Assembly (NCBI RefSeq): GCF_026130545.1
Contig: NZ_JAMOIM010000002.1
Span: forward strand, 1-64,000
Direction: 5' to 3'
Origin: Lichenifustis flavocetrariae
GTDB lineage: Bacteria; Pseudomonadota; Alphaproteobacteria; Rhizobiales; Beijerinckiaceae
DNA: 64,000 bases
Under the pieces are notes generated by a model. That model saw only the letters and a list, made by a program, of their open reading frames with translations, made no database searches and had not been told where the DNA came from. Positions 1-64,000 of this stretch are shown here, one piece after another; positions within the stretch are counted from its first letter, which is position 1; every line of letters begins with the position of its first letter. A program made the position numbers and the translations under genes.

Positions 1-1301
1 TCAGCGCGCATGACGGAATCGCCCGAATCCTTCCAGCCCTGGTTCTCGATGCCGACGGGCGAGCGGGTCGCATATTCCTGAAACCCGTCGCCATCGCGGT
101 CGCCGCAATCGTCGATCCAGTCGAGGCACCGCTCGGCCGTTCCCAGGTGCTGCTCAAGGAGCGTCCTGTCGCCGGTGCAGCGCCACGCGACGTTCAGGGT
201 GATGATGTACAGGGGAGTGGCGTCCGCCGTGCCGTAATAGGGCGTGTGCGGCACTTTGTGGAGGCTGGCGAGTTCGCCGTGCCGCAACTCATGCAGGATT
301 CGGCCGGGTTGGGCGTCCCGGTAATCGTCGACCTCGGTGGCCTGCAACTCGCCGAGCACCTCCAGCGCCCCGCGGGCGAAATCGGGGTAGACGAACACCG
401 TCTGCAACGCCGCGATCAGGCTGTCCCGCCCAAACAATGTTACGAACCAAGGCACGCCACCGGCCGCGACGAACCGCAGGTGATCGGTTCCCTCCATGGG
501 CAGGCGCAGCGCGGCCATGTCCTCGACCGACTGCCTGAACAGCCTGTAGAACTCCTCGTTGCCGGTCTCCAGCTTGAGGACCGTCTTTCGCCACTCCTCC
601 ACGGGGGATGCCAGGCGGGCAGGCGGCGCATGAGCGAAGCACTCGGGGGGCGCCTCGTAGACCCGGTCGCCGTCGATCAGGTCATGACAGAGACAAGTGT
701 GCCAGGTTTGTCCGGGCTCGATCACGACCTCGAACGTCAAGCGACCGTTGGTGACATGACCGGGGCTGTCGCTGTTGCAGATGTGGATACGGAGCGCACG
801 GCGAAAATCCGCGTTGGTGTAGGCCGACGTGAATGTCATGCCGTCCGCATCCCAGGAGTTGACGATGCGGCCTCGGCGGACGAGGTGATTGGCCTTCACG
901 TCGAACAGGTCGGCAAAGTCGCAGCGGATCAGGATCTCGAAGTTGAAGCGCACCGGCTTCGGTCCGTAGTTCGTGAGTTCGAAATCCTCGTGGAGGCCGT
1001 CGCCGATCACGCGGCTGAGCGTGAGCCCGAGCGACCGCGCGGCGATCATGCCGCCCTCGGTCTCAAACGTCGGGCAGATCAGGAAGGACCGGGACGCAAA
1101 ATAGAACACCGCGCCCGCATTCAGGAGATCGAACGAGTGGCCATTCGCGAAGATGCGATAGGTGCTGATTATTCTCGTGTCGAAGAAGTAGAGTCCCTTG
1201 TCCGTGTCGGGATAGATCTGGCCATCCGGCTCGCTGGCCAGGACGGTCCGACCCTGGTTGATGGTCAGGAGGGGCGGGCCGACTGTGATCTCAAGTGCCA
1301 T
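1..1301 (-). CDS. Glycogen debranching enzyme-like glycoside hydrolase (partial, N-terminal part)
   Basis: The frame is open from the ATG at 1301 to the left edge, so about 433 N-terminal residues are visible and the C-terminus is missing. The first ~200 residues look like the beta-rich N-terminal domain of bacterial amylo-alpha-1,6-glucosidase-like proteins (opening MALEITVGPP). The second part enters an (alpha/alpha)6-barrel with the conserved FGRDSLIAAL segment and a later WIDDCGDRDGDGFQEY stretch, both typical of the debranching/trehalase-like clan. The expected role is hydrolysis of alpha-glucosidic branches or of a related glucoside in the cytoplasm. The start has no strong Shine-Dalgarno. 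No other glycogen gene is in the window, so the true substrate is open. Confidence 0.8.
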   Translation of the reverse strand, partial: MALEITVGPPLLTINQGRTVLASEPDGQIYPDTDKGLYFFDTRIISTYRIFANGHSFDLLNAGAVFYFASRSFLICPTFETEGGMIAARSLGLTLSRVIGDGLHEDFELTNYGPKPVRFNFEILIRCDFADLFDVKANHLVRRGRIVNSWDADGMTFTSAYTNADFRRALRIHICNSDSPGHVTNGRLTFEVVIEPGQTWHTCLCHDLIDGDRVYEAPPECFAHAPPARLASPVEEWRKTVLKLETGNEEFYRLFRQSVEDMAALRLPMEGTDHLRFVAAGGVPWFVTLFGRDSLIAALQTVFVYPDFARGALEVLGELQATEVDDYRDAQPGRILHELRHGELASLHKVPHTPYYGTADATPLYIITLNVAWRCTGDRTLLEQHLGTAERCLDWIDDCGDRDGDGFQEYATRSPVGIENQGWKDSGDSVMRA

Positions 1302-1495
1302 GAAGTCAGACTTTCAACAGATATTACTCAAACACTCATCATTAGGGTGCAAGTTCAACGAGGATCGTGGCGTGCATCACGCCTGGCGGAATTTCCATGG
1401 CAGGTTCCATTGAACGAGGGCCTCGCAAGGTGGCCCTTCGCCATGCGATGTCCGTTGGGTTCGAGTGTGTCCGACGCTGACGGGATGCCGGCTCC

Positions 1496-3130
1496 TCAAG
1501 CCGCGCCTTGGACGGCCCCGCCCGGCTTGACGCTCCGCAATGTCAGGGCCAAGGCTGCGACCACACCTGCGACCAGCATCAGAACGAAGAAGACGTCGAT
1601 GTAGGCCAAAAAGCTGGATTGCAACTCGACCATTTGTCCGATCGACGCGACCGCCGTCTGCGAGGTGCTCGTTCCAGGCACCGGCTTCGTTGCGAAATAG
1701 TTCTGAAACTGCTGGAGCGACTGCTGGTAGGCTGGATTCCAGGTGCCAACGTGCTCGGAGAGCCGGGCCTGGTGGAATTGTTCGCGCCGGGCCAGCACCG
1801 TCTGCGCCAACGAGACGCCGATCGATCCGCCGAAATTCCGCGCGACGTTGATGAGGGCAGAGGCTTGATCCGTCTTGCCCGTGGGAAGTCCGTCGTAGGA
1901 CGCTGTCGTGACCGGGATGAAGAGGAGCGGCAATCCGATCGCGACGTAGATGCGCGACCAGGCGAAGAAACCGAAATCGACGTCCGCGTCGATCCGGGTC
2001 AAGTCGTACATCGCGGCCGCGATGACGAGGCCACCAGCAGCAATGAGATATTTGGGTTGGATGAAGCCGAGCCTGCCAACCACGAACATCCCCAGCATCG
2101 TCACCACGCCGCCGGGCGATAGCGCAAGACCCGATAGCGTGGCGGTGTAGCCGTAGTTCGTCTGTAGCAACTGCGGCAGGAACTGCGTGGTGGCGATCAG
2201 GATGGCACCCGTGCCCAGCATGACGAGGAAGCAGGCGCCGAACTGGCGGCCGACCAACATGCGCAGGTCGATCAACGGCTTCCTGACCATCAGTTCCCAC
2301 GGGATGAACAGAACGAGGGCGGTGGCCGACGTCGCGGCGAAAGCGATGATGAAGCCCGAACCGAACCAGTCGTCCTCCTGTCCCTTGTCGAGCACGACTT
2401 CGAGGGCACCGAGGAACGTCGCGACGAGGATGAAACCGACCGCATCGAACTTCAGCCCGTTCTTCCAGAGCTTGCGCCGTTCGGTCGCCTCATTCTTCGA
2501 CGCGGGGAGCAGCATCACGATCGAGACGAGGGATGCGATGCCGATCGGTACGTTGATGAAGAAGCACCAGTGCCAGGAATATGCGTCGGCCAGCCAGCCT
2601 CCCAGCACCGGCCCGATCGCGGGCGCCACCACGACGGCGACGCCGTAGATGGCAAAGCCTTGGCTCCGCTTCGCGGGCGGGAACGCCGCCGCCAGGATCG
2701 ACTGGGCGACAGGCGTCATGCCGCCGCCCGCGAGACCTTGCATCACGCGAAAGACCAATAAGGCCGGCAGGCTCCACGCTATCCCACAGAGGAACGAGCT
2801 GACCGTGAAGAGCGCGATGCAGGCGAGGAAGAAGTTCTTCCTGCCGAAGACCTGGACGAGCCAACTCGATGCGCAGAGCACGATGGAGTTCGCGACGAGG
2901 TAGCTCGTCACGACCCAGGCCGCTTCGCTCGGTCCGACGCCGAGGCTCCCCGAGATGTATCGCAGGACGACGTTGGCGATCGTCGTATCGAGGACCTCCA
3001 TGAAGGTCGCGGCCGAAACGATGATCGCGATGAGCCACGGGTTGGTTCCCGCATATTCGGAACCGCCCGACACGTTGGCGGGCGCCTTCGCTCCGTTCCC
3101 GGGTTGTGATCCTCTGCCTTGCGCTGTCAT
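1496..3130 (-). CDS. emrB: EmrB/QacA-type MFS drug efflux transporter (DHA2, 14 TM)
   Basis: A 544-residue hydrophobic protein. It opens with a first membrane segment carrying the DHA2 motif around FMEVLDTTIANV, then the R-containing loop motif and the antiporter motif C (GPVLGGWLAD) followed by WHWCFFINVPIG, which is diagnostic of the EmrB/QacA branch. Length fits the 14-helix family (about 500-550 residues). It should expel hydrophobic compounds by proton antiport. It lies 71 bp downstream of the membrane-fusion gene on the same strand, so the two form an emrAB-type operon. No outer-membrane channel gene is visible. Substrate cannot be inferred. Confidence 0.92.
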   Translation of the reverse strand: MTAQGRGSQPGNGAKAPANVSGGSEYAGTNPWLIAIIVSAATFMEVLDTTIANVVLRYISGSLGVGPSEAAWVVTSYLVANSIVLCASSWLVQVFGRKNFFLACIALFTVSSFLCGIAWSLPALLVFRVMQGLAGGGMTPVAQSILAAAFPPAKRSQGFAIYGVAVVVAPAIGPVLGGWLADAYSWHWCFFINVPIGIASLVSIVMLLPASKNEATERRKLWKNGLKFDAVGFILVATFLGALEVVLDKGQEDDWFGSGFIIAFAATSATALVLFIPWELMVRKPLIDLRMLVGRQFGACFLVMLGTGAILIATTQFLPQLLQTNYGYTATLSGLALSPGGVVTMLGMFVVGRLGFIQPKYLIAAGGLVIAAAMYDLTRIDADVDFGFFAWSRIYVAIGLPLLFIPVTTASYDGLPTGKTDQASALINVARNFGGSIGVSLAQTVLARREQFHQARLSEHVGTWNPAYQQSLQQFQNYFATKPVPGTSTSQTAVASIGQMVELQSSFLAYIDVFFVLMLVAGVVAALALTLRSVKPGGAVQGAA

Positions 3131-3201
3131 GGTGCTTTCACCCGGAGCAGGTCGTACGGCCTAGGCTCGCTGGACGGGATGCCGCCCGGCGGCGTACGGG
3201 C

Positions 3202-4503
3202 TCAGCGAACGGTGACGCTTGGCACCACCGACATGCCCGGTCCGATCTCGACGTCGGGCTGCGAGTCGAAGGTGATCTTCACGGGAACTCGCTGCACCAC
3301 CTTAACGTAGTTGCCGGTCGCGTTCTCGGCCGGAAGCAGGCTGAAGGCCGTTCCGCTGCCGGCCTGAAGGCTGTCGACGTGTCCCTGGAAGGTCTTGCCG
3401 AAGGCGTCGATCGCGATGCTCACGGGTTGTCCGACCTTCATGTCGGCGAGCTGCGTCTCCTTGAAATTGGCTGTGACCCAGAGACTGGTCGGCACCAGCA
3501 CCATGAGGGACTGCCCCTGCGTGGCGGTGACCCCCACGGCGGCGGTCAGCCTCGTCACGCGGCCATCGAGCGTCGCGTGCAGGCGCGTCCGCGACAGGTT
3601 GGCTTCCGCCGACTCCTTCTGGGCCTCTCCCTGGTCGACCTGCGCCTCGGCAGCCTGCACCTGCGCAGTGAGGACATCGACCTGCCGCTCGGCCGAGATG
3701 GTGGTGGATGCGGCCGCATCGAGCCCGGCCTGCTTCGACAGGAGATCGGAGGCGCCTTGCTGGGCCGTCTGGACCGTACCGAAGCCCGTCTTGACGAGCT
3801 GCTGCGCGCGCGTGTTCTGGTTCTGAGAAAATTCCAGCGCCGCCTTCGCCTGAAGCCCCTGCTTCTCGTTCTGTGCAACGATCGCCTGTTGGGACCTGAT
3901 CTGGGCCTTGTAGTTCGCGACCGTCGCCCGGGCCTGCGCGATCTGCGCGACCGCCTGATGGAGGGTCGCCTGATAGTCGCGTTCGTCGATGACGGCCAGG
4001 AGGTCGCCCGCATGGACGACCTGATTGTCGGTGACGGGAACGCTCACGATGTTGCCGGTGACCTGCGGGCTGACCGACACGGGCCTACCATCGATGAACG
4101 CGTCGTCCGTGTTCTCGAAATGTCGGGAATAGAGGTACCAGAGGACGCCCAAGACGATGCCGGCGACGAGGACCACGGCCGCGACACCGACCGCAACGGG
4201 GTGTTTGCGAAGGGTGGCCCAGACGCCTGGGCCCTTTTCGTCGCCATCGGCGTCCTCTTTGTCCTTGGTGTTGCCCCCGGGGACCTCCTCGCTGCCCTCG
4301 GCAGGATGATCCCCGTTCGGCCGAGGCTTGTCCGGCTCGCGCTTCTTCATCGGTTGCGCATCGGCGACATGGACCGCCACATTCGCGGTCCCGGGGCCGG
4401 CGGCAGGCTGGCGGCGACCGGCATCCTCGGCATTGCGCGAAACGATCGCCGCGTTGCCCGCGTCCAAAAGCTCTGAGCCTTCGGGATCTGTCTTCAAGAC
4501 CAT
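3202..4503 (-). CDS. emrA: EmrA/HlyD-family membrane fusion protein
   Basis: A 433-residue protein with an unusually long charged cytoplasmic tail (about residues 1-100), one membrane anchor (about 102-124), then the HlyD start signature NTDDAFIDGR. A lipoyl-like half, a long alpha-helical hairpin rich in Gln/Ala (about 190-310) and a beta-barrel end follow (TQGQSLMVLVPTSLWVTAN). This is the periplasmic adaptor partner of the EmrB-like transporter immediately downstream and bridges it to an outer-membrane channel. The first gene of the pair, it follows a 15-bp inverted repeat that may be its operator. The extended N-terminal tail is longer than in E. coli EmrA. Confidence 0.9.
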   Translation of the reverse strand: MVLKTDPEGSELLDAGNAAIVSRNAEDAGRRQPAAGPGTANVAVHVADAQPMKKREPDKPRPNGDHPAEGSEEVPGGNTKDKEDADGDEKGPGVWATLRKHPVAVGVAAVVLVAGIVLGVLWYLYSRHFENTDDAFIDGRPVSVSPQVTGNIVSVPVTDNQVVHAGDLLAVIDERDYQATLHQAVAQIAQARATVANYKAQIRSQQAIVAQNEKQGLQAKAALEFSQNQNTRAQQLVKTGFGTVQTAQQGASDLLSKQAGLDAAASTTISAERQVDVLTAQVQAAEAQVDQGEAQKESAEANLSRTRLHATLDGRVTRLTAAVGVTATQGQSLMVLVPTSLWVTANFKETQLADMKVGQPVSIAIDAFGKTFQGHVDSLQAGSGTAFSLLPAENATGNYVKVVQRVPVKITFDSQPDVEIGPGMSVVPSVTVR

Positions 4504-4563
4504 GTCCGGAGTCCGCTCTAGAGATTCACGCGGACCCGACGCTGCCGAATGGCAAGCAACTAC

Positions 4564-4602
4564 TTAGCCGTAACCGTGCCTAGCAATCAGCTAGCGCTTA
4601 GC
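4564..4602. promoter_or_regulatory. Candidate operator upstream of emrAB
   Basis: Four YTAGC pentamers occur at 4564, 4580, 4591 and 4598. Two of them form a perfect inverted repeat, CTAGC at 4580-4584 and GCTAG at 4590-4594 with a 5-bp spacer. It lies 60-100 bp upstream of the efflux start codon at 4503. emrAB-type operons are usually controlled by a local TetR- or MarR-type repressor, but none is encoded here. Operator function is inference. Confidence 0.35.
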
Positions 4603-4670
4603 CCGTCGCAGAAAGCAAAGACCAATTATGGGACCCCGCTATTGAAAATCGCACGCCTCTCGCTGATTGA

Positions 4671-4987
4671 TTTCGGCCTGAGGCGAAACCGCTTGCGATT
4701 TCCTCGCGATCGCAAGGAAAGAAGGCGATCGTACTCGTCGTCGAAGACGAGGCCATACTGCGCATGACAGCCGTCGACCTGGTCGAGGATGCGGGCTTCG
4801 AAACCATCGAGGCGTCCAACGCCGACGAGGCGATACGCATCCTTGAGGCACGGACGGACATTCACATCGTGTTCACCGACGTCGACATGCCGGGGTCGAT
4901 GGACGGCCTCAAGCTCGCCCAGGCCGTTCGAGTTCGATGGCCTCCGCGGTCGACGACCTGCCGAAAGGCAGCGTCTTCGCGAAGTGA
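4671..4987 (+). pseudogene. Response regulator receiver remnant
   Basis: Translation of 4719-4940 gives a recognisable CheY-like receiver: LVVEDEAILR with the acidic pair, then IVFTDVDMPGSMDGLKLA with the phospho-acceptor Asp. The frame opens after a stop at 4668, and the only ATG (4764) falls after the acidic pocket, so no start gives a whole domain. After AVRVRWPP the homology breaks off, and a short continuation resembling the family's C-terminus (DLPKGSVF) appears in another frame before a stop at 4985. I read this as an internal deletion with a frameshift. Related stand-alone regulators are common in Rhizobiales. Alternative: an unusually short gene starting at 4764, which would lack key residues. 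Confidence 0.6.
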
Positions 4988-4989
4988 CC

Positions 4990-5067
4990 ATGGGCGAGCA
5001 CATCCTCGCGGGCATCGGCCTGATCCTTTGCCTGGGCATCATGGCCATCGCGGTTTTCGCGCCATGA
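4990..5067 (+). CDS. Tiny single-helix membrane protein (hypothetical)
   Basis: A 25-residue frame that is almost entirely one hydrophobic helix (GIGLILCLGIMAIAVF). Its stop overlaps the ATG of the next frame in an ATGA arrangement at 5064-5067, which suggests translational coupling. No family is recognised. It lies just after the response-regulator remnant, so it could be a fortuitous hydrophobic frame. Confidence 0.35.
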   Translation: MGEHILAGIGLILCLGIMAIAVFAP

Positions 5068-5660
5068 AGCTGGTCGCCTGGGTCTGCGGCACGGCGACCA
5101 TCCTCATCTGCTTCCTCGTCCTCTCCAGATTGCTGGGCAACTCTGATGTTTGGTCGCAAGAAGATCGTCCTCAACCTCGACCTCCCGAAAGCGGACGTCG
5201 AATTCGTGTCGGCCGAGCAGTTGAAGGCCATGGCACATGCGGTGGCGACGCGTCCCGTCGGCATGCTTGTCGCAGACCAGCCGCCGTTCGCGCCACCGGC
5301 GGTTGGACGACTTCCGAGCCGATGCAGCTCAGGCCCAACGAGGAGTTCCCCAGCGCCGACCTGAAGTCGAAGGTACGCGACTTGGTCGAGGGTATCGTGG
5401 ACCTCAAGGAGAAGGCTGCGCTCGCCACGAACCTGTTCTCGGTGACGCGCAAAGCGCCTCCGGCCGACCGGACCCGCCGCTACTTGGGCAAGCTACACAT
5501 CGTGGCGCCCAGCGAGGAGGAAGCCCGCGAGAACCTGCGGCATTTCCTCCGCCAGCGATGCAGCGCCGCCAAGGTCGAGGACTTCTCGATCCATCGTCTC
5601 GTCCACCGGCCCCACGCGGAATACGGCATCATCGACACCTACATGGTCGACCCGGGCTGA
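5064..5660 (+). CDS. Hypothetical protein with N-terminal membrane segment; internal frame conflict
   Basis: The frame is open for 198 codons. Residues 1-28 form a membrane helix (VAWVCGTATILICFLVL). Residues about 30-85 are Arg/Pro-rich with codon use unlike the neighbours, and a better coding signal there lies in another frame (5146-5364). From the ATG at 5322 the frame looks genuine again: acidic and Glu/Lys-rich, ending HAEYGIIDTYMVDPG. Possible readings are two genes (a short membrane peptide from 5064, and 5322-5660), or a gene from 5146 to 5660 broken by one frameshift near 5300. No domain is recognised. A strong terminator follows at 5776. Confidence 0.4.
   Translation: MKLVAWVCGTATILICFLVLSRLLGNSDVWSQEDRPQPRPPESGRRIRVGRAVEGHGTCGGDASRRHACRRPAAVRATGGWTTSEPMQLRPNEEFPSADLKSKVRDLVEGIVDLKEKAALATNLFSVTRKAPPADRTRRYLGKLHIVAPSEEEARENLRHFLRQRCSAAKVEDFSIHRLVHRPHAEYGIIDTYMVDPG
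5146..5364 (+). CDS. Overlapping hypothetical ORF, likely N-terminal half of a frameshifted gene
   Basis: A 72-codon frame starting MFGRKKIVLNLDLPKADVE. Its first ~50 codons have strong G/C third positions like real genes here, while the last ~20 (after about 5300) lose that bias just where the other frame gains it. A single 1-base shift near 5300 would join this start to the segment ending at 5660 and give a protein of about 170 residues. Function unknown. Confidence 0.35.
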   Translation: MFGRKKIVLNLDLPKADVEFVSAEQLKAMAHAVATRPVGMLVADQPPFAPPAVGRLPSRCSSGPTRSSPAPT

Positions 5661-5775
5661 CGGGACGGCCCAGCCGGCGGTGGCCAAAAACACCAGCAGC
5701 CGGGGAAGCGGGGTCTGACCTTGCCCTGCAAGGACCGGAGGACGGGGACGACGTGTCCGCATCGGCCCTCACCCA

Positions 5776-5810
5776 AAGCCCGGGGTCTCACCGCCCCGGG
5801 CTTCGTTTTT
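5776..5810 (+). terminator. Rho-independent terminator
   Basis: Perfect 10-bp stem, AAGCCCGGGG at 5776-5785 and CCCCGGGCTT at 5794-5803, with an 8-nt loop followed by CGTTTTT. It ends plus-strand transcription of the frames up to 5660 and sits 20 bp before the 3' end of the convergent protease gene, so it may serve both. Confidence 0.85.
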
Positions 5811-5830
5811 CCCGTGGGTCGAAAATCAAG

Positions 5831-7912
5831 CTAGGCCGTATTCGCTTGGGTTTTCCCCCACCGACTCCCGACCCTCGGATCGCTCGTCGCCCAATCCGGA
5901 TAGGCCTCGGGCTCGTCCACCTGGGGCCGCACCAGCTTCAGCAGGGGGTGCCGGACGAGCGCCCTGACCTCCGCGCCGTCCAGGTAGCGGTCCTGCACCA
6001 GGGCGGCGGCGACCCGCTCGACGTTGTCCCGGTGGTGGTGGACCAGCGCCAGGGCCCTGGCGTAGCAGCGGTCGACGAGGGCCCGCACGCCCTGGTGCAG
6101 CGGCCCCCATCCATCAAGAGCCTGCACGTCAAGGGAGAGCAGCCCGGTCTCCCGCCCGAATCCGTAGACGGCGTGGTAAGCGACCGCGCTCGCGGTCGCC
6201 GCTTTCAAGTCGCTCACGCTGCCGGTCGTGACCTCCCCGATGATGACCTGCTCGGCGGCCCGGCCGGCGAGGGTCATGACCATCTCGCGCTCCATCACCG
6301 CCGCCGTCGGATTCGCGGCCTTCCGCAGCGCGGTGTGCTGGCGGTCGGCGTCGACATAGTCGAGGTGCATGCCGACGGCCAACGCGACGATGGCGTGCCC
6401 GGCCTCGTGGACCGTGACCAGGCGTTCGCCGGCTGCGTCCCGCTCGCCACTTCGTTCGCGGACGACCCAGACGATGTCCCCCGGCAGCGCGGCGGCCCGG
6501 CCGAAGTCCCTCCGGGCGCGCCGCCTGGCATCGCGGCAGACCTGCTCGACGTCGGCCGGGCTCATCCCCCGGCAGGCCCGGGCAGCCAGCATGACCTGGC
6601 CGTCCAACTCCGGAGGCACCTGCCAGCCGATGTGGTGGCGGATGATCCCCGCCAGGTCGTCGATGCCCGGCAGCGGGATCGCGATCTCGCGGTCGAGGCG
6701 GCCCGGACGGCGCAGCGCGGCGTCGACCCGCTCCGGGAAATTCGTGGCGGCGATGACGACGATTCCGTCGCGCGGCTCCGCACCGTCGAGGCACTCCAGG
6801 AAGGCATTGTTGACCGCGTTGAAGTAGCTGGAGTTGTGGTCGGGCTTGAAATCCCGCCCGGGCACGCTGTCCATCTCGTCCAAGAACACGATGCAGGGCG
6901 CATGCTTCCGCGCCTCGTCGAACAGCTTCTTGAGGCCCTTCTCCACCTGGTAGCCGCTGCTGCTGGCCCCGCAGAGGCTGCTGAAGCTGCTCGGGAAGAA
7001 CTTGACCCCGGCCTCGGCCGCCAAGGCGCGGGCGAATCTCGTCTTCCCGACGCCGGGCGGCCCCGACAGCAGCACGCCCCGGTCGCAGTCGGCCCACGCC
7101 AACTCGCCCTGTCGGTAGGCGATCAGGTCCGCCGCGACCTCAAGCCCCCAGGCTTTGGCCGGCCCGAAGCCGGACAGCTTCGACAACGGGGTGTCGCGTT
7201 CGTGCTTGGGCTCACCGTCGAGCAGCCCATCAAGGAATTCCTTGGTGGTGTCCCGGCCCTTGGCGTCGGCGATCTCCTGCCTGCGCTTGGCCATTAACTT
7301 TTCATATGCGCTGGCGCGGAGGTCGCGGAGGATCGTCATCTTCGCCACGGCCGAATTGCAGTGGTCGCGCGGGCCGAGCGCGGTGCGGATGTCGGCGACT
7401 GTGACGTCCTTGAGCGAGGACGTCAGGGTCGGCCTTGTTCCGGTGACGAGTTGGACGACGCTGGCGATCACGCCCTCGGCGTCGACCCGGTCGAGCGTCA
7501 CGGATTTCGTGGTCCACGATCCGATGGCCGCGTGGACGGCGTCGGGATGCGTCACGACGACGATGAGCCCATAGCCCGCCTCACCCACTGCCTGCTGCCA
7601 GGCTTGGGGACCGACGACGTCGCCGATGTCCGCGTGGACGACGGCGCGCTCACGGTCGCGCTGCGGCGTATTGGGCACGTCGGTCGCGTCGATGTAGTGG
7701 TCGGGCCAGATCCGTTGCCCGATCCACGCCACGGCATCATGCAAATCGCCGTCATCGCCGACACCGACGATCACCCGGCCCATCTCGACGTCCTCGACCG
7801 TGACGCCGGCCCGATCGAGCAGGACGGCCGCGACGGCCTCGGAGGCGTAGGGCTTGGCCCCGGGGGTGCGCCTTTCCCAGGCGGCAAGGAGGGCTGCGGC
7901 GAACGTGGTCAT
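5831..7912 (-). CDS. Soluble FtsH-like AAA+ ATPase/zinc metalloprotease (M41-type)
   Basis: 693 residues. Residues 1-240 form an unrecognised N-terminal region without membrane helices. An AAA+ module follows, with Walker A GPPGVGKT (284-291), Walker B CIVFLDEMD (340-348) and the second region of homology with arginine fingers at ATNFPERVDAALRRPGRLDR (389-408). The C-terminal part carries the zinc motif HEAGH (502-506) and a plausible third ligand, Asp568 in GSVSDLKAAT, as in peptidase family M41. Bacterial FtsH has two N-terminal membrane helices; this protein has none, so it probably acts as a cytosolic ATP-driven protease with a different substrate-recognition domain. The start has a GGAG 8 nt upstream. 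It is divergent from the phosphoesterase at 8062. Confidence 0.85.
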   Translation of the reverse strand: MTTFAAALLAAWERRTPGAKPYASEAVAAVLLDRAGVTVEDVEMGRVIVGVGDDGDLHDAVAWIGQRIWPDHYIDATDVPNTPQRDRERAVVHADIGDVVGPQAWQQAVGEAGYGLIVVVTHPDAVHAAIGSWTTKSVTLDRVDAEGVIASVVQLVTGTRPTLTSSLKDVTVADIRTALGPRDHCNSAVAKMTILRDLRASAYEKLMAKRRQEIADAKGRDTTKEFLDGLLDGEPKHERDTPLSKLSGFGPAKAWGLEVAADLIAYRQGELAWADCDRGVLLSGPPGVGKTRFARALAAEAGVKFFPSSFSSLCGASSSGYQVEKGLKKLFDEARKHAPCIVFLDEMDSVPGRDFKPDHNSSYFNAVNNAFLECLDGAEPRDGIVVIAATNFPERVDAALRRPGRLDREIAIPLPGIDDLAGIIRHHIGWQVPPELDGQVMLAARACRGMSPADVEQVCRDARRRARRDFGRAAALPGDIVWVVRERSGERDAAGERLVTVHEAGHAIVALAVGMHLDYVDADRQHTALRKAANPTAAVMEREMVMTLAGRAAEQVIIGEVTTGSVSDLKAATASAVAYHAVYGFGRETGLLSLDVQALDGWGPLHQGVRALVDRCYARALALVHHHRDNVERVAAALVQDRYLDGAEVRALVRHPLLKLVRPQVDEPEAYPDWATSDPRVGSRWGKTQANTA

Positions 7913-8061
7913 GCGATGGCTCCGAACGGGGGAGCCGATCCATCTAACCGAGAACAGCTGCTATTTCGTTGAATCGATCACCTGGACACGGGGGTATCGC
8001 CCAGGGGTTCGTTGGATCCTTTGTGCCATGGTCAGGCCATCCCCGACATCAGGAGGCCACC

Positions 8062-8856
8062 GTGACCAAGCTGTGGATCGCGTCCGATTTCCACCAGGAG
8101 TTCCCCGGCAACCATGCGCTGCCACAGGTCCCCCGGGACGTGGACGTCATCGTCGTGGCCGGCGACGCGACGGCCCCGCTGTCCGACGCCCTGGCGTGGT
8201 TGCGGACGACGTTCGGCGACCGGCCCATCGTCTATGTCCCCGGCAACCACGATTTCTACCAGCACCACCGCGACGGCGGCGATGGCCGCATGACGATGGA
8301 CGAGATCCTGACGGTCGGCCGCGACGCGGCGGAGCGCTACGGCATCCACCTGCTGTCGGACGACGCGGTCACCATCGCGGGCGTGCGGTTCCTCGGGACC
8401 ACGCTCTGGACGGACTATCGCGTCGAGGGGACGCCGATCCAGGCGGCGATGCGTGCGGCCGAGAAGGGCATGAACGACTACAAGAACATCCGGCGGCCGA
8501 GCAGCACGAAGCCGACCAAGCCGATCCGGGCCGCCGACCTGCTGGCGCGGCATCGGGCGTCGGTCGAGTTCCTCGATGCGGAGCTGGCGCTGCCGTTCGA
8601 CGGGCCGACCGTGGTGGTCACCCACCACGCGCCGCATCGCCGGTCGCTGATGGTCCAGTTCGACCCGCTCAACGGCTGCTACGCCAGCGACCTGGAGTGG
8701 CTGATCCGGAAGCACAGCCCGCCGCTGTGGGTGCACGGGCACACGCACGTGCCGAGCGACTATGACGTCGGCAACACGCGGATCGTGTGCAACCCGCGCG
8801 GCTATCCCGGCGAAGTCTGCAACAGGCGCTGGGACCACGTCACGGTGGAGGTCTGA
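8062..8856 (+). CDS. Calcineurin-like metallophosphoesterase
   Basis: 264 residues with the full set of metal-binding motifs in order: SDFHQEF, VVAGDATA, VPGNHDF, THHAPH and GHTHV. These define the calcineurin-like phosphoesterase fold with a two-metal centre, acting on phosphomonoesters or phosphodiesters; the substrate is unknown. I chose the GTG at 8062 because AGGAGG lies 5 nt upstream and homology starts at the second residue; a longer frame begins at 7969. It overlaps the next small gene by one base (TGATG), so the two are co-translated. Divergent from the FtsH-like protease. Confidence 0.85.
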   Translation: MTKLWIASDFHQEFPGNHALPQVPRDVDVIVVAGDATAPLSDALAWLRTTFGDRPIVYVPGNHDFYQHHRDGGDGRMTMDEILTVGRDAAERYGIHLLSDDAVTIAGVRFLGTTLWTDYRVEGTPIQAAMRAAEKGMNDYKNIRRPSSTKPTKPIRAADLLARHRASVEFLDAELALPFDGPTVVVTHHAPHRRSLMVQFDPLNGCYASDLEWLIRKHSPPLWVHGHTHVPSDYDVGNTRIVCNPRGYPGEVCNRRWDHVTVEV

Positions 8857-9140
8857 TGGCCTCCACGCTGGCCTATGCCTACCTGCGGGCGTGTGACGCG
8901 GAGGGTATCGACGAGGACGGCTGGACCTTCGATGCCCTCCTGGCGGCCGGCGGACAGGGGGCCGACCCGCCCCCGCCCGTGCTGCCCGCGCCGGCGGCCA
9001 CGTGGGCGGAGAACGACGCCCGCCGCCGGGCCGTCGAGGCGACGATTGAATTTGCCCGGGCCAAGGGCATCGAGGTGCCGGAGGACGTCACCGTCCGGCT
9101 GCTGCAATGGATTCACGACGTGAAAGGCTGGAACGCATGA
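8856..9140 (+). CDS. Hypothetical protein (94 aa)
   Basis: Starts inside the stop of the phosphoesterase (TGATG at 8854-8858). 94 residues: an N-terminal helical part, a Pro-rich linker near residues 35-50 and a second helical part (ARRRAVEATIEFARAKGIEV). No family recognised. The coupling suggests a partner or accessory of the phosphoesterase, which is inference. Confidence 0.6.
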   Translation: MASTLAYAYLRACDAEGIDEDGWTFDALLAAGGQGADPPPPVLPAPAATWAENDARRRAVEATIEFARAKGIEVPEDVTVRLLQWIHDVKGWNA

Positions 9141-9235
9141 GGCTCGGCGGTCCACGTGAACGGATCGCCCAACCGGCTGCCATGACTCGCGTTCCGGCGA
9201 CGGTGATCCACCTGGATCGGGCCGGATCGTCGTGA
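9137..9235 (+). CDS. Possible 32-aa ORF
   Basis: ATG overlaps the preceding stop (ATGA at 9137-9140) and the frame runs 32 codons. Composition is Arg/Ala-rich and no domain is recognisable. Only the overlap pattern, common to the genes of this region, supports it. Confidence 0.22.
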   Translation: MRLGGPRERIAQPAAMTRVPATVIHLDRAGSS

Positions 9236-9258
9236 CCCTCGCCGACCCGCACGCGGGG

Positions 9259-9325
9259 ACGCCCTGTAAACAGGGCGTTCGGGCCCGGACTGCGGGAAAC
9301 GCACTTTTTACAGGGCGTTTCGGGC
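9259..9325. repeat. Inverted repeat and partial direct repeat
   Basis: ACGCCCTGT at 9259-9267 and ACAGGGCGT at 9270-9278 form a perfect 9-bp inverted repeat with a 2-bp centre. ACAGGGCGT occurs again at 9310-9318, each time followed by a TCGGGC tail. There is no U-run after the hairpin. Possible protein-binding sites near the attachment site at 9430; function unknown. Confidence 0.5.
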
Positions 9326-9351
9326 ACGCGGATTCCGGCACTTTGGACCCG

Positions 9352-9379
9352 CACCATTCCCATTACCGTTCCCAACGCG
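9352..9379 (+). repeat. Direct repeat, left copy (possible integrase arm site)
   Basis: Begins CACCATTCCCA and ends TTCCCAACGCG. A close copy lies at 9560-9584, so the pair brackets the tRNA-Pro fragment about 50-80 bp on each side. Arm-type binding sites of tyrosine integrases have this arrangement; that role is inferred. Confidence 0.5.
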
Positions 9380-9380
9380 G

Positions 9381-9402
9381 AAAAGCCGCCCGGAGGCGGC
9401 TT
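9381..9402 (-). terminator. Rho-independent terminator-like hairpin
   Basis: 8-bp stem, AAGCCGCC at 9383-9390 and GGCGGCTT at 9395-9402, with a 4-nt loop. Read on the minus strand it is followed by TTTT (plus-strand AAAA at 9381-9384, overlapping the stem). It would stop minus-strand transcription coming from the gene at 9596-9973. Confidence 0.6.
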
Positions 9403-9429
9403 GTCGGTCGTTGATATCGTTGGTGTTTT

Positions 9430-9480
9430 TGGTCGGAGTAATAGGATTCGAACCTACGACGCCCTCGTCCCGAACGAGGC
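9430..9480 (-). other. 3' fragment of tRNA-Pro(CGG), candidate attachment site core
   Basis: Read on the minus strand, it contains a full anticodon arm (CCTCG stem, loop TTCGGGA with anticodon CGG), variable loop, T arm with GGTTCGAATCC, the 3' acceptor strand TACTCCG, discriminator A and encoded CCA. It resembles the 3' half of bacterial proK. Upstream there is no D arm or 5' acceptor strand (CGGAGTA expected), so it is not a functional tRNA gene. Such 3' halves are the classic crossover core left by tyrosine-integrase elements. No integrase gene lies nearby. Confidence 0.75.
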
Positions 9481-9559
9481 TCGTCGAAACGTTTCCCCTC
9501 TGTGAGTCGAGGGGAACGCTCGCGAAATCGTACTACGGCTCCCCTCTGGGAACAAACGA

Positions 9560-9584
9560 CACCATTCCCAACCATTCCCACGCG
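9560..9584 (+). repeat. Direct repeat, right copy (possible integrase arm site)
   Basis: Begins CACCATTCCCA and ends CATTCCCACGCG, matching the copy at 9352-9379 with a few gaps. Lies 80 bp from the tRNA-Pro fragment. Confidence 0.5.
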
Positions 9585-9595
9585 ACGACCTCGTC

Positions 9596-9973
9596 TCAGT
9601 CAGAAGGCTGTCCGGCCCGCAGCAGGCTCAGGGCCACCGGCACCGGGTTGGCGATCGCCCACTTCGCGCTTGCGAGCACCGCCGATACCGGCATCGTCTC
9701 GGACTGCCAGCCCGAGAGTTCGCCACCTTGTTCGGTGTTGATCCGGTATCGCTCGTCCCCGTAGACGATGAACGTGGTCAACGGAGTGTCGAGATTGAAC
9801 GCGGACGCGTCCACGGCCGACCACACGATGTCGAATGCGGCGATGGCCTCGATGTACAGACCGCTGGTCCGTGAAGTCGGGTCGACTGGCACGTAACGAG
9901 CACGACGCACGATATCGTCGTCCGGAACGGGGTATTCGGACTCCTCGTCGACCTGCTGATAGTCCTCGGTCAT
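9596..9973 (-). CDS. Hypothetical protein (125 aa)
   Basis: 125 residues, acidic N-terminus (MTEDYQQVDEESEYPV) followed by a compact mixed region (SGLYIEAIAAFDIVWSAVD, YGDERYRI). An AAGGAGG lies 4 nt before the ATG. It is the last of a minus-strand run of small genes reaching back to 11559, 60 bp after the preceding one, and a terminator-like hairpin follows at 9381. No family recognised. Confidence 0.6.
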   Translation of the reverse strand: MTEDYQQVDEESEYPVPDDDIVRRARYVPVDPTSRTSGLYIEAIAAFDIVWSAVDASAFNLDTPLTTFIVYGDERYRINTEQGGELSGWQSETMPVSAVLASAKWAIANPVPVALSLLRAGQPSD

Positions 9974-10033
9974 GCTGCCTCCTTGGCCACTCGGGCCCGT
10001 TTCACCGTCGCTGGCGAGGATCGGACCTGCGCA

Positions 10034-10231
10034 TCAGTGCTTCGTCGCCCCTTCCAGGCACTGCTCCAGGACGAACGCCGCCACGGCCCGGGCGATGTCG
10101 GCCGGGATGGCGTCGGGCGGGCCGCCTGCCGGGACGATGACGCCCGAGCGGTCGACGGTGACGAAATAGGCAAGGTCGCCGCGCATGGCGCAATAGCCGC
10201 CAATGCGGGGGTCTTCGACGACGGTGATCAT
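10034..10231 (-). CDS. Hypothetical protein (65 aa)
   Basis: 65 residues starting MITVVEDPRIGGYC. The ATG sits inside the stop of the upstream gene (TGATG at 10229-10233), and this start removes an Arg-rich stretch present in the longer frame. The sequence alternates short beta-like and helical parts (LAYFVTVDRSGVIVPAGG). Unknown function, within the coupled minus-strand cluster. Confidence 0.55.
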   Translation of the reverse strand: MITVVEDPRIGGYCAMRGDLAYFVTVDRSGVIVPAGGPPDAIPADIARAVAAFVLEQCLEGATKH

Positions 10232-10689
10232 CACGGTTCTCCCGAGGGTGCGGTGAGGGTTGCCTTGCTGAGGCAGCGCGGGCACGTCGCGGCGCGCTCG
10301 ACGGACACCCAGCCTTGGGAGCGGCCGCCGGGGCGCTTGCCGCAGGCGGAGCGACCCCACACGTAGTCTCCGGCGTCGTCGCTGGGCAGGACGTGGATCA
10401 CCCGGCCGCCGTCGGCTTCGAACCCGTTGGCGAGGCGACCCAGCAAGCGGTGGGGTCGGCCCGTGCCGCCGGGGACGTCGTAGCGCGGCGTGCGGAGCCA
10501 CGATTGCCGACGCTCTTCGTTGACCTCGGCGGCGTGCCGAGCCTCCCTCTCCGGCTCCCCCGCCTTCCAGGCCACCTGATCGGCGGTGCGCTTGGCCTTT
10601 TCCTTCGCGATCTCCTCGGGTGTCATGTCCTCCTGACGGCGGGCGCGCGAGATGGCGGCCATCTCCGCGATGATGGATTGCATCGTCAT
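10231..10689 (-). CDS. Hypothetical protein with C-terminal zinc-ribbon-like cysteines (152 aa)
   Basis: Start chosen at 10689 because the ATG overlaps the upstream stop (ATGA) and the earlier extension is Arg-rich shadow. Residues 1-70 are charged and helical (MAAISRARRQEDMTPEEIAKEKAKRT, a coil-like stretch). The C-terminal half carries an SACGK and a TCPRC motif, which could bind zinc, perhaps nucleic-acid related. No family recognised. Confidence 0.6.
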   Translation of the reverse strand: MTMQSIIAEMAAISRARRQEDMTPEEIAKEKAKRTADQVAWKAGEPEREARHAAEVNEERRQSWLRTPRYDVPGGTGRPHRLLGRLANGFEADGGRVIHVLPSDDAGDYVWGRSACGKRPGGRSQGWVSVERAATCPRCLSKATLTAPSGEP

Positions 10690-10955
10690 GCGAACGCGTC
10701 CTCCCCGTTCAGCACGATCTCGCTGATAGCCTCGACGCCGGCCGCGTCGAGGACAGCGCGCTGCGCCTCCTCTGGCACCATGCGGCCGTAGTATTCGTAG
10801 ACCTTCGCGCGACCCCGGATGACGTCGATGCCGCACTGGTAGATCTGCCGCTCCGAGGCGACGCGGACGATCCACGACTGGTCGCGACCGGTCTCCTTGG
10901 GCAGCATCGTCAGGGAGATGCCGGGGAAGCGGTCTTCGATGTGCTTGGGTTTCAT
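10686..10955 (-). CDS. Hypothetical protein (89 aa)
   Basis: 89 residues starting MKPKHIEDRFPGISL. The ATG overlaps the stop of the upstream HTH-like gene (ATGA at 10952-10955). Central part SWIVRVASERQIYQCGIDVIRG looks like a small beta-sheet, followed by helices. No recognised family. Confidence 0.55.
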   Translation of the reverse strand: MKPKHIEDRFPGISLTMLPKETGRDQSWIVRVASERQIYQCGIDVIRGRAKVYEYYGRMVPEEAQRAVLDAAGVEAISEIVLNGEDAFA

Positions 10956-11188
10956 TTGTTGTCCTCGATGTGTTTGCGGACGAGGGCCACGGCGGCGCTG
11001 CATTCGGCGCGGCGGTCCTGTGCGACAGTGAGGAGGTCCTTGATGACCCCGGGCGGGATTTCGAACTCGTTGGCGTGCCAACGCCGCAGGCGGCGGTCGC
11101 TGACCTTCAGTGATTTGGCGAGATCGGTCTGCCACTGCTTGCCGTAGAGCGCGGTGCCGACCTCCTTGAGGATCGAGTTGTCGATCAT
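10952..11188 (-). CDS. Small helix-turn-helix protein (78 aa)
   Basis: 78 residues. The segment WQTDLAKSLKVSDRRLRRW fits a helix-turn-helix of the phage Cro/XRE type, followed by NEFEIPPGVIKDLL, a pattern seen in small alphaproteobacterial phage-island regulators. The ATG lies in the stop of the upstream gene (TGATG at 11186-11190). It probably binds DNA and may regulate this cluster; inferred from the motif only. Confidence 0.6.
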   Translation of the reverse strand: MIDNSILKEVGTALYGKQWQTDLAKSLKVSDRRLRRWHANEFEIPPGVIKDLLTVAQDRRAECSAAVALVRKHIEDNK

Positions 11189-11559
11189 CAGGCCGACGCG
11201 TAGGCCAACGCGAGGGTGGCCAAATCGCTGGCCTCCTCGCCGAAGCGGCGCAGCATGTCGCGCTCCTTTGCGCCCCTGACCTGGGTCGGCAGGATGGCGC
11301 ACTTGCCCTGGAGGCGTCCGCAGACGGCAGCGAGCTGGACCAGCGTGTTGGCGTCCAGCGCCTCGTCCGGGTCCTTGAGGAAGCCCTCTACGCGTTCGAG
11401 GTCCTCGGCTTCCTGGGCGAAAGCCTCGTTGCCCGACCGTTCGACGTAGAACTTCAGGATGCGGATGCCGTGCTGGGCATCGTCGCGGAACAGCGCTTCG
11501 AGCTTGGCAGGCTCGATCGGCGCGTTGCGCGCGATGATGTTGAGTGTCGCTAAGAGCAT
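11188..11559 (-). CDS. Hypothetical helical protein (123 aa)
   Basis: First gene of the coupled minus-strand cluster. Mostly helical and acidic (APIEPAKLEALFRDDAQHGIRILKFYVERS). ATG at 11559 preferred: a GGAGG lies about 10 nt upstream; an ATG at 11580 would add seven residues (MGRRPST). No family recognised. Confidence 0.6.
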   Translation of the reverse strand: MLLATLNIIARNAPIEPAKLEALFRDDAQHGIRILKFYVERSGNEAFAQEAEDLERVEGFLKDPDEALDANTLVQLAAVCGRLQGKCAILPTQVRGAKERDMLRRFGEEASDLATLALAYASA

Positions 11560-11809
11560 GGTGCTGGGCCTCCTGCCCATGGGCGTGGCCTATGCCGCCG
11601 CCACTGACCTAATATTAGGTCGCTCTTTGGAGGGTTGCAAGCGCTGTTTCTGTTTTCCCGACATCCGTGAAATCGGATTGATTCGGTCGGCCGCGAGACT
11701 CCTTCCGATCAAGCCTCCTCGCGCGGGAGGGCGCGACCCAGCTCGCCATCAGGCAGGTCCTCTACGATCCTCCGCGCGACGTTTTTGCCTTTTCGCGTTG
11801 GGCGTCGCG

Positions 11810-12082
11810 ATGCAGGCCATCGAGAAGTTGCCGTCCCTCCCGACCTCACCGTACGACCGCGCCTACCTTCACCTGATGCGCTATTTCGCGACCGGCGACA
11901 CGTCGTTCGAAGAGGCCCAGAAGCGGATCATCGACGTCAAGGTACAGATCGAAAGCCTCGACCGGGTCGCGGCTTGGATCGTCTCGCAAGGGCGCGAGGC
12001 CGCGACCGACCGGGACGACGACGCCGGCTACCTGGCGCGATGTTTCCAGGCCGTGGAGCGACACCACCTGATCAACGGCTGA
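11810..12082 (+). CDS. Hypothetical protein (90 aa)
   Basis: 90 residues starting MQAIEKLPSLPTSPYDRAYLHL, helical throughout. The frame is open further upstream, but only from this ATG do composition and codon bias look coding. Divergent from the cluster starting at 11559. Unknown function. Confidence 0.5.
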   Translation: MQAIEKLPSLPTSPYDRAYLHLMRYFATGDTSFEEAQKRIIDVKVQIESLDRVAAWIVSQGREAATDRDDDAGYLARCFQAVERHHLING

Positions 12083-12147
12083 AGCGACGCGCTGCCGCAT
12101 CCGTTCACGTCTTGTTCTATCACGCGAACCGAGTCAATGTGTCGCGT

Positions 12148-12378
12148 ATGACTACACCGACCGCCCTAGCCTCCCGCATCCATCAAGCCCGCATCGCCGC
12201 CGGGTTCAAGACACCCGACGAGGCCGCCATAAAGTTGGCGATGGCAAACGAAGCGTACCGCAACCATGAAATCGGCCGCCACGCCGTCAAGCCCGCAGAA
12301 CTGAGGCGCTATGCCGAGGCATTCCGGGTGTCGCATGGGTGGTTGGCGACGGGCGTTGGGTTGGGGCCTGCGGGATGA
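12148..12378 (+). CDS. XRE-family HTH regulator (76 aa)
   Basis: 76 residues forming one helix-turn-helix domain: ASRIHQARIAAGFKTPDEAA then NEAYRNHEIGRHAVKPAELRRYAEAF and ending SHGWLATG. This is the layout of small XRE repressors, often encoded by prophages and islands. The start lacks a clear Shine-Dalgarno, so it may be leaderless or weakly translated. It is the best candidate for the local master repressor; targets unknown. Confidence 0.75.
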   Translation: MTTPTALASRIHQARIAAGFKTPDEAAIKLAMANEAYRNHEIGRHAVKPAELRRYAEAFRVSHGWLATGVGLGPAG

Positions 12379-12408
12379 AAAAAGGCCCGGCACTTCGTGT
12401 GCCGGGCC
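12378..12408 (-). terminator. Strong Rho-independent terminator (minus strand)
   Basis: Perfect 10-bp stem, GGCCCGGCAC at 12384-12393 and GTGCCGGGCC at 12399-12408, with a 5-nt loop. Plus-strand AAAAAA at 12378-12383 gives a U-run on the minus strand. It ends the small gene at 12419-12595 and lies at the tail of the XRE gene, so the two are convergent here. Confidence 0.9.
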
Positions 12409-12418
12409 GGTTGTCGGA

Positions 12419-12595
12419 TCAGATCGGCCTAGGACTGGCGTGGGGGAAACGACGGCCATGGACTACATGGCAGACGGTACCGACGTTCAGCCCGACGACG
12501 ATCGCGGCGTGGGTCTGCGAATAACCGCAGACATGGACGAGCCACAGCACGTGGCACGCCTTTTCATAGGTACAAGGGTAGTAGTATTTGGACAC
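12419..12595 (-). CDS. Small HTH-like protein (58 aa)
   Basis: 58 residues if started at the GTG at 12595; the frame is open to 12751. The body AIVVGLNVGTVCHVVHGRRF preceded by VCGYSQTH reads as a helix-turn-helix in which the protein samples a repeat-free core of about 40 residues. Similar short proteins occur in Methylobacterium-like genomes to my knowledge, but I cannot name a family. A strong terminator follows directly. Start uncertain: no clean Shine-Dalgarno. Confidence 0.5.
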   Translation of the reverse strand: MSKYYYPCTYEKACHVLWLVHVCGYSQTHAAIVVGLNVGTVCHVVHGRRFPHASPRPI

Positions 12596-12808
12596 GACGA
12601 GGCATCCCTCGCTAACGATGAAGGATGCTCCCGCCTTGATAAACGCCCCCGGGCGTGCGATCTTTCGATCCGTAGGGCCCGCACGGAAGCGCTCCCAAAA
12701 CGGGAGCGGTGACGTTGGGTTCAGGGACCGGGACCTCGGTGTTGGAAGCACCTTGGTTTCCGGTTTCCCTGACCCGCTATGCAGCGGTTCGGATCAAGCC
12801 CCTCTCCC

Positions 12809-13387
12809 TCATCTGAAGATTTCCGCTTCCGCCGCCTCGTAGGCCTGCGGATCGGGTTCGGTGGCGCGCTCGCCGTCGCTCCCCTGGTCGTGCCCGGGCT
12901 GTCCGAAGACGCCGCCCGTGTACCGTTGGGGCGCGGGCCCGCCGTCCTCTGTCGAGGTCGCGGCCGGCGGCGCAGGTGGTGGGGTTTCGGGAGCGGGACG
13001 CTTGAGGCCGTAGCCCTCGCCCTGCTTGTGGTCCAACTCGTCCATGTTGCTGAGGTACGACGACATGGTGCCGGACGGTTTCTGGCCGCCGATCTCGACG
13101 CCGGCCCTGGTCACCACTTCCAGCAGTTCGGACGTCTGGGCACGGGCGTTCTTTTTGGTCAGGTACTCGATCACGATGGGGCGGATCTGCGCGGCCTTGC
13201 TGCCGGGACGCGGACCGGATGGCCCGAAGGTCTTGATCATCGTATCGAGGACGGACGGCTTCGACGCGGCGCGATACGCTTCCAGAACGGCGCGAACGGC
13301 CTGGAGCTTGAGGAAGGTCGGGTTGCGGCTCAGTTCTTCCGTGAGCCGCTGCTCCTCTGCCTCCGCGATCGCGATGAAGTCGTCCAT
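12809..13387 (-). CDS. Hypothetical protein with winged-helix-like domain and disordered tail (192 aa)
   Basis: Residues 1-60 are helical (ATG, MDDFIAIAEAEEQRLTEEL). Residues about 65-120 (IRPIVIEYLTKKNARAQTSELLEVV ending MSSYLSNMDEL) have the helix order of a HARE-HTH/winged-helix domain, used in chromatin and restriction proteins to bind DNA. The last ~65 residues are Pro/Ala/Gly-rich and likely disordered. The upstream region holds an inverted repeat at 13446. A DNA-binding accessory role is inferred. Confidence 0.6.
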   Translation of the reverse strand: MDDFIAIAEAEEQRLTEELSRNPTFLKLQAVRAVLEAYRAASKPSVLDTMIKTFGPSGPRPGSKAAQIRPIVIEYLTKKNARAQTSELLEVVTRAGVEIGGQKPSGTMSSYLSNMDELDHKQGEGYGLKRPAPETPPPAPPAATSTEDGGPAPQRYTGGVFGQPGHDQGSDGERATEPDPQAYEAAEAEIFR

Positions 13388-13678
13388 GGGCCAATACCCC
13401 TGTTATCCCACATGTATACGGCCGTCTGCGATTTTCGGCAAGCCGGCGTCTGTGCAATGCAGACGCGCATACGCTCCCGGGACCTCACATACATTGACGC
13501 CATGTAATTCTTGTCTGGTAAAACCCTGTAAATACTCATATTTCTTTGATTGGCAAATCGGTAGGTGGAATCTATCCGCACCTAAAAACATACATGCTTC
13601 GTGGGCGTTGCCCACTTGACGGGAGGAAATCACGCTGGAGTGATTCGCGTCAGATGACGGCATCGCCTTTGATGCCGG
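13388..13678. promoter_or_regulatory. A/T-richer intergenic region with inverted repeat
   Basis: About 290 bp without a convincing gene, noticeably richer in A/T than its surroundings. It contains the inverted repeat GCGTCTG (13446-13452) and CAGACGC (13460-13466), and two ACATACAT words near 13488 and 13588. It is the promoter region of the gene starting at 13387 and the 3' flank of the PcfJ-like gene. Confidence 0.4.
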
Positions 13679-15247
13679 TCATCGCGCCATCCTCGCGTGC
13701 CGGGCGCTCAGGGCCTGATAGACAGCACGTTGGAAGTCGCGCACGTCCTCGCGGCCCATCCGACCTGCCTTGAAGGCACGGCGCTCCTGACGGTTCATGC
13801 CGGCCGCCTTCTGCTCGGCCTCGTCGTAGGGGGTGATGACCGTCGGCTCGGGCGTCTCCGAGAGTGACCGCTTCTCCCGTCGGTTCCAACGGCCGTTCCC
13901 CACGTGGATCAGCATGGCGTCCTCCATGACGCTCATGGGGTCGACGCCGCTCTCGACGGTGACCCTGCCGCTCCCGGCCGGCACCACGACGAGCGTCCGA
14001 CCGGCGACGCGGATCTCCGTGCGGGTCTTGACCGTCAGAGGTCGCCACCTTTCGTCGCGCCACAGGTAGACCTGTCCCTCGGGCGACCAGATGTTCGTGT
14101 CGAACCCGAACCGCAGGTTCACGCTGCCGTTCGCCCGGACGCGGTCTTCCGGCGGCCCATAGGTCGCCACCAGTTCGGGACCGTGGCGCTCGACCTTCCT
14201 CTCGCTCTTGCGTCCGGTCTCGTCCCACCAGGTGTCGATCCAAGACGTCGTGACGACATGGCCGTCGTGCATCGACACGGGGGCCGAGCCCCTCTTCGGC
14301 GTCTCGAACATCTCCGGCAGCATCGTGACACCGCGCGCCCGGTAGGCCGCCCGGAGCGGCGCCATGTGGCGCAACTCGTCCGGCTCCATTGGCCGGTTCC
14401 GGGCGCCGACGACCTGTATCGTGTGATTCTCTTTCGAGGCCGACGGGTCCGGGAGCACCATGTGGGTGTAGCCTTGGACGTCGTTGTGCAAGCGGGGCCG
14501 GACGTCCGGCGCGAAGAACGCCGTGAGCACGCTCCTCCCCTTGGCATCCCTGAGTGACCAGATGCCTCCCCGTTCCACCGGCAGCTTGGCGTGACGGTCG
14601 TAGCCGCCCCGGCCGACGCAATGGCCCATGGCGTCGCTCTCGCGGTCCAGGGCGTCCTCGGAGACGAGACACACCCAGTGGTGGCCGTCGTGGCTCTCGA
14701 CGCGGTCGGCCGTGCCGTCGCTGCCGGCGGCGACGGCCTTCCGTTTGGCCATGGCGGCGTGCCACTTGCGGGAGCGTTCCTCGGCCTGGGCCCAGGTCAT
14801 CCGGTGGAGGCGCGTGCACAGGGGCGGGTCGGACATGTAGAGCCCATTGAGCCAGTCGACGAGGTAGCAATCGTTCGTCGAGATCAGGTACTCGCGAAGG
14901 CGGCGATGGAAATCACTCCAATCACCCACGTTGCCTTTGGCGAGCATCGGCATCGTGAAACTGCCTTCGGCTGCGGCGTCGCGCACGCGGATCGCTTTCG
15001 CGATGGCCAGCTCATCCCATGACATCTTGGGGCTGAATTTTCCCCAGGGGAGCTTCGCTGCAACGAGGGGCGGCAACACTTGCTGAAAGCTCTCGACTCC
15101 GACCATAGCCCTGGCGCGCTCCACCAGCACGTCGGGGTACACGCGCATCACCCAATCGCGCATCAGAGTGCCCTCGCACTCGCCTGCAAGGAACACCGCG
15201 ATGCTGGTGAACATCGGCAAATCGTAGGGGATGAAGCGGTGGCTCAT
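13679..15247 (-). CDS. PcfJ-like protein (522 aa)
   Basis: ATG at 15247 chosen because it overlaps the upstream stop (ATGA) and the 59-residue extension of the longer frame is Arg-rich. Near residues 195-235 the sequence DAMGHCVGRGGYD followed by GGIWSLRDAKGRSVLTAFF matches the core of the PcfJ-like domain found in conjugative plasmids, phages and islands (paired Cys/His around a conserved GHCV). The C-terminal 200 residues are beta-rich and end in a basic tail. The molecular role of PcfJ-like proteins is not established. Large for this region; it closes the minus-strand cluster from 17163. Confidence 0.65.
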   Translation of the reverse strand: MSHRFIPYDLPMFTSIAVFLAGECEGTLMRDWVMRVYPDVLVERARAMVGVESFQQVLPPLVAAKLPWGKFSPKMSWDELAIAKAIRVRDAAAEGSFTMPMLAKGNVGDWSDFHRRLREYLISTNDCYLVDWLNGLYMSDPPLCTRLHRMTWAQAEERSRKWHAAMAKRKAVAAGSDGTADRVESHDGHHWVCLVSEDALDRESDAMGHCVGRGGYDRHAKLPVERGGIWSLRDAKGRSVLTAFFAPDVRPRLHNDVQGYTHMVLPDPSASKENHTIQVVGARNRPMEPDELRHMAPLRAAYRARGVTMLPEMFETPKRGSAPVSMHDGHVVTTSWIDTWWDETGRKSERKVERHGPELVATYGPPEDRVRANGSVNLRFGFDTNIWSPEGQVYLWRDERWRPLTVKTRTEIRVAGRTLVVVPAGSGRVTVESGVDPMSVMEDAMLIHVGNGRWNRREKRSLSETPEPTVITPYDEAEQKAAGMNRQERRAFKAGRMGREDVRDFQRAVYQALSARHARMAR

Positions 15248-15528
15248 TGTCCCGCCTTCCCCATCCAGGCCTGGACGTCGATCCCCATGCGGATCGCCCG
15301 GGCCTTGCCGAGCGCGATGGCCCGCTCGCGATCGTCGTACGGGAACAGCGTCATGAGCCGCCGCCGGGCCTCCGACGCGAGCTTGGCGTTCGTGTCGGCG
15401 TGGAAATCGCCGTGGACCAGCCACAGCAGCCCGTATGCGGTCAGCAGGCGTTCCCGGTCATCGGCATCCCACATCTTTTGGAATTCATCCTCCGGGACGG
15501 CTTGGACGGGCGGCTTGGTGACCGTCAT
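15244..15528 (-). CDS. Hypothetical protein (94 aa)
   Basis: 94 residues, overlapping both neighbours by 4 bases (ATGA at each end). Contains a helical run (DEFQKMWDADDRERLLTAYGLLWLV) and an Ala/Arg helix. No family recognised. Co-translated with the PcfJ-like gene downstream. Confidence 0.6.
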   Translation of the reverse strand: MTVTKPPVQAVPEDEFQKMWDADDRERLLTAYGLLWLVHGDFHADTNAKLASEARRRLMTLFPYDDRERAIALGKARAIRMGIDVQAWMGKAGQ

Positions 15529-15905
15529 GCCGCCACCTCGTCGTCATCGTCGTTCCTAGGGAACGGGTGGTTGCCCTCGATCCAACTGTCCCGAAAGAAA
15601 TCCATCGCCTTTTCCAGGGCGCGCTTTTCCAGGGCGGCCTCGATCTCGGTCCGATCCTGCTCGGGCACGTCATCCCAGGCGACCTCGTCGCCATCGCGGA
15701 CGACAAGGTCCGGATGATCGTTGTCGGCGCGGAAGTTGCGGATGTCCTCGCCTCCGAAGACCACGGTGTCCGTCCGGACGTCGCACCAGTAGTCGACGAT
15801 GGTCACCACCCTGTAGGCATGGCCGCCGATCGACCTGACGTCCAGGTCGGCATCGAAATGGCCGCCGACGTCCTCTTCCCAGGTTCCCTTGTCCTCGTCC
15901 GCCAT
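15525..15905 (-). CDS. Hypothetical acidic protein (126 aa)
   Basis: 126 residues, strongly acidic (opens MADEDKGTWEEDVGGHF, ends DDDDEVAA). Start at 15905 supported by GGAGG 8 nt upstream; the longer frame is Arg-rich before that point. The core VVTIVDYWCDVRTDTVVFGGEDIRNF looks beta-rich. Its stop overlaps the next ATG. Acidic small proteins in islands are sometimes DNA mimics; nothing here proves that. Confidence 0.6.
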   Translation of the reverse strand: MADEDKGTWEEDVGGHFDADLDVRSIGGHAYRVVTIVDYWCDVRTDTVVFGGEDIRNFRADNDHPDLVVRDGDEVAWDDVPEQDRTEIEAALEKRALEKAMDFFRDSWIEGNHPFPRNDDDDEVAA

Positions 15906-15967
15906 CGTCCGCCTCCGCGACACTCCTGGGGATCGACGCGACCGCGGAGTGCTGAAAGCTCCAAGGA

Positions 15968-16399
15968 CTATTTTCTGAGGAGCGCGATGATGGAGATGAC
16001 AAGGCTGACGACAGGCAGGACGAGGGCCACCCACCTGCTCCAGGCCTCGAACGACTCCTTGCGCTCGGCCCGGATCGCCGACCGAAGCCTGTGCAGTTCC
16101 GGCCGCGTCAGGCGCCAACGCCCGTCGTGTTGCGACCGTTCGTAGGGGCCGCCCTCCTTGGTATCGAAATCAGGCACCGGGACGTGGTACCGCCGTGCTT
16201 GATCCTTCAGGCGACGGCCGAGGAGCCAGTCGATCTCGTCCGTGATCACGCCCTCTTCGTCCATGGCCTCGGACGACAGGCGATCCCTTTCCTCATGGTC
16301 GGTCTCGACCTTGAGCGCCTTGAGGTAGTGGCGCCGGACCGCTTCGGCCTGCCGTTGGAGACGACCGATCCGCCAGCGATGGATGATGCCGGCGATCAT
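15968..16399 (-). CDS. Hypothetical protein with C-terminal membrane anchor (143 aa)
   Basis: Charged helical body (residues 1-115, e.g. RWRIGRLQRQAEAVRRHYLK) and one C-terminal membrane helix (VALVLPVVSLVISIIALL) followed by RK. A tail-anchored topology with a cytoplasmic coiled body is likely. Overlaps the upstream gene by 4 bases (ATGA). Unknown function. Confidence 0.6.
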   Translation of the reverse strand: MIAGIIHRWRIGRLQRQAEAVRRHYLKALKVETDHEERDRLSSEAMDEEGVITDEIDWLLGRRLKDQARRYHVPVPDFDTKEGGPYERSQHDGRWRLTRPELHRLRSAIRAERKESFEAWSRWVALVLPVVSLVISIIALLRK

Positions 16400-17163
16400 C
16401 GTGCCAACGACTGCCGCGCTTTGAAGGCTGCGTCCGTGCGATAATAGCTTTCGTAGGTCTTGTCGTGCTGGTCGTCGTGGAATGTCGAGTAGACCCCGTA
16501 CTCGTCGGTCTTCTTGAATGCGATGCCGGTCTCGTTGTCGGGCGACAGGCCGTAGGGGATCTGGAAGACCTCGACCTCCGCGTCAGAGAACGTTTCGTGC
16601 AGTCCGGCGTAGGGCTCGCCCTTGCCGGCACCGAAGCCCTGGCGGTAGGCCCAGCAGCGCCGCATGGCGTCCTCGATCCGGGCCCGGAAGCGGCGGTCCT
16701 TCACCTTCCGCACGGTGTCGAGCAACACCTTGTGCTCCTTCTCGTCGTGCGACGGCCGCCGGCGCACGACGTCGATCTCGGAGCGGTTCTTCATGAGGAC
16801 CAGCATCCGGCCGATCTCCAGGTAACGCTCCACCAGGTCGTCGTCGGACGCGGCCCAACGGCCCTCGGCGTAGGGAATGAAATGCCGGGTGCCGAAGATG
16901 TCGAAGTCCTGGAACATCGGGATCTTGGCGACGAGCGCCAACTCGTCGGCCCGCAGCCGGTCCGGGTTCTTCGCCGTCTCCCGTTCCCAGGCCCACGCCC
17001 GTTCGTAGCACCGCACCATAAGGTCGGGATCGGTCTCGACGATCAGGTTGGCTACCTCGCGCCGGAGGACCTCCAGGTGCCTGATCTCGGCCTCGTCCAG
17101 GTTGCGCGCGAGTCGCGCAAGGGCCGGGTCCGGCTGCTGCACCTTACGCCCGAACAACCCCAT
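16396..17163 (-). CDS. Hypothetical protein (255 aa)
   Basis: First gene of the minus-strand cluster 17163 to 13679. 255 residues, helical first half (LARLARNLDEAEIRHLEVLRR) and a second half with many aromatic residues (YGVYSTFHDDQHDKTYESYY). No catalytic motif recognised. It begins 92 bp from the divergent plus-strand cluster at 17256, so promoters for both lie in that gap. Confidence 0.6.
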   Translation of the reverse strand: MGLFGRKVQQPDPALARLARNLDEAEIRHLEVLRREVANLIVETDPDLMVRCYERAWAWERETAKNPDRLRADELALVAKIPMFQDFDIFGTRHFIPYAEGRWAASDDDLVERYLEIGRMLVLMKNRSEIDVVRRRPSHDEKEHKVLLDTVRKVKDRRFRARIEDAMRRCWAYRQGFGAGKGEPYAGLHETFSDAEVEVFQIPYGLSPDNETGIAFKKTDEYGVYSTFHDDQHDKTYESYYRTDAAFKARQSLAR

Positions 17164-17255
17164 CGATTCGCTCCCGCCGCAATATCGATAGCGTAGCAGA
17201 AAGAGCTTGGAGCTTTCTCGGGTCCGCGGTCGCGTCGGGTGGAAGGAGTGTCGCG

Positions 17256-17672
17256 ATGGACATGGAAGCGATTTTCAAGGGGATGGCCGAGCAGGCCGCC
17301 AAGGAAGCCAAGAGGGCCAAGCCGCTGCCCGAGGCGGTGGTCATGGAGTTGCGCGAGGCCGCCAAGCGGTACGCGCGAGTGAACCCGTTCAAGGTCGGCG
17401 ACCTCGTCACGCCGACGACCGGCGCCAACATCAAGGGCCAGGGCGATCCCCACGTCGTCATCGGCCTGCGCCAGCCGACCTACGCGTTCGACGGCAATCC
17501 CGGATCGCACACCTATGGGCTGCGCATCGACATGCGGGTGTTGCAGATCATCGACGGGCTGACGGTGCCGTTCTGGGTGGAGTCCGCGATGTTCGACGCC
17601 TGGAACGACCCGGACGCGCCGGCCGGGCACGAGCTCATCACCCTGCCGGAGATGGAGTCCGCCCGTGGCTGA
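17256..17672 (+). CDS. Hypothetical protein (138 aa)
   Basis: 138 residues. A basic helix opens it (MAEQAAKEAKRAKPLPEAVV), then a beta-rich core (FKVGDLVTPTTGANIKGQGDPHVVIGL) that could be an SH3-like or KOW-like barrel; this is a guess from the pattern. AAGGAG lies 7 nt before the ATG. First of five coupled plus-strand genes. Confidence 0.6.
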   Translation: MDMEAIFKGMAEQAAKEAKRAKPLPEAVVMELREAAKRYARVNPFKVGDLVTPTTGANIKGQGDPHVVIGLRQPTYAFDGNPGSHTYGLRIDMRVLQIIDGLTVPFWVESAMFDAWNDPDAPAGHELITLPEMESARG

Positions 17673-18009
17673 CGTCGACACGATCATGGCCCGCCTCGCG
17701 CAGGGCCGGCCATCCACGGTCCACGTCGTCGACCCAGTGTCGCGCGGGGTCCGCGAGGTTTCGGTCGACCAGGCCTTTGCCGCCTGCGTCACCGGCGACA
17801 CCGTCTTCGTGCCGATGCGCGACTCCTTGAGCGAACGGCTCCAGCATGCGCTCCGTCTGACCGACGAAGCCAAGGCGATCATCGAGGAGGTGCTCACCGG
17901 CATGATCGCCGACTGCGCCGTCACGACGGTCGGCGACGACGTCCTGCGGCAGGCGCTCGGGCACCTGGTGGAGAGGGGCTTCGACGTGGTGCCGGAGGCC
18001 AAGCGATGA
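17665..18009 (+). CDS. Hypothetical protein (114 aa)
   Basis: GTG start, overlapping the previous gene by 8 bases. Residues 1-50 beta-rich (PSTVHVVDPVSRGVREVSV), the rest helical (AKAIIEEVLTGMIADCAV). No family recognised. Co-translated in the 17256-18929 cluster. Confidence 0.55.
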   Translation: MADVDTIMARLAQGRPSTVHVVDPVSRGVREVSVDQAFAACVTGDTVFVPMRDSLSERLQHALRLTDEAKAIIEEVLTGMIADCAVTTVGDDVLRQALGHLVERGFDVVPEAKR

Positions 18010-18230
18010 CGGCGCCGATGCCCCGTCCCGAGGACGACCCCGTCGCCTACGCCGCGATCCTGAGGGACAAGGCGGCCTTCCATGAGCGCAAGGGCAACCA
18101 CGGCACCGCGCATTGGTTCCGGCGCGAGGCCTCCAAGATCGAGGCCGATCCGAGCCACGCCAGGATTACCAAAGGCATCCTCGGCATCATGCGCCAGGCC
18201 GGACCCATGCTGAAGGAGGGCAGGATCTGA
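18006..18230 (+). CDS. Hypothetical protein (74 aa)
   Basis: ATGA overlap with the preceding gene. 74 residues, helical, with a His/Arg-rich middle (HERKGNHGTAHWFRREA). No recognised family. Confidence 0.55.
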   Translation: MTAPMPRPEDDPVAYAAILRDKAAFHERKGNHGTAHWFRREASKIEADPSHARITKGILGIMRQAGPMLKEGRI

Positions 18231-18445
18231 TGCCGACCGACGAAGAAACCAACGACCGCCTGAAGGCGATGGCGGAGCGCCTCCTCGCCGCTGTCGGGGA
18301 CGAACACGACGTCGGCGTCATCGCGCTGGCCATCGGTGCGCTGGTCGGCACGTTCTCCCGAGCCTCCGACAAGCCCGTCTCCTTCCTTTCCGTCGTCCAC
18401 CGGACGGCCTGCGCAGTCATCGACGGGAGCGCCCTCGATGACTGA
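18230..18445 (+). CDS. Hypothetical protein (71 aa), tandem paralogue 1
   Basis: Start in the previous stop (TGATG) with AAGGAGGG about 10 nt upstream. 71 residues, helical. Its pattern (LLAAVGDEHDVGVIALAIGALVG then LSVVHRTACAVID) matches the next gene's (ILDAVLDDSDPKAMARTIGEM then LAIVHVAAWAVVD), so the two look like an old tandem duplication. Confidence 0.55.
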   Translation: MPTDEETNDRLKAMAERLLAAVGDEHDVGVIALAIGALVGTFSRASDKPVSFLSVVHRTACAVIDGSALDD

Positions 18446-18929
18446 GCACCCCATCGAGAACCGCGCCCGCGTGAACCGCGCCATCCTCGACGCCGTCCTG
18501 GACGACAGCGACCCGAAAGCGATGGCCCGCACCATCGGGGAGATGGCGGGCGCGCTGGCGTGCGTGCCCGGCGTCGAGGCGGCCGAGATCCTCGCCATCG
18601 TGCACGTGGCGGCCTGGGCGGTGGTGGATCACCTGAAGGAAGGGGTTGCCGGCGAGCGTGCAAGGGACGATGCCCGACGATTATGCCGCCATCCACGGGA
18701 TCGAGCGGCAGCCGGAACAGGACGATTTCGAAGAGGACTTCGCGTGACCGACGCTCTGACCGCCCTCGCTTTCGCCATCGACTCCGTCGCCGATCACGAC
18801 TTCGATCCCACTATGCAGAACCTTGAGCAAGTCCTGGCCGCAGCGCGAGGACAGGAATGTCAACGATCGCGTACATTCCGGGGGCTCGGTGCCGAATGTA
18901 TGCGATCGCTGACATTTCATCCGGCGTAA
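18438..18929 (+). CDS. Hypothetical protein, tandem paralogue 2, with questionable C-terminus
   Basis: ATG overlaps the previous gene by 8 bases. Residues 1-68 resemble the 71-aa paralogue just upstream. From about residue 70 the frame turns Arg-rich, while another frame (18670-18747) looks coding. From the GTG at 18744 this frame again looks coding (TDALTALAFAIDSVADHDFD). The real arrangement may be three short genes with the first one having lost its stop, or a fusion. The last ~20 codons lie in the inverted repeat at 18856. Confidence 0.45.
   Translation: MTEHPIENRARVNRAILDAVLDDSDPKAMARTIGEMAGALACVPGVEAAEILAIVHVAAWAVVDHLKEGVAGERARDDARRLCRHPRDRAAAGTGRFRRGLRVTDALTALAFAIDSVADHDFDPTMQNLEQVLAAARGQECQRSRTFRGLGAECMRSLTFHPA
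18670..18747 (+). CDS. Possible 25-aa acidic ORF
   Basis: ATG frame of 25 codons, MPDDYAAIHGIERQPEQ and an acidic end, with good third-position G/C bias. Its stop overlaps a GTG in the neighbouring frame (GTGA at 18744-18747), the same coupling used across this cluster. Overlaps the longer frame 18438-18929. Confidence 0.35.
   Translation: MPDDYAAIHGIERQPEQDDFEEDFA
18856..18916. repeat. Large imperfect inverted repeat (23-bp arms)
   Basis: Arms at 18856-18878 and 18894-18916 match at 21 of 23 positions around a 15-nt loop; each arm contains a CGATCG core and a TACATTC end. It lies between convergent genes, ending one base before the stop of the minus-strand phosphoesterase. There is no U-run, so it is not a standard terminator. 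It might be a bidirectional RNA hairpin, a mobile mini-repeat or a protein site. Confidence 0.75.
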
Positions 18930-19450
18930 CCCACGCTCGGCGGCGATGCGGCCAAGCGTTCCTTGATCCGCGCGACCGTGACGGGCGTGAAATCCCAAAC
19001 GTCGACGCCCACGTCGCAGGACCTGCTGTCGGGCGGGATGCGGCCGTGGACGTGCCCGTAGACGTGGATCGCCCCATGCGCCGCGTGGGGCCACGACCGC
19101 ATCGGGTAGTGGAACGCCACGACGGTGGTGTCCTCGGTCGTGACCACCGCGCACCCGTCCCTCACCGACGCCCAGGGCAAGGCCCGGACGTGGTTCGAGT
19201 CATGGTTGCCCGCGATCAAGTGCTTGCTGCCGTTCAAGCGCCGGAAGACCGCGTCGGCCTGCCCCTTGTCCTTGGGCTTGCCGCACCAGAAATCCCCGAC
19301 GACCCAGACCTCGTCGCGGGGGCCGACGACCGAGTTCCAGTTGCGGATGATGGTGCGGTCCATCTCGGTGGCGTCGCCGAAAGGGCGGTCGCAATGGCCA
19401 ATGATGGGGGCGTGGCCGAAATGCGGGTCGGCCGTGAAGAAGACGGTCAT
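18917..19450 (-). CDS. Calcineurin-like metallophosphoesterase (YfcE-like layout)
   Basis: 177 residues from the ATG at 19450 (the longer frame has no homology upstream). Motifs in order: FTADPHFGH, VVGDFW, IAGNHD and YGHVHGR. This short phosphoesterase subtype hydrolyses phosphate esters with two metals. It is only distantly like the phosphoesterase at 8062. It sits at the right end of the accessory region next to tRNA-Val. Substrate unknown. Confidence 0.85.
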   Translation of the reverse strand: MTVFFTADPHFGHAPIIGHCDRPFGDATEMDRTIIRNWNSVVGPRDEVWVVGDFWCGKPKDKGQADAVFRRLNGSKHLIAGNHDSNHVRALPWASVRDGCAVVTTEDTTVVAFHYPMRSWPHAAHGAIHVYGHVHGRIPPDSRSCDVGVDVWDFTPVTVARIKERLAASPPSVGYAG

Positions 19451-19571
19451 GGGATGTATCCGGAGGCTTGCGCCACCAGGATTTCCGGCCTTTTCCACAG
19501 GTAACGGTGGCCCTATCGGTGGCACCTTTTCGGCGTCGCCGGGGTCAGGATCGCTGTTTCAGGGGGAAACT

Positions 19572-19647
19572 TGGTGGGCGGTGACGGGCTCGAACCGCCG
19601 ACCCTCTCGGTGTAAACGAGATGCTCTACCAACTGAGCTAACCGCCC
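19572..19647 (-). tRNA. tRNA-Val(TAC)
   Basis: 76 nt with encoded CCA. Acceptor GGGCGGT pairs with ACCGCCC; D arm GCTC/GAGC; anticodon stem with loop TTTACAC giving anticodon TAC; T arm GGCGG TTCGAGC CCGTC. All arms pair, so it is functional. Its 3' end faces the accessory region. Confidence 0.95.
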
Positions 19648-19756
19648 GGCCACCTCTCGGCCGCCGGCGGACCATAAGAGATCCGGCCCGCGCGCATCAA
19701 GCGAAAAGCGATGTGCGGCATCAGGCACCTGCCCGCCCATCACGATCTTCAACGAG

Positions 19757-19784
19757 AAAGGGCCGCGCACAGGCGCGGCCCTTT
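19757..19784 (-). terminator. Terminator downstream of lon
   Basis: 12-bp perfect stem, AAAGGGCCGCGC at 19757-19768 and GCGCGGCCCTTT at 19773-19784, 4-nt loop. It lies 20 bp after the lon stop codon; the T-rich flanks on both sides could make it bidirectional. Confidence 0.85.
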
Positions 19785-19803
19785 CTTTGATGTCTCCCTA
19801 AGA

Positions 19804-22218
19804 TCAGTGAGCGACGAGACCCGACTGATCGTCCTGCACAGCGGGTTTCTGCGGCAACACCTCGTCCCATTGGATCGCGATCGGGGCGCGCACAAGAGCG
19901 TGGCTGAGCACCTCGTCCATGCGGGACACGGGCACGATCTCGAGCGCGTTCTTCACACTGTTCGGGATGTCCGCCAAGTCCTTGGCGTTCTCCTCCGGAA
20001 TCAGCACCTTCTTCAGGCCACCACGCAGAGCCGCAAGCAGCTTCTCCTTAAGGCCACCGATCGGAAGCACCCTGCCCCGCAATGTGACTTCGCCCGTCAT
20101 GGCGATGTCGCGCCGGATCGGGATCCCGGTGAACACCGAAGTGATCACCGTTGCCATCGCGATACCGGCTGACGGTCCGTCCTTCGGCGTCGCACCTTCG
20201 GGCACGTGGACATGGATGTCCCGCTTGTCGAAGAGCGGCGGTTCGATGCCGAAATCGACCGACCGAGAGCGGACATAGGAAGCCGCGGCGGAGATCGATT
20301 CCTTCATCACATCCTTGAGGTTGCCGGTCACCGTCATCTTGCCCTTGCCGGGCATCATGACACCCTCGATGGTCAGCAACTCGCCACCCACCTCGGTCCA
20401 GGCCAGCCCAGTCGCGACGCCCACCTGATCCTCAGTCTCAGCCTCGCCATAACGGAACCTCGGCACACCGAGATAGTCCGAAAGATTGGTGGCCGTCACG
20501 GCGACCGACGTGTTGCCCGACAGCAGGATCTCCTTCACGGCCTTGCGGGCCAGGTTGGAAATCTCGCGTTCGAGGTTACGGACCCCCGCCTCCCGTGTGT
20601 AACGACGGACCAGTTCCAGCAAGGCAGCCTGATCGATCGACCATTCGTTTTCCTGCAGCCCATGCTTCTTCACGGCCGCGGGAATGAGATGGGCACGTGC
20701 GATCTCGACCTTCTCATCCTCGGTATAGCCGGCGATGCGGATGATCTCCATACGGTCCATCAGCGGACCGGGGATGTTCAACGTGTTCGCTGTCGTCACG
20801 AACATGACGCTCGAAAGGTCGTAGTCGACCTCAAGGTAATGGTCGTTGAAGCTCTGGTTCTGCTCAGGGTCGAGCACCTCCAAAAGCGCCGATGACGGAT
20901 CGCCACGGAAGTCCATGCCCATCTTGTCGATCTCATCGAGCAAGAAGAGCGGGTTCGACGTCTTGGCCTTCCGCATCGACTGGATGATCTTGCCGGGCAT
21001 CGAACCGATGTAGGTTCGCCGATGTCCGCGGATCTCCGCTTCGTCACGAACTCCGCCGAGCGACATGCGCACGAACTCCCGACCCGTCGCCTTCGCGATC
21101 GACTTGCCGAGCGAGGTCTTACCGACACCGGGCGGTCCCACAAGGCACAGGATCGGGCCGGTCAGCTTGTTGGCCCTGCTCTGCACCGCGAGATACTCGA
21201 TGATGCGATCCTTGACCTTGTCGAGGCCGTAGTGCTCCTCATTGAGGAGAGCTTCCGCCTGCGGCAGATCACGTTTCACCTTGGAACGCTTGCTCCACGG
21301 GATCGACAGGATCCAATCGAGGTAGTTACGCACCACCGTGGCTTCCGCCGACATGGGCGACATTTGGCGCAGCTTCTTCAATTCGGCCGTCGCCTTGTCG
21401 CGCGCCTCCTTGGTGAGCTTCGTGTCCTTGATCCGCTGTTCGAGTTCGGCGAGATCGTCCTTGCCATCCTCGTCGCCAAGCTCCTTCTGAATGGCCTTCA
21501 TCTGCTCATTCAGGTAGTACTCGCGCTGGGTCTTCTCCATCTGGCGCTTGACGCGCGTTCGGATCCGCTTCTCGACCTGCAGGACCGAGATCTCGCTCTC
21601 CATGAGACCAAGGCACTTCTCCAGGCGCTTCGCCACGGAGGACATTTCGAGGATCGCCTGTTTCTCTGCGATCTTGACCGCGAGATGCGACGCGACCGTA
21701 TCGGCCAGCTTGGCATAGTCGGTCGTCTGACCGACGGCCGCCACCACTTCCGGCGAGATCTTCTTGTTGAGCTTGACGTAGCTCTCGAATTCGGTCGCGA
21801 CGGAACGTGCCAAGGCTTCGACTTCGATCTTATCGATCTCGTCGTCGGCGATGACCTCGGCATCGGCCTCGTAATATTCGTCTGTCCTGGTGTAGCCCTT
21901 GACCTGAACGCGCGACGATCCCTCGACCAGCACCTTGACAGTGCCGTCGGGCAGCTTGAGAAGCTGCAGAACCGAGGCGAGCGTGCCGGTCGTGTAGATG
22001 GCATCGGTCGCAGGATCATCGTCGCCGGCGTTGATCTGGGTCGCCAACAGGATGAATTTGTCGGACTTCATCACCTCTTCGAGTGCCCGGATGGACTTCT
22101 CACGGCCGACGAAGAGCGGCACAATCATGTGGGGGAACACCACGATGTCCCGAAGGGGCAAAACGGGATAGCTTTCAATGCTCCCCGGAGCCGCAGGAAC
22201 TCGCTTCTGGCTGCTCAT
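19804..22218 (-). CDS. lon: ATP-dependent Lon protease
   Basis: 804 residues, normal LonA length. N-terminal substrate domain (1-310), AAA+ module with Walker A GPPGVGKT (361-368) and Walker B LFLLDEID (424-431), then the protease domain with catalytic Ser683 in KDGPSAG and Lys726 in GGLKEKLL, 43 residues apart as in E. coli. It degrades misfolded and regulatory proteins in the cytosol as a hexamer. AAGGA precedes the ATG. A CTTGAAA word on the minus strand at 22262-22256 resembles a heat-shock -35 element but I see no matching -10. Confidence 0.98.
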   Translation of the reverse strand: MSSQKRVPAAPGSIESYPVLPLRDIVVFPHMIVPLFVGREKSIRALEEVMKSDKFILLATQINAGDDDPATDAIYTTGTLASVLQLLKLPDGTVKVLVEGSSRVQVKGYTRTDEYYEADAEVIADDEIDKIEVEALARSVATEFESYVKLNKKISPEVVAAVGQTTDYAKLADTVASHLAVKIAEKQAILEMSSVAKRLEKCLGLMESEISVLQVEKRIRTRVKRQMEKTQREYYLNEQMKAIQKELGDEDGKDDLAELEQRIKDTKLTKEARDKATAELKKLRQMSPMSAEATVVRNYLDWILSIPWSKRSKVKRDLPQAEALLNEEHYGLDKVKDRIIEYLAVQSRANKLTGPILCLVGPPGVGKTSLGKSIAKATGREFVRMSLGGVRDEAEIRGHRRTYIGSMPGKIIQSMRKAKTSNPLFLLDEIDKMGMDFRGDPSSALLEVLDPEQNQSFNDHYLEVDYDLSSVMFVTTANTLNIPGPLMDRMEIIRIAGYTEDEKVEIARAHLIPAAVKKHGLQENEWSIDQAALLELVRRYTREAGVRNLEREISNLARKAVKEILLSGNTSVAVTATNLSDYLGVPRFRYGEAETEDQVGVATGLAWTEVGGELLTIEGVMMPGKGKMTVTGNLKDVMKESISAAASYVRSRSVDFGIEPPLFDKRDIHVHVPEGATPKDGPSAGIAMATVITSVFTGIPIRRDIAMTGEVTLRGRVLPIGGLKEKLLAALRGGLKKVLIPEENAKDLADIPNSVKNALEIVPVSRMDEVLSHALVRAPIAIQWDEVLPQKPAVQDDQSGLVAH

Positions 22219-22436
22219 TTTTGAAAATCCTTCACAGGAACGCTTTACAGACGCTTTTCAAGAAGCCGCCTGCAATGCGGAAGTTCGCAACCGAGACGTG
22301 TGTTCAACGGCTGCGAAACTCCCTGCCGCAAGGCCGTTAAACGCGCCTCCGGCAATGGGCCGATGGCGCCGGTCCAGAACGGTTTGGACCTTCGGTCCGG
22401 CGCCTTCCTGGAAATGGCGAGCTTAACACAGATTAC

Positions 22437-22482
22437 AAGGTTCGCTTTTCATCGAACCTGCGGCGCGGCCAAGCCGCGCCGC
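22437..22482 (-). terminator. Double hairpin after clpX
   Basis: GCGGCGCGGC at 22460-22469 pairs with GCCGCGCCGC at 22473-22482 (3-nt loop), directly followed on the minus strand by a second hairpin, AGGTTCG/CGAACCT, at 22438-22459. It lies 11 bp after the clpX stop. No strong U-run, so termination could be partial. Confidence 0.5.
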
Positions 22483-22492
22483 CTTATAGGAT

Positions 22493-23761
22493 TTAGGCGC
22501 TTGCACCGGCCTTTTCAGACCCCCGCTCCGAGTAGATGTAGAGCGGCCGCGCCTTGCCATCCACCACCTCGGGGCCGATCACAACTTGCTCCACTCCATC
22601 GAGTCCCGGCAAGTCGAACATCGTATCGAGCAGGATGCTCTCCATGATGGAGCGCAGGCCCCGCGCGCCAGTCCGGCGCTCGATCGCCTTCTTGGCCACG
22701 ACGTTCAAGGCTTCGTCGTTGAAGGTCAGCTCGGTGTTCTCCATCTCGAACAACCGCTGATATTGCTTGACCAGAGCGTTCTTCGGCTCGGTCAGAATCT
22801 TCTTCAGCGCCTCTTCGTCGAGATCCTCCAGCGTCGCGATAACCGGCAGCCGGCCCACGAACTCGGGGATCAAACCAAATTTAAGCAGATCCTCGGGCTC
22901 GACTTTGCGGAACACCTCTCCGGTGCGCCGATCGTCCGGAGACTGCACCTTGGCCGCGAAGCCGATCGACGTGCCCTTGCCGCGCGAGGAGATGATCTTC
23001 TCCAGCCCCGCGAAGGCGCCGCCGCAAATGAAGAGGATGTTGGTCGTATCCACCTGCAGGAATTCCTGCTGCGGATGCTTGCGCCCTCCCTGCGGCGGCA
23101 CGGAAGCCACCGTGCCCTCCATGATCTTCAGAAGGGCCTGCTGCACACCTTCACCCGACACGTCTCGGGTGATCGAAGGATTGTCGGACTTGCGTGAGAT
23201 CTTGTCGATTTCGTCGATGTAGACGATCCCGCGCTGCGCCCGCTCGACATTATAGTCGGACGCCTGCAGCAGCTTCAGGATGATGTTCTCGACATCCTCG
23301 CCAACATAGCCGGCCTCGGTCAGCGTCGTGGCGTCCGCCATCGTGAAGGGCACATCGAGGATGCGGGCAAGCGTCTGCGCCAGCAGGGTCTTCCCCGATC
23401 CTGTCGGACCGATCAACAGGATATTGGATTTCGCCAGTTCGACGTCAGTGTGTTTCGTCGCATGGTTGAGACGCTTGTAGTGGTTGTGGACCGCCACCGA
23501 CAGGACACGCTTGGCTTGCGGCTGACCGATCACATAATCGTCCAGCACCTTGCAGATTTCCTTCGGGGTCGGGATGCCGTCGCGGCGATTGACAAGCGAG
23601 GATTTGCTCTCTTCCCGGATGATGTCCATGCAGAGTTCAACGCACTCGTCGCAGATGAACACCGTGGGGCCGGCGATGAGCTTACGCACCTCGTGCTGGC
23701 TTTTGCCGCAGAACGAGCAGTAAAGCGTGTTTTTGGAGTCGCTTCCGCCAGCCTTACTCAT
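22493..23761 (-). CDS. clpX: ClpX, ATPase subunit of ClpXP
   Basis: 422 residues. N-terminal zinc-binding domain with Cys15, Cys18, Cys37 and Cys40 (CSFC and CDEC), Walker A GPTGSGKT (118-125), pore loop GYVG, Walker B IVYIDEID, the RKH loop ([10 protein letters not shown]), and sensor 2 region RRTGARGL. It unfolds tagged substrates and feeds them to ClpP. In the usual alphaproteobacterial order tig-clpP-clpX-lon, all on the minus strand here; 279 bp separate it from clpP. Confidence 0.98.
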
Positions 23762-24040
23762 TCAAGTCTCCTTCGGACCGGGATCGTCGAAGACGAACGG
23801 CCCCTTCACAAATCTGAAACAAGAAGCCTAAAGAAAGCGTGCAGTTCGTGCCCGCACTCCCGTCAGCTTCTCAAGATCCCCTCCCGACGACGTGTCATGC
23901 TGGCCCCGATCGCATGATAGGCCATGCAATCACGGTCGCTCCGTCCAGGCAAGGGGGACGAACCGAGGCATGCGGCGCCTCCTGCTCCGTTGTCACAGCA
24001 CGGCAACAACGTTGCACGAGGCGTGGCGCCCCCAAACAGG

Positions 24041-24673
24041 TTATTTCGCTTCCGAGGGGTCTTCCACGCGCTTGGTTTCCACGCGATCGACGATACCGAA
24101 ATCGCGCGCCTCTTCGGCTGTCATGAAATGGTCGCGATCCAACGTGTTTTCAATCGTCTCGTAATCTTTGCCGGTGTGCCTGACATAGATCTCGTTGAGG
24201 CGCCGTTTGATCTTCATGATGTCCTCGGCATGGCGAAGGATATCAGACGCTTGGCCCTGAAAACCGCCGGACGGCTGATGCACCATGACACGGGCATTCG
24301 GCAGGGCGAAACGCATACCTGCCTCACCGGCGCAGAGCAGAAGCGAACCCATCGATGCCGCCTGCCCGATGCAGAGCGTCGACACCTTGGGACGGATGAA
24401 TTGCATCGTATCGTAGATCGCGAGACCAGCCGTGACCACGCCACCCGGCGAGTTGATGTAGAGGAAGATTTCCTTCTTGGGGTTCTCGGCTTCGAGAAAC
24501 AGAAGCTGCGCGATCACAACCGAAGCCATGTGGTCTTCCACAGGGCCGGTCAGGAAAATGATGCGCTCGCGCAACATGCGCGAATAAATGTCAAAGCCAC
24601 GTTCGCCGCGGCTCGTATTCTCGATGACCTGCGGAATGAGATATTGGGCGTAGGTGTCGACGGGATCTCGCAT
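24041..24673 (-). CDS. clpP: ClpP protease subunit
   Basis: 210 residues with the catalytic triad Ser107 (GQAASMGS), His132 (MVHQPSGG) and Asp181 (RDHFM), spaced as in E. coli ClpP. The N-terminus ([18 protein letters not shown]) carries the usual short propeptide/axial loop region. It forms the tetradecameric proteolytic chamber of ClpXP. Lies 123 bp downstream of tig. Confidence 0.98.
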
Positions 24674-24748
24674 CGCAGGGTTTCCTGATCAGGGTGGGGC
24701 AGTGCTTCGCTCAATGTAGGAACGGAAAGTGGCGAAGCAAAGCCCGTT

Positions 24749-24790
24749 CATTTCGCCGGGCAGGTGGAAATCCATCCGCCCGGCGAAATG
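24749..24790 (-). terminator. Hairpin between tig and clpP
   Basis: Perfect 13-bp stem, CATTTCGCCGGGC at 24749-24761 and GCCCGGCGAAATG at 24778-24790, with a 16-nt loop, starting 7 bp after the tig stop. No U-run, so it may attenuate rather than end transcription. Confidence 0.6.
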
Positions 24791-24796
24791 CCATCA

Positions 24797-26209
24797 TCAC
24801 TCGGTGGCGCTTTCCATTTCCTTGTCGCCGGTCGCGCCGTCGGACGATTTCGTCGCAGAGGCGTCATCTTCGACCTTCATCAACTCATCCCGCGACACGG
24901 TGCGCTCGTGCACTTTCGTCTGGGCGATGATCAGATCGACAACCTTCTCTTCGAAAAGGGGCGCCCGAACCTGCGCCAGGGCCTGGGGGTTCTTGCGGTA
25001 GAACTCCCACACTTCCTTCTCCTGGCCGGGATATTGGCGAACCATCTCGCTCAAGGCCTTGCCGAGTTCAGCATCTTCGACCTTCACGGCCGCTTTCTCA
25101 CCCACGTCCGCCAGCACGAGGCCGAGCCGTACGCGGCGCTCGGCAATCTTTCGATATTCGGCCTTTTGCTCGTCTTCGGTCGTCTTCTCATCCGCGAACG
25201 TCCGGCCCGACTGGGTCTGCTCCTGCTCGACCTGGCGCCAGATCTGCTCGAATTCCTGGTTCACCAATCCTTCGGGGAGATCAAAGGAATAACGCTTGTC
25301 GAGAACGTCGAGCAGCGACCGCTTCAGCTTGTCGCGGGAGGCTTTTGACAGGTCGTCCTTCAGTCTGTCGCGGATCGCACCCTTCAAGGCATCCAGATCG
25401 TCGAACCCGAAGCTCTTGGCGAATTCGTCGTCGGTGGCGACCTCACCGGGAGCCGCAATCGCTTTGACGGTGACATCGAAGGTGGCCTCCTGTCCGGCGA
25501 GCTTCGGCGACAGATACTGGTCCGGGAACTTGACCTCGACCTTGCGGTGTTCCCCGATCTTGGCGCCCAGCAACTGGTCCTCGAAGCCCGGGATGAAACT
25601 GTCAGAGCCGAGGACAAGGTCAACGTCCGTGCCGGCGCCCCCGTCGAACAGTTCATCTCCCATACGGCCTTCGAAATCGATCGTGAGCTTGTCGCCTTTC
25701 TCGGCAACGGCATCCTCGGCCGTCTTTGGCTCGTAGGCACGATTCTGGTCGGCCATTCGGGCGACCGACTTCTCGATATCCGCCTCGTCGATGTCGACGA
25801 CCTGCTTTTCGAGTTCGATGTCGTCGAAGGAGCCGACCTCGAATTGCGGAAGAGTCTCGACCGCCACCGTGAATGCGAGGTCGCCCTTGGCTTCCAGGGC
25901 CTTTTCAAGTTCAGCCTGGTCGCTCGACAGGTCGATCTTGGGCTCCAACGCCAGGCGGAGCTTGTGGTCCTCGACGATCTTGCGGTTCGCTTCGTTGACG
26001 GCATTCTGCACGACCTCGCCCATCAGGGATTTGCCGTAGAGTCGACGCAGATGCGCGGTCGGCACCTTGCCGGGCCGGAAGCCCTTGATGTTGGCCTTCG
26101 AGCGCATGTCCGCGAGCTCCGAATCGAGCTTGGACGCAAGGTCGGCGGCCGGCAGCACCACTTTATATTCGCGCTTGAGGCCCTGCGCGCTGATTTCGGT
26201 CACTTGCAT
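24797..26209 (-). CDS. tig: Trigger factor, ribosome-bound chaperone
   Basis: 470 residues. N-terminal ribosome-binding domain with the signature GFRPGKVP (43-50), FKBP-type prolyl isomerase domain around residues 160-245 (DKLTIDFEGRMGDELFDGG, GFEDQLLGAKIGE), then the long helical chaperone arms and an Asp/Ser-rich tail. It shields nascent chains at the ribosome exit. Heads the tig-clpP-clpX-lon block. Confidence 0.97.
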   Translation of the reverse strand: MQVTEISAQGLKREYKVVLPAADLASKLDSELADMRSKANIKGFRPGKVPTAHLRRLYGKSLMGEVVQNAVNEANRKIVEDHKLRLALEPKIDLSSDQAELEKALEAKGDLAFTVAVETLPQFEVGSFDDIELEKQVVDIDEADIEKSVARMADQNRAYEPKTAEDAVAEKGDKLTIDFEGRMGDELFDGGAGTDVDLVLGSDSFIPGFEDQLLGAKIGEHRKVEVKFPDQYLSPKLAGQEATFDVTVKAIAAPGEVATDDEFAKSFGFDDLDALKGAIRDRLKDDLSKASRDKLKRSLLDVLDKRYSFDLPEGLVNQEFEQIWRQVEQEQTQSGRTFADEKTTEDEQKAEYRKIAERRVRLGLVLADVGEKAAVKVEDAELGKALSEMVRQYPGQEKEVWEFYRKNPQALAQVRAPLFEEKVVDLIIAQTKVHERTVSRDELMKVEDDASATKSSDGATGDKEMESATE

Positions 26210-26313
26210 CGGTATCGCCTTCCAACCTTCTCAAACAAAACAGCTACCCTTGCGGGCGGCTCAACAGATTCCAAGGGCCTCAACGGGAGCCCGAGAGTGT
26301 CGCGGTCCAACGC

Positions 26314-26398
26314 TGGTGCGGGCGGAGGGACTCGAACCCCCACGATGTGAATCACTGGAACCTAAATCCAGCGCGTCTACCAGTTCCGCCACGCCCGC
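26314..26398 (-). tRNA. tRNA-Leu(TAG)
   Basis: 85 nt with encoded CCA. Acceptor GCGGGCG/CGCCCGC, anticodon arm CTGGA TTTAGGT TCCAG giving anticodon TAG, a long variable arm (GTGATTCACATC region) as expected for class II tRNAs, and T arm with GGTTCGAGTCC. Confidence 0.95.
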
Positions 26399-26567
26399 GC
26401 GGTCGCAACCCTACTCATAGGGCGACGCTTCTTATCAACGGTGGAGCGGGGATGCAGCAAGAATTTTCACTTGGGGCAACGTCTCGACATTGACAGGCAC
26501 GGGTGGACACAGCCCAACGCTGCTACCGATGGGTCTGGATAGCCTTGATAGGAAGGGAGCCGCCACT

Positions 26568-27935
26568 GTGATCAGCAAGCGACGCTTTGTGGCCGGAGCT
26601 GCCGCGGCCACCGTCGTGCCGTTGCTTTCGAAGGGCGGCAAAGCCGCCCAAGAGGAGGGAGCAGACTTCACACTGCGGGCCGAACAGGTCGATTTGCAGC
26701 TATCCGAGCAAGGTCCCAGTACGGCGCTCCTCCGCTATTCCGGGGCCGGCGCTCTTCCGGTGATCCGGATCCGTAAAGGTGCGGCGGCGGCGTTCCGGAT
26801 CCGGAACGATCTCACCGAGCCCACGTCCCTGCAATGGCATGGCCTGCGTGGCATCGGCGCGCTGGACGAGCCTACGGACATCCCATCCGACAGCATCGCT
26901 CCGGGCGAAGACCGGACGGCGCGGGTCCTGCCGCTCGACCCGGGAACGGCTTGGTTCCATCCAGATCCATCGGCATCGAATCAGACCGCGCGAGGACTTC
27001 GCGGTCTGCTGATCGTCGAAGAAAGCGAACCGCCGGCCGTCGACCAGGACCTGGTGGCACTGTTCGGCGACCACAATCTCTCGGCGGGTCATTCGTTGGA
27101 GTTCGGATCGCGAGGATTGTCCAACACCGTTGCGACCATCGTCACAACCAACGGGTGGCCGAGCCCCGAGACGGTCACCTCCGCGCTAGGGGCCCGCCTC
27201 CGCGTGCGTTTGGTCAATGGTTCGACACAACGCGTGATGGTCGTGGCCTGCGAGGGCGCGCGACCGGTGATCGTGGCGATCGACGGCCAACCCTCCGACC
27301 TCTTCGCGCCGGTTCGCGGCGTGGTGCCGATCGCCCCCGGGGCGCGGTTCGACGTGATGCTCGATATGCCGGCCACGACCGACGCTGCGGTGCGGTTCGT
27401 GCTGAAGGGAACCGAAGCAATCCAAGGGAGGGTCGAGCCCGAAAGGCCACTTCTTGTGATCCGAACCGCAGGCCCCGCGAAGGCGCCAAAGCCCCCCATC
27501 GCTCCGCTGGATCCGAACCCTGCCTTGCCGCGGGAGATCCCGCTCGAAGCGGCGAAACGGGTCGACCTCGTGATCGAGGGCGCAGCGAGATCCTCAGAGG
27601 ATCCTTCGGTGATCTGGACCATCAACGGCATCGACGGCAGGACTGCGTCGAAGCCGGTGCTCAGCGTCAGGCGCGGTGACGCGGTCACGCTTGGCTTTGT
27701 GAACAAGAGCGCGATGACGATCCCGCTCCGGTTCCACGGGCTCGTCTTGCGCCTTTTACACGCCAAGGATGACGGCTGGGAGCCCTATTGGCGGGACACG
27801 CTGCTGCTCCCCCCAAACAGCAGCAACCACGCGGCTTTCTTGGCGGATCGTCCCGGGAGATGGCCGATGACGAGCGGCTTCGATGACCTGACGCTTGCGG
27901 GTCTTCGTTGTTGGATCGAGGTCAAGCCAGCGTGA
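26568..27935 (+). CDS. Tat-exported multicopper-oxidase-like protein lacking copper ligands
   Basis: GTG at 26568 preferred: GGAAGGGAG lies upstream and it yields a clean twin-arginine signal (ISKRRFVAGAAAATV). The body (455 residues) keeps the three-cupredoxin layout: LQWHGLRG, GTAWFHPDP in the place of the usual WYHSH, and PLRFHGLVLRLLH near the end. The C-terminal HCHxxxH block is absent; at that place the sequence reads GRWPMTSGFDDL. It therefore cannot build the usual copper sites and may act as a structural or scaffold protein, as FtsP/SufI does. Convergent with nnr, overlapping 14 bp. Confidence 0.8.
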   Translation: MISKRRFVAGAAAATVVPLLSKGGKAAQEEGADFTLRAEQVDLQLSEQGPSTALLRYSGAGALPVIRIRKGAAAAFRIRNDLTEPTSLQWHGLRGIGALDEPTDIPSDSIAPGEDRTARVLPLDPGTAWFHPDPSASNQTARGLRGLLIVEESEPPAVDQDLVALFGDHNLSAGHSLEFGSRGLSNTVATIVTTNGWPSPETVTSALGARLRVRLVNGSTQRVMVVACEGARPVIVAIDGQPSDLFAPVRGVVPIAPGARFDVMLDMPATTDAAVRFVLKGTEAIQGRVEPERPLLVIRTAGPAKAPKPPIAPLDPNPALPREIPLEAAKRVDLVIEGAARSSEDPSVIWTINGIDGRTASKPVLSVRRGDAVTLGFVNKSAMTIPLRFHGLVLRLLHAKDDGWEPYWRDTLLLPPNSSNHAAFLADRPGRWPMTSGFDDLTLAGLRCWIEVKPA

Positions 27936-29487
27936 GAGGTTGCGTGCCGCCGCGCTCGGCCGCGCCACCTTCCGCCTGCAGCATCCGCAACGCCGCAGGG
28001 AGTTGTTCCGGAATGTCTTCCGCGATCAGGCCAGGGCCGAAAATCTTCGCCGCGATGGTATGCAGGTGATCGCCGGCCGCAGCGGCCTCGAATGCCGGCA
28101 TTCCCTGCGTCAGCAATCCCCCGATAAAGCCCGACAGGACGTCACCCGAGCCCGCTGTGGCGAGCCAGGGAGAGCCGCCGTCCGAGATCGTCGCCCGGCC
28201 CTTGGGGTCGGCCACAACGGTATCAGGACCTTTGAGCAAGACGACACAGCCGAGAAATTGCGCCGCCTTGCGGGAACGATCGAGCTTGGAGCCCGCCAAG
28301 ATCGCCGGCTCGTTGGAAAACAAGCGCGCGAATTCACCATCATGCGGCGTGATCACCACCGCACCCGATGTTGAGCGGATGAGATCCCGAAGGCGTCCGG
28401 CGTCGCCCGAAAAGCTTGTGAGCGCATCCGCGTCGAGGAGGCAGGCGCGTGGCGATTGCCCATCGCGCAGATCGGATCGCGGCGCCAGAGCGACGGCCAC
28501 GAGGCTCCGCGTGACAGCTCCAACACCCAGGCCCGGCCCCATGACGACGCAATTCAGCCGGCTATCTGAGAGGAGCTCCGCCAAATCGTCCGGACCATTC
28601 ACCTCGCGCAGCATCACTGCCGTGAGATGGGCCGCATTGACCGAGAGGGCATCCTTCGGGGACGCCAATGTGACCAGGCCGGCACCGATCCGCAAGGCAC
28701 CACGCGCCGCGAGGCGAGCCGCGCCCGTATGGGCCAGCGACCCCGACACCACGATGGTGTGGCCGCGCTTATATTTGTGTCCGTCCTGGTCTGGCCACGG
28801 AAAGGCCTGCAGCCAGACGGTCGTATCATTCAGCATCGTGGCTGGATGCGGCTCCAGGGGGCCGAGCCCGATGTCGGATACGACCAAACGACCGCGATGC
28901 CGCCGGCCAGGGTAGAGGTAATGTCCAGGCTTGGCGCATCCGAATGTCACTGTCAGTGTTGCATCGACAGCGACGCCGGTGACCATGCCGCTAGAACCAT
29001 CGACGCCGGACGGAATATCGACTGCGACGACGGGTGTGTCCGCGTCTTTGAGCCGTTGAACCAAGCGTTCCGCCTGCCCCGAAAGGCCCCGCTTGAGCCC
29101 CGCTCCAAACAGGGCATCGATCACCAGATCGGCTGCCGAGGGGTCAAAATCGTCCGGGCCATGTATGTCGCCTGGCCAATCCGCCTTTGCCCGGGCAGCG
29201 TCACCCGTTGAAGGATCACGCGGCTCCAGGACATGGACCGAAACCGACCACCCGCGCTCTTTGAGCAGACGGGCCGCCACGAAACCATCCCCGCCGTTGT
29301 TGCCCGGCCCGCACAACACCGCAGCAAAGCGTGATGCCCCTGGCAGCATGACCTCGCAGGCATCGGCAACAGCCCGACCGGCACGTTGCATCAGTGTATA
29401 GCCGTCCGTTCCCGCCGCAATGGTTCTTCGGTCCGCCTCGGCCATCTGCACAGGCGTCAGAAGGTTTGTCGGCGGTGTCGCCGTCAC
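27922..29487 (-). CDS. nnr: Bifunctional NAD(P)H-hydrate epimerase/dehydratase
   Basis: 521 residues, two domains. N-terminal epimerase (YjeF_N): VLCGPGNNGGDGFVAARLL and AVDIPSGVDG. C-terminal ADP/ATP-dependent dehydratase: GHTIVVSGS, VVMGPGLG, VITPHDGEFARL, LLKGPDTVV and TAGSGDVLSG with the catalytic Asp. It repairs damaged NADHX/NADPHX in the cytosol. Located before glnB as in many Rhizobiales. The 248-bp gap to glnB holds the divergent promoters. Confidence 0.95.
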   Translation of the reverse strand: MTATPPTNLLTPVQMAEADRRTIAAGTDGYTLMQRAGRAVADACEVMLPGASRFAAVLCGPGNNGGDGFVAARLLKERGWSVSVHVLEPRDPSTGDAARAKADWPGDIHGPDDFDPSAADLVIDALFGAGLKRGLSGQAERLVQRLKDADTPVVAVDIPSGVDGSSGMVTGVAVDATLTVTFGCAKPGHYLYPGRRHRGRLVVSDIGLGPLEPHPATMLNDTTVWLQAFPWPDQDGHKYKRGHTIVVSGSLAHTGAARLAARGALRIGAGLVTLASPKDALSVNAAHLTAVMLREVNGPDDLAELLSDSRLNCVVMGPGLGVGAVTRSLVAVALAPRSDLRDGQSPRACLLDADALTSFSGDAGRLRDLIRSTSGAVVITPHDGEFARLFSNEPAILAGSKLDRSRKAAQFLGCVVLLKGPDTVVADPKGRATISDGGSPWLATAGSGDVLSGFIGGLLTQGMPAFEAAAAGDHLHTIAAKIFGPGLIAEDIPEQLPAALRMLQAEGGAAERGGTQPLTLA

Positions 29488-29555
29488 GGCCTCACTGGTC
29501 CGCGTTCATTGCGCGGCTTGGGGCGGGTCGCACATTTCATGTGCTTATTCCTTAG

Positions 29556-30074
<519 letters not shown>

Positions 30075-30134
30075 GCGCGTCGCGAGGTTCGTGCGGCGAA
30101 GCACGGGCCGAAGGGCAATCTCGAGAGGAAACCA

Positions 30135-31544
30135 ATGAAGACCGCCCAGGATGTTCTCAAGGCGATCAAGGACAACGACGTCAAATACGTCGACTTTCGC
30201 TTCACCGATCCGCGCGGCAAGTGGCAGCATGTGACCTTCGACATCTCGATCGTCGATGAAGATGCCTTCTCGGACGGCGTCATGTTCGACGGCTCGTCGA
30301 TTGCCGGTTGGAAGGCCATCAACGAATCCGACATGACGCTCATGCCGGACCCAGAAACCGCTTGCATGGACCCGTTTTTCTCAGCCTCCACCATGTCGAT
30401 CGTATGCGACATCCTGGAGCCCGCCACGGGTGAGCCTTACGGTCGCGACCCACGCGGCGTAGCAAAGAAGGCGGAGGCCTACCTCAAATCGACGGGGATC
30501 GGCGATACGATCTTCGTGGGCCCCGAAGCCGAATTCTTCGTGTTCGACGACGTCCGCTTCAAGGCCGATCCCTACAACACCGGCTTCATTCTCGATTCCA
30601 TCGAGCTGCCGTCGAACATGGATACGGCTTACGAGGGGGGCAACCTCGGCCACCGCATCCGCACCAAGGGCGGTTATTTCCCGGTGCCCCCAATGGATTC
30701 GGCGCAGGACATGCGGGGCGAGATGCTGGCCGCGATGGCCTCGATGGGCGTCAAGGTGGAGAAGCACCACCACGAAGTGGCCTCCGCCCAGCACGAACTC
30801 GGCATGAAGTTCGATAAGATGACGCTGATGGCCGACGGCATGCAGATCTACAAATACTGCATCCATCAGGTCGCCAACAGCTACGGCAAGTCTGCGACGT
30901 TCATGCCGAAGCCCGTTTTCGGCGACAATGGCTCCGGCATGCATGTGCATATGTCGATCTGGAAAGATGGCAAGCCGGTTTTCGCGGGGGACAAATACGC
31001 CGACCTCAGCGAGACCTGCCTGTTCTACATCGGTGGTATCATCAAGCACGCCAAGGCCCTCAACGCGTTCACGAACCCGTCGACAAACTCCTACAAGCGG
31101 TTGGTTCCGGGCTATGAGGCGCCGGTGCTGCTCGCCTATTCGGCTCGTAATCGCTCGGCGTCTTGCCGCATCCCCTATACGGCGAACCCGAAGGCCAAGC
31201 GCGTCGAGATCCGGTTCCCCGATCCGACCGCCAACCCCTATTTGGCGTTCTCGGCGATGCTGATGGCCGGTCTCGATGGCATCCAGAACAAGATCCACCC
31301 GGGCGACGCCATGGATAAGGATCTCTACGATCTGCCGCCGCAAGAGTTGAAGCAGATCCCCACCGTGTGCGGTTCACTGCGGGAGGCCCTTGAAAATCTG
31401 AAGAAGGATCATGCCTTCCTGACGACCGGCGGCGTGTTCACGGAGGATTTCATCGAATCGTTCATCGAACTGAAGATGACCGAGGTCATGCGCTACGAAA
31501 TGACGCCGCACCCGGTCGAGTTCGACATGTATTATTCGGCCTGA
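30135..31544 (+). CDS. glnA: Glutamine synthetase type I
   Basis: 469 residues, typical GSI-beta length. Opening [23 protein letters not shown], active-site signatures [20 protein letters not shown], and the ATP-binding [16 protein letters not shown]. The adenylylation Tyr lies in DLYDLPPQE near position 398. It condenses glutamate and ammonia. AGAGGA precedes the ATG. Controlled by P-II and adenylylation in related species. Confidence 0.98.
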
Positions 31545-31567
31545 TCACCAACCTGACATGACTTAGG

Positions 31568-31603
31568 CAAGAGCGGCCCTCGGGCCGCTCTTGTTGTTTG
31601 GGC
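31568..31603 (+). terminator. Terminator of glnBA
   Basis: 12-bp arms, CAAGAGCGGCCC (31568-31579) and GGGCCGCTCTTG (31582-31593), followed by TTGTTTG. It lies 23 bp after the glnA stop. The rest of the gap to 31827 shows nothing recognisable. Confidence 0.85.
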
Positions 31604-31827
31604 GGTGCTCGAAGGCAGTGCGGATTTGCGCCTCATTCGAATGAAGCGTCGCGGAAATCCGGACCGGGAAGCCTCTGTGCGCAAGGTCGGAGGATAACCC
31701 GATAGCTGGCGCCTTATCGCCTGGAACCGGGAATACGGCTTCGGATGCTTGAATGCGGTAGTCACAAGCGGGGGATCTGCCCCGGCGCAGCCTACCGGCC
31801 GAGAACCACGTAGGAGGACATGCTGGG

Positions 31828-32163
31828 ATGGGGCGATTGCGATCGGACTTTTGGGTCTCGGCCTACCTGCGCCGCTGCGGCGGACAGGCGATCCCGGCTA
31901 TGCTGCGCCGTCGCGGCTCCGCCGAGGCCGGGGCAATCCTGATCAAGCTCGATTGCCTCGACGGGACCGCGGCTCTATTCGGCCCAACGCCGCAGACCGA
32001 GGTCGAGGACCGGGATACGGCGCGCAGCTTCACCCGGATGCACAAGGATGAGCGAATCAGCACTGTCGACGCGGAGGCGCGACTGGCCCGAGAGATCAGT
32101 TACGACCCCGATCTATGGATCGTCGAAGTCGAGGACCGCGCGGGGAGAACCCTGCTCGATTGA
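31828..32163 (+). CDS. DUF1491 family protein
   Basis: 111 residues. SDFWVSAYLRRC, then AIPAMLRRRGSAEAGAILIKLDCLDGTAALFGP, matches the DUF1491 family of alphaproteobacteria, whose role is unknown. AGGAGG lies 10 nt upstream of the ATG at 31828. The gene ends 9 bp before the 3' end of the convergent dipeptidase. Confidence 0.88.
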   Translation: MGRLRSDFWVSAYLRRCGGQAIPAMLRRRGSAEAGAILIKLDCLDGTAALFGPTPQTEVEDRDTARSFTRMHKDERISTVDAEARLAREISYDPDLWIVEVEDRAGRTLLD

Positions 32164-32172
32164 GACCGGTCG

Positions 32173-33555
32173 TTACAGCGCCAGCGCGTTGAGCACACGG
32201 GCCCAGCTCCGCGCGCCCTTCTGAAACGAGGCAAGATCGTATTTTTCGTTGGGTGAATGGATCCGGTCATCGTCGAGGGCGAAGCCGATCATCAGCGTAT
32301 CCATCTTCAGATCCTGTTTGAACGACCCGACGATCGGGATCGAGCCGCCGCTCCCCGCCATCACCGGTTCCTTGTCCCACTCAGCCTGCAGGGCACGTTT
32401 CGCCCGGTTCAGGGCTTCCGATGAAAAGGGAAGCGCGAGGGCCGGGCTCCCACCGTGGCTGATGAACTCGACCTGACAATCGGACGGAAGGCGTTCGCGG
32501 ACGAAGCCCCGGAAGGCCTCTGCGATCTTGGCGGGGTTCTGCTTGCCGACGAGCCGGAACGACACTTTCGCGCTGGCCTTCGACGGCAGCACGGTCTTCG
32601 ATCCGCTCCCTGTATAACCGCCCCAGATGCCGTTCACGTCGCAGGTCGGCCGGGCCCAGATCTTCTCCAGCACGCTGCGATCCTGTTCCCCTGCCGGGAC
32701 CGAGAGGCCGACTTGCCCAAGGAAGTCGCTGTCATCGAAGGGCAGCGCCTTCCATTGGTCGGCCACGTCGCGCGGCAATTCTTCGACGCCGTCGTAGAAG
32801 CCCGGCAGCGTGATGCGGCCCTCCGCGTCGTGAAGATCGGCAATGATGCGTGCCACGAGGTGGATCGGATTGGTCGCGGCACCCCCATACATCCCGGAAT
32901 GGAGGTCGCGGTTCGCGGCCGTCACGACGATCTCTTCGAGAACGAGCCCCCGCAGCATGGTTGTGATCGAAGGTGTTTCGCGATCCCACATGCCCGTGTC
33001 GCAGACGAGCGCGAGATCGGCCTTCAACTCCGCTTTGTTCTCGGCCAGGAACGCAGGCAGGGAGGGTGAACCCGTCTCCTCTTCTCCCTCGAACAAAATG
33101 CTGACATCGCACGGCAATCCGCCGGTTTCCATGAAAGCCCGGCAGGCTTCGACGAAGGTCATCAGCTGCCCCTTGTCGTCAGAGGCTCCGCGCGCCACGA
33201 TGGCCTTCACGCCATCGACCTCTGTCACATGCGGCGCGAACGGATCGGTGTTCCAGAGGCTTCGGGGATCAACGGGCTGAACGTCGTAATGTCCGTAGAA
33301 CAGGACGTGCGGGACGTCGCGCCGCGTCGCCTTCGCGTGAGCCAGCACCATCGGACGGCCCTTTGTCGCACGAACCGAGGATTTGAAGCCGAGCCCGGAC
33401 AATTCGTCGGCCAGAAAGCGCGCCGCCGACTCGCATGCGTCCGCATAAGCGGGATCAGTCGAGATCGACGGAATGCGAAGCAACTCGAACAAGCGCCCGA
33501 GCGCCGCATCGCGATTCTCGTCGATCTTGGCCAATACGGCGTCCATGGCGGCCAT
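32173..33555 (-). CDS. M20 family dipeptidase/peptidase
   Basis: 460 residues. Metal-site motifs of the M20 family are in place: FYGHYDVQP, RGASDDKGQL, the catalytic FEGEEETGS, a conserved CDTGMWD, and the late SGGSIPIVGSF with a final His in RIHSPNEKYD. A lid/dimerisation domain (RDLHSGMYGG) sits in the middle. It hydrolyses dipeptides or acylated amino acids with two zinc ions in the cytosol; the substrate is not determinable. Confidence 0.93.
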   Translation of the reverse strand: MAAMDAVLAKIDENRDAALGRLFELLRIPSISTDPAYADACESAARFLADELSGLGFKSSVRATKGRPMVLAHAKATRRDVPHVLFYGHYDVQPVDPRSLWNTDPFAPHVTEVDGVKAIVARGASDDKGQLMTFVEACRAFMETGGLPCDVSILFEGEEETGSPSLPAFLAENKAELKADLALVCDTGMWDRETPSITTMLRGLVLEEIVVTAANRDLHSGMYGGAATNPIHLVARIIADLHDAEGRITLPGFYDGVEELPRDVADQWKALPFDDSDFLGQVGLSVPAGEQDRSVLEKIWARPTCDVNGIWGGYTGSGSKTVLPSKASAKVSFRLVGKQNPAKIAEAFRGFVRERLPSDCQVEFISHGGSPALALPFSSEALNRAKRALQAEWDKEPVMAGSGGSIPIVGSFKQDLKMDTLMIGFALDDDRIHSPNEKYDLASFQKGARSWARVLNALAL

Positions 33556-33707
33556 CGGAACTCTCCTTTACGCAGGCATCTGTGTCTGGCCCTCGTTCTA
33601 GCAAGGATGGTTCCGCCCGGTAAGACGTGCGGCCAGGCTATCCCGCGGCGATCAGAGCGCCAGCGGGCGCCCTGGTAGTCTTGACGCGCACTGAAGTGGT
33701 GAAGTGA

Positions 33708-34178
33708 TCACCGCCCTGCGACATTGCTGTATTTGGCGTCGAGGCCGTCAAGCGCCTTGACGTTGCTGGCCGAGGAACCTTTGGGGTCGAATTCGGAGGC
33801 CAGGAACATATCGACGATCGCCTTTGCGAGTTCCGGACCGACCACGCGGGCCCCGAGTGTGATGATCTGCGCGTTGTTGCTCTTCGCAGCCCGCTCGGCC
33901 GAATAGGTGTCATGCGCCTGTGCGGCCCGGATGCCGGGGATCTTGTTGGCCGCGATGCAAACGCCGATCCCGGTGCCGCAGAACAGGATGCCACGGTCGT
34001 AAGTGCCATCTACCACGGCCTTCGCGGCACGCTCTGACGTGTGAGCGTAGAATTCCGGTTCGCTCTCCTTGGGTGCGGAGAGGTCCGTGACCTCGATTCC
34101 CGCCTTGCCTTCAAGATGCTTGCCGATGACGTGGCACAAGGGGGCACCTGCACTGTCCCCGGCGATAACAACCTTCAT
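33708..34178 (-). CDS. rpiB: RpiB-type sugar-phosphate isomerase (ribose-5-phosphate isomerase B or EryI-like)
   Basis: 156 residues with the RpiB signature: GDSAGAPL at the start, catalytic Cys in [15 protein letters not shown], and the anion hole [14 protein letters not shown]. RpiB interconverts ribose-5-P and ribulose-5-P, and a close relative, EryI, isomerises D-erythrulose-4-P in erythritol catabolism. The divergent neighbour is a triose-phosphate-isomerase-like gene resembling EryH, which makes the EryI reading possible. Starts MKVVIAGDS. Confidence 0.88.
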
Positions 34179-34421
34179 GTCCTGACTCCTATGCGGTCTT
34201 CAATACCGCCCAAAAACGAGGTTCGCGCCCCAAATACCAGTAGGAAACGCTTTTCAGATTCGAAAAGTTTTCGCGGCGGCAGCTGGCATCGATCAAGCCC
34301 GGTACGCGACTCAGGAGGGCGGTCGATGTTGATCCGTCGCCGGCAGGCCACTGTTGCCGCCTGGCGGGAATCGGTGGAGTTCTGAGCAATACGGATTTGA
34401 ACGTAGCCAAGCGGTGCACAC

Positions 34422-35186
34422 ATGACCAAGACGCCATGGATCGGAACGAGCTGGAAGATGAACAAGGTACGGGCGGAAGCACGTGCCTTTTGTGAGACGC
34501 TGGCGGCATCGCCGGTGGCGCAAGGCCATGCGGCACGGCTGTTCGTCATTCCTCCCTACCCCTACATCGCCGAAGCCGCGGGATTGCTCGACGGCACCCG
34601 GGTCAGGGTCGGGGCCCAGAACATGCACTGGGCGGAAGATGGCGCTTGGACCGGCGAGGTCTCGGCCCGGATGATCAAGGATTGTGGGGCGAGGCTGGTC
34701 GAGATCGGCCACAGCGAGCGGCGCGAGTTCTTTGGAGAAACAGACGAGACGGTGGCGCTGAAGGTTAGTCAAGCCGTGAGGCACGGCCTGCTGGCTCTCG
34801 TCTGCGTTGGCGACACGCACGCCGAGTTTGCAGCCAAACAAACCAGCGCAGCCTTGCACCGCCAGGTGTCGGCCGCTCTTTCGAAAGTCGACCGGAGTGC
34901 GCGGGACAGCATCGTGATCGCCTATGAGCCGGTGTGGTCGATTGGTGAAAAGGGCACGCCGGCCGAGCCCGACTTCGTGGACGCGCAGCACGAACTTCTG
35001 AAGACCCTCACGGCCGACCTGATGGGCGATCCGCTCGACATCGTCTACGGCGGCAGCGTGAACTCCCAGAACTGCGTGGCTCTGGCGACCCGCCCGATGA
35101 TCGACGGCCTGTTCATCGGCCGTTCGGCCTGGAAGCCGGAAGGCTATATCGGCATCGTCGACAGCGTGATCCGTGCGCTTGCATGA
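34422..35186 (+). CDS. Triose-phosphate-isomerase-like protein (EryH-like)
   Basis: 254 residues with the TIM active site: Lys in GTSWKMNK, His in EIGHSERREFFGE and Glu in AYEPVWSIGEKG. The opening TPWIGTSWKMNK and the loop WSIGEKGTPAEP differ from glycolytic TpiA (NGNWKMNG, WAIGTG) and resemble EryH, the L-erythrulose-1-phosphate isomerase of rhizobia and Brucella. Divergent from the rpiB-like gene with a 243-bp gap. The other ery genes are not in the window; a bona fide triose-phosphate isomerase function cannot be excluded. Confidence 0.8.
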   Translation: MTKTPWIGTSWKMNKVRAEARAFCETLAASPVAQGHAARLFVIPPYPYIAEAAGLLDGTRVRVGAQNMHWAEDGAWTGEVSARMIKDCGARLVEIGHSERREFFGETDETVALKVSQAVRHGLLALVCVGDTHAEFAAKQTSAALHRQVSAALSKVDRSARDSIVIAYEPVWSIGEKGTPAEPDFVDAQHELLKTLTADLMGDPLDIVYGGSVNSQNCVALATRPMIDGLFIGRSAWKPEGYIGIVDSVIRALA

Positions 35187-35258
35187 CGCGCAAAGAGAGT
35201 CTGCGTCATTGAATGGCCGAGGCAATCTGTGGTCTTGAGCTGCGGGGTTGGACGAGAC

Positions 35259-36875
35259 CTACGCCATCTGTAATGTCTCGGCCTGCTGCCCGATCCGATT
35301 GCCTCGTATGAGATCCGCGGCTTTTTCCCCGATCATGATGGCCGCTGCGTTGGTGTTGGACGATATCAATCGCGGCATGACCGAACTGTCGCACACCCGC
35401 AGGCCATCGATACCACGCACTCGCAACTGCGGATCGAGCACAGCCTCCGGCCCCCCGCCCATGCGGCAGGTGCCGACCGGGTGATAGGCCGAGCGTGCGG
35501 CATCTCGGGCGAATTGTTCGATCTCGGCCCGGGATTGCGTCGCGGCGCCCGGAATGTGCTCGCGGGCCACGAAAGGCTCGAAAGCCTTCTGGGCCATGAT
35601 CTCCCGGCAAAGCTTGATGCCTTCCACGGTCCGGGCGAGATCGATCGGCTCCGCAAAGGCATTGATGTCGACGATCGGAGGATCGCGCGGGTCGGATGAT
35701 TTGAGGGTGACGGAGCCGCGCGAGCGGGGTCGGACGAAATAAGTGTTCAGCGTGCATCCATTGCCGCTCGGAACATCGCCGATCCCTTTCTCGACACCCG
35801 CCCCAGGCAGAAAATGGAACTGGAGATCGGGCGTCGCCTCACTGCGGTCCGCCCACCAAAATGCGCCGCCCTCGACGATGTTCGAGGTCACAGGGCCGGT
35901 GCCGAGGAGCTTGTATTCAAGGCCGGCCGCCAGCTTCCAGCCGAGTTTCTTGTAACGGTCATAAGAATGCGGGCCTTTCAGTTCGTAGACCGTGTCCACA
36001 TCCATATGGTCCTGCAGGTTCGCCCCGACCCCTGCGAGGTCCTGCGTGACCGCGATTCCATGCTGGCGCAACTCCGCGGCCGGACCGATGCCAGACAGCA
36101 TCAGGAGTTTCGGTGAGCCGATCGCGCCGGCCGTGACGATCACCTCCCGGTCGGCCCGCAGCAGCTTCGGGCGCCCCTCTTCGATGATCTCGACCCCGAC
36201 AGCCCGACCGTTTTCGATCACCACGCGGGTCGTCACGACATCGGTTCGGACCGTCAAGTTCGGCCGGCCGGCCGCCGGCTTCAGATAGCCCGTGACGGCA
36301 CTGCAGCGGCGGCCATGCCGCGTTGTCGTCTGATAGATGCCGCAGCCGGCCTGCGAGCGTCCGTTAAAGTCCGGGTTGTAGGGCAGCCCGGCCTGTTGGG
36401 CGGCCTGCACGAAGATGCGGGTCAGGCGATGCGGGTGAGGCGTGGTGATCCCTAGCGGTCCCCCGTTGCCGTGATAGTCTCCCGCGAGAAGGTCGTTGTC
36501 CTCGGCGCGTCGGAAGTAGGGCAGCACATCGCGAAAGGACCAACCGGTGCACCCCTCCTGGCTGGCCCAATCGTCGTAATCCTCGGGGCAGCCGCGCGTG
36601 AAGACCTGGGCATTCACCGAGCTGCCGCCGCCGAGCACCCGTCCCTGGGCATAGACCATTGAGCGGTCGTTGATGTGCCGCCCCGGCACCGTGTCGTAGC
36701 GCCAGACGAGCTTGCCCGATGTCATTTTGAAGAAGCCGACCGGCATGTGGATGTAGGGGTCGGTGTCGCGCGGGCCGGCTTCGAGAAGCAGCACGGAGGC
36801 ATCCGGGTCTTCGCTCAGGCGGGCCGCCAGCACGCATCCGGCCGAACCTCCGCCGACGATGATGTAATCCGGCAC
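35259..36875 (-). CDS. GMC family FAD-dependent oxidoreductase (choline/alcohol dehydrogenase-like)
   Basis: About 538 residues from the GTG at 36875, chosen because AAGGGAG lies 8 nt upstream and homology begins at once (PDYIIVGGGSAG, the FAD dinucleotide motif). A longer frame reaches 36947. GMC signatures VLGGGSSVNAQ and GAIGSPKLLMLSGIG are present, and the catalytic His lies in YHPVGTCRMG with the final Asn in SSNTNAAA. Substrate is a primary alcohol or sugar alcohol; not known. It is divergent from the sugar ABC operon, 280 bp apart, so may act on the same substrate. Confidence 0.93.
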   Translation of the reverse strand: MPDYIIVGGGSAGCVLAARLSEDPDASVLLLEAGPRDTDPYIHMPVGFFKMTSGKLVWRYDTVPGRHINDRSMVYAQGRVLGGGSSVNAQVFTRGCPEDYDDWASQEGCTGWSFRDVLPYFRRAEDNDLLAGDYHGNGGPLGITTPHPHRLTRIFVQAAQQAGLPYNPDFNGRSQAGCGIYQTTTRHGRRCSAVTGYLKPAAGRPNLTVRTDVVTTRVVIENGRAVGVEIIEEGRPKLLRADREVIVTAGAIGSPKLLMLSGIGPAAELRQHGIAVTQDLAGVGANLQDHMDVDTVYELKGPHSYDRYKKLGWKLAAGLEYKLLGTGPVTSNIVEGGAFWWADRSEATPDLQFHFLPGAGVEKGIGDVPSGNGCTLNTYFVRPRSRGSVTLKSSDPRDPPIVDINAFAEPIDLARTVEGIKLCREIMAQKAFEPFVAREHIPGAATQSRAEIEQFARDAARSAYHPVGTCRMGGGPEAVLDPQLRVRGIDGLRVCDSSVMPRLISSNTNAAAIMIGEKAADLIRGNRIGQQAETLQMA

Positions 36876-37056
36876 GTCGAAATCTCCCTTGTCGCCCGGG
36901 CTTTTTCGCGACGCCAGATCCATGACGGCACGGAGCCGAAGGACCAAGGCCGGAACGGGCTGTTGGTTGCAGGGCGCGGGGCAGAGCCTGCACCTCTCAA
37001 AGGCGAGAGTCTCAGGTCATCCGGGGAGCGTCAATGAAGAATCCGGGGTTCTCCTG

Positions 37057-37085
37057 TTGACAGGTTGTAGGATGAATTCTACCCC
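37057..37085 (+). promoter_or_regulatory. Candidate promoter with embedded operator-like word
   Basis: A perfect -35 TTGACA at 37057-37062 is followed 17 bp later by TACCCC at 37080. The spacer holds TTGTAGGATGA (37065-37075), close to TTGTATGATAA found at 42415 and 48594. A regulator bound there would block the promoter of the sugar ABC operon starting at 37156. Confidence 0.4.
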
Positions 37086-37155
37086 TAACGTTGAAGAAGA
37101 AGCGCGGAAACCGCGCCGTTTGGATGGAAACGATCTCTCAGGCAGGGGTTCCCTC

Positions 37156-38241
37156 ATGACACTCGAAGCGTCTTTCTTCGCCGCGCCGCTCAGTCGCCGT
37201 GGCGTTCTTGGCGGCCTGGCCGGCGGTGCGGCCGCGCTCGCTATGCCGCATATCGCGCGGGCAGCCGGCGACAAACCGGTGCTCGTGACATCGATCCGGT
37301 CCCTCTCGAACCCTTATCACGCGATCTGGAAAACGGGCGCCGAGGCTTTCGCTCAATCGGTCGGGGCCGAACACGTCACGCTGGTGTCGGAAGGCAATAG
37401 CGAGAAGGGCATCGCCGATATCCGGGCCATGCTGGCCAAGACCGGCGGCAAGATGGTGCTGAACTCCGACCCGAACGACACGCCGGACGCCCGCCCCATC
37501 GTCGAATATTGCGTCAAGGCCGGCGCCTATGTCTGCACGCAATGGAACAAGCCGGCGGACCTGCATCCCTGGGACTTCAATCCCTACTACGTCAGCCATA
37601 TCGAATTCGACGGCGTGAAAAGTGGCTCGGCCATCACCGAGGCGCTGATCAAGGCCATGGGCGGTAAGGGCGGCATCGTGGCGCTTGGCGGACAGATCTC
37701 CAACACGGCGGCCATCGAGCGCAAAAGAGGTCTCGACCAGAGCCTCAAGAACCACCCGGACATCCAGCTTCTCGACTTCCAGGTCGCCAACTGGAAGGCC
37801 ACCGAAGCCTATGACCTGACATCGAGCCTGCTCACGCGTTTCGGCGACAAGATCACGGGGATCTGGGCCGCCAACGACGATATGGGGACAGGTGCGCTCG
37901 AAGCGCTGCGGGCGGAAGGACTGGCCGGCAAGGTCCCGGTCGTCGGCATCGACGGGATCAAGGCCGCGATCGACGCGGTGAAGAACGGCGAATATGCCGC
38001 CACCATCACGTCCGACCCCTTCTGGCAGGGCGGCATGGGTCTCTCGCTCGGCTATCACGCCGCGATGAAGACCTTCGATCCGACGGCCGAGCCCAAGGAA
38101 CACCGTGAGTTCTACGGGCGCACCATGACGATCACCAAGGATAACGTGGCCGAATACATCAAGACCAATATCGACGCGAAACCGGCCTACGACTGGAACG
38201 ATCTCTGGGGCCGCTGCGAGGGCCAGATCCGCGCGAGCTGA
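37156..38241 (+). CDS. Sugar ABC transporter periplasmic-binding protein
   Basis: 361 residues. The N-terminus has a twin-arginine-like signal (PLSRRGVLGGLAGGAAALAM) instead of a plain Sec one. The body follows the ribose-binding-protein (Peripla_BP_4) pattern: PVLVTSIRSLSNPYHAIWKTGAEAFA, IVALGGQISNTAAIERKRG, WAANDDMGTGALEAL and VVGIDGIKAAIDAV. ATG at 37156; the frame is open further upstream but without homology. Delivers a monosaccharide to the permeases encoded just downstream; a hairpin in the gap may raise its relative expression. Confidence 0.92.
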   Translation: MTLEASFFAAPLSRRGVLGGLAGGAAALAMPHIARAAGDKPVLVTSIRSLSNPYHAIWKTGAEAFAQSVGAEHVTLVSEGNSEKGIADIRAMLAKTGGKMVLNSDPNDTPDARPIVEYCVKAGAYVCTQWNKPADLHPWDFNPYYVSHIEFDGVKSGSAITEALIKAMGGKGGIVALGGQISNTAAIERKRGLDQSLKNHPDIQLLDFQVANWKATEAYDLTSSLLTRFGDKITGIWAANDDMGTGALEALRAEGLAGKVPVVGIDGIKAAIDAVKNGEYAATITSDPFWQGGMGLSLGYHAAMKTFDPTAEPKEHREFYGRTMTITKDNVAEYIKTNIDAKPAYDWNDLWGRCEGQIRAS

Positions 38242-38250
38242 CGTGATGCT

Positions 38251-38281
38251 CCCCTTCTCCCCTCGTCGGCGGGAGAAGGGG
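38251..38281 (+). repeat. Intercistronic hairpin in the ABC operon
   Basis: Perfect 11-bp arms, CCCCTTCTCCC (38251-38261) and GGGAGAAGGGG (38271-38281), with a 9-nt loop, between the binding-protein gene and the first permease. No U-run. Such hairpins protect upstream mRNA and are also a common dispersed repeat in Rhizobiales genomes. Confidence 0.7.
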
Positions 38282-38310
38282 GTCTACCCGGAAAGCCAGA
38301 AGCAGATTTG

Positions 38311-39339
38311 ATGGCCACGCAAACCAACTCATCCTCTTTGCCGCAGCCGCTTACTGATCGTGCGGTGCGTCGGCTTGGTCGCAAGCGCATCACCCGCGCC
38401 GCACTTCGCGCTTATGCGCCAGTGGCGGTTTTGCTCGTCCTCGGCATCTTGATCGCCCTCGCCAACCCGAATTTCATCGAGCTCCGCAATTTGGTCCGAG
38501 TCGCCAATGCGGCCGCGGTGCCGCTCACGATCGCGATGGGCACAACCTTCGTCATCCTGCTCGGCTCGATCGACCTTTCGGCGGAAGGGGCCGTCGCCGT
38601 TGGCGCCATGGTGCTGGTGCTGCTGGCCAGAAACGATGCCAATACACATGATTTCGGCTGGCTCGCGGTTCTGGCCGCTGTCGCGGCCGGGGGAATCATG
38701 GGGCTTGTCAGCGGACTGGTACAGACCGGCCTGCGGATCCCCTCCTTCATGGCCACGCTCGGCACGTGGTTCATCGGTCTCGGCCTCGCGACCTATATGC
38801 TGGGCGGCTCGGCCGTGCGCCTGATGGACCCGGCACTGCGTGGCCTCGCGCTCAACCGGTTTGCCGGTCTGCCGGTCGCCGTCTGGGTCGCTCTCGGAGC
38901 CTTCGCGGTCGCGGCCGTGATCCAGACGCAAACGCGGCTCGGGCGGCATATCCTGGCGCTCGGCGGCGGCGAGGATCTGGCCGAATATTCCGGCATCAGC
39001 CCCGCCCGAGTGAGGCTTCTGGCCTTCACGCTGGCCGGACTTTTCTACGGCGTCGCGGGCGTGCTGGCGGCAAGCCAACTCGGCCAATCCAATGCCGTGA
39101 TCGGCGACGGCCGCCTGTTCGCCGCGGTGACGGCCGTTGTGGTCGGCGGCACCGCGCTGACCGGCGGCGAGGGTGGCGTTTTCAACACGCTGGTCGGCGT
39201 CCTGATCGTGACGGTGCTCTCCAACGGCATGGTGCTGCTCGGAGTCTCGCCCTACGTGCAACAGACCGTGCAGGGCTTGATGATCATCGCGGCCGTGGCG
39301 CTCTCCCTCGACCGCGTTCGCCAAACCATCGTGAAGTAG
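38311..39339 (+). CDS. Sugar ABC transporter permease (RbsC-like)
   Basis: 342 residues, about ten membrane helices. Family signatures: FVILLGSIDLSAEGAVAVGAM, GLVQTGLRIPSFMATLGTW, and the EAA-like region around VVGGTALTGGEGGVFNTLVG. It forms one half of the membrane channel with the permease at 40900. ATG at 38311 is preceded by a TTG in frame. Five bases separate its stop from the ATPase start. Confidence 0.93.
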   Translation: MATQTNSSSLPQPLTDRAVRRLGRKRITRAALRAYAPVAVLLVLGILIALANPNFIELRNLVRVANAAAVPLTIAMGTTFVILLGSIDLSAEGAVAVGAMVLVLLARNDANTHDFGWLAVLAAVAAGGIMGLVSGLVQTGLRIPSFMATLGTWFIGLGLATYMLGGSAVRLMDPALRGLALNRFAGLPVAVWVALGAFAVAAVIQTQTRLGRHILALGGGEDLAEYSGISPARVRLLAFTLAGLFYGVAGVLAASQLGQSNAVIGDGRLFAAVTAVVVGGTALTGGEGGVFNTLVGVLIVTVLSNGMVLLGVSPYVQQTVQGLMIIAAVALSLDRVRQTIVK

Positions 39340-39344
39340 CCGCC

Positions 39345-40847
39345 ATGCTTGCCGCACAATCCATCTGCAAGGGCTTCTTGGGTGTGCAGGCGCTGAAGGA
39401 CGTCAGCATCGTGGTGCGCCAGAATGAGGTCGTCGGCCTCATCGGCGAAAACGGCGCCGGCAAGTCCACCCTCATGCGGACGCTGTCCGGCACCGTCAAA
39501 CCCGACAGCGGGACCCTGACGCTCGACGGTAAGCCGCTGAAGCTGCGCTCGACTCGCGACGCGGCCGCGCATGGCATCGGCATGGTGTTTCAAGAGCAAT
39601 CGCTGCTACTCAACCTGACGGTTGCGGAAAACATCTATCTCGGCGAAGAGCAGCAATTCACCCGCCTCGGCCTGATGAACTGGCGCGCCATGCGGGCCGC
39701 GGCCAAGCGGCAGCTCGCCAAGATCGGCGTCGACATCGATGTCGCGGCCCGGACCGGGGAGCTCAGCTTCGCGGCGCGCCAGATGGTGGAGCTCGCGAAA
39801 GCCCTCACGCTTGAGGATAGTGTCGCGCGACCTCTCACGATCCTGCTCGACGAACCAACCTCAGTGCTGTCCCGCGCCGACATCGACGTGCTGTTCAACC
39901 GGGTACGAGCCCTGAAGCAGCGCGCGAGCTTCGTCTTCGTATCACACCGTCTCGACGAGGTGCTGCAGCTGAGCGACCGGGTCTACGTCATGAAGGACGG
40001 CAAGGTCGTGGCCGAGCATGATGCGGCCGACGTGACCGCCCCGCAGTTGCACGAGATCATGGTCGGTCGGAGCTTTCACACCGGCTACTACAAGGAGGCG
40101 CGGCAACTCCCGCCCCGAGACGACGTGCTGCTCGAGCTGGCTGGCTTCGGGGTAGGCCAGTCCTGCCGTGATATCGACCTCACGCTTCACGCCGGCGAAG
40201 TGCTCGGCATCGCCGGCGTCGTCGGCTCGGGCCGGGAGGAGGTCACGCGAGCCATTGGGGGGTTCCTGTCGCAGACATCCGGTCAACTGAAGGTAAACGG
40301 CCGGACCGTGCATCTCAGCGGTCCCGAGCAGGCCGTGGCACTCGGCATCGGGACCGTCCCCCGCGAACGACGCATCGAGGGACTGGTGATGTTCCTTTCT
40401 ATCGCCCAGAACATCACGCTCGCCGATCTCGGCGCCGTGATGCGCTTGGGCATGATCGACCACAGCCGCGAGCGGCAGGTCGCACAGGATTGGTTGAAGC
40501 GCCTGCGCATCAAGGCGCCCAACGTCGATGTGGCCTGCCGCAAGCTCAGCGGCGGCAATCAGCAGAAGGTGGTTCTGGCCCGCTGGATGACGGCCGGATC
40601 TCGCATCCTGGTCCTGGACCATCCCACCCGTGGGCTCGATGTCGGCGCCAAGGAGGAAGTCTATGATCTCGTCCGCGATCTTTCGGCCCAGGGGGTCGGC
40701 ATCCTGCTCCTGTCGGACACGCTGGAAGAAACCATCGGCCTTTGCCATCGCGTCCTGGTGATGCGCGACGGCGAGATCACGGCACATTTCGACGCCACCC
40801 CGGGTCAAAAGCCCAATCAGGTCGATCTTGTCCGAGCCATGGTGTGA
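39345..40847 (+). CDS. Sugar ABC transporter ATP-binding protein (RbsA-like, two NBDs)
   Basis: 500 residues, two nucleotide-binding domains. NBD1 has Walker A GENGAGKST and Walker B LTILLDEPTS but a degenerate signature (LSFAARQ). NBD2 has a degenerate Walker A (GVVGSGREE), an intact signature LSGGNQQ, and Walker B LVLDHPTRG with His in place of the catalytic Glu. Thus one composite ATP site looks competent and the other not, a common layout in this family. It powers import through the two flanking permeases. Confidence 0.94.
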   Translation: MLAAQSICKGFLGVQALKDVSIVVRQNEVVGLIGENGAGKSTLMRTLSGTVKPDSGTLTLDGKPLKLRSTRDAAAHGIGMVFQEQSLLLNLTVAENIYLGEEQQFTRLGLMNWRAMRAAAKRQLAKIGVDIDVAARTGELSFAARQMVELAKALTLEDSVARPLTILLDEPTSVLSRADIDVLFNRVRALKQRASFVFVSHRLDEVLQLSDRVYVMKDGKVVAEHDAADVTAPQLHEIMVGRSFHTGYYKEARQLPPRDDVLLELAGFGVGQSCRDIDLTLHAGEVLGIAGVVGSGREEVTRAIGGFLSQTSGQLKVNGRTVHLSGPEQAVALGIGTVPRERRIEGLVMFLSIAQNITLADLGAVMRLGMIDHSRERQVAQDWLKRLRIKAPNVDVACRKLSGGNQQKVVLARWMTAGSRILVLDHPTRGLDVGAKEEVYDLVRDLSAQGVGILLLSDTLEETIGLCHRVLVMRDGEITAHFDATPGQKPNQVDLVRAMV

Positions 40848-40899
40848 TGATGCGATCCACACCCCGCCCCCACCTTCCGATGCGACCAGGAGCAGGCCC

Positions 40900-41874
40900 G
40901 TGAAAGCGCTGACCGCCGCCGTCGGATGGAAGGGCGCCTCATCGCTTCCGTTCCGCGATCTCGCGCCACCGGGGTTGCTGGTGCTGCTTGTCGTGATCGT
41001 CGAGATCTTCGCACCCGGATTCGTGACGCGCGACACGCTCCTGATGGTCTTGGGCGATACGGCCGTGCTGTTCCTCCTGGCGACCGCGGAAACCTTCGTG
41101 ATCCTGCTTGGCGGGATCGACCTGTCCATCCAGTCCATTGCCTCGCTCGCGAGCGTCCTGCTCGCCCAATTGCTGCCCATCCTTGGCGGTTTCGCCTACC
41201 CGGTTGCGATCCTGGCCGGCCTCGTCTTCGGCATCCTCAGCGGCATCGTCCATGTCCGCCTGCGCGTCCCCTCGTTCGTTGCGACCCTGGCCACGGGCGG
41301 CGTCGTGGCGGGGTTGGCGCTTCTGGCCGCGCGCGGGCGGGCCATCACGATCGAGGAGGGCGGGCGAGCCTACACGGCTTTCGTCAACGCCACCCTGTTC
41401 GGACTGCCGAGCGTTGTTCTGCTCTCGCTTGCCGTGGGACTCGCCGGTTTCTGGGTGCTGCGCTACACACGGTTCGGCCGCTACAGCGTCGCGGTCGGAG
41501 CCGGGGAGCCGGCCGCGTGGGCCGCGGGCGTCAACGTCAACCGCACCAAGATCACAGCCTTCGCGGTCTCAGGCACCCTGGCGGCGCTCGCCGGCGTGGT
41601 GCTGGCCGCACGCCTGTCGAGCGGATCACCGAGCCTCGCCAATCAGCTGATGCTTCCGGCGATCGCGGCCGTGATCGTCGGCGGCACGGCCATTACGGGT
41701 GGATTGGGAAATGTGGGGCGGACGGCCGTCGGCGCCCTCATCATCTCGATCGTGCGTGTCGGCATGACGTTCATCGGCGTCAACATTTTCGCCGAGAACG
41801 TGGTCTTCGGCGCCATGCTGATCGCCGCGGTCGCGGTGACGATCGACCGCAGCAAGATCGCCATCATCAAATGA
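40900..41874 (+). CDS. Sugar ABC transporter permease (RbsC-like, second)
   Basis: 324 residues from the GTG at 40900, with CAGGAG 7 nt upstream; a TTG at 40828 overlapping the ATPase would give a longer form. Hydrophobic, with signatures FVILLGGIDLSIQSIASLASV, VRLRVPSFVATLATGG and VIVGGTAITGGLGNVGRT. Partner of the permease at 38311. Last gene of the import operon. Confidence 0.93.
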   Translation: MKALTAAVGWKGASSLPFRDLAPPGLLVLLVVIVEIFAPGFVTRDTLLMVLGDTAVLFLLATAETFVILLGGIDLSIQSIASLASVLLAQLLPILGGFAYPVAILAGLVFGILSGIVHVRLRVPSFVATLATGGVVAGLALLAARGRAITIEEGGRAYTAFVNATLFGLPSVVLLSLAVGLAGFWVLRYTRFGRYSVAVGAGEPAAWAAGVNVNRTKITAFAVSGTLAALAGVVLAARLSSGSPSLANQLMLPAIAAVIVGGTAITGGLGNVGRTAVGALIISIVRVGMTFIGVNIFAENVVFGAMLIAAVAVTIDRSKIAIIK

Positions 41875-41927
41875 GGGCTGCCGCCCGGGACAGCCTCTCT
41901 TCAGCGGCGTCGGAACGACTTTCCGCT

Positions 41928-42344
41928 TCAGCCCATCGTGTCGAGATCGACCAACTCGATCTTGTAGCCGTCCGGGTCCTCGATAAAGGCAATGTGCGTC
42001 GTGCCATGCAGCATCGGACCGGGCTTGCGCGGGATCTTGGCACCCTGCCCTTCCAGGGTTTCGCAGACTTTGTATATGTCGCGCACCCCGAGGGCGAGGT
42101 GGCCGAACCCGGTGCCGAGTTCATAAGCGGCGGTCTGGTCCCAGTTGTAGGTGAGCTCGACCACGGTATCGGTGCTCTCGGGCCCATAGCCCACGAAGGC
42201 ATTGGTGAACTTGCCACCCGGATAGTCATCGCGCCGCAGAAGCTCCATACCGAGGAGCTCGGTGTAGAACTTGATCGACACATCAAGGTCTTTGACCCGG
42301 ATCATCGTGTGCATCATGCGGAAACCGCTGTTAGGGCTGCTCAT
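41928..42344 (-). CDS. gloA: Lactoylglutathione lyase (glyoxalase I)
   Basis: 138 residues from the ATG at 42344. VOC fold: MMHTMIRVKDLDVSIKFYTE, GMELLRRDDYPGGKFTNAF, VELTYNWD, GFGHLALGVRDI and a final IEDPDGYKIELVD. Metal ligands His (HTMIRV), Glu (VELTYNW), His (GFGHLAL) and Glu (YKIELVD) are all present. Converts the methylglyoxal-glutathione hemithioacetal to S-lactoylglutathione, which leads to D-lactate. Divergent from the D-lactate-type dehydrogenase gene at 42469. Confidence 0.93.
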   Translation of the reverse strand: MSSPNSGFRMMHTMIRVKDLDVSIKFYTELLGMELLRRDDYPGGKFTNAFVGYGPESTDTVVELTYNWDQTAAYELGTGFGHLALGVRDIYKVCETLEGQGAKIPRKPGPMLHGTTHIAFIEDPDGYKIELVDLDTMG

Positions 42345-42414
42345 GCTCAGGGTGTCCTCTCCAGAGAAAAAGGGATCGAACACGATCCCGCCAGATCATT
42401 GTCTGGTCGTCCGG

Positions 42415-42425
42415 TTGTATGATAA
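42415..42425 (+). promoter_or_regulatory. Recurrent word TTGTATGATAA (site 1)
   Basis: Lies 44 bp before the start of the dehydrogenase at 42469. The same 11-mer occurs at 48594-48604, and variants at 37065 and, on the minus strand, 48462. It could be an operator of the FadR-type regulator at 43929, or simply a shared -10 box (TATGAT). Confidence 0.4.
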
Positions 42426-42468
42426 GTAAGGAACAGCCGCAACCGCTCCGGGACCCTGGCAGCAGCCC

Positions 42469-43938
42469 ATGACCGTCGCCCCGCGTTTCGATCAAGCCGT
42501 GCTGGCCGCCGTAACCGAGGGTCTCCCGGCCGACCTGCTGATCACGGACCCTCCGGGGCTGGAGCCCTACAGCCGCGACTGGTCGGGCGACCACTACGGG
42601 ACGCCGCTCGCGGTGGCACGTCCCCGCTCGCCAGCGGAACTCGCCACGCTCATGGCCCGATGTTCGGCACTGCGCCTTCCGGTCGTGCCACAGGGCGGAC
42701 TCACGGGTCTGGTCGGGGCAGCGGTCGCCGAGCCGGGGCGGGAATTGGTGATCAGCCTGGAACGGATGGCGGCGGTCCGTTCGGTCGACCCGGTCGGCTT
42801 CGCGATGGTGGTCGAAGCAGGGTGCGTGCTCGAAGTGGCCAAACGGGCCGCCGCAGATGCCGATTGCCTCCTGCCGATCACCTTCGGGGCGCAGGGGTCA
42901 TGCCGCATCGGCGGCAATGTCGCCACCAATGCTGGCGGCTTCAACGTGCTGCGTTATGGCATGACGCGCGACCTCGTGCTCGGCCTTGAAGTGGTGCTCG
43001 CCGACGGCCGAGTTTGGAATGGATTGCGGACTTTGCGGAAGGACAATCGGGGCTACGATCTAAAGCAACTCTTTATTGGCGCCGAGGGTACGCTCGGGAT
43101 CGTCACGGCCGCGGCCCTGAAACTGTTCCCCAAGCCGACAAAGGTGGAAGTGGCCCTCGTGGGCTTAAACTCCGTCGCCGATGTCATGTCTTTTTTCGCG
43201 CATGCGCGGCGGGCCTGCGGCGATCTCCTCTCGGCCTTCGAGTTGATCCTCCGGCCGGGGCTGAAAGTTGCACTAGATCCACCGGCGTCCCTGCCGGATC
43301 CGTTGGGCGCCCCCTACCCGGCCTATGTGCTGATGGAATTGGCCTCCAGCGGGCCTGTCGATCTTCGCGGCATGCTTGAGGATTGCCTCGCCGGCTCCGA
43401 TCTCGTCGCCGATGGCACGATCGCGGCCAGCCACGCACAGGCTGAGCGGCTTTGGCTCTACCGCGAGATGATGGTCGAACATCAGGGGCACGGCGGACGC
43501 TATTACCGCACCGATGTCTCGGTCCCGATCTCCCGCATCGCCTCGTTTCTGACCGAAGCGCTCGCAGGACTCGAAATGGCCCTGCCCGAAGCCAAGCCCG
43601 TGGCCTACGGTCATGTGGGGGATGGCAACATTCACCTGAACGTGGTCCCGCCGCCCGGATTGTCGCCGGAGGCCGTCTCGGTGCTGTTCCAACGAGCCGA
43701 GGATGTGATCTTTACCATTCTCGACCGGATGGATGGCAGCATCAGCGCGGAACACGGGATCGGCCGGTTGAAACGACATGCGTTCCTGGACCGCATTGAT
43801 CCTGTGTCGCTGGCCATCGCGGAAAGCGTGAAACAAGCGCTCGATCCCCTGCGGATCCTGAGTCGCGGCCGCATTCTCAATCCGACAACGACAGACGACG
43901 ACGGCTCCGGAGGGACGGTCAGCGATCCATGGCACTGA
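42469..43938 (+). CDS. FAD-linked 2-hydroxyacid dehydrogenase (D-lactate/glycolate type, GlcD-like)
   Basis: 489 residues. FAD-binding part with VVPQGGLTGLVGAA, GCVLEVAKRAA, GGNVATNAGGFNVLRYGMTRD and IGAEGTLGIVTAA. The C-terminal cap has GHVGDGNIHLNV and the signature SAEHGIGRLKR. This is the FAD_binding_4/FAD-oxidase_C family, whose members oxidise D-lactate, D-2-hydroxyglutarate or glycolate. Next to glyoxalase I and near a LarA-type racemase, D-lactate is the most plausible substrate. Overlaps the regulator downstream by 10 bp. Confidence 0.9.
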   Translation: MTVAPRFDQAVLAAVTEGLPADLLITDPPGLEPYSRDWSGDHYGTPLAVARPRSPAELATLMARCSALRLPVVPQGGLTGLVGAAVAEPGRELVISLERMAAVRSVDPVGFAMVVEAGCVLEVAKRAAADADCLLPITFGAQGSCRIGGNVATNAGGFNVLRYGMTRDLVLGLEVVLADGRVWNGLRTLRKDNRGYDLKQLFIGAEGTLGIVTAAALKLFPKPTKVEVALVGLNSVADVMSFFAHARRACGDLLSAFELILRPGLKVALDPPASLPDPLGAPYPAYVLMELASSGPVDLRGMLEDCLAGSDLVADGTIAASHAQAERLWLYREMMVEHQGHGGRYYRTDVSVPISRIASFLTEALAGLEMALPEAKPVAYGHVGDGNIHLNVVPPPGLSPEAVSVLFQRAEDVIFTILDRMDGSISAEHGIGRLKRHAFLDRIDPVSLAIAESVKQALDPLRILSRGRILNPTTTDDDGSGGTVSDPWH

Positions 43939-44735
43939 AGCTCGACAAAGTCAGCCGAGGCCCTCACTTGCCGACCTTGGTGGCCAGTTCCCTCTCGCGC
44001 GAAATCGCGCAAGGCCGGCTCGCGCCCGGCGCGCAATTGCCGACCGAGCAGGCGCTGGCCCAGACCTTCGGGGTCAGCCGCAACGTCATCCGGGAGGCGA
44101 TCGCGCGGCTCCGGTCGGAAGGCCGGGTCTGGTCGCAACAGGGGCGTGGCGCCTTCGTGTCGGATGCACCGCCCCCCGCCGTGCTGACCATTGATCATGA
44201 GGGCCTGCACGACGCCGACAATTTCCGCAGCCTGTTCGAATTGCGCGGCATTCTCGAGGTGCAGGCCGCCGCGCTCGCGGCCGAACGACGCTCCACGGAC
44301 GATCTCGACAAAATGCGCGCGGCGCACGAAGCGATGGCTGCCGCCATCTACGGCAGCATCGCCTGGTTGAACGCCGATCTCGACGTGCATCGCACCATCG
44401 CGGCGGCGACCGGCAACGGCTATATGCTGCAATTCCTGAGTTTTGTGTCCGAGCGCGTTCGCGATAGTATCCTGGCCTCGGGCAACAAGCACAGTTCCGA
44501 GGACGTGGCGCAGATCACGCTCGGCGAACACGAACGCATTCTGGCCGCCATTGGCGACGGGAATGCCGAGGAAGCCCAAGCCGCGATGCGGGCCCATCTC
44601 GTCGGTGCGGCCCAGCGTGTCGGGGTGACCGGAAAGCCGTCGAAGACGGCTATGGATGATGAAAAGAACAGGATCGACCGGGTGCCGTCCAAACGGCAAC
44701 CACGACAAACGGCAGATGCAGGTGTTTTGAAATGA
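43929..44735 (+). CDS. GntR-family transcriptional regulator, FadR/FCD type
   Basis: 268 residues. N-terminal winged helix (LPTEQALAQTFGVSRNVIREAIARLRSEGRV), C-terminal FCD helical ligand domain with conserved residues in NADLDVHRTIAAATGN, ITLGEHERILAAI and MRAHL, where Asp/His ligands bind a metal and a carboxylic acid. Such regulators usually repress sugar-acid catabolism and are relieved by a pathway intermediate. The basic tail after residue 235 is an extension. Translationally coupled to its neighbours, so it probably controls this cluster. Confidence 0.9.
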   Translation: MALKLDKVSRGPHLPTLVASSLSREIAQGRLAPGAQLPTEQALAQTFGVSRNVIREAIARLRSEGRVWSQQGRGAFVSDAPPPAVLTIDHEGLHDADNFRSLFELRGILEVQAAALAAERRSTDDLDKMRAAHEAMAAAIYGSIAWLNADLDVHRTIAAATGNGYMLQFLSFVSERVRDSILASGNKHSSEDVAQITLGEHERILAAIGDGNAEEAQAAMRAHLVGAAQRVGVTGKPSKTAMDDEKNRIDRVPSKRQPRQTADAGVLK

Positions 44736-45475
44736 CGGGTCGGCTCAAAGGCAAGACGGTGATCATCACGGCGGCGGCGCAAGGCATCGGCCTCGCCTCG
44801 GCCCTCGCCTGCGCCCGCGAGGGCGCCCAGGTCATCGCCACCGACATAGACGCTGGGAAACTCGCGTCCAACGCAACCGCCGAGGGCATCATTACCGAGC
44901 GTCTGGACGTTCTCGATCCCGCCGCCATCAAGGCCTTCGCGGAGCGATACCCCTCCCCGGACGCCTTGTTCAACTGCGCCGGCTTCGTGCACAACGGTTC
45001 GATCCTTGAGTGCGACGAAGACGCCTTCTCGTTTTCGGTCGATCTCAACGTGAGGGCCATGTACCGCATGATGCGGGCCTTTTTGCCCGGCATGATCGCC
45101 AAGGGTGGCGGCTCGATCGTCAACATGGCAAGCGTCGCCTCGACCATCATCGCGGCGCCGAACCGTTTCGTCTACGGCGCCACAAAGGCGGCGGTCACCG
45201 GCATGACGAAATCCGTCGCGGCCGATTTCGTGACGAAGGGCATCCGGGCGAATGCGATCTGCCCCGGTACGATCGAAAGCCCGTCCCTGCAGGACCGCAT
45301 GCGGGCACTGGGCGATTACGACACGGCCCGGGCGAGCTTCCTGGCCAGGCAGCCCATGGGCCGGCTCGGCACACCAGACGAGGTCGCAAACCTCGTCGTA
45401 TTCCTGGTGAGCGACGAATCCTCGCTGATCACCGGGACGGCGATCGCAATCGACGGTGGGTGGACGAATACCTGA
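44732..45475 (+). CDS. SDR oxidoreductase, 2-keto-3-deoxy-L-fuconate dehydrogenase-like
   Basis: 247 residues, classical SDR. Cofactor motif TAAAQGIG (13-20), NCAG (81-84), catalytic Ser134 and Tyr148/Lys152 (VYGATK). The whole sequence, including GFVHNGSILECDED and SLITGTAIAIDGGW, closely resembles the DHRS6/BDH2 group, which contains bacterial 2-keto-3-deoxy-L-fuconate dehydrogenases (giving 2,4-diketo-3-deoxy-L-fuconate). ATGA overlap with the regulator. 3-hydroxybutyrate dehydrogenase activity is an alternative. Confidence 0.85.
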   Translation: MTGRLKGKTVIITAAAQGIGLASALACAREGAQVIATDIDAGKLASNATAEGIITERLDVLDPAAIKAFAERYPSPDALFNCAGFVHNGSILECDEDAFSFSVDLNVRAMYRMMRAFLPGMIAKGGGSIVNMASVASTIIAAPNRFVYGATKAAVTGMTKSVAADFVTKGIRANAICPGTIESPSLQDRMRALGDYDTARASFLARQPMGRLGTPDEVANLVVFLVSDESSLITGTAIAIDGGWTNT

Positions 45476-45479
45476 CCGC

Positions 45480-46010
45480 CTACGGCGGGGGTTTCAAAAT
45501 ATCTTCGGCATGTTCGAGAGAGATCTGCCGGGACGCCGTGAGTGGCACGTGGTAAGCGAAGGAGTGGGCCACGCCTGCCCTGCCTTTTGCTGCGGCGCGA
45601 CCCGCTTCCGGCCCGTGGCAAACTGCGAAATAGATCGCAAAGAAGTTCACTGAAGATCGTTGCGCCCAGGCTGGGCTTTGCTCGTCGGGCGCGAGCATGA
45701 AGGCGGTCGCGGGTCGATCCGGCTGCACGCTGATCACCGCCGGCCTCGTCGCCGAGCAATAAACGAACCCGCTTTCCTCACCCTGGCTGGCGCGCCCTTG
45801 GGAACTGGCGTGGAACGTCTCGACTTTCGTCTTAAAGAGCTGGCCGTCCGGCCCCGGGGCGACAGGAGTCTTCTCCAGGATCGCGAACTCGGCACAACCG
45901 TCCTTCTGACAGAGACCTCGTATGATTTCGGTTGATGAAGTGCCCTGGGCCTGCGCGGCCCAGGGCAGAAGAATGACAAGAAACGCGAGTGCGGAACATC
46001 GAAGCTGCAT
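45480..46010 (-). CDS. Exported hypothetical protein (176 aa)
   Basis: ATG at 46010 chosen because it opens with a clear Sec signal (MQLRCSALAFLVILLPWAAQAQG) cleaved after AQA. The mature part has about four cysteines (GLCQKDGCAEF, FVYCSATRP, FAVCHGP) that could form disulfides in the periplasm. No family recognised. Convergent with the SDR gene, 4 bp apart. The frame is open to 46118. Confidence 0.65.
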   Translation of the reverse strand: MQLRCSALAFLVILLPWAAQAQGTSSTEIIRGLCQKDGCAEFAILEKTPVAPGPDGQLFKTKVETFHASSQGRASQGEESGFVYCSATRPAVISVQPDRPATAFMLAPDEQSPAWAQRSSVNFFAIYFAVCHGPEAGRAAAKGRAGVAHSFAYHVPLTASRQISLEHAEDILKPPP

Positions 46011-46086
46011 CCACGGGAAACCGGTCGGTCCCCATAAGGTTCGCTTTGACACTTGAATTTCGCGCTGCCTCGTCGAGGTTCTCAAG

Positions 46087-46989
46087 TTATCTGGCCGGCT
46101 CGACCAACGAAACCCCATTCAGTTCCGCCACGATGTCGGACAGCATGGGAACGTATTTCTCGCCCTGCCCCGTGCCGACGGCGGTCGCGAAGGCGTTGCG
46201 CACGGCCGACCCCATCGGGTTCGCGGCCCCCATGGCGACGGCGGCCGAGGCTAGGTAGCTCATATCCTTGTGCGCATTGCTCAACGTGAACTGGTGGGCG
46301 TTCTTGTCCCGCTCGATCACATATTTGAAGAAGGTCTGGTAGAAGCCGCAATCCATGCGACCGTTGCGGATCACGCTGTCGAAGACTTTCGGCGTCAGGC
46401 CGGCTTTGACGCCAAGCATCAAGGCCTCGGAATAAAGCGCGGCATAGCCCATCGAGATGAAGTTGTTGAGGAGCTTCATCGTATGGCCGCTGCCCACCGG
46501 CCCGGTGTGGATCACGCGTCCCGCGAAGGCGTCGATCACGGTCTTGGCGCGCGCGAAATCGGCGTCGCTGCCGCCCGCCATGATGTCGAGCGTCCCCTCC
46601 ATCGCGTCCTTCGGCGTGCGCGACATGGGAGCGTCGACGAGAATGATGTTCTTGGCCGCAAGCTCCTCGGCCAACTTCACCGTCACGGACGGGTTCGAGG
46701 TCGAGCAGTCGATGATCATGAGTGGCTTGCCGGCGGCAACCAGCCCGTCGGGCCCGTTGATCACCTCTTCGACTTGCGGCGAGCCGGTGACGCACAGGAT
46801 CACGATATCGCTGGCCTCCGCAATCGCCTTGGGAGTCCTGGCTTCCTGGGCGCCGGCCTTCAGAAGGGTTTCGATGGCCTCACGCTTGCGGTGAGCCATC
46901 ACGGTGAGCGGCCAGCCTTTCCGCACGATATTGGTGGCCATGCCGAAGCCCATGAGGCCCAGCCCAATGAATCCGATGCGTTCCTTCAT
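46087..46989 (-). CDS. NAD-binding beta-hydroxyacid dehydrogenase (3-hydroxyisobutyrate dehydrogenase family)
   Basis: 300 residues. Rossmann motif GFIGLGLMGFGMA, and catalytic Lys172 in GSGHTMKLLNNF. The substrate-recognition segment that usually reads DAPVSGG is DAPMSRTP here, which suggests an unusual substrate. Oxidises a 2- or 3-hydroxyacid, or reduces tartronate semialdehyde. It lies 26 bp downstream of the LarA-type gene on the same strand and is likely co-transcribed. Confidence 0.88.
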   Translation of the reverse strand: MKERIGFIGLGLMGFGMATNIVRKGWPLTVMAHRKREAIETLLKAGAQEARTPKAIAEASDIVILCVTGSPQVEEVINGPDGLVAAGKPLMIIDCSTSNPSVTVKLAEELAAKNIILVDAPMSRTPKDAMEGTLDIMAGGSDADFARAKTVIDAFAGRVIHTGPVGSGHTMKLLNNFISMGYAALYSEALMLGVKAGLTPKVFDSVIRNGRMDCGFYQTFFKYVIERDKNAHQFTLSNAHKDMSYLASAAVAMGAANPMGSAVRNAFATAVGTGQGEKYVPMLSDIVAELNGVSLVEPAR

Positions 46990-47015
46990 GGTCTTCTCCC
47001 AATCGTTTTTGTTAG

Positions 47016-48335
47016 TCAGGCCGCTGCTGGCTGGTGGTAAGGGATCACATAGGGCCCCTCCGGGATCACCGCGACTGCGGAGTCCCCGGAACGGGTGATC
47101 GCGGCCGCGACGGCCTCGTCGATGTTGGTGACGAGATGCACGCCCGTCACATCGCGGTCGGCTTGTGCGAGCCCGGTGGTATAAAGCTCAACCCGGCCAA
47201 CCCGAAGCGACTTCACCTGCATCTCGGTCTGCCACTCGTCGACCTCGGCCAGCGACTTGGCCGTCAGGGTCGCCAGGAAGCGCTCCGGGCCGAGGTCCAC
47301 CAATCGCTGTTGCGCTTCGCGGAACTCGGCCGAACCGAACCCTTCCGAGCATTCCGACGCCATGATCAACGTGCCGCCCGGCGCCAGAATATCGAGCGGC
47401 GTCACCATGCCCTTGATGGTCTGATAATAGGTCTTGTCGAGCGGGTAGCCGGCCGAGGACGTCACCACCGTGCTGAACTTGCGTCCGACCGGCACATGGG
47501 TGGCGCCGCTCACGAAGTCGACGGCGGCCTGATGACTGGCGATGATCTCGCCGAAGCTGACGAAAACGAGATCGCGATCCTCGTCGATCACCGTGTTGAG
47601 GGCATAGCAATACCCGAGCATCCGAACGATTTCCAGTTGCTCCTCGTGCAGGGGATTGCCGATGAGATTGCACTGAACCGCGAGCGGGTCTTCCATGAAA
47701 CGCGCCGAATGGAAGGTGCGGATCGTCTCGTGTCCCGCGACGCCCGGCGCGATCACCTTGCGACCACCCGACCAGCCGGCCATGAAATGCGGCTCGACGA
47801 GACCAGTGGCGATCCGAAGATCCGCCTCGACGAAACGGCGGTCGAGTTTCACCGGCGTACCGCGGGTCGGGGTTCTCCCCAAGTCGACATGATCGTCCTC
47901 GTTGCGAGCATCATGGTTCTCGACCCGCACTTCGGCCAGCACCCAAGGGTCGCCCACCAATTCAGCCAATTCCTCGCCGAGGTTCGGACGATGCAGACCG
48001 GTCGCCACCAGAACCGTGATGCGGTCGATCGGGATGCCGGCCGTGACCATGGTCTCGATCATCGGCCGGAGGAACAGCCGGTTCGGCACCGGCCGGGTGA
48101 TGTCGCAGATAAGAATGCATGCGCTGCGCTTGCCCGCCGCGAGCTGGCTGAGTGGCGGCGAACCGAACGGCTTAGTCCTAAGTGCCGCATCGAGCGCCGC
48201 AGCGGCGTCGGGCAGTTTCGGGAGCGCACGCTTGCGGATCGTCGTGATGCGGGCCCCCGCAGGCAAGCGAAGCGGGAGGTGGCCACGGCCATAGGCGATC
48301 GCCACCGCCTGTTCTCGATCGATCGTTCCGCTCAC
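47016..48335 (-). CDS. larA: LarA-type nickel-pincer lactate/2-hydroxyacid racemase (DUF2088)
   Basis: 439 residues. Shows the LarA core: ICDITRPVPNR, GLHRP, His141 in VENHDARNED, His183 in EPHFMAGWSGG, the cofactor-tethering Lys193 in GGRKVIAPG and His209 in RTFHSARF. In LarA these residues hold a nickel pincer cofactor and racemise lactate. The cofactor makers LarB, LarC and LarE are not in the window. In this context it would turn L-lactate from the fucose-type pathway into D-lactate for the FAD dehydrogenase. Other 2-hydroxyacids are possible. Confidence 0.85.
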   Translation of the reverse strand: MSGTIDREQAVAIAYGRGHLPLRLPAGARITTIRKRALPKLPDAAAALDAALRTKPFGSPPLSQLAAGKRSACILICDITRPVPNRLFLRPMIETMVTAGIPIDRITVLVATGLHRPNLGEELAELVGDPWVLAEVRVENHDARNEDDHVDLGRTPTRGTPVKLDRRFVEADLRIATGLVEPHFMAGWSGGRKVIAPGVAGHETIRTFHSARFMEDPLAVQCNLIGNPLHEEQLEIVRMLGYCYALNTVIDEDRDLVFVSFGEIIASHQAAVDFVSGATHVPVGRKFSTVVTSSAGYPLDKTYYQTIKGMVTPLDILAPGGTLIMASECSEGFGSAEFREAQQRLVDLGPERFLATLTAKSLAEVDEWQTEMQVKSLRVGRVELYTTGLAQADRDVTGVHLVTNIDEAVAAAITRSGDSAVAVIPEGPYVIPYHQPAAA

Positions 48336-48652
48336 GTCACGCTCCTAATAGCACTTCGCCGGCCGGGCGACCGTGAAGGGTCGCTGAGATCGGCAGACCT
48401 ATGCACCCTATGCCGCACACCAGCCGCGCCACAGGAGCGTTCCCCATCTCTGCTGTCCAGATCATCATACAGCACAAAACCGGCCGATCATCGGGTTGTT
48501 GGACAAGTTTCGCATATCGGCAGCACGGGTCAATGTCTGTCACAGACAAAGCGTACCGGAGCGTGGAGTTCAGGCTTGCCAATGCGCGAGCGCTTGTATG
48601 ATAACCCAATGAATTCGAGCCTGGCTTAAAGGCTGCACGCGGGAGAGACGCC
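48336..48652. promoter_or_regulatory. Divergent promoter region with two operator-like words
   Basis: 317 bp between the larA-like gene (minus) and the aldo/keto reductase gene (plus). It holds TTGTATGATAA at 48594-48604 (plus) and CTGTATGATGA at 48472-48462 (minus), each upstream of one of the genes. TTGCCA at 48576 and TATGAT at 48597 could form a promoter with a short spacer. No gene seen inside. Confidence 0.4.
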
Positions 48653-49639
48653 ATGCAAACGAGAGAATTTGGCCGCACCGGGCGACAGGTCAGCGAGATC
48701 GGCTTCGGGGCTTGGGCTATCGGGGCCGACTGGGGCCATGTCGATTCGAGCGATGCCGAAGCCGCCTTGAACACCGCCCTCGACGCCGGCATGACCTTTA
48801 TCGACACCGCGGACGTCTACGGCGACGGCAGGTCCGAGCAGTTGATCGGCAACGTCCTGAAAAGCCGTGGCGGCGCCCGACCTTACGTGGCCACCAAGGC
48901 TGGCCGACGTTTGCCCAAGCAGACCGTGGAAGGCTTTTCGGCTGAAAACCTGTCGGCCTGGACGGATCGCAGTCTGAAAAACCTGCAGGTCGACACGCTG
49001 GACCTCGTGCAATTGCATTGCCCGCCGACCGAACTCTATTATCACCCCGAGGTCTTCGAGCGTCTCGACCGGCTGGTCGAAGCAGGCAAGATCCGTAATT
49101 ACGGCGTCAGCGTCGAGCGTATTGAGGAGGCTCTCAAGGCGATGGACTATCCGGGCGTCACCAGCGTCCAGATCATTTTCAACATCTTCCGGCAGCGCCC
49201 GATCGAGGTGTTCTTCAAGCAGGCGCTTGAAAAGAAGGTGGCGATCATCGCCCGTGTGCCGCTGGCTTCCGGGCTCCTGTCGGGCAAGTTCAAGACCGAC
49301 ACCAAGTTCGACACGTCCGATCACCGGCAATACAACCGCAACGGCGAAGCCTTCGATGTCGGAGAAACCTTTTCTGGCGTTGACTATGCGAAGGGCCTCG
49401 CGGCGGTCGAGAAGATCCGCCCTCTCGTCGGCGGCAACGCCAGCATGGCGCAGTTCGCGCTGCGTTGGATCCTGATGTTCGATGCCGTGACGGTGGCCAT
49501 CCCGGGTGCCAAGAACCCTGATCAGGCCCGCGCCAACGCGGCCGCGGCCGACCTGCCGGCGTTGAGCGCCGAGACCATGGCGGAGCTGAAGAAGATCTAC
49601 GACGCGGACATTCGTCCCGCCGTCCACGGCCGCTGGTGA
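48653..49639 (+). CDS. Aldo/keto reductase (aldose dehydrogenase-like)
   Basis: 328 residues, TIM-barrel AKR with the full catalytic tetrad: Asp51 and Tyr56 in FIDTADVYG, Lys82 in VATKAG and His122 in LVQLHCPP. C-terminal NADP-binding part IPGAKNPDQARAN. Members next to fuconolactonases often act as L-fucose or D-threo-aldose 1-dehydrogenases giving a lactone. Ten bases separate its stop from the lactonase gene. Specific substrate is inferred from context. Confidence 0.88.
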   Translation: MQTREFGRTGRQVSEIGFGAWAIGADWGHVDSSDAEAALNTALDAGMTFIDTADVYGDGRSEQLIGNVLKSRGGARPYVATKAGRRLPKQTVEGFSAENLSAWTDRSLKNLQVDTLDLVQLHCPPTELYYHPEVFERLDRLVEAGKIRNYGVSVERIEEALKAMDYPGVTSVQIIFNIFRQRPIEVFFKQALEKKVAIIARVPLASGLLSGKFKTDTKFDTSDHRQYNRNGEAFDVGETFSGVDYAKGLAAVEKIRPLVGGNASMAQFALRWILMFDAVTVAIPGAKNPDQARANAAAADLPALSAETMAELKKIYDADIRPAVHGRW

Positions 49640-49648
49640 GGCGGACCC

Positions 49649-50521
49649 GTGGCTATGCCCGTGATCGACGCCCATCAGCATTTCTGGGATCCGGCCACGG
49701 GCCACTATCCGTGGCTCAAAGGCTCCTTCGACCCGATTGCCCGCCCGTTCGGCCCCGCAGACCTCGCGCCCGAATTGGTCCGAGAGGGGATCGACGGCAC
49801 TGTCCTGGTCCAGACCTGGAACAACCTCGGCGAGACCTGGGACTATATCGGCGTTGCGGCCGCAACCCCGTTCGTTGCGGGCGTTGTCGGCTGGGTCGAC
49901 CTCACCGATCCTTCGATCAAGCCCACGCTCACGGCATTGAAAGCCAGCCCGAACGGACGCTGGCTGGTCGGCATCCGCCACCTCGTACAGGACGAAGCCG
50001 ACCCGAACTGGCTCCTCCGCGAGGACGTGCGCCGTGGTCTCGCGACCGTCGCCGAGGCCGGTCTCGTCTACGATCTCGTGATCAAACCGCCGCAACTCCC
50101 GGCCGCATTGCGGACGGTGGCGGATTTCCCGCATCTCCGCTTCGTGCTCGATCATATCGCCAAGCCCGACATCAAGGCCGGCGCTTTCGCGCCTTGGGCG
50201 GAACTCGTCCGACAGTTCGAGCCGCATCGCGACCACGTCTGGTGCAAGCTGTCGGGGATGATCACCGAAGCCGATTGGCAGAACTGGACCCCCCAGATCC
50301 TCAAACCATATGTGGACGAGGTCCTGCAGATCTTCGGCCCCGACCGCTGCATGTACGGGTCCGACTGGCCGGTCTGCCTCGTCGCCGGCCGCTATGCCCA
50401 GGTGATTGATGCCCTGCGCAAATGCCTGGAGCATCACGACACTACGTCAAAAGAACAGATCTTTGGCCGTTCTGCCGTCGAGGCCTACCGGTTGCCAAGC
50501 CTCTACGAAGGACCGCTCTGA
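49649..50521 (+). CDS. Amidohydrolase-family lactonase (L-fuconolactonase-like, COG3618)
   Basis: 290 residues. TIM-barrel amidohydrolase opening VIDAHQHFWDPATGHYPWL, a hallmark of L-fucono-1,5-lactone and related lactone hydrolases; GIRHLVQDEADPNWL, FVLDHIAKPDI, KLSGMITEADW and MYGSDWPV follow, with the metal/acid Asp in the last. It would hydrolyse the sugar lactone made by the upstream aldo/keto reductase. Its stop shares a base with the next start (TGATG). Confidence 0.88.
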   Translation: MAMPVIDAHQHFWDPATGHYPWLKGSFDPIARPFGPADLAPELVREGIDGTVLVQTWNNLGETWDYIGVAAATPFVAGVVGWVDLTDPSIKPTLTALKASPNGRWLVGIRHLVQDEADPNWLLREDVRRGLATVAEAGLVYDLVIKPPQLPAALRTVADFPHLRFVLDHIAKPDIKAGAFAPWAELVRQFEPHRDHVWCKLSGMITEADWQNWTPQILKPYVDEVLQIFGPDRCMYGSDWPVCLVAGRYAQVIDALRKCLEHHDTTSKEQIFGRSAVEAYRLPSLYEGPL

Positions 50522-51612
50522 TGCTGGCGCTCGTCGGATCGTTGACCCGGGGTGTGCCGCATATGGCGCCCGCACGCGGCGAAGGCATCAGCGTCTATGC
50601 CTTCGACGCGGAAACCGGAACGTTCGACCGCATGCATGTGCGCGACGGCATCGACAACCCTTGCTTCGTGGCGCCGCATCCCGAGCGCCCGCTTGTCTAT
50701 GCCGTCTCGGAAGTCTTCGGCTGGAACGAGGGCACTCTCACGGCCTACCGGCTCGACCGGGCGACTGGACGCCTGATCTATCTTAACAAACAGCCGACGC
50801 ACGGCAATCTCGCCTGCTTCTGCGGACTCGACAGATCGGGCCGTTTTGCTGTGGTGGCGAATTACTCGCTCGGCGACCCAACCGAGGAGCCGCGCCGCGC
50901 TTTCGCGGTCTTTCCCCTCCGCGAAGATGGCGGGCTGCACCCAGCTTCCTGCACCATCCAACTGCACGGCACCGGCCCGGATACCGAACGCCAGGAGCAG
51001 CCGCACGGCCACTGGATCGGTTTCAGCCCGGACAATCGCTTTTTGATCGGGGTCGATCTCGGCACCGATCGGATCTTAACTTATCCCTTCGGTGCGGTGG
51101 CAGGCACCGTCGATGAGGCAGACGTTCGCGTCTGTGTGCTGCCGGCAGGAAGCGGGCCACGACACCTCGTCTGGCATCCGGATGGAGCAACGGCCTTCGT
51201 CAGCCACGAGATGGCGAATAGCGTCAGCCGGCTCGCTTTCGATACGGGCAGAGGGCGCTTTACACTTGTCGAGACCGTCTCGACCTTGCCGGAGGGCTGG
51301 TCATCGCCAAGCGACGTGTCCGACCTCCAAATCACACCGAGCGGTCAGACCCTGATCGTGGCCAATCGAGGCCATGACGGTCTCACGGTTTTCCGGTGCG
51401 AAGCGGGCGGTCCTCTCGTCACGTCGCACCACATCTCAGGTCAGGGCCAAACGCCGCGTCACCTGCAAATCGACCCGTCCGGCCGCTGGCTCATCGCAGC
51501 CTATCAGGCCAGCGACGTCCTCGCGGTCTATGCGCTCGACGACCAGACGTCGCGCCTGACGTTCACTCGGCTCGTCCCGTGCGGTTCCCCGATGTGCGTT
51601 CGGTTCGCCTGA
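50521..51612 (+). CDS. Seven-bladed beta-propeller lactonase
   Basis: 363 residues, ATG at 50521 inside the previous stop. Lactonase family PF10282 pattern: repeated blades with ISVYAFDAETGTFD, GLDRSGRFAVVANY, SGPRHLVWHPDG and GQTPRHLQIDPSGRWLIAA. Related enzymes are 6-phosphogluconolactonase (YbhE) and lactone hydrolases. As a second lactonase in the same operon it may handle an alternative lactone ring or an epimeric sugar. Confidence 0.87.
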   Translation: MLALVGSLTRGVPHMAPARGEGISVYAFDAETGTFDRMHVRDGIDNPCFVAPHPERPLVYAVSEVFGWNEGTLTAYRLDRATGRLIYLNKQPTHGNLACFCGLDRSGRFAVVANYSLGDPTEEPRRAFAVFPLREDGGLHPASCTIQLHGTGPDTERQEQPHGHWIGFSPDNRFLIGVDLGTDRILTYPFGAVAGTVDEADVRVCVLPAGSGPRHLVWHPDGATAFVSHEMANSVSRLAFDTGRGRFTLVETVSTLPEGWSSPSDVSDLQITPSGQTLIVANRGHDGLTVFRCEAGGPLVTSHHISGQGQTPRHLQIDPSGRWLIAAYQASDVLAVYALDDQTSRLTFTRLVPCGSPMCVRFA

Positions 51613-51690
51613 CGGGGACCATGGAGGACCCCAGGTACGGGGAAATGAGCCTCCAGGCTTCGCTCGCGAAGACGCGCAGCCGACATCTGG

Positions 51691-52230
51691 TCAAAGGAGA
51701 TTGAGGTTACCGAAGCGGCCATGACCGTAGACGAGCGCATTGCCGTCGCCGAGTTCACCACGCACGTCGCGCACCGCACCGAGAACGATCCCGTGACTGT
51801 GCCGCTCGATGATCTCCTCGACCTCACAGTCGATCACCGCCAGGGCGCCGACGAGACCGGACGCCCCAGTGCCCATGGTAATCCAATCCGCTCCGTCATA
51901 CCGCGCCGCGCCCTTGATTCCGTTGATGCCGGCGAAGCGGCCCGCCAGCTCCGCCTGATCGGCATGCACGATGTTGACGCAGAAGTGCCGCCGCTTGAGG
52001 ATGATCGGATAGCTCGACGATGTCCGGTTGATGCAGATCAACATCGTCGGCGGATCCATCGAAAGTGACACCGCGGAGGTCGCGGTCAAGCCAGTGCGCT
52101 CTTCACCGATGCCGGCCGTAATCACCGCAACGCCACCAACAAGACGCCGCATGGCTTCCTTTAGCGAGAGCGCGTCCACATGAGGGCGTTCGAAGGTTTG
52201 GAGAGGAAAGTTCATTTCGGGTCCGGTCAT
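51691..52230 (-). CDS. Flavin reductase-like protein (DIM6/NTAB family)
   Basis: 179 residues. Flavin-binding pattern: LVGGVAVITAG, TGLTATSAVSLSMDPPTMLICIN and FCVNIVHADQAELAGRF, then LVGALAVIDCEVEEI. Uses NAD(P)H to reduce FMN/FAD, often for a partner monooxygenase, which is not in the window. ATG at 52230, or at 52215 five codons later. The 224 bp up to the ABC genes are A/T-richer and hold no gene. Confidence 0.87.
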   Translation of the reverse strand: MTGPEMNFPLQTFERPHVDALSLKEAMRRLVGGVAVITAGIGEERTGLTATSAVSLSMDPPTMLICINRTSSSYPIILKRRHFCVNIVHADQAELAGRFAGINGIKGAARYDGADWITMGTGASGLVGALAVIDCEVEEIIERHSHGIVLGAVRDVRGELGDGNALVYGHGRFGNLNLL

Positions 52231-52465
52231 TCGAATGGGGCGGTCTGTATCCTTGCCGCGGCAACGCCCGAAGAGGCTTCAATGGTCCAAGCCAAGGCGT
52301 CTTAACTCCAAGCGCTCTCGGTCGCAGGAGCATCTCCGAACGACCATCTCATACGTCTATAAAATTTGTCAACTAATCAGGCGGTCACCGAGCCGCTTGT
52401 CCTGCGGATGGTTGGAGCCTGAAACCCTTTTCACCGCTCTTCAAGAGACAGTCTTCAAAACGTGC

Positions 52466-53212
52466 TCAAGCATCGACCGTTCCGGCACGCCGCGCGACAG
52501 CGCGCTCCAACAGGCCAAAGGCGTCGTAGATCAGCACTGCCAGTAACGCGACGATCAGCCCCCCCTGGAGGATGAAGGCAGTGTTGGAGGACTGCAGGCC
52601 CGCGATGATGACCTCGCCCAATCCTTTGGCCGCCACCGTGGAGCCGATCGTGGCGGTCCCCATGTTGATGACGATCGACAGGCGAAGTCCGGCCAGGATC
52701 ACCGGCAGGGCGAGCGGCAATTCGACATCCATGAAACGTTGACGAGCGCTGAGGCCCATGCCGCGCGCCGCCTCGATGACGGTCGGGTTCACCTCGCGCA
52801 GCCCTGTGATGGTGTTCTCGAAAATCGGCAGGAGGCCGTAGAGGATCAGGGCGATCAGGGTCGGCGTGGTCCCGAAACCGACGAGCGGCACTGCAATGGC
52901 CAGGACGGCAACCGGCGGAAAAACCTGCCCGATGTTCACGATCGTGCGAGAAAGCGGCAGGAACTCGGCGCCGGATGGCCGCGTGACGAAGATGCCCAGC
53001 GTCAGGGCCAGGATGGCGCTGGCGATGCTCGCGACCGCGACGAGGCCGAGATGCGCGAGCGTCAGGTCGAGCAGGCTGCCCTGGTTGTAGATCGCAGGAG
53101 CCCCATTCTCGGTCAGTGGCCGGAGCAGCGGCTCGAACCATCGGGGCATGAAGACCAGGGCAGCCAGCAGCAGCAATCCCCCAGCCCGCGCCATGTAACC
53201 CAGAATCCTCAT
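52466..53212 (-). CDS. Osmoprotectant-type ABC permease (YehY/OpuBB-like)
   Basis: 248 residues with about six membrane helices and the BPD loop EAARGMGLSARQRFMDVELPLALPVILAGLR. ARGMG-type loops are characteristic of the glycine betaine/carnitine/choline permease subgroup. Last gene in a four-gene operon, overlapping the ATPase by 4 bases. Confidence 0.9.
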   Translation of the reverse strand: MRILGYMARAGGLLLLAALVFMPRWFEPLLRPLTENGAPAIYNQGSLLDLTLAHLGLVAVASIASAILALTLGIFVTRPSGAEFLPLSRTIVNIGQVFPPVAVLAIAVPLVGFGTTPTLIALILYGLLPIFENTITGLREVNPTVIEAARGMGLSARQRFMDVELPLALPVILAGLRLSIVINMGTATIGSTVAAKGLGEVIIAGLQSSNTAFILQGGLIVALLAVLIYDAFGLLERAVARRAGTVDA

Positions 53213-54165
53213 TCGGGTGGGCTGGAGACCGCGGGCGCTCCCGCTCGGGCGAGGATCGCGGCCATCGTGATCCTCCCCCTGATGGCGCCATCTGCCGACA
53301 TCACCGGCAAGCTTGTTGCCTGCCGCCAGAGAAGATCGGCGAGCGCGTCGTGCAGCGTGGTGGTGTCCGGCACCGGCCGACCCTCGGCATCCCCGGGCTC
53401 GACCGCATCGGCCACCGAGCGGAGAGACAGCAGGCGAAAGGGCCTGTCACTCGTACCGATCAATCGCTCGACGAAGCCGTGTTTCGGCCGCGCCAGAAGC
53501 TCGGCGGGGCTCGCGAATTGCAGGAGCTTGCCGCCGTCCATCACGGCAATGTGCCCAGCCAGATGGAGCGCTTCCTCCATATCGTGGGTCACGAGAACGA
53601 CCGTGACACCCAGGCGCCTTTGCAACGCGAGGAGATCGGCCTGCGCCTGACTACGGATGATCGGGTCGAGCGCCCCGAAAGGCTCGTCCATGAGCAGGAC
53701 GGCAGGCTCCGCCGCCAGGGCCCTCGCGACGCCCACGCGTTGCTGCTGCCCCCCCGAGAGCTGATGCGGATATTTGTTCGCGTAGACGGTCGCGTCCAAC
53801 TGAAGCAGCTCAAGCAGCTCCGAGACGCGGCGGTCGATGCGGGCCTTCTCCCATTTCAGCAGCACCGGGACCGTCGCGATATTGCGGGCCACGGTCCAGT
53901 GCGGGAAGAGTCCATGGCCCTGGATCACATAGCCGATGCCCCGGCGCAGCTCCTCGCCGCTGAGCGATGCGGTGTCCTGCCCGGCAATGCGGATCGCACC
54001 GGAGCTCGGCTCGATCAGGCGATTGATCATGCGCAGCAGGGTTGATTTCCCACTGCCCGAAGTGCCGACGACGGCCGTGATCGTGCCTCGCTCAAGCGTG
54101 AGACTGACATCGTCGACCGCGAGGGTGGTCCCGAATCGGCGCGAGACATGCTCGATCTCGATCAC
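53209..54165 (-). CDS. Osmoprotectant ABC ATP-binding protein (OpuCA/YehX-like)
   Basis: 318 residues. Walker A GTSGSGKST, NRLIEPSSG, Q-loop VIQGHGLFPH, signature LSGGQQQRVGVARAL, Walker B LLMDEPFGALD, and His-loop THDMEEAL. The C-terminal 80 residues form a CBS-like tail as in quaternary-amine ATPases. Overlaps both permease genes by 4 bp. Confidence 0.93.
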   Translation of the reverse strand: MIEIEHVSRRFGTTLAVDDVSLTLERGTITAVVGTSGSGKSTLLRMINRLIEPSSGAIRIAGQDTASLSGEELRRGIGYVIQGHGLFPHWTVARNIATVPVLLKWEKARIDRRVSELLELLQLDATVYANKYPHQLSGGQQQRVGVARALAAEPAVLLMDEPFGALDPIIRSQAQADLLALQRRLGVTVVLVTHDMEEALHLAGHIAVMDGGKLLQFASPAELLARPKHGFVERLIGTSDRPFRLLSLRSVADAVEPGDAEGRPVPDTTTLHDALADLLWRQATSLPVMSADGAIRGRITMAAILARAGAPAVSSPPE

Positions 54166-55400
54166 GGAGCGGCTCCCCGAGTCAGGTCGACGGCGGCGTC
54201 GAGCAGCACAGCCGCCACAAACGCGAGTGCGATGATCGGAACCGTCCCGAGCAGCACGAGGTCGGTCGCGGATTGTCCGATGCCCTGGAACACGAAGCTT
54301 CCCAGTCCTCCGCCTCCGATCAGTGCCGCAACCGTGACCAGTCCGATATTCTGCACCAGCACGATCCGGATGCCTGTCAGAATGATGGGGGTGGCGAGTG
54401 GCAGTTCGACCTTGAGAAGACGCTGACCTCCACTCATGCCCATGCCCCGAGCAGCCTCGGAGGTCTGCGGCGAAACCTGGTCAAGCCCGATCACCGTATT
54501 GGCCACGACGGGCAGCAGGGAATAGAGGAACAATGCGATCGCGGCCGGCGCTGTGCCAATGCCGCGAATGCCGAGCTCGGACAACAAAGGCAATCGGGCC
54601 GCAAGTAACCCGAGCGGCACCATCATCAGGCCGTACATCGCAATGCTCGGAATGGTCTGAATGACGTTGAGCACCGGTAGGGTGATGGCGCGCAGGTGGG
54701 GCAACCGCGCACAGGCAATCCCGAGCGGCACACCGACAATGACGGCGCCCGCGAGCGAACCAACGGCCAATTCGACATGTTTCGTCGCCTCCGTCCAAAA
54801 CGTGTCGGCATGCGAAGCATATTCCTTGAGGATTGAAATCCCACGGAGCCAACCGGAGCAGAGGATGAGGGCCGACGCGGCCGCAACACCGGCGAGCGCC
54901 AAAAGGCGCACCCAAGGGCCGGGTTTCAGCTTGGCGAGCGTGTCTGCGGCAAGCAACGCAAAGGCGAGAATGAGAAGCCAAAAGCCGCTCGATGGGGATA
55001 CCCGCGCGAATGTGTTGCTCGGCGGCACAAGGTGCAAAGGCACCAGACCGATCAGGCCAATCAGAACCGCAAGGGCCGCAAAGGCCGCGATCGCCCGCCA
55101 TAAGATCGGCGTTCGGCTAAAGGCTACGAGGATCGCAGTACAGATGATCGCGCCCCCCACGAGTCCCGTCGTTTGCGGCAGCGCGGCAAGGAAGCTCACG
55201 CTCTTGCCCGAAGCAATCCGGTTGGGGCGGTAGGTCACGAAGGGCTGAAGAACCAGCGCGATCGCCGCCATCGCCCCAAACACACACCCGACACGATCGA
55301 AGCGCCCCAAAAGGGACGAAAAAAGGTTGGTGGGCGAACGCAGACGGTCCGAGGTGGGCTGAACTCGAGTTGAACGGCCCTCCCCGAAGCCGCTGGTCAT
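54162..55400 (-). CDS. Osmoprotectant ABC permease with long N-terminal membrane extension (YehW-like)
   Basis: 412 residues: the N-terminal ~190 add several extra membrane helices (VLVAFSRTPILWRAIAAFAA, FWLLILAFALLAADTLAKL), followed by the standard permease core with EAARGMGMSGGQRLLKVELPLATPIILTG. Longer than the partner permease by about 160 residues. Overlaps its neighbours by 4 bp on each side. Confidence 0.9.
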   Translation of the reverse strand: MTSGFGEGRSTRVQPTSDRLRSPTNLFSSLLGRFDRVGCVFGAMAAIALVLQPFVTYRPNRIASGKSVSFLAALPQTTGLVGGAIICTAILVAFSRTPILWRAIAAFAALAVLIGLIGLVPLHLVPPSNTFARVSPSSGFWLLILAFALLAADTLAKLKPGPWVRLLALAGVAAASALILCSGWLRGISILKEYASHADTFWTEATKHVELAVGSLAGAVIVGVPLGIACARLPHLRAITLPVLNVIQTIPSIAMYGLMMVPLGLLAARLPLLSELGIRGIGTAPAAIALFLYSLLPVVANTVIGLDQVSPQTSEAARGMGMSGGQRLLKVELPLATPIILTGIRIVLVQNIGLVTVAALIGGGGLGSFVFQGIGQSATDLVLLGTVPIIALAFVAAVLLDAAVDLTRGAAP

Positions 55401-56314
55401 TTTACCAGGCTTTTGGTTTTCAGATAGTCCTTCGCGACATCGGCGGCAGGTTCGCCATTGACCTGGATGCGTGCGTTGAGGTCCTGAAGGGTCTTGAGAT
55501 CGAGACCGGCGAAGACGGGCTTCAGCACGTCGGCAATCTTCGGGTTCGCCTTCAGAACAGCATCGCGGATGATCGGAGCCGGGGCATAGACCGGCTGCAC
55601 GCCCTTGTCGTCATCGAGAACCACCAGATCCGCCGCCACGATGCCGCCGTCGGTCCCATAGACCATCGCGGCGTTCACGCCATCCGTCTGGTCGGCCGCG
55701 GCCTTGATGGTGGCTGAGGTGTCGCCGCCCGACAGGTTCAGGATCTGGTCGGGCGTCAAGACGAAGCCATAGGTCTTCTGGAAGGCCGGAAGCGCCGCCG
55801 CGCTGTTCACAAATTCCGACGAGGCCGCGAGCTTCACCTTCCCGCCGCCCGAGACCCATTTGCCAAAATCCGTAAGGCTCTTGAGCTTGTTGCCTGTCGC
55901 GACATCGCTGCGCAGCCCGATCGCCCAGGTGTTATTCGCGGGTGCCGGCGTCAGCCACACGATCTTGTTCGCGGCATAATCGAGCGTCTTTGCTAATTCG
56001 TAGCCCTTCGCGGCATCTTTCCAGGCGCTATCGTCGGCCTTGTTGAAGAAGAAGCCCGCATTTCCGGTATATTCCGGGTAGATATCGATTTCCCCCGCCA
56101 CGATGGCTTTGCGGAGGATCGGCGTGCTGCCCAGGGAAATCCGGTCCGATGTCGAGATCCCATTGGCCTTCAAGGCCTGCGAGATGATGTTGCCAAGCAG
56201 CGCCCCCTCGGTGTCGATCTTCGACGACACGACGACGTCGGCTGCCGCCGCTCCCCCTGCGGTAGCCGTGACACTCGCGACCGCTAGGGCGAGCACCTTG
56301 AATGAGAAGCGCAT
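55397..56314 (-). CDS. osmF: Osmoprotectant-binding protein (OsmF/YehZ-like)
   Basis: 305 residues. Sec signal ending AAA-AD, then VVVSSKIDTEGALLGNIISQALKANGI, DIYPEYTGNAGFFF, WLTPAPANNTWAIGLR and ending in KTKSLVK. The pattern fits the OpuAC-type binding fold for quaternary amines. It begins the operon (order: binding protein, permease, ATPase, permease). Substrate could be glycine betaine, choline or a related compound. Confidence 0.92.
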   Translation of the reverse strand: MRFSFKVLALAVASVTATAGGAAAADVVVSSKIDTEGALLGNIISQALKANGISTSDRISLGSTPILRKAIVAGEIDIYPEYTGNAGFFFNKADDSAWKDAAKGYELAKTLDYAANKIVWLTPAPANNTWAIGLRSDVATGNKLKSLTDFGKWVSGGGKVKLAASSEFVNSAAALPAFQKTYGFVLTPDQILNLSGGDTSATIKAAADQTDGVNAAMVYGTDGGIVAADLVVLDDDKGVQPVYAPAPIIRDAVLKANPKIADVLKPVFAGLDLKTLQDLNARIQVNGEPAADVAKDYLKTKSLVK

Positions 56315-56482
56315 GATCGATCCAATTCAAAATCTTGGAGTCTGATTAGTAGAGTGGATGGGTCGACGATCAAGGCCGAAGTGAGAGGCGTCATCGGCGG
56401 CCAACAGACAATTTGAAGCAGCGCGGCCATTCCATGCCCCGGTTCGCGGTGCGACGGGAGCTCGGCGCGCTCGCGGTGAGGC

Positions 56483-57358
56483 TCAAGAGCAAGCGGCAGA
56501 CACGTCACGACCCGAGGCTCGCGCGAGTTCGATATACAGCGTACGGAGCTTTCGCGCATGTGGGCCGGGACGCCCTGACCCGATAGGTTGCCCGTCAAGG
56601 GAAACGACGGGCGCCACGAAAGTCGAAGCACTGGTGTAAAATACCTCGGCGGCCCGGAGAGCCTCCTGCACCGTGAAGGCGCGCTCCTCGACCCGGAGCC
56701 CTGCTTCGGCGGCGAGGCGCAGCACGGCCAGACGCGTGATCCCGGGCAGGATATCGCTGGACAGCGGACGCGTGACGATGACCCCGTCCTGCGTGATGAT
56801 GAAGGCCGTCGAGGAGCCTCCCTCGGTCACGAAACCATCCTCGACCATGAAGGCCTCGGCAGCGCCGGCTTCGGCAGCCTGCCGCTTGGCCAGGACCTGA
56901 GCCAGGAGCCCGACCGACTTGATGTCGCGACGCGCCCAGCGGAGATCCGGAACGGTAATCACCGCGGCGCCAGCGACAGCAAGGCGCGACTCCAGGATGG
57001 TCTTGACCTGGGTGAACATGACGACGGTCGGCGACATCGCGTCCGCAAATCCGAAGTCGCGCTCGGCGACGCCGCGCGTGACCTGGATGTAGACGATACC
57101 CTCGACCAGACGATTGCGCCGGACGAGTTCGACCTGACGCACGACCCATTCGGCATGGGAATAGGGTGAAGCGATACCGATTTCGGTGAGGGAGCGGTCG
57201 AGGCGGGAAAGATGTGCCTCGTTGTCGACGAGTTCACCGTCAAGGACGGCGCTGACCTCGTAAATGGCGTCGGCGAACAGGAAGCCGCGATCCATGATCG
57301 GGATACGGGCCTCGTCATAGGGGATGAAGCTTCCATTCAGAAAGACGATGCGGTCCAT
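56483..57358 (-). CDS. Class IV aminotransferase (D-amino acid transaminase type)
   Basis: 291 residues, PLP-dependent fold type IV: FLFADAIYEVSAV, catalytic Lys in RRDIKSVGLLAQVLAKRQA, FMVEDGFVTEGGSSTAFI and VTRPLSSDILPGITR. These mark D-alanine/D-amino acid transaminases rather than branched-chain ones. It transfers amino groups between D-amino acids and 2-oxoacids. Separate from the arginase/ocd pair by 144 bp, same strand. Confidence 0.88.
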   Translation of the reverse strand: MDRIVFLNGSFIPYDEARIPIMDRGFLFADAIYEVSAVLDGELVDNEAHLSRLDRSLTEIGIASPYSHAEWVVRQVELVRRNRLVEGIVYIQVTRGVAERDFGFADAMSPTVVMFTQVKTILESRLAVAGAAVITVPDLRWARRDIKSVGLLAQVLAKRQAAEAGAAEAFMVEDGFVTEGGSSTAFIITQDGVIVTRPLSSDILPGITRLAVLRLAAEAGLRVEERAFTVQEALRAAEVFYTSASTFVAPVVSLDGQPIGSGRPGPHARKLRTLYIELARASGRDVSAACS

Positions 57359-57502
57359 AGGCGATCCGTGACGTTCGGCAGTGTCAGCCCCTTCCTTACA
57401 GCAGAGTCACCGCGCCAAAAGATTTGGCCCTTCGGGTTGACCCATGTGTGCCTGCGAAGGACCGCCGTAAGCATGTGCCGTTATCGCGGTCCAGACGCGG
57501 CT

Positions 57503-58564
57503 CTACCCCGTTGCCGACGCATTCGGTTTGCCGGCGCGCAGCAGCATGCCGAAGAGATCGCGCGGTTCGTCGGGATCGGCGAGCAGATCGAGGTCCTCGA
57601 AGAATGGCAGGGTGGCCAGCTTGGCCCGCACATAGCGAAGTGCCGAAAAATCCTCGATCGCGAAGCCGACGGAATCGAACAACGTCACCTGCCGGCCCTC
57701 CCTCCGCCCAGGTTTGCGCCCCGCGATCACCTCCCACAATTCGGTCACGGGATGGTCGGACGGCAATTGCTGGATCTCGCCTTCGATGCGGGTCTGGGGC
57801 GGGTATTCCACGAAAATGTCCGAGCGCAACAGGATATCGGGATGCAACTCCGTCTTGCCAGGGCAGTCGCCGCCGACCGCATTGATGTGGACGCCGGAGC
57901 CGACGAGATTGTCGGTGAGGATGGTGGCATTCTGCTTGTCGGCCGTCACGGTCGTGACGATCTCGGCTCCTTCGACGGCCTCGGCCACGCTGGTGCAGGT
58001 GCGGATCGTCAGGCCGAGTCCGGCGAGATTGCGCACGCATTTGGCACTGGCGGCCGGGTCGATGTCATAAAGCCGCAACTGGTCGATCCCGAGCAGGGCC
58101 TTAAACGCGAGCGCCTGAAATTCAGCTTGGGCGCCGTTGCCGATGATCGCCATCGTGCGCGCATCTTTCGGCGCGAGATACCGGGCCGCGAGGGCAGAGG
58201 TCGCCGCGGTGCGCAATGCGGTCAGGATCGTCATCTCGGTCAGCAGCATCGGATAGCCGTTGCCGACATCGGCCAGCACCCCGAAGGCCGTCACGGTCTG
58301 GCGGCCATCTTTCGTGTTCTTCGGATGCCCGGTGACGTATTTGAAGCCATAGGTCGTGCCGTCGCTGGTCGGCATCAGCTCGATGACGCCGTCCCGGCTG
58401 TGCGAGGCGATGCGAGGTGTCTTGTCGAACAAGTCCCAGCGGCGAAAATCCTCCTCGATCGCCTCCGCCAATTCACACAGAAAGCGCTCGACGCCCACAT
58501 TCAGGACGAGCTTCATCATGTTGTCGACGCTGACGAAGGGGACGATGTTCAGGAGAGCCGCCAT
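57503..58564 (-). CDS. ocd: Ornithine cyclodeaminase
   Basis: About 353 residues from the ATG at 58564 (a GTG at 58567 also fits). Contains MMKLVLNVGVERFLCELA, the NAD motif AIIGNGAQAEFQALAF, and TVTADKQNATILTDNLVGSGVHINAVGGD with the catalytic Asp region KTELHPDILLRSDIFVE. It turns ornithine into proline and ammonia. Its start touches the arginase stop, so arginine goes through ornithine to proline in one operon. Confidence 0.94.
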   Translation of the reverse strand: MAALLNIVPFVSVDNMMKLVLNVGVERFLCELAEAIEEDFRRWDLFDKTPRIASHSRDGVIELMPTSDGTTYGFKYVTGHPKNTKDGRQTVTAFGVLADVGNGYPMLLTEMTILTALRTAATSALAARYLAPKDARTMAIIGNGAQAEFQALAFKALLGIDQLRLYDIDPAASAKCVRNLAGLGLTIRTCTSVAEAVEGAEIVTTVTADKQNATILTDNLVGSGVHINAVGGDCPGKTELHPDILLRSDIFVEYPPQTRIEGEIQQLPSDHPVTELWEVIAGRKPGRREGRQVTLFDSVGFAIEDFSALRYVRAKLATLPFFEDLDLLADPDEPRDLFGMLLRAGKPNASATG

Positions 58565-58567
58565 CAC

Positions 58568-59497
58568 CTAAAAGCTCCGAGTCGGCCGGTCGAGCACACG
58601 GCGGCCCATGAGACTTGCGGCGAGATCCACCATCAGGATCGCGGTGCGACCCCGTTCATCCAGGAAGGGATTGAGCTCGACGAGATCGAGGCTGCGGACG
58701 AGCCCGCTGTCGTGCAACATCTCCATGGCGAGATGGGCCTCCCGGAAGGTCGCGCCGCCCGGGACAGTGGTACCGACACCCGGGGCTATGCCGGGATCGA
58801 GAAAGTCGACGTCCAGGCTGACGTGCAGCATGCCGTTCGCGGCCGTTACGCGACGCAGGAAACCCGCGATGAGCGACACGATGCCATTCTCGTCGATCGC
58901 CCGCATGTCGTGCACCTCGAACCCGCCCTCGCGGAGCCGCATGCCTTCCGCCGGGTCGACGCTCCGGAGCCCGATCATGCAGACGTTCTCGGGCCGCACG
59001 GGATGCGGCAATGGCGGGAAAAATCCCGCAAAGCCCGGCTGTCCGGTCGCATAGGCCATCGGGACGCCGTGGAGGTTGCCGCTCGTCGTGGAATCGAGCG
59101 TATGAAGATCGGGATGCGAATCGAGCCAGAGCACGAAGAGATCGCGGCCTTCCCGCGAGGCTCGACGGCTCATGCCGGTCATCGTACCCGCCGACAGGCT
59201 GTGGTCGCCGCCGAGGAAGATCGGCAAGCCTTCGCCGCTGACCTGATAGGCCGTGTCGGCGAGCATCTCGGTCCAGGCCGCAACGGCACCGAGATGTTTG
59301 AGGACGGGATTCGGATGCGTGATGACGGAGGACGCGCCCGGTAGTACGTTGCCCCGATCGACGACTTCGAAGCCGAGATCGGCCAATGCCGGGACGATCC
59401 CCGCGGCCCGGAAGGCACTCGGCCCCATGTCACAACCGAGCCGCCCCGTGCCCTCCTGCACCGGGACGCCGATCAGAATACAGCGCTTGTCGATCAT
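58568..59497 (-). CDS. rocF: Arginase
   Basis: 309 residues, ureohydrolase fold. Manganese ligands in GGDHSLSAG, LWLDSHPDLHT and SLDVDFLDPGIAPGVGT; the usual DAHxD reads DSHPD here. VELNPFLDERGRTA closes the active site. Hydrolyses arginine to ornithine and urea. Immediately upstream of ocd. The ATG at 59497 starts a typical MIDKRCILIGVPVQEGT. Confidence 0.94.
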   Translation of the reverse strand: MIDKRCILIGVPVQEGTGRLGCDMGPSAFRAAGIVPALADLGFEVVDRGNVLPGASSVITHPNPVLKHLGAVAAWTEMLADTAYQVSGEGLPIFLGGDHSLSAGTMTGMSRRASREGRDLFVLWLDSHPDLHTLDSTTSGNLHGVPMAYATGQPGFAGFFPPLPHPVRPENVCMIGLRSVDPAEGMRLREGGFEVHDMRAIDENGIVSLIAGFLRRVTAANGMLHVSLDVDFLDPGIAPGVGTTVPGGATFREAHLAMEMLHDSGLVRSLDLVELNPFLDERGRTAILMVDLAASLMGRRVLDRPTRSF

Positions 59498-59627
59498 ACC
59501 CGCTCCCCCGTTCTGGACACGCTACGACGGAGGCACCGCTGATGGAACGCATAACCCGCGGCAATTCGGCCGTCGCACAGTCCTGGCCCACGACCCTAGC
59601 GGCCTGGCGGGAGACATGCTCCCAGCC

Positions 59628-60263
59628 TCAAGCCGTTGGAAACGCCGCGTCCGCTTCAGTCTGCAATTGCGCCTCCTGGCGCTTCAGCGTGAGCCATCCG
59701 AACGCAACGACGATGACGGCCGCGACCAGGATGGCGACGCCGGCCGGTGCCGCCACGCGATGGATCGTATCGCCGAGTTCATAGGCGCCGAAGCCATAGA
59801 GCGCGGCCCAGACCAATCCTCCGGCGGCATTGAAGATGAGAAACTGTGGCCACGGATAGAAAGTGGCCCCCGCCAGCACGGCCGCGAAGGCGCGCAGGAA
59901 TGCCACGAAGCGGCCGAAAAAGACGAGCTTGCCGCCATGCTTCTGGAACAGATAGCGGCCGAGCCTCAGTCGTGCGGGGCCGAGCCCTATATGGGCGCCG
60001 TAGCGCACCAGAAGGGTGGTTCCGAAGCGTCGGCCGATCAGGTAGCCCAGGTTGTCGCCGATGATGGCACCTGCCGCCGCCACGGCAACGACGGCCACGA
60101 TCGAAAGCTCATGCGTCGTGGTCGCCACCAGCGCCGCTGACACCAGCGTGGCTTCGCCCGGCAATGGAATGCCGGTGCTTTCGAGTGCGATGATCACGAA
60201 GACTGCCAGCAATCCCCAGCTGTGAACAAAGGCAGCAAGGGTGTCAGGGGCGAGAAAATGCAT
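59628..60263 (-). CDS. DedA family membrane protein
   Basis: 211 residues from the ATG at 60263. DedA signatures: LESTGIPLPGEATLVSAALV, AAGAIIGDNLGYLIGRRFG, and FGRFVAFLRAFAAVLAG with the conserved Arg pair. Four to five membrane helices. DedA proteins act in phospholipid handling and membrane homeostasis. The frame is open to 60320 without homology. Confidence 0.88.
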   Translation of the reverse strand: MHFLAPDTLAAFVHSWGLLAVFVIIALESTGIPLPGEATLVSAALVATTTHELSIVAVVAVAAAGAIIGDNLGYLIGRRFGTTLLVRYGAHIGLGPARLRLGRYLFQKHGGKLVFFGRFVAFLRAFAAVLAGATFYPWPQFLIFNAAGGLVWAALYGFGAYELGDTIHRVAAPAGVAILVAAVIVVAFGWLTLKRQEAQLQTEADAAFPTA

Positions 60264-60338
60264 GACGCCACCAGAAAAGTGCGAGATGCCGCGACAAGTG
60301 CCTGCGCGGGGCCGCCCCACGCAGGTGACCTGGCAAGA

Positions 60339-61043
60339 TCAGAGCGATACCGGCCATTGCTCCAGCCGATAGGCAGAATCCCAGAACATCCATTCGAATT
60401 GAACCGCTCGCGTAAAGACGCGATCCATCGATTCGCGAATGGCTGCCGAAGCTGGCGCGGCTAGAAGGTCCGTGGCCTCGATCATCCTGTCGACCGCAGT
60501 TGCGAACTCAGGGCTCGCATATGTGTCGATCCAGGCCCTGTAGGGATTATCAGGCGCGGCGCTGCCAAAAATATGCCGGCCCACCTCGCGATAGATCCAG
60601 AAACAAGGGAGCAAAGCCGCCAGAAGCACCGGCAAGGGCTCCCGAAATGCGGTGGCCAGCAGAAAGGCACAGTAATGGTGGCAGGTCGGCGACATTTCAG
60701 TCTGCGTCACCTGCTCGGCGTTCAGTCCGAATTGTCGAAAGTAGCGATCATGCAGGTCGCGCTCTACCGCGACTGCCGTGGCGGCGCTTTCCGACAGCTG
60801 CAGGATCAGGGAAGGTGTGTCGGCCTTGGCGGCCGCCACCGCGAGGGCTTGCGCGAACACGATCAGGTAATGCGCATCCTGGATCATGTAGTGCTGGAAC
60901 ACGCCCTGCCGCAGGGTACCGGCCATCAGCTCCCTGTTGAAGGGCATGTCCCGAATTGTCGGGTAGAGCGCAGAGTTGCGCTCCCAGGCCTGCGTCGAAA
61001 ACACAGGCCCGGAAGTCCGCTCCGGTACTTCGCCTGTCACCAC
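60339..61043 (-). CDS. tenA: TenA family protein (thiaminase II-like)
   Basis: 234 residues from a GTG. Helical TenA fold: FQHYMIQDAHYLIVFAQALA, SPTCHHYCAFLLATAF with the nucleophile-type Cys, LLPCFWIYREVG and VQFEWMFWDSAYRLEQWP. It salvages thiamine pyrimidines by releasing amino from the degradation product. The GTG start overlaps the VOC stop by 7 bp, an unusual pairing. No other thiamine gene is in the window. Confidence 0.88.
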   Translation of the reverse strand: MVTGEVPERTSGPVFSTQAWERNSALYPTIRDMPFNRELMAGTLRQGVFQHYMIQDAHYLIVFAQALAVAAAKADTPSLILQLSESAATAVAVERDLHDRYFRQFGLNAEQVTQTEMSPTCHHYCAFLLATAFREPLPVLLAALLPCFWIYREVGRHIFGSAAPDNPYRAWIDTYASPEFATAVDRMIEATDLLAAPASAAIRESMDRVFTRAVQFEWMFWDSAYRLEQWPVSL

Positions 61044-61477
61044 ACACCCGTGTTTGGCATCGAGGCCCAGGGTTCTTGCGATGGCAGCGAGCCATTTTTC
61101 TGGATCAGTTCGATCGAGATGTTGTCGGGGGTTCGAATGAACGCCATGTGCCCATCGCGCGGCGGACGATTGATCGTGACGCCCGCCTTCATCAGCCGGT
61201 CGCAGAGCGCGTAGATGTCGTCGACCGCGTAGGCCAGATGGCCGAAGTTGCGGCCGCCAGAATAGGTCTCCGGATCCCAGTTGAAGGTCAGTTCCACCGT
61301 CGGCGCGAATGTTTCGCGCGCCTTGCCTTCGTCGTCGGGCGCCGCGAGGAAGACGAGCGTATAGCGGCCCTTCTCGTTTTCGATGCGTCGGACCTCGGCA
61401 AACCCCATCTTGTTGCAGAAGAAGTCCAACGACTGATCGAGATCCGTGACGCGGATCATTGTATGCAGGTACTGCAT
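61037..61477 (-). CDS. Glyoxalase-fold protein (glyoxalase I-like)
   Basis: 146 residues from the ATG at 61477, preceded by GAGGAG. YLHTMIRVTDLDQSLDFFCNKMGF, VELTFNWDPETYSGGRNFGHLAYAVDDI and ISIELIQK carry the four metal ligands of glyoxalase I (His, Glu, His, Glu). A second such protein besides the one at 41928, with lower similarity near the C-terminus. May be a paralogous glyoxalase or another VOC enzyme. Confidence 0.88.
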   Translation of the reverse strand: MQYLHTMIRVTDLDQSLDFFCNKMGFAEVRRIENEKGRYTLVFLAAPDDEGKARETFAPTVELTFNWDPETYSGGRNFGHLAYAVDDIYALCDRLMKAGVTINRPPRDGHMAFIRTPDNISIELIQKNGSLPSQEPWASMPNTGVW

Positions 61478-61616
61478 TTTGCTCTCCTCACCTCGGGGGC
61501 CCTTGCCATATCCCGTGAGCCTGCGCAACGCGCATGACAGGGTGGCGCCCGTGCATTGGGAACCACCAGAGCGCGAAGACGTTTCATATCCAAATAACTT
61601 TGTGAGGTCTTGTGTC

Positions 61617-62078
61617 ATGACAACGAAGAAGGCCGTGACCGCGTCAGCTGGCAAATGGATGCGGGCTGGAGTCGCTGCTCTGGCGCTTGCCGGGGTTTCG
61701 GCTGCGACGATCGAACCGGCGGCAGCTTTCGGCGGCCCGCGGTTTATTCCGCATGGCGGCTTCGGTGGTGGCGGTTTCCACGGGGGCGGATTTGGTGGCT
61801 TCCGAGGAGGCTATGGCGGCTTTCGCGGCGGCTATGGCGGGTACCGTGGTGGGTATGGAGGATGGCGTGGGCGTGGTTATGGCTATGGGCTTGGTGGATT
61901 AGGCGCAGGCCTGCTCCTGGGCGGCGCCCTTGGCTATGGATACGGCGCCTATGGTTCTCCCTATGGCGGTTATGGTTACTACGGTGCGGGCTACGGGGGC
62001 TATGGATATGGTGGCGACGCCTGTTTGCGCCGGGTGTGGGGTCCCTATGGGCCACACTGGGTGAACGTGTGCTACTGA
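61617..62078 (+). CDS. Gly/Tyr-rich exported protein
   Basis: 153 residues. Sec signal (MRAGVAALALAGVSAATIEPAAAF) preceded by a basic start. The mature part is glycine- and tyrosine-rich with repeats such as RGGYGG, and a conserved end RRVWGPYGPHWVNVCY with one Cys. This class is common in Rhizobiales as small exported structural proteins; the role is unknown. A strong terminator follows. The frame is open to 61446 but with no homology. Confidence 0.75.
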   Translation: MTTKKAVTASAGKWMRAGVAALALAGVSAATIEPAAAFGGPRFIPHGGFGGGGFHGGGFGGFRGGYGGFRGGYGGYRGGYGGWRGRGYGYGLGGLGAGLLLGGALGYGYGAYGSPYGGYGYYGAGYGGYGYGGDACLRRVWGPYGPHWVNVCY

Positions 62079-62088
62079 GAGTTTCGAG

Positions 62089-62111
62089 AAGGCCGGCCAC
62101 AAGCCGGCCTT
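62089..62111 (+). terminator. Rho-independent terminator
   Basis: 9-bp arms AAGGCCGGC (62089-62097) and GCCGGCCTT (62103-62111) with a 5-nt loop, followed by TTCTCT. It lies 10 bp after the Gly/Tyr-rich gene and just before the 3' end of the convergent methyltransferase. Confidence 0.85.
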
Positions 62112-62115
62112 TTCT

Positions 62116-62886
62116 CTATGGAATGCACAATCCCAATTCGCCTCGATGCAGGCTTTCGACTTTCGGGGTGAAAAACCCGTTTTCGCCGTGAAGCGGCAGA
62201 GGCGATAGCAGCGACAGAGGTGCCTTAGAGCCGCGTCGCATCGACATCAGAATTCTGATCGCTGCCTGGCCTTCACGGGGATAGACGGGAAGGATGCGCA
62301 TACCGCCGAATCTGGACGTTGCCGCCGAAAGCAAGCTTGGCAGAGCATCGGGACGATGAATCATCACAAGCCGGCCGTTCGGCTTGAGGAAGCTCGCGAT
62401 ACGCAACAGCCAGTCCGCATGCGTACCCCGGTCGAGGACATGAGCCTCTGCTCGCCGCGAGTCGTTAGATGGCCGCACGGTTCCGGGCTCGAAGAACGGC
62501 GGGTTCGAGATGACGACATCGGCAACGCCGGTCAGCGCCGCCGATCTGCACACCGCCAAGTCGAAGATGTCAGCTTCTACAACCGACGCGTTAGTGTCGA
62601 AGCCGTTTGCCGTGACATTGTAGCGCGCGAGCGCAGCGGTCGCAGGGTGGCGTTCGACGAGAATGGCTTTGACGCCTGGCGCTCGGGAGAGAACTGCAAG
62701 CCCGGCCGCACCGATGCCCGCACCGGCATCGATCAATGTTTCGTTCGGAGTCGCCTCAACAAAGGCCGCCAGCAAAACAGCGTCGGTGCCGGCCCTGTGA
62801 CCGCCCCTGAATTGGCGCAGCCGTAAGCGCCCCCCCAGGAAATCAGCGTCCTCCCAATCGGGTGTCTCTATCGTGGGCTCGCTCAC
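62116..62886 (-). CDS. tRNA1(Val) adenine-N6 methyltransferase-like (TrmN6/YfiC)
   Basis: 256 residues from a GTG. SAM-binding LIDAGAGIGAAGLAVL and the amino-methyltransferase motif NPPFFEPG. Opening GGRLRLRQFRGGHRAGTDAVLLAAF matches the YfiC/TrmN6 family, which methylates A37 of tRNA1(Val). GTGA overlap with the DUF2007 gene upstream. Confidence 0.88.
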   Translation of the reverse strand: MSEPTIETPDWEDADFLGGRLRLRQFRGGHRAGTDAVLLAAFVEATPNETLIDAGAGIGAAGLAVLSRAPGVKAILVERHPATAALARYNVTANGFDTNASVVEADIFDLAVCRSAALTGVADVVISNPPFFEPGTVRPSNDSRRAEAHVLDRGTHADWLLRIASFLKPNGRLVMIHRPDALPSLLSAATSRFGGMRILPVYPREGQAAIRILMSMRRGSKAPLSLLSPLPLHGENGFFTPKVESLHRGELGLCIP

Positions 62887-63104
62887 GTGGTGAGTTCGCT
62901 GCCAAATCCGGCCTCGCGGAGCAACCGGCGCGCGCGGTCGATGCGATCGCTTGGCACCAAGAGACGTCGGGGCAGGAAGCCCGAGGAGCCTTCGAGCGAC
63001 GACATGTGTTGGTCAGCGATGAGGAACTCGATCCTCTCGCTGTTCAGGATAGCCTCGATGACGGAAAGAAGAACGAGGTCGTTCGTCCGCAACAATTCGA
63101 TCAT
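62883..63104 (-). CDS. DUF2007 family protein
   Basis: 73 residues if started at 63104 (IELLRTNDLVLLSVIEA), the usual family start; in-frame ATGs at 63125 and 63173 give longer forms. Pattern ILNSERIEFLIADQHMSSLEG and LPRRLLVPSDRIDRARRLL fits DUF2007 (putative signal-transducing). Four-base coupling to TrmN6 downstream. Function unknown. Confidence 0.85.
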   Translation of the reverse strand: MIELLRTNDLVLLSVIEAILNSERIEFLIADQHMSSLEGSSGFLPRRLLVPSDRIDRARRLLREAGFGSELTT

Positions 63105-63215
63105 GGGGTTCGGTTGTGACACCATTGTGAGCACGCGGGACCACTGCCCCTCAGTTGCGACCGCCGGGCGCATTCTCTATGGTTGGCGCAGCGGGAAACC
63201 ACAAGGAATTCGCAT

Positions 63216-64000
63216 TTGGGTCTGGTCATCCCTTTCGAGGAAGCCACAGGAAGCGGCGATCTTGCAAAACTCGTTTCGCTGGTTCACGGCGACATGGGCA
63301 AGGTTAATGAAACGATCATGGCCCGAACCGACTCGCGCGTGGCGATGATCCCCGAGGTTGCCAATCACCTGATCGAATCGGGTGGCAAGCGGCTGCGACC
63401 CATGATGACGCTCGCGACCGCGGGACTTTGCGGTTACCCGGGACAAGGGCACGTCAAGCTCGCCGCCTCGGTCGAGTTCATGCACACCGCAACGCTACTG
63501 CACGACGACGTTGTGGATGATAGCGACATGCGCCGCGGAAAGCTGGCGGCTCGCATGCTTTGGGGCAACGAGGCTAGCGTGTTGGTCGGCGACTTCCTGC
63601 TCGGCCAAGCCTTCCGGATGATGGTGGAGGTTGGATCCATCCCGTGCCTGGACGTGCTGTCCACCGCCGCGACCGTGATCGCGGAAGGTGAAGTGATGCA
63701 ACTCGCCGCCGCCAAGGACACGACGACGACGGAAGACGACTATATCGCGGTGATTCGCGCCAAGACCGCCGCGCTCTTCGCCGCTGCCTGCGAGGTCGGC
63801 CCGATCATCGCCGGGCGTCCGAAAGCTGAGATTGCGGCATGCCGGGCTTATGGCACCAATCTCGGGATCGCGTTTCAGCTCATCGACGATGCGCTCGATT
63901 ATGGCGGATCGAGCCAGAAGCTTGGCAAGAACACCGGCGACGATTTCCGGGAGGGCAAGATTACTCTCCCGGTCGTGCTGTCGTTCCGGCGCGGCCCTGA
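63216..64000 (+). CDS. ispB: Octaprenyl-diphosphate synthase (partial, C-terminus beyond window)
   Basis: 261 codons visible from a TTG at 63216, preceded by AAGGAA; homologues begin with VVPFE-type sequence, matching LVIPFEEATGS. First Asp-rich motif DDVVDDSD and second DDALD, GGKRLRPM and HTATLLHDD are the polyprenyl synthase signatures. Makes the ubiquinone side chain. A TTG at 63183 would add 11 residues. The right edge cuts the gene. Confidence 0.93.
   Translation, partial: MGLVIPFEEATGSGDLAKLVSLVHGDMGKVNETIMARTDSRVAMIPEVANHLIESGGKRLRPMMTLATAGLCGYPGQGHVKLAASVEFMHTATLLHDDVVDDSDMRRGKLAARMLWGNEASVLVGDFLLGQAFRMMVEVGSIPCLDVLSTAATVIAEGEVMQLAAAKDTTTTEDDYIAVIRAKTAALFAAACEVGPIIAGRPKAEIAACRAYGTNLGIAFQLIDDALDYGGSSQKLGKNTGDDFREGKITLPVVLSFRRGP

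Follow-up and report, generated by a model that had tools for sequence, protein, structure and literature searches.

The stretch at 9354-9580 shows, in its sequence, the anatomy of an uncut attP, predicted to belong to a tyrosine integrase that would target tRNA-Pro(CGG). Its parts follow in the order left arms, a core that is the 3′ half of the tRNA, a terminator-like hairpin, and right arms. The window (the whole 64,000-nucleotide stretch analyzed here) is the left end of contig C103 in a draft genome of 7.5 Mb in 180 contigs. We assigned the following features to the site and its immediate neighborhood.

9259..9318, no strand: palindrome ACGCCCTGTAAACAGGGCGT, near-perfect, with a second, degraded copy, next to the right arms, from the direct/inverted repeat listing
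9354..9374, minus strand: paired right arms, TGGGAACGG and TGGGAATGG, at about +56 and +68 past the CCA
9380..9405, minus strand: G+C-rich inverted repeat (hairpin) and short T run after the CCA on the tRNA strand, terminator-like by eye
9430..9479, minus strand: 3′ half of tRNA-Pro(CGG), att core, matching G000:C136:12002-12051 at 48/50 positions, without a 5′ half
9489..9551, no strand: two similar CCCCTCTGnGA stretches (a repeat family) between the core and the left arms
9562..9580, minus strand: paired left arms, both TGGGAATGG, at about -100 and -90 relative to the tRNA half
9596..9973, minus strand: orphan open reading frame of 125 amino acids next to the left arms, with no Pfam or PHROG match at E <= 0.1

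The tRNA half begins at the 5′ strand of the anticodon stem and contains the anticodon stem-loop, variable loop, T arm, acceptor 3′ strand, and an encoded CCA. The core of a tRNA-targeting attP is identical or nearly identical to the 3′ end of a host tRNA gene; here, 48 of 50 positions agree with the intact tRNA-Pro(CGG) gene on another contig of the same genome (G000:C136:12002-12078). By inspection, one of the two differing positions falls in the variable loop, and the other makes a G-U pair of an acceptor G-C pair. ARAGORN called no tRNA at 9430-9479. The Rfam tRNA model scored 17.9 bits against a cut-off of 29, and even so only with non-tRNA DNA serving as the 5′ half. A search of the 600 nt upstream for the real 27-nt 5′ half gave a best ungapped match of 16/27, which is chance level, since 70 of 300 background stretches reach it. 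The tRNA call, the Rfam score, and the 5′-half search together rule out a full tRNA, or a split tRNA with an insert, at this position. An earlier note on this DNA had placed the whole site correctly and had described an isolated tRNA-Pro 3′ half ending in CCA; the half is real and its 5′ partner absent, but its length by alignment is 50 nt rather than 51. The same note had called for a search for the intact gene, which turned up on C136, and had named an intact upstream 5′ half as one finding that would overturn its account; none lies within 600 nt. The exact core variant occurs in 1 of 397 genomes of the order, namely the window's own, and was found in no viral contig.

Copies of the repeat lie at 9352-9362 and 9560-9570 (CACCATTCCCA), at 9570-9580 (AACCATTCCCA), and at 9365-9376 (ACCGTTCCCAAC). 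Read on the tRNA strand, they become TGGGAAYGG in two pairs, one on either side of the core, which bears out the earlier claim that repeats flank the tRNA half on both sides. This paired pattern has exactly two matches in the 7.5-Mb assembly, both at the window site. A search for the pair across 397 genomes of the family returned 15 matches in 11 genomes; the remaining 13 fall, by eye, in coding sequence or simple repeats, and a tRNA scan of 12 of the 15 loci detected no tRNA. As for the other parts of the site, the hairpin at 9380-9405 was not listed by a terminator scan of the window, and a similar hairpin stands between the tRNA-Pro CCA and the right arms in a related genome, G004. The CCCCTCTGnGA stretches are possible accessory sites, and the ACGCCCTGTAAACAGGGCGT palindrome appears operator-like.

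We tested the attP reading on five reference elements for which both ends were found. Two sit in tRNA-Pro, in G004 (C62, C30) and G002 (C188, C13); three are in the window's genome, in tRNA-Val (C103, C115), tRNA-Lys (C21), and tRNA-Arg (C92). Both ends share a contig only in the tRNA-Lys and tRNA-Arg elements; the G004, G002, and tRNA-Val ends are on different contigs and were treated as pairs because tRNA and arms agree. To count as an arm motif, a 9-mer had to occur two or more times on each of the two sides, with up to one mismatch, and some pair of copies had to be 9-22 nt apart. When ends were compared against each other, 5/5 elements had paired arms on both sides, whereas 0/10 real attL/attR junctions had them as they stand (the G002 attR flank being only 125 nt). 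The window site has paired arms on both sides as it stands, and we therefore read it as having the anatomy of an unsplit attP. An attL or attR would have arms on one side only and host flank on the other, and that arrangement was not seen here. This contrast supports the logic of the earlier note, in which a single attL or attR carries arms on one side and arms on both sides indicate an attP-type site.

The layout agrees as well. At the window site the arms are at -100/-90 and +56/+68, compared with -111/-101 and +59/+71/+87 in G004, -101/-90 and +36/+48 in G002, -99/-89 and +48/+60 in the tRNA-Val element (plus a stray copy at +199), -137/-126 and +59/+70 in the tRNA-Lys element, and -152/-137/-126 and +47/+58 in the tRNA-Arg element. 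All five siblings thus share a design in which the left arms start 89-152 nt before the 3′ half and the right arms lie 36-87 nt after the CCA, with copies 10-12 nt apart (15-16 nt at the extra third copy in G004 and tRNA-Arg). The window site has matching arms on both sides in the same layout. None of 150 first-order Markov reshuffles of its two 220-nt flanks reached the arrangement, and the same control gave 0/150 each for G004, G002, and tRNA-Val. It was likewise absent from 34 intact tRNA flanks (30 loci, some tRNAs counted twice), and 2 of 250 random centres in the window reached it, through other motifs. A cruder count of shared words was weaker: the site shares two 10-mers and eight 7-mers between its flanks, and 84, 28, 16, and 7 of 500 reshuffles reached its shared 7-, 8-, 9-, and 10-mers, respectively.

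A cognate integrase usually stands beside an attP, although it is not strictly required, and none was found beside this one. The genome has 26 PF00589 matches, none of them on contig C103. Neither a Pfam scan of 23 window proteins nor a PHROG scan of 20 gave an integrase. We also searched 1-19571, from the contig start to tRNA-Val, by tblastn with 28 integrase queries representing 27 distinct genes (25 open frames from the 26 PF00589 loci, plus C115, G002, and G004, with the C115 gene present twice); nothing was better than E 0.025 over 20 amino acids. As a sensitivity control, the known integrase on C115 was found at E <= 1e-3 by only 4 of the 28 queries, two of which are copies of itself, and its gene is below the Pfam cut-off. 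Because so few queries recover it and Pfam passes it over, a very divergent integrase might be missed in 1-19571. Within these limits, the earlier statement that no integrase is nearby holds. Each of the five reference elements has an integrase match on its left-arm side: at C115 and G002:C13 the match directly adjoins the half, and at C21, C92, and G004:C30 it is about 0.8-2.5 kb away. The corresponding side of the window site (9.6-19.57 kb, the 10 kb to tRNA-Val) has no such match, and the 125-amino-acid orphan frame occupies the place where the integrase stands in two of the reference elements.

The site lies within a segment that ends at another tRNA gene. Its main features are as follows.

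4950..19571, no strand: putatively phage-like segment containing the site, with a presumed left border
5831..7912, minus strand: AAA and M41 (FtsH-like) protease, PF00004 and PF01434
7969..8856, plus strand: metallophosphoesterase, PF00149 and phrog_1649
18917..19525, minus strand: phosphoesterase, phrog_547, 1.4e-48
19503..19530, minus strand: arm pair GCCACCG of the tRNA-Val element, ends approximate
19572..19647, minus strand: intact tRNA-Val(TAC), interpreted as the attL of a second element; the last 49 nt of the gene are repeated at G000:C115:30063-30111

The left border was placed at about 4949, at a truncated response regulator, to the left of which are HlyD and MFS genes of ordinary bacterial type. 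Genes between about 4950 and 19525 are mostly orphans. We use the label phage-like tentatively because, of the 20 proteins scanned, only 4 match a PHROG at E <= 1e-5, and no structural or packaging protein is among these. A 581-amino-acid protein (13679-15424) has no Pfam match and is, we presume, reminiscent of PcfJ-like proteins; 4 of 397 family genomes, its own included, have relatives, and in the other three these match about 100-120 residues only. Viral contigs held no relatives of the 581- or 125-amino-acid proteins and two weak ones of the metallophosphoesterase. FtsH-like and phosphoesterase genes touch in three of the seven best FtsH-like relatives (G001, G002, and G004; E <= 5.5e-70), and in one more about 1.7-1.9 kb separates them. 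In the window the distance is 11 kb, and the orientation is what opening a circle between the two genes would give. We take circular permutation of the segment as a hint only, because phage-like open reading frames continue to the left of the FtsH-like gene. Tetranucleotide usage shows no break in the segment at the site, and at its left end no match to tRNA-Val, among those listed, is longer than a chance 12-mer.

A tRNA-Val element most likely ends at position 19571, with the tRNA-Val gene as its attL, since the 3′ 49 nt of the gene recur on C115 beside an integrase and both ends (C103 and C115) have the arm motif GCCACCGAT in common. The C115 half adjoins a tyrosine integrase at C115:30128-31504 (PF00589 7.2e-5, under the curated cut-off). 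In G002 the displaced tRNA-Pro half has an integrase-like protein next to it, and the C115 enzyme shares 37.8% identity with that protein. Beyond tRNA-Val(TAC) are genes that we take, from their translations, to be lon, clpX, clpP, and tig. That one element joins C103 and C115 is something we infer, because C103 starts at window base 1 and no exact overlap of 13-200 bases was found between the end of C115 and the start of C103. In G001-G004, tRNA-Asp lies 0.9-1.3 kb from tRNA-Val; in the window's genome tRNA-Asp is on C91, where the stretch 33000-35500 contains no CCGCCCACCA end of tRNA-Val. On C115, the DNA past the displaced half is not the ancestral flank of tRNA-Val, which points to further rearrangement of that locus.

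The reading that we prefer, and consider reasonably probable, is that a composite or retargeted element, having used the tRNA-Val integrase, still contains this attP as a leftover. We infer its history as follows. The source element would belong to a type that is frequent in this genus and has an integrase that binds both arms and core and exchanges the 3′ half of the tRNA at the anticodon stem. It would not have recombined here through the tRNA-Pro attP. Instead, it may have fused to an element addressed to tRNA-Val, or had its integrase module replaced by one so addressed. Entry into the chromosome would then have been by a different attP and integrase, those of tRNA-Val(TAC), with one end at 19571 and the old attP untouched. 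Since its own integrase is not in sight, the tRNA-Pro attP is probably a stranded, inactive relic. A variant of this history, which we regard as a long shot, makes the tRNA-Val element a natural two-target element, with a functional attP for tRNA-Val and another for tRNA-Pro that the integrases of related elements could use in trans. The arms of such elements, for instance TGGGAAGCA at tRNA-Lys and tRNA-Arg, are close. An element with several attP sites would be expected to bring a separate integrase for each; the tRNA-Val integrase alone was seen, and the middle of the element is outside the assembly. If the two-target variant were true, an integrase-less passenger could split, move, or invert chromosome segments.

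The earlier note had offered two histories, a captured remnant and a junction of tandem insertions, and the captured remnant fits better. If two elements had inserted in tandem in tRNA-Pro and later been rearranged to the present place, the middle junction would have attP anatomy by an established mechanism (PMC9934374 describes a tandem prophage whose junction is shared), and the left border at about 4949 does resemble a rearrangement scar. At such a junction, however, two element ends meet and the left-arm side should carry an integrase, as it does in 5/5 reference elements; none was found in the 10 kb on that side, the segment is bordered on the right by an att site that belongs to another tRNA, and no DNA repeat longer than about 63 nt occurs between or within the two sides. 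We judge this history quite improbable. An assembly fault is unlikely; it would mean that the tRNA-Val contig had been wrongly extended with reads of a contaminating phage or of an excised circle. Such a circle would display an intact attP, the assembly is in 180 contigs with 3.04% contamination, and the segment has few relatives, as the 581-amino-acid protein illustrates. But both paired-arm matches sit at the window site, so no attL or attR with these arms is seen that could be the integrated source of a circle, and the tRNA-Val join is itself a proper att end whose arms match those on C115.

Two further explanations concern the site alone. In an ordinary displaced 3′ half, an attR, the repeats on the chromosomal side would be there by chance. 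The right flank could be chromosome because, by eye, G003 and G005 also have a hairpin behind their native tRNA-Pro, and the G003 alignment extends past the tRNA. Yet the same arm pair lies on both sides, an arrangement that the reshuffles, tRNA flanks, and sibling junctions described above never reproduced and random centres reproduced twice; this explanation is very unlikely and close to refuted. We give still less credence, almost none, to the idea that a phage small RNA resembling a tRNA is transcribed here and ends at a terminator behind the CCA. The hairpin and short T run would suit it, and RNA folding gave z-scores of -2.83 for 9370-9600 and -1.65 for 9432-9545. Against it, no sigma-70-like promoter or terminator was listed there, no tRNA fold exceeds the cut-off, and the arms are left unexplained.

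The intact tRNA-Pro(CGG) gene on C136 has an arm-like CGAACAG pair at +59/+71 and itself seems to be occupied by a third element. No displaced tRNA-Pro half other than the window fragment was found in the assembly. The idea that the window half was displaced by the element now in the C136 gene is disfavored, as the arms there are CGAACAG, not TGGGAAYGG. Elsewhere in the genome, the tRNA-Lys(TTT) and tRNA-Arg(TCG) elements, at G000:C21:28293-48611 and G000:C92:626876-647843, are about 20 and 21 kb long and carry one arm motif, TGGGAAGCA, despite their different target tRNAs. Eight intact tRNA genes of the window's genome have a 9-mer pair 11-13 nt apart, 30-65 nt after the CCA, in a scan of 42 flanks that included duplicates and genes of five relatives (background, 44 of 3,000 stretches). 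Elements that share one arm layout may occupy many tRNAs.

We found no relative with the same arms beside an integrase among the family genomes and the loci of the pattern scan. The pattern was found in four viral contigs, none with a tRNA. Among at least 118 loci, a loose T-loop motif preceded the match in 1 of the 118 listed, and it was not tRNA-like. A tblastn search of 212 pattern loci with 25 integrases of the genome itself matched four, none of the four with a tRNA. Among the papers listed from the open-licence PMC literature, judged by title and start of abstract, we found no description of an integrase-less attP inside a prophage.

The site is a clear but modest oddity of genome evolution and not a new kind of system. 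It is an apparently clean case of an attP outliving its integrase inside an element addressed to another tRNA, the step expected when phages or islands exchange integrase modules to switch target. Beyond this case, five tRNA-targeting elements of one genus share an arm layout, so paired 9-mers at fixed distances can reveal unsplit, orphan, and occupied att sites in draft genomes, and the integrase need not be found first.

The attP of a lambda-type integrase has arm and core sites. Attachment sites of tyrosine integrases at tRNA 3′ ends are in print, for example, that of ICEMlSym(R7A) in PMC5882170, and tRNA-Lys cores of 46-49 bp in Sinorhizobium elements appear in PMC11476347. The window site is like these tRNA-targeting sites in that its core is a tRNA 3′ end, it has arm repeats on both sides, and the half that it bears could restore the tRNA; unlike them, it has no integrase found beside it and lies uncut inside DNA that ends at another tRNA. 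The tripartite ICE3 of Mesorhizobium also carries attP sites for more than one target in one element, but that element is conjugative and has an integrase and an RDF for each of several attP sites, according to PMC5882170, whereas the window case shows at most one integrase. In the tandem prophages of M. abscessus (PMC9934374), a phage-phage junction can resemble an uncut site; in contrast to the window site, two whole prophages share one attB there, each with its own integrase. Elements of the same genus can be compared as well. The G004 tRNA-Pro(CGG) element (C62 attL, C30 attR) has the same tRNA, an anticodon-stem crossover, a hairpin and then arms after the CCA, and, some 100 nt ahead of the half, the other arms; genes for an FtsH-like protein and a phosphoesterase lie 6-9 kb from its tRNA-Pro and are probably on board, the two contigs being unlinked. 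It differs in its arms (CGGGGACAG), in being split into attL and attR, and in having an integrase-like gene. The tRNA-Lys and tRNA-Arg elements have arms close to TGGGAAYGG in similar places, but each has an integrase match and split sites, and no proteins of the window segment were found in them (E <= 1e-4). Apart from the usual neighboring integrase, of which none was found, the window site agrees, as judged from its letters, with the lambda-type attP of tRNA genes in each testable feature of the site.
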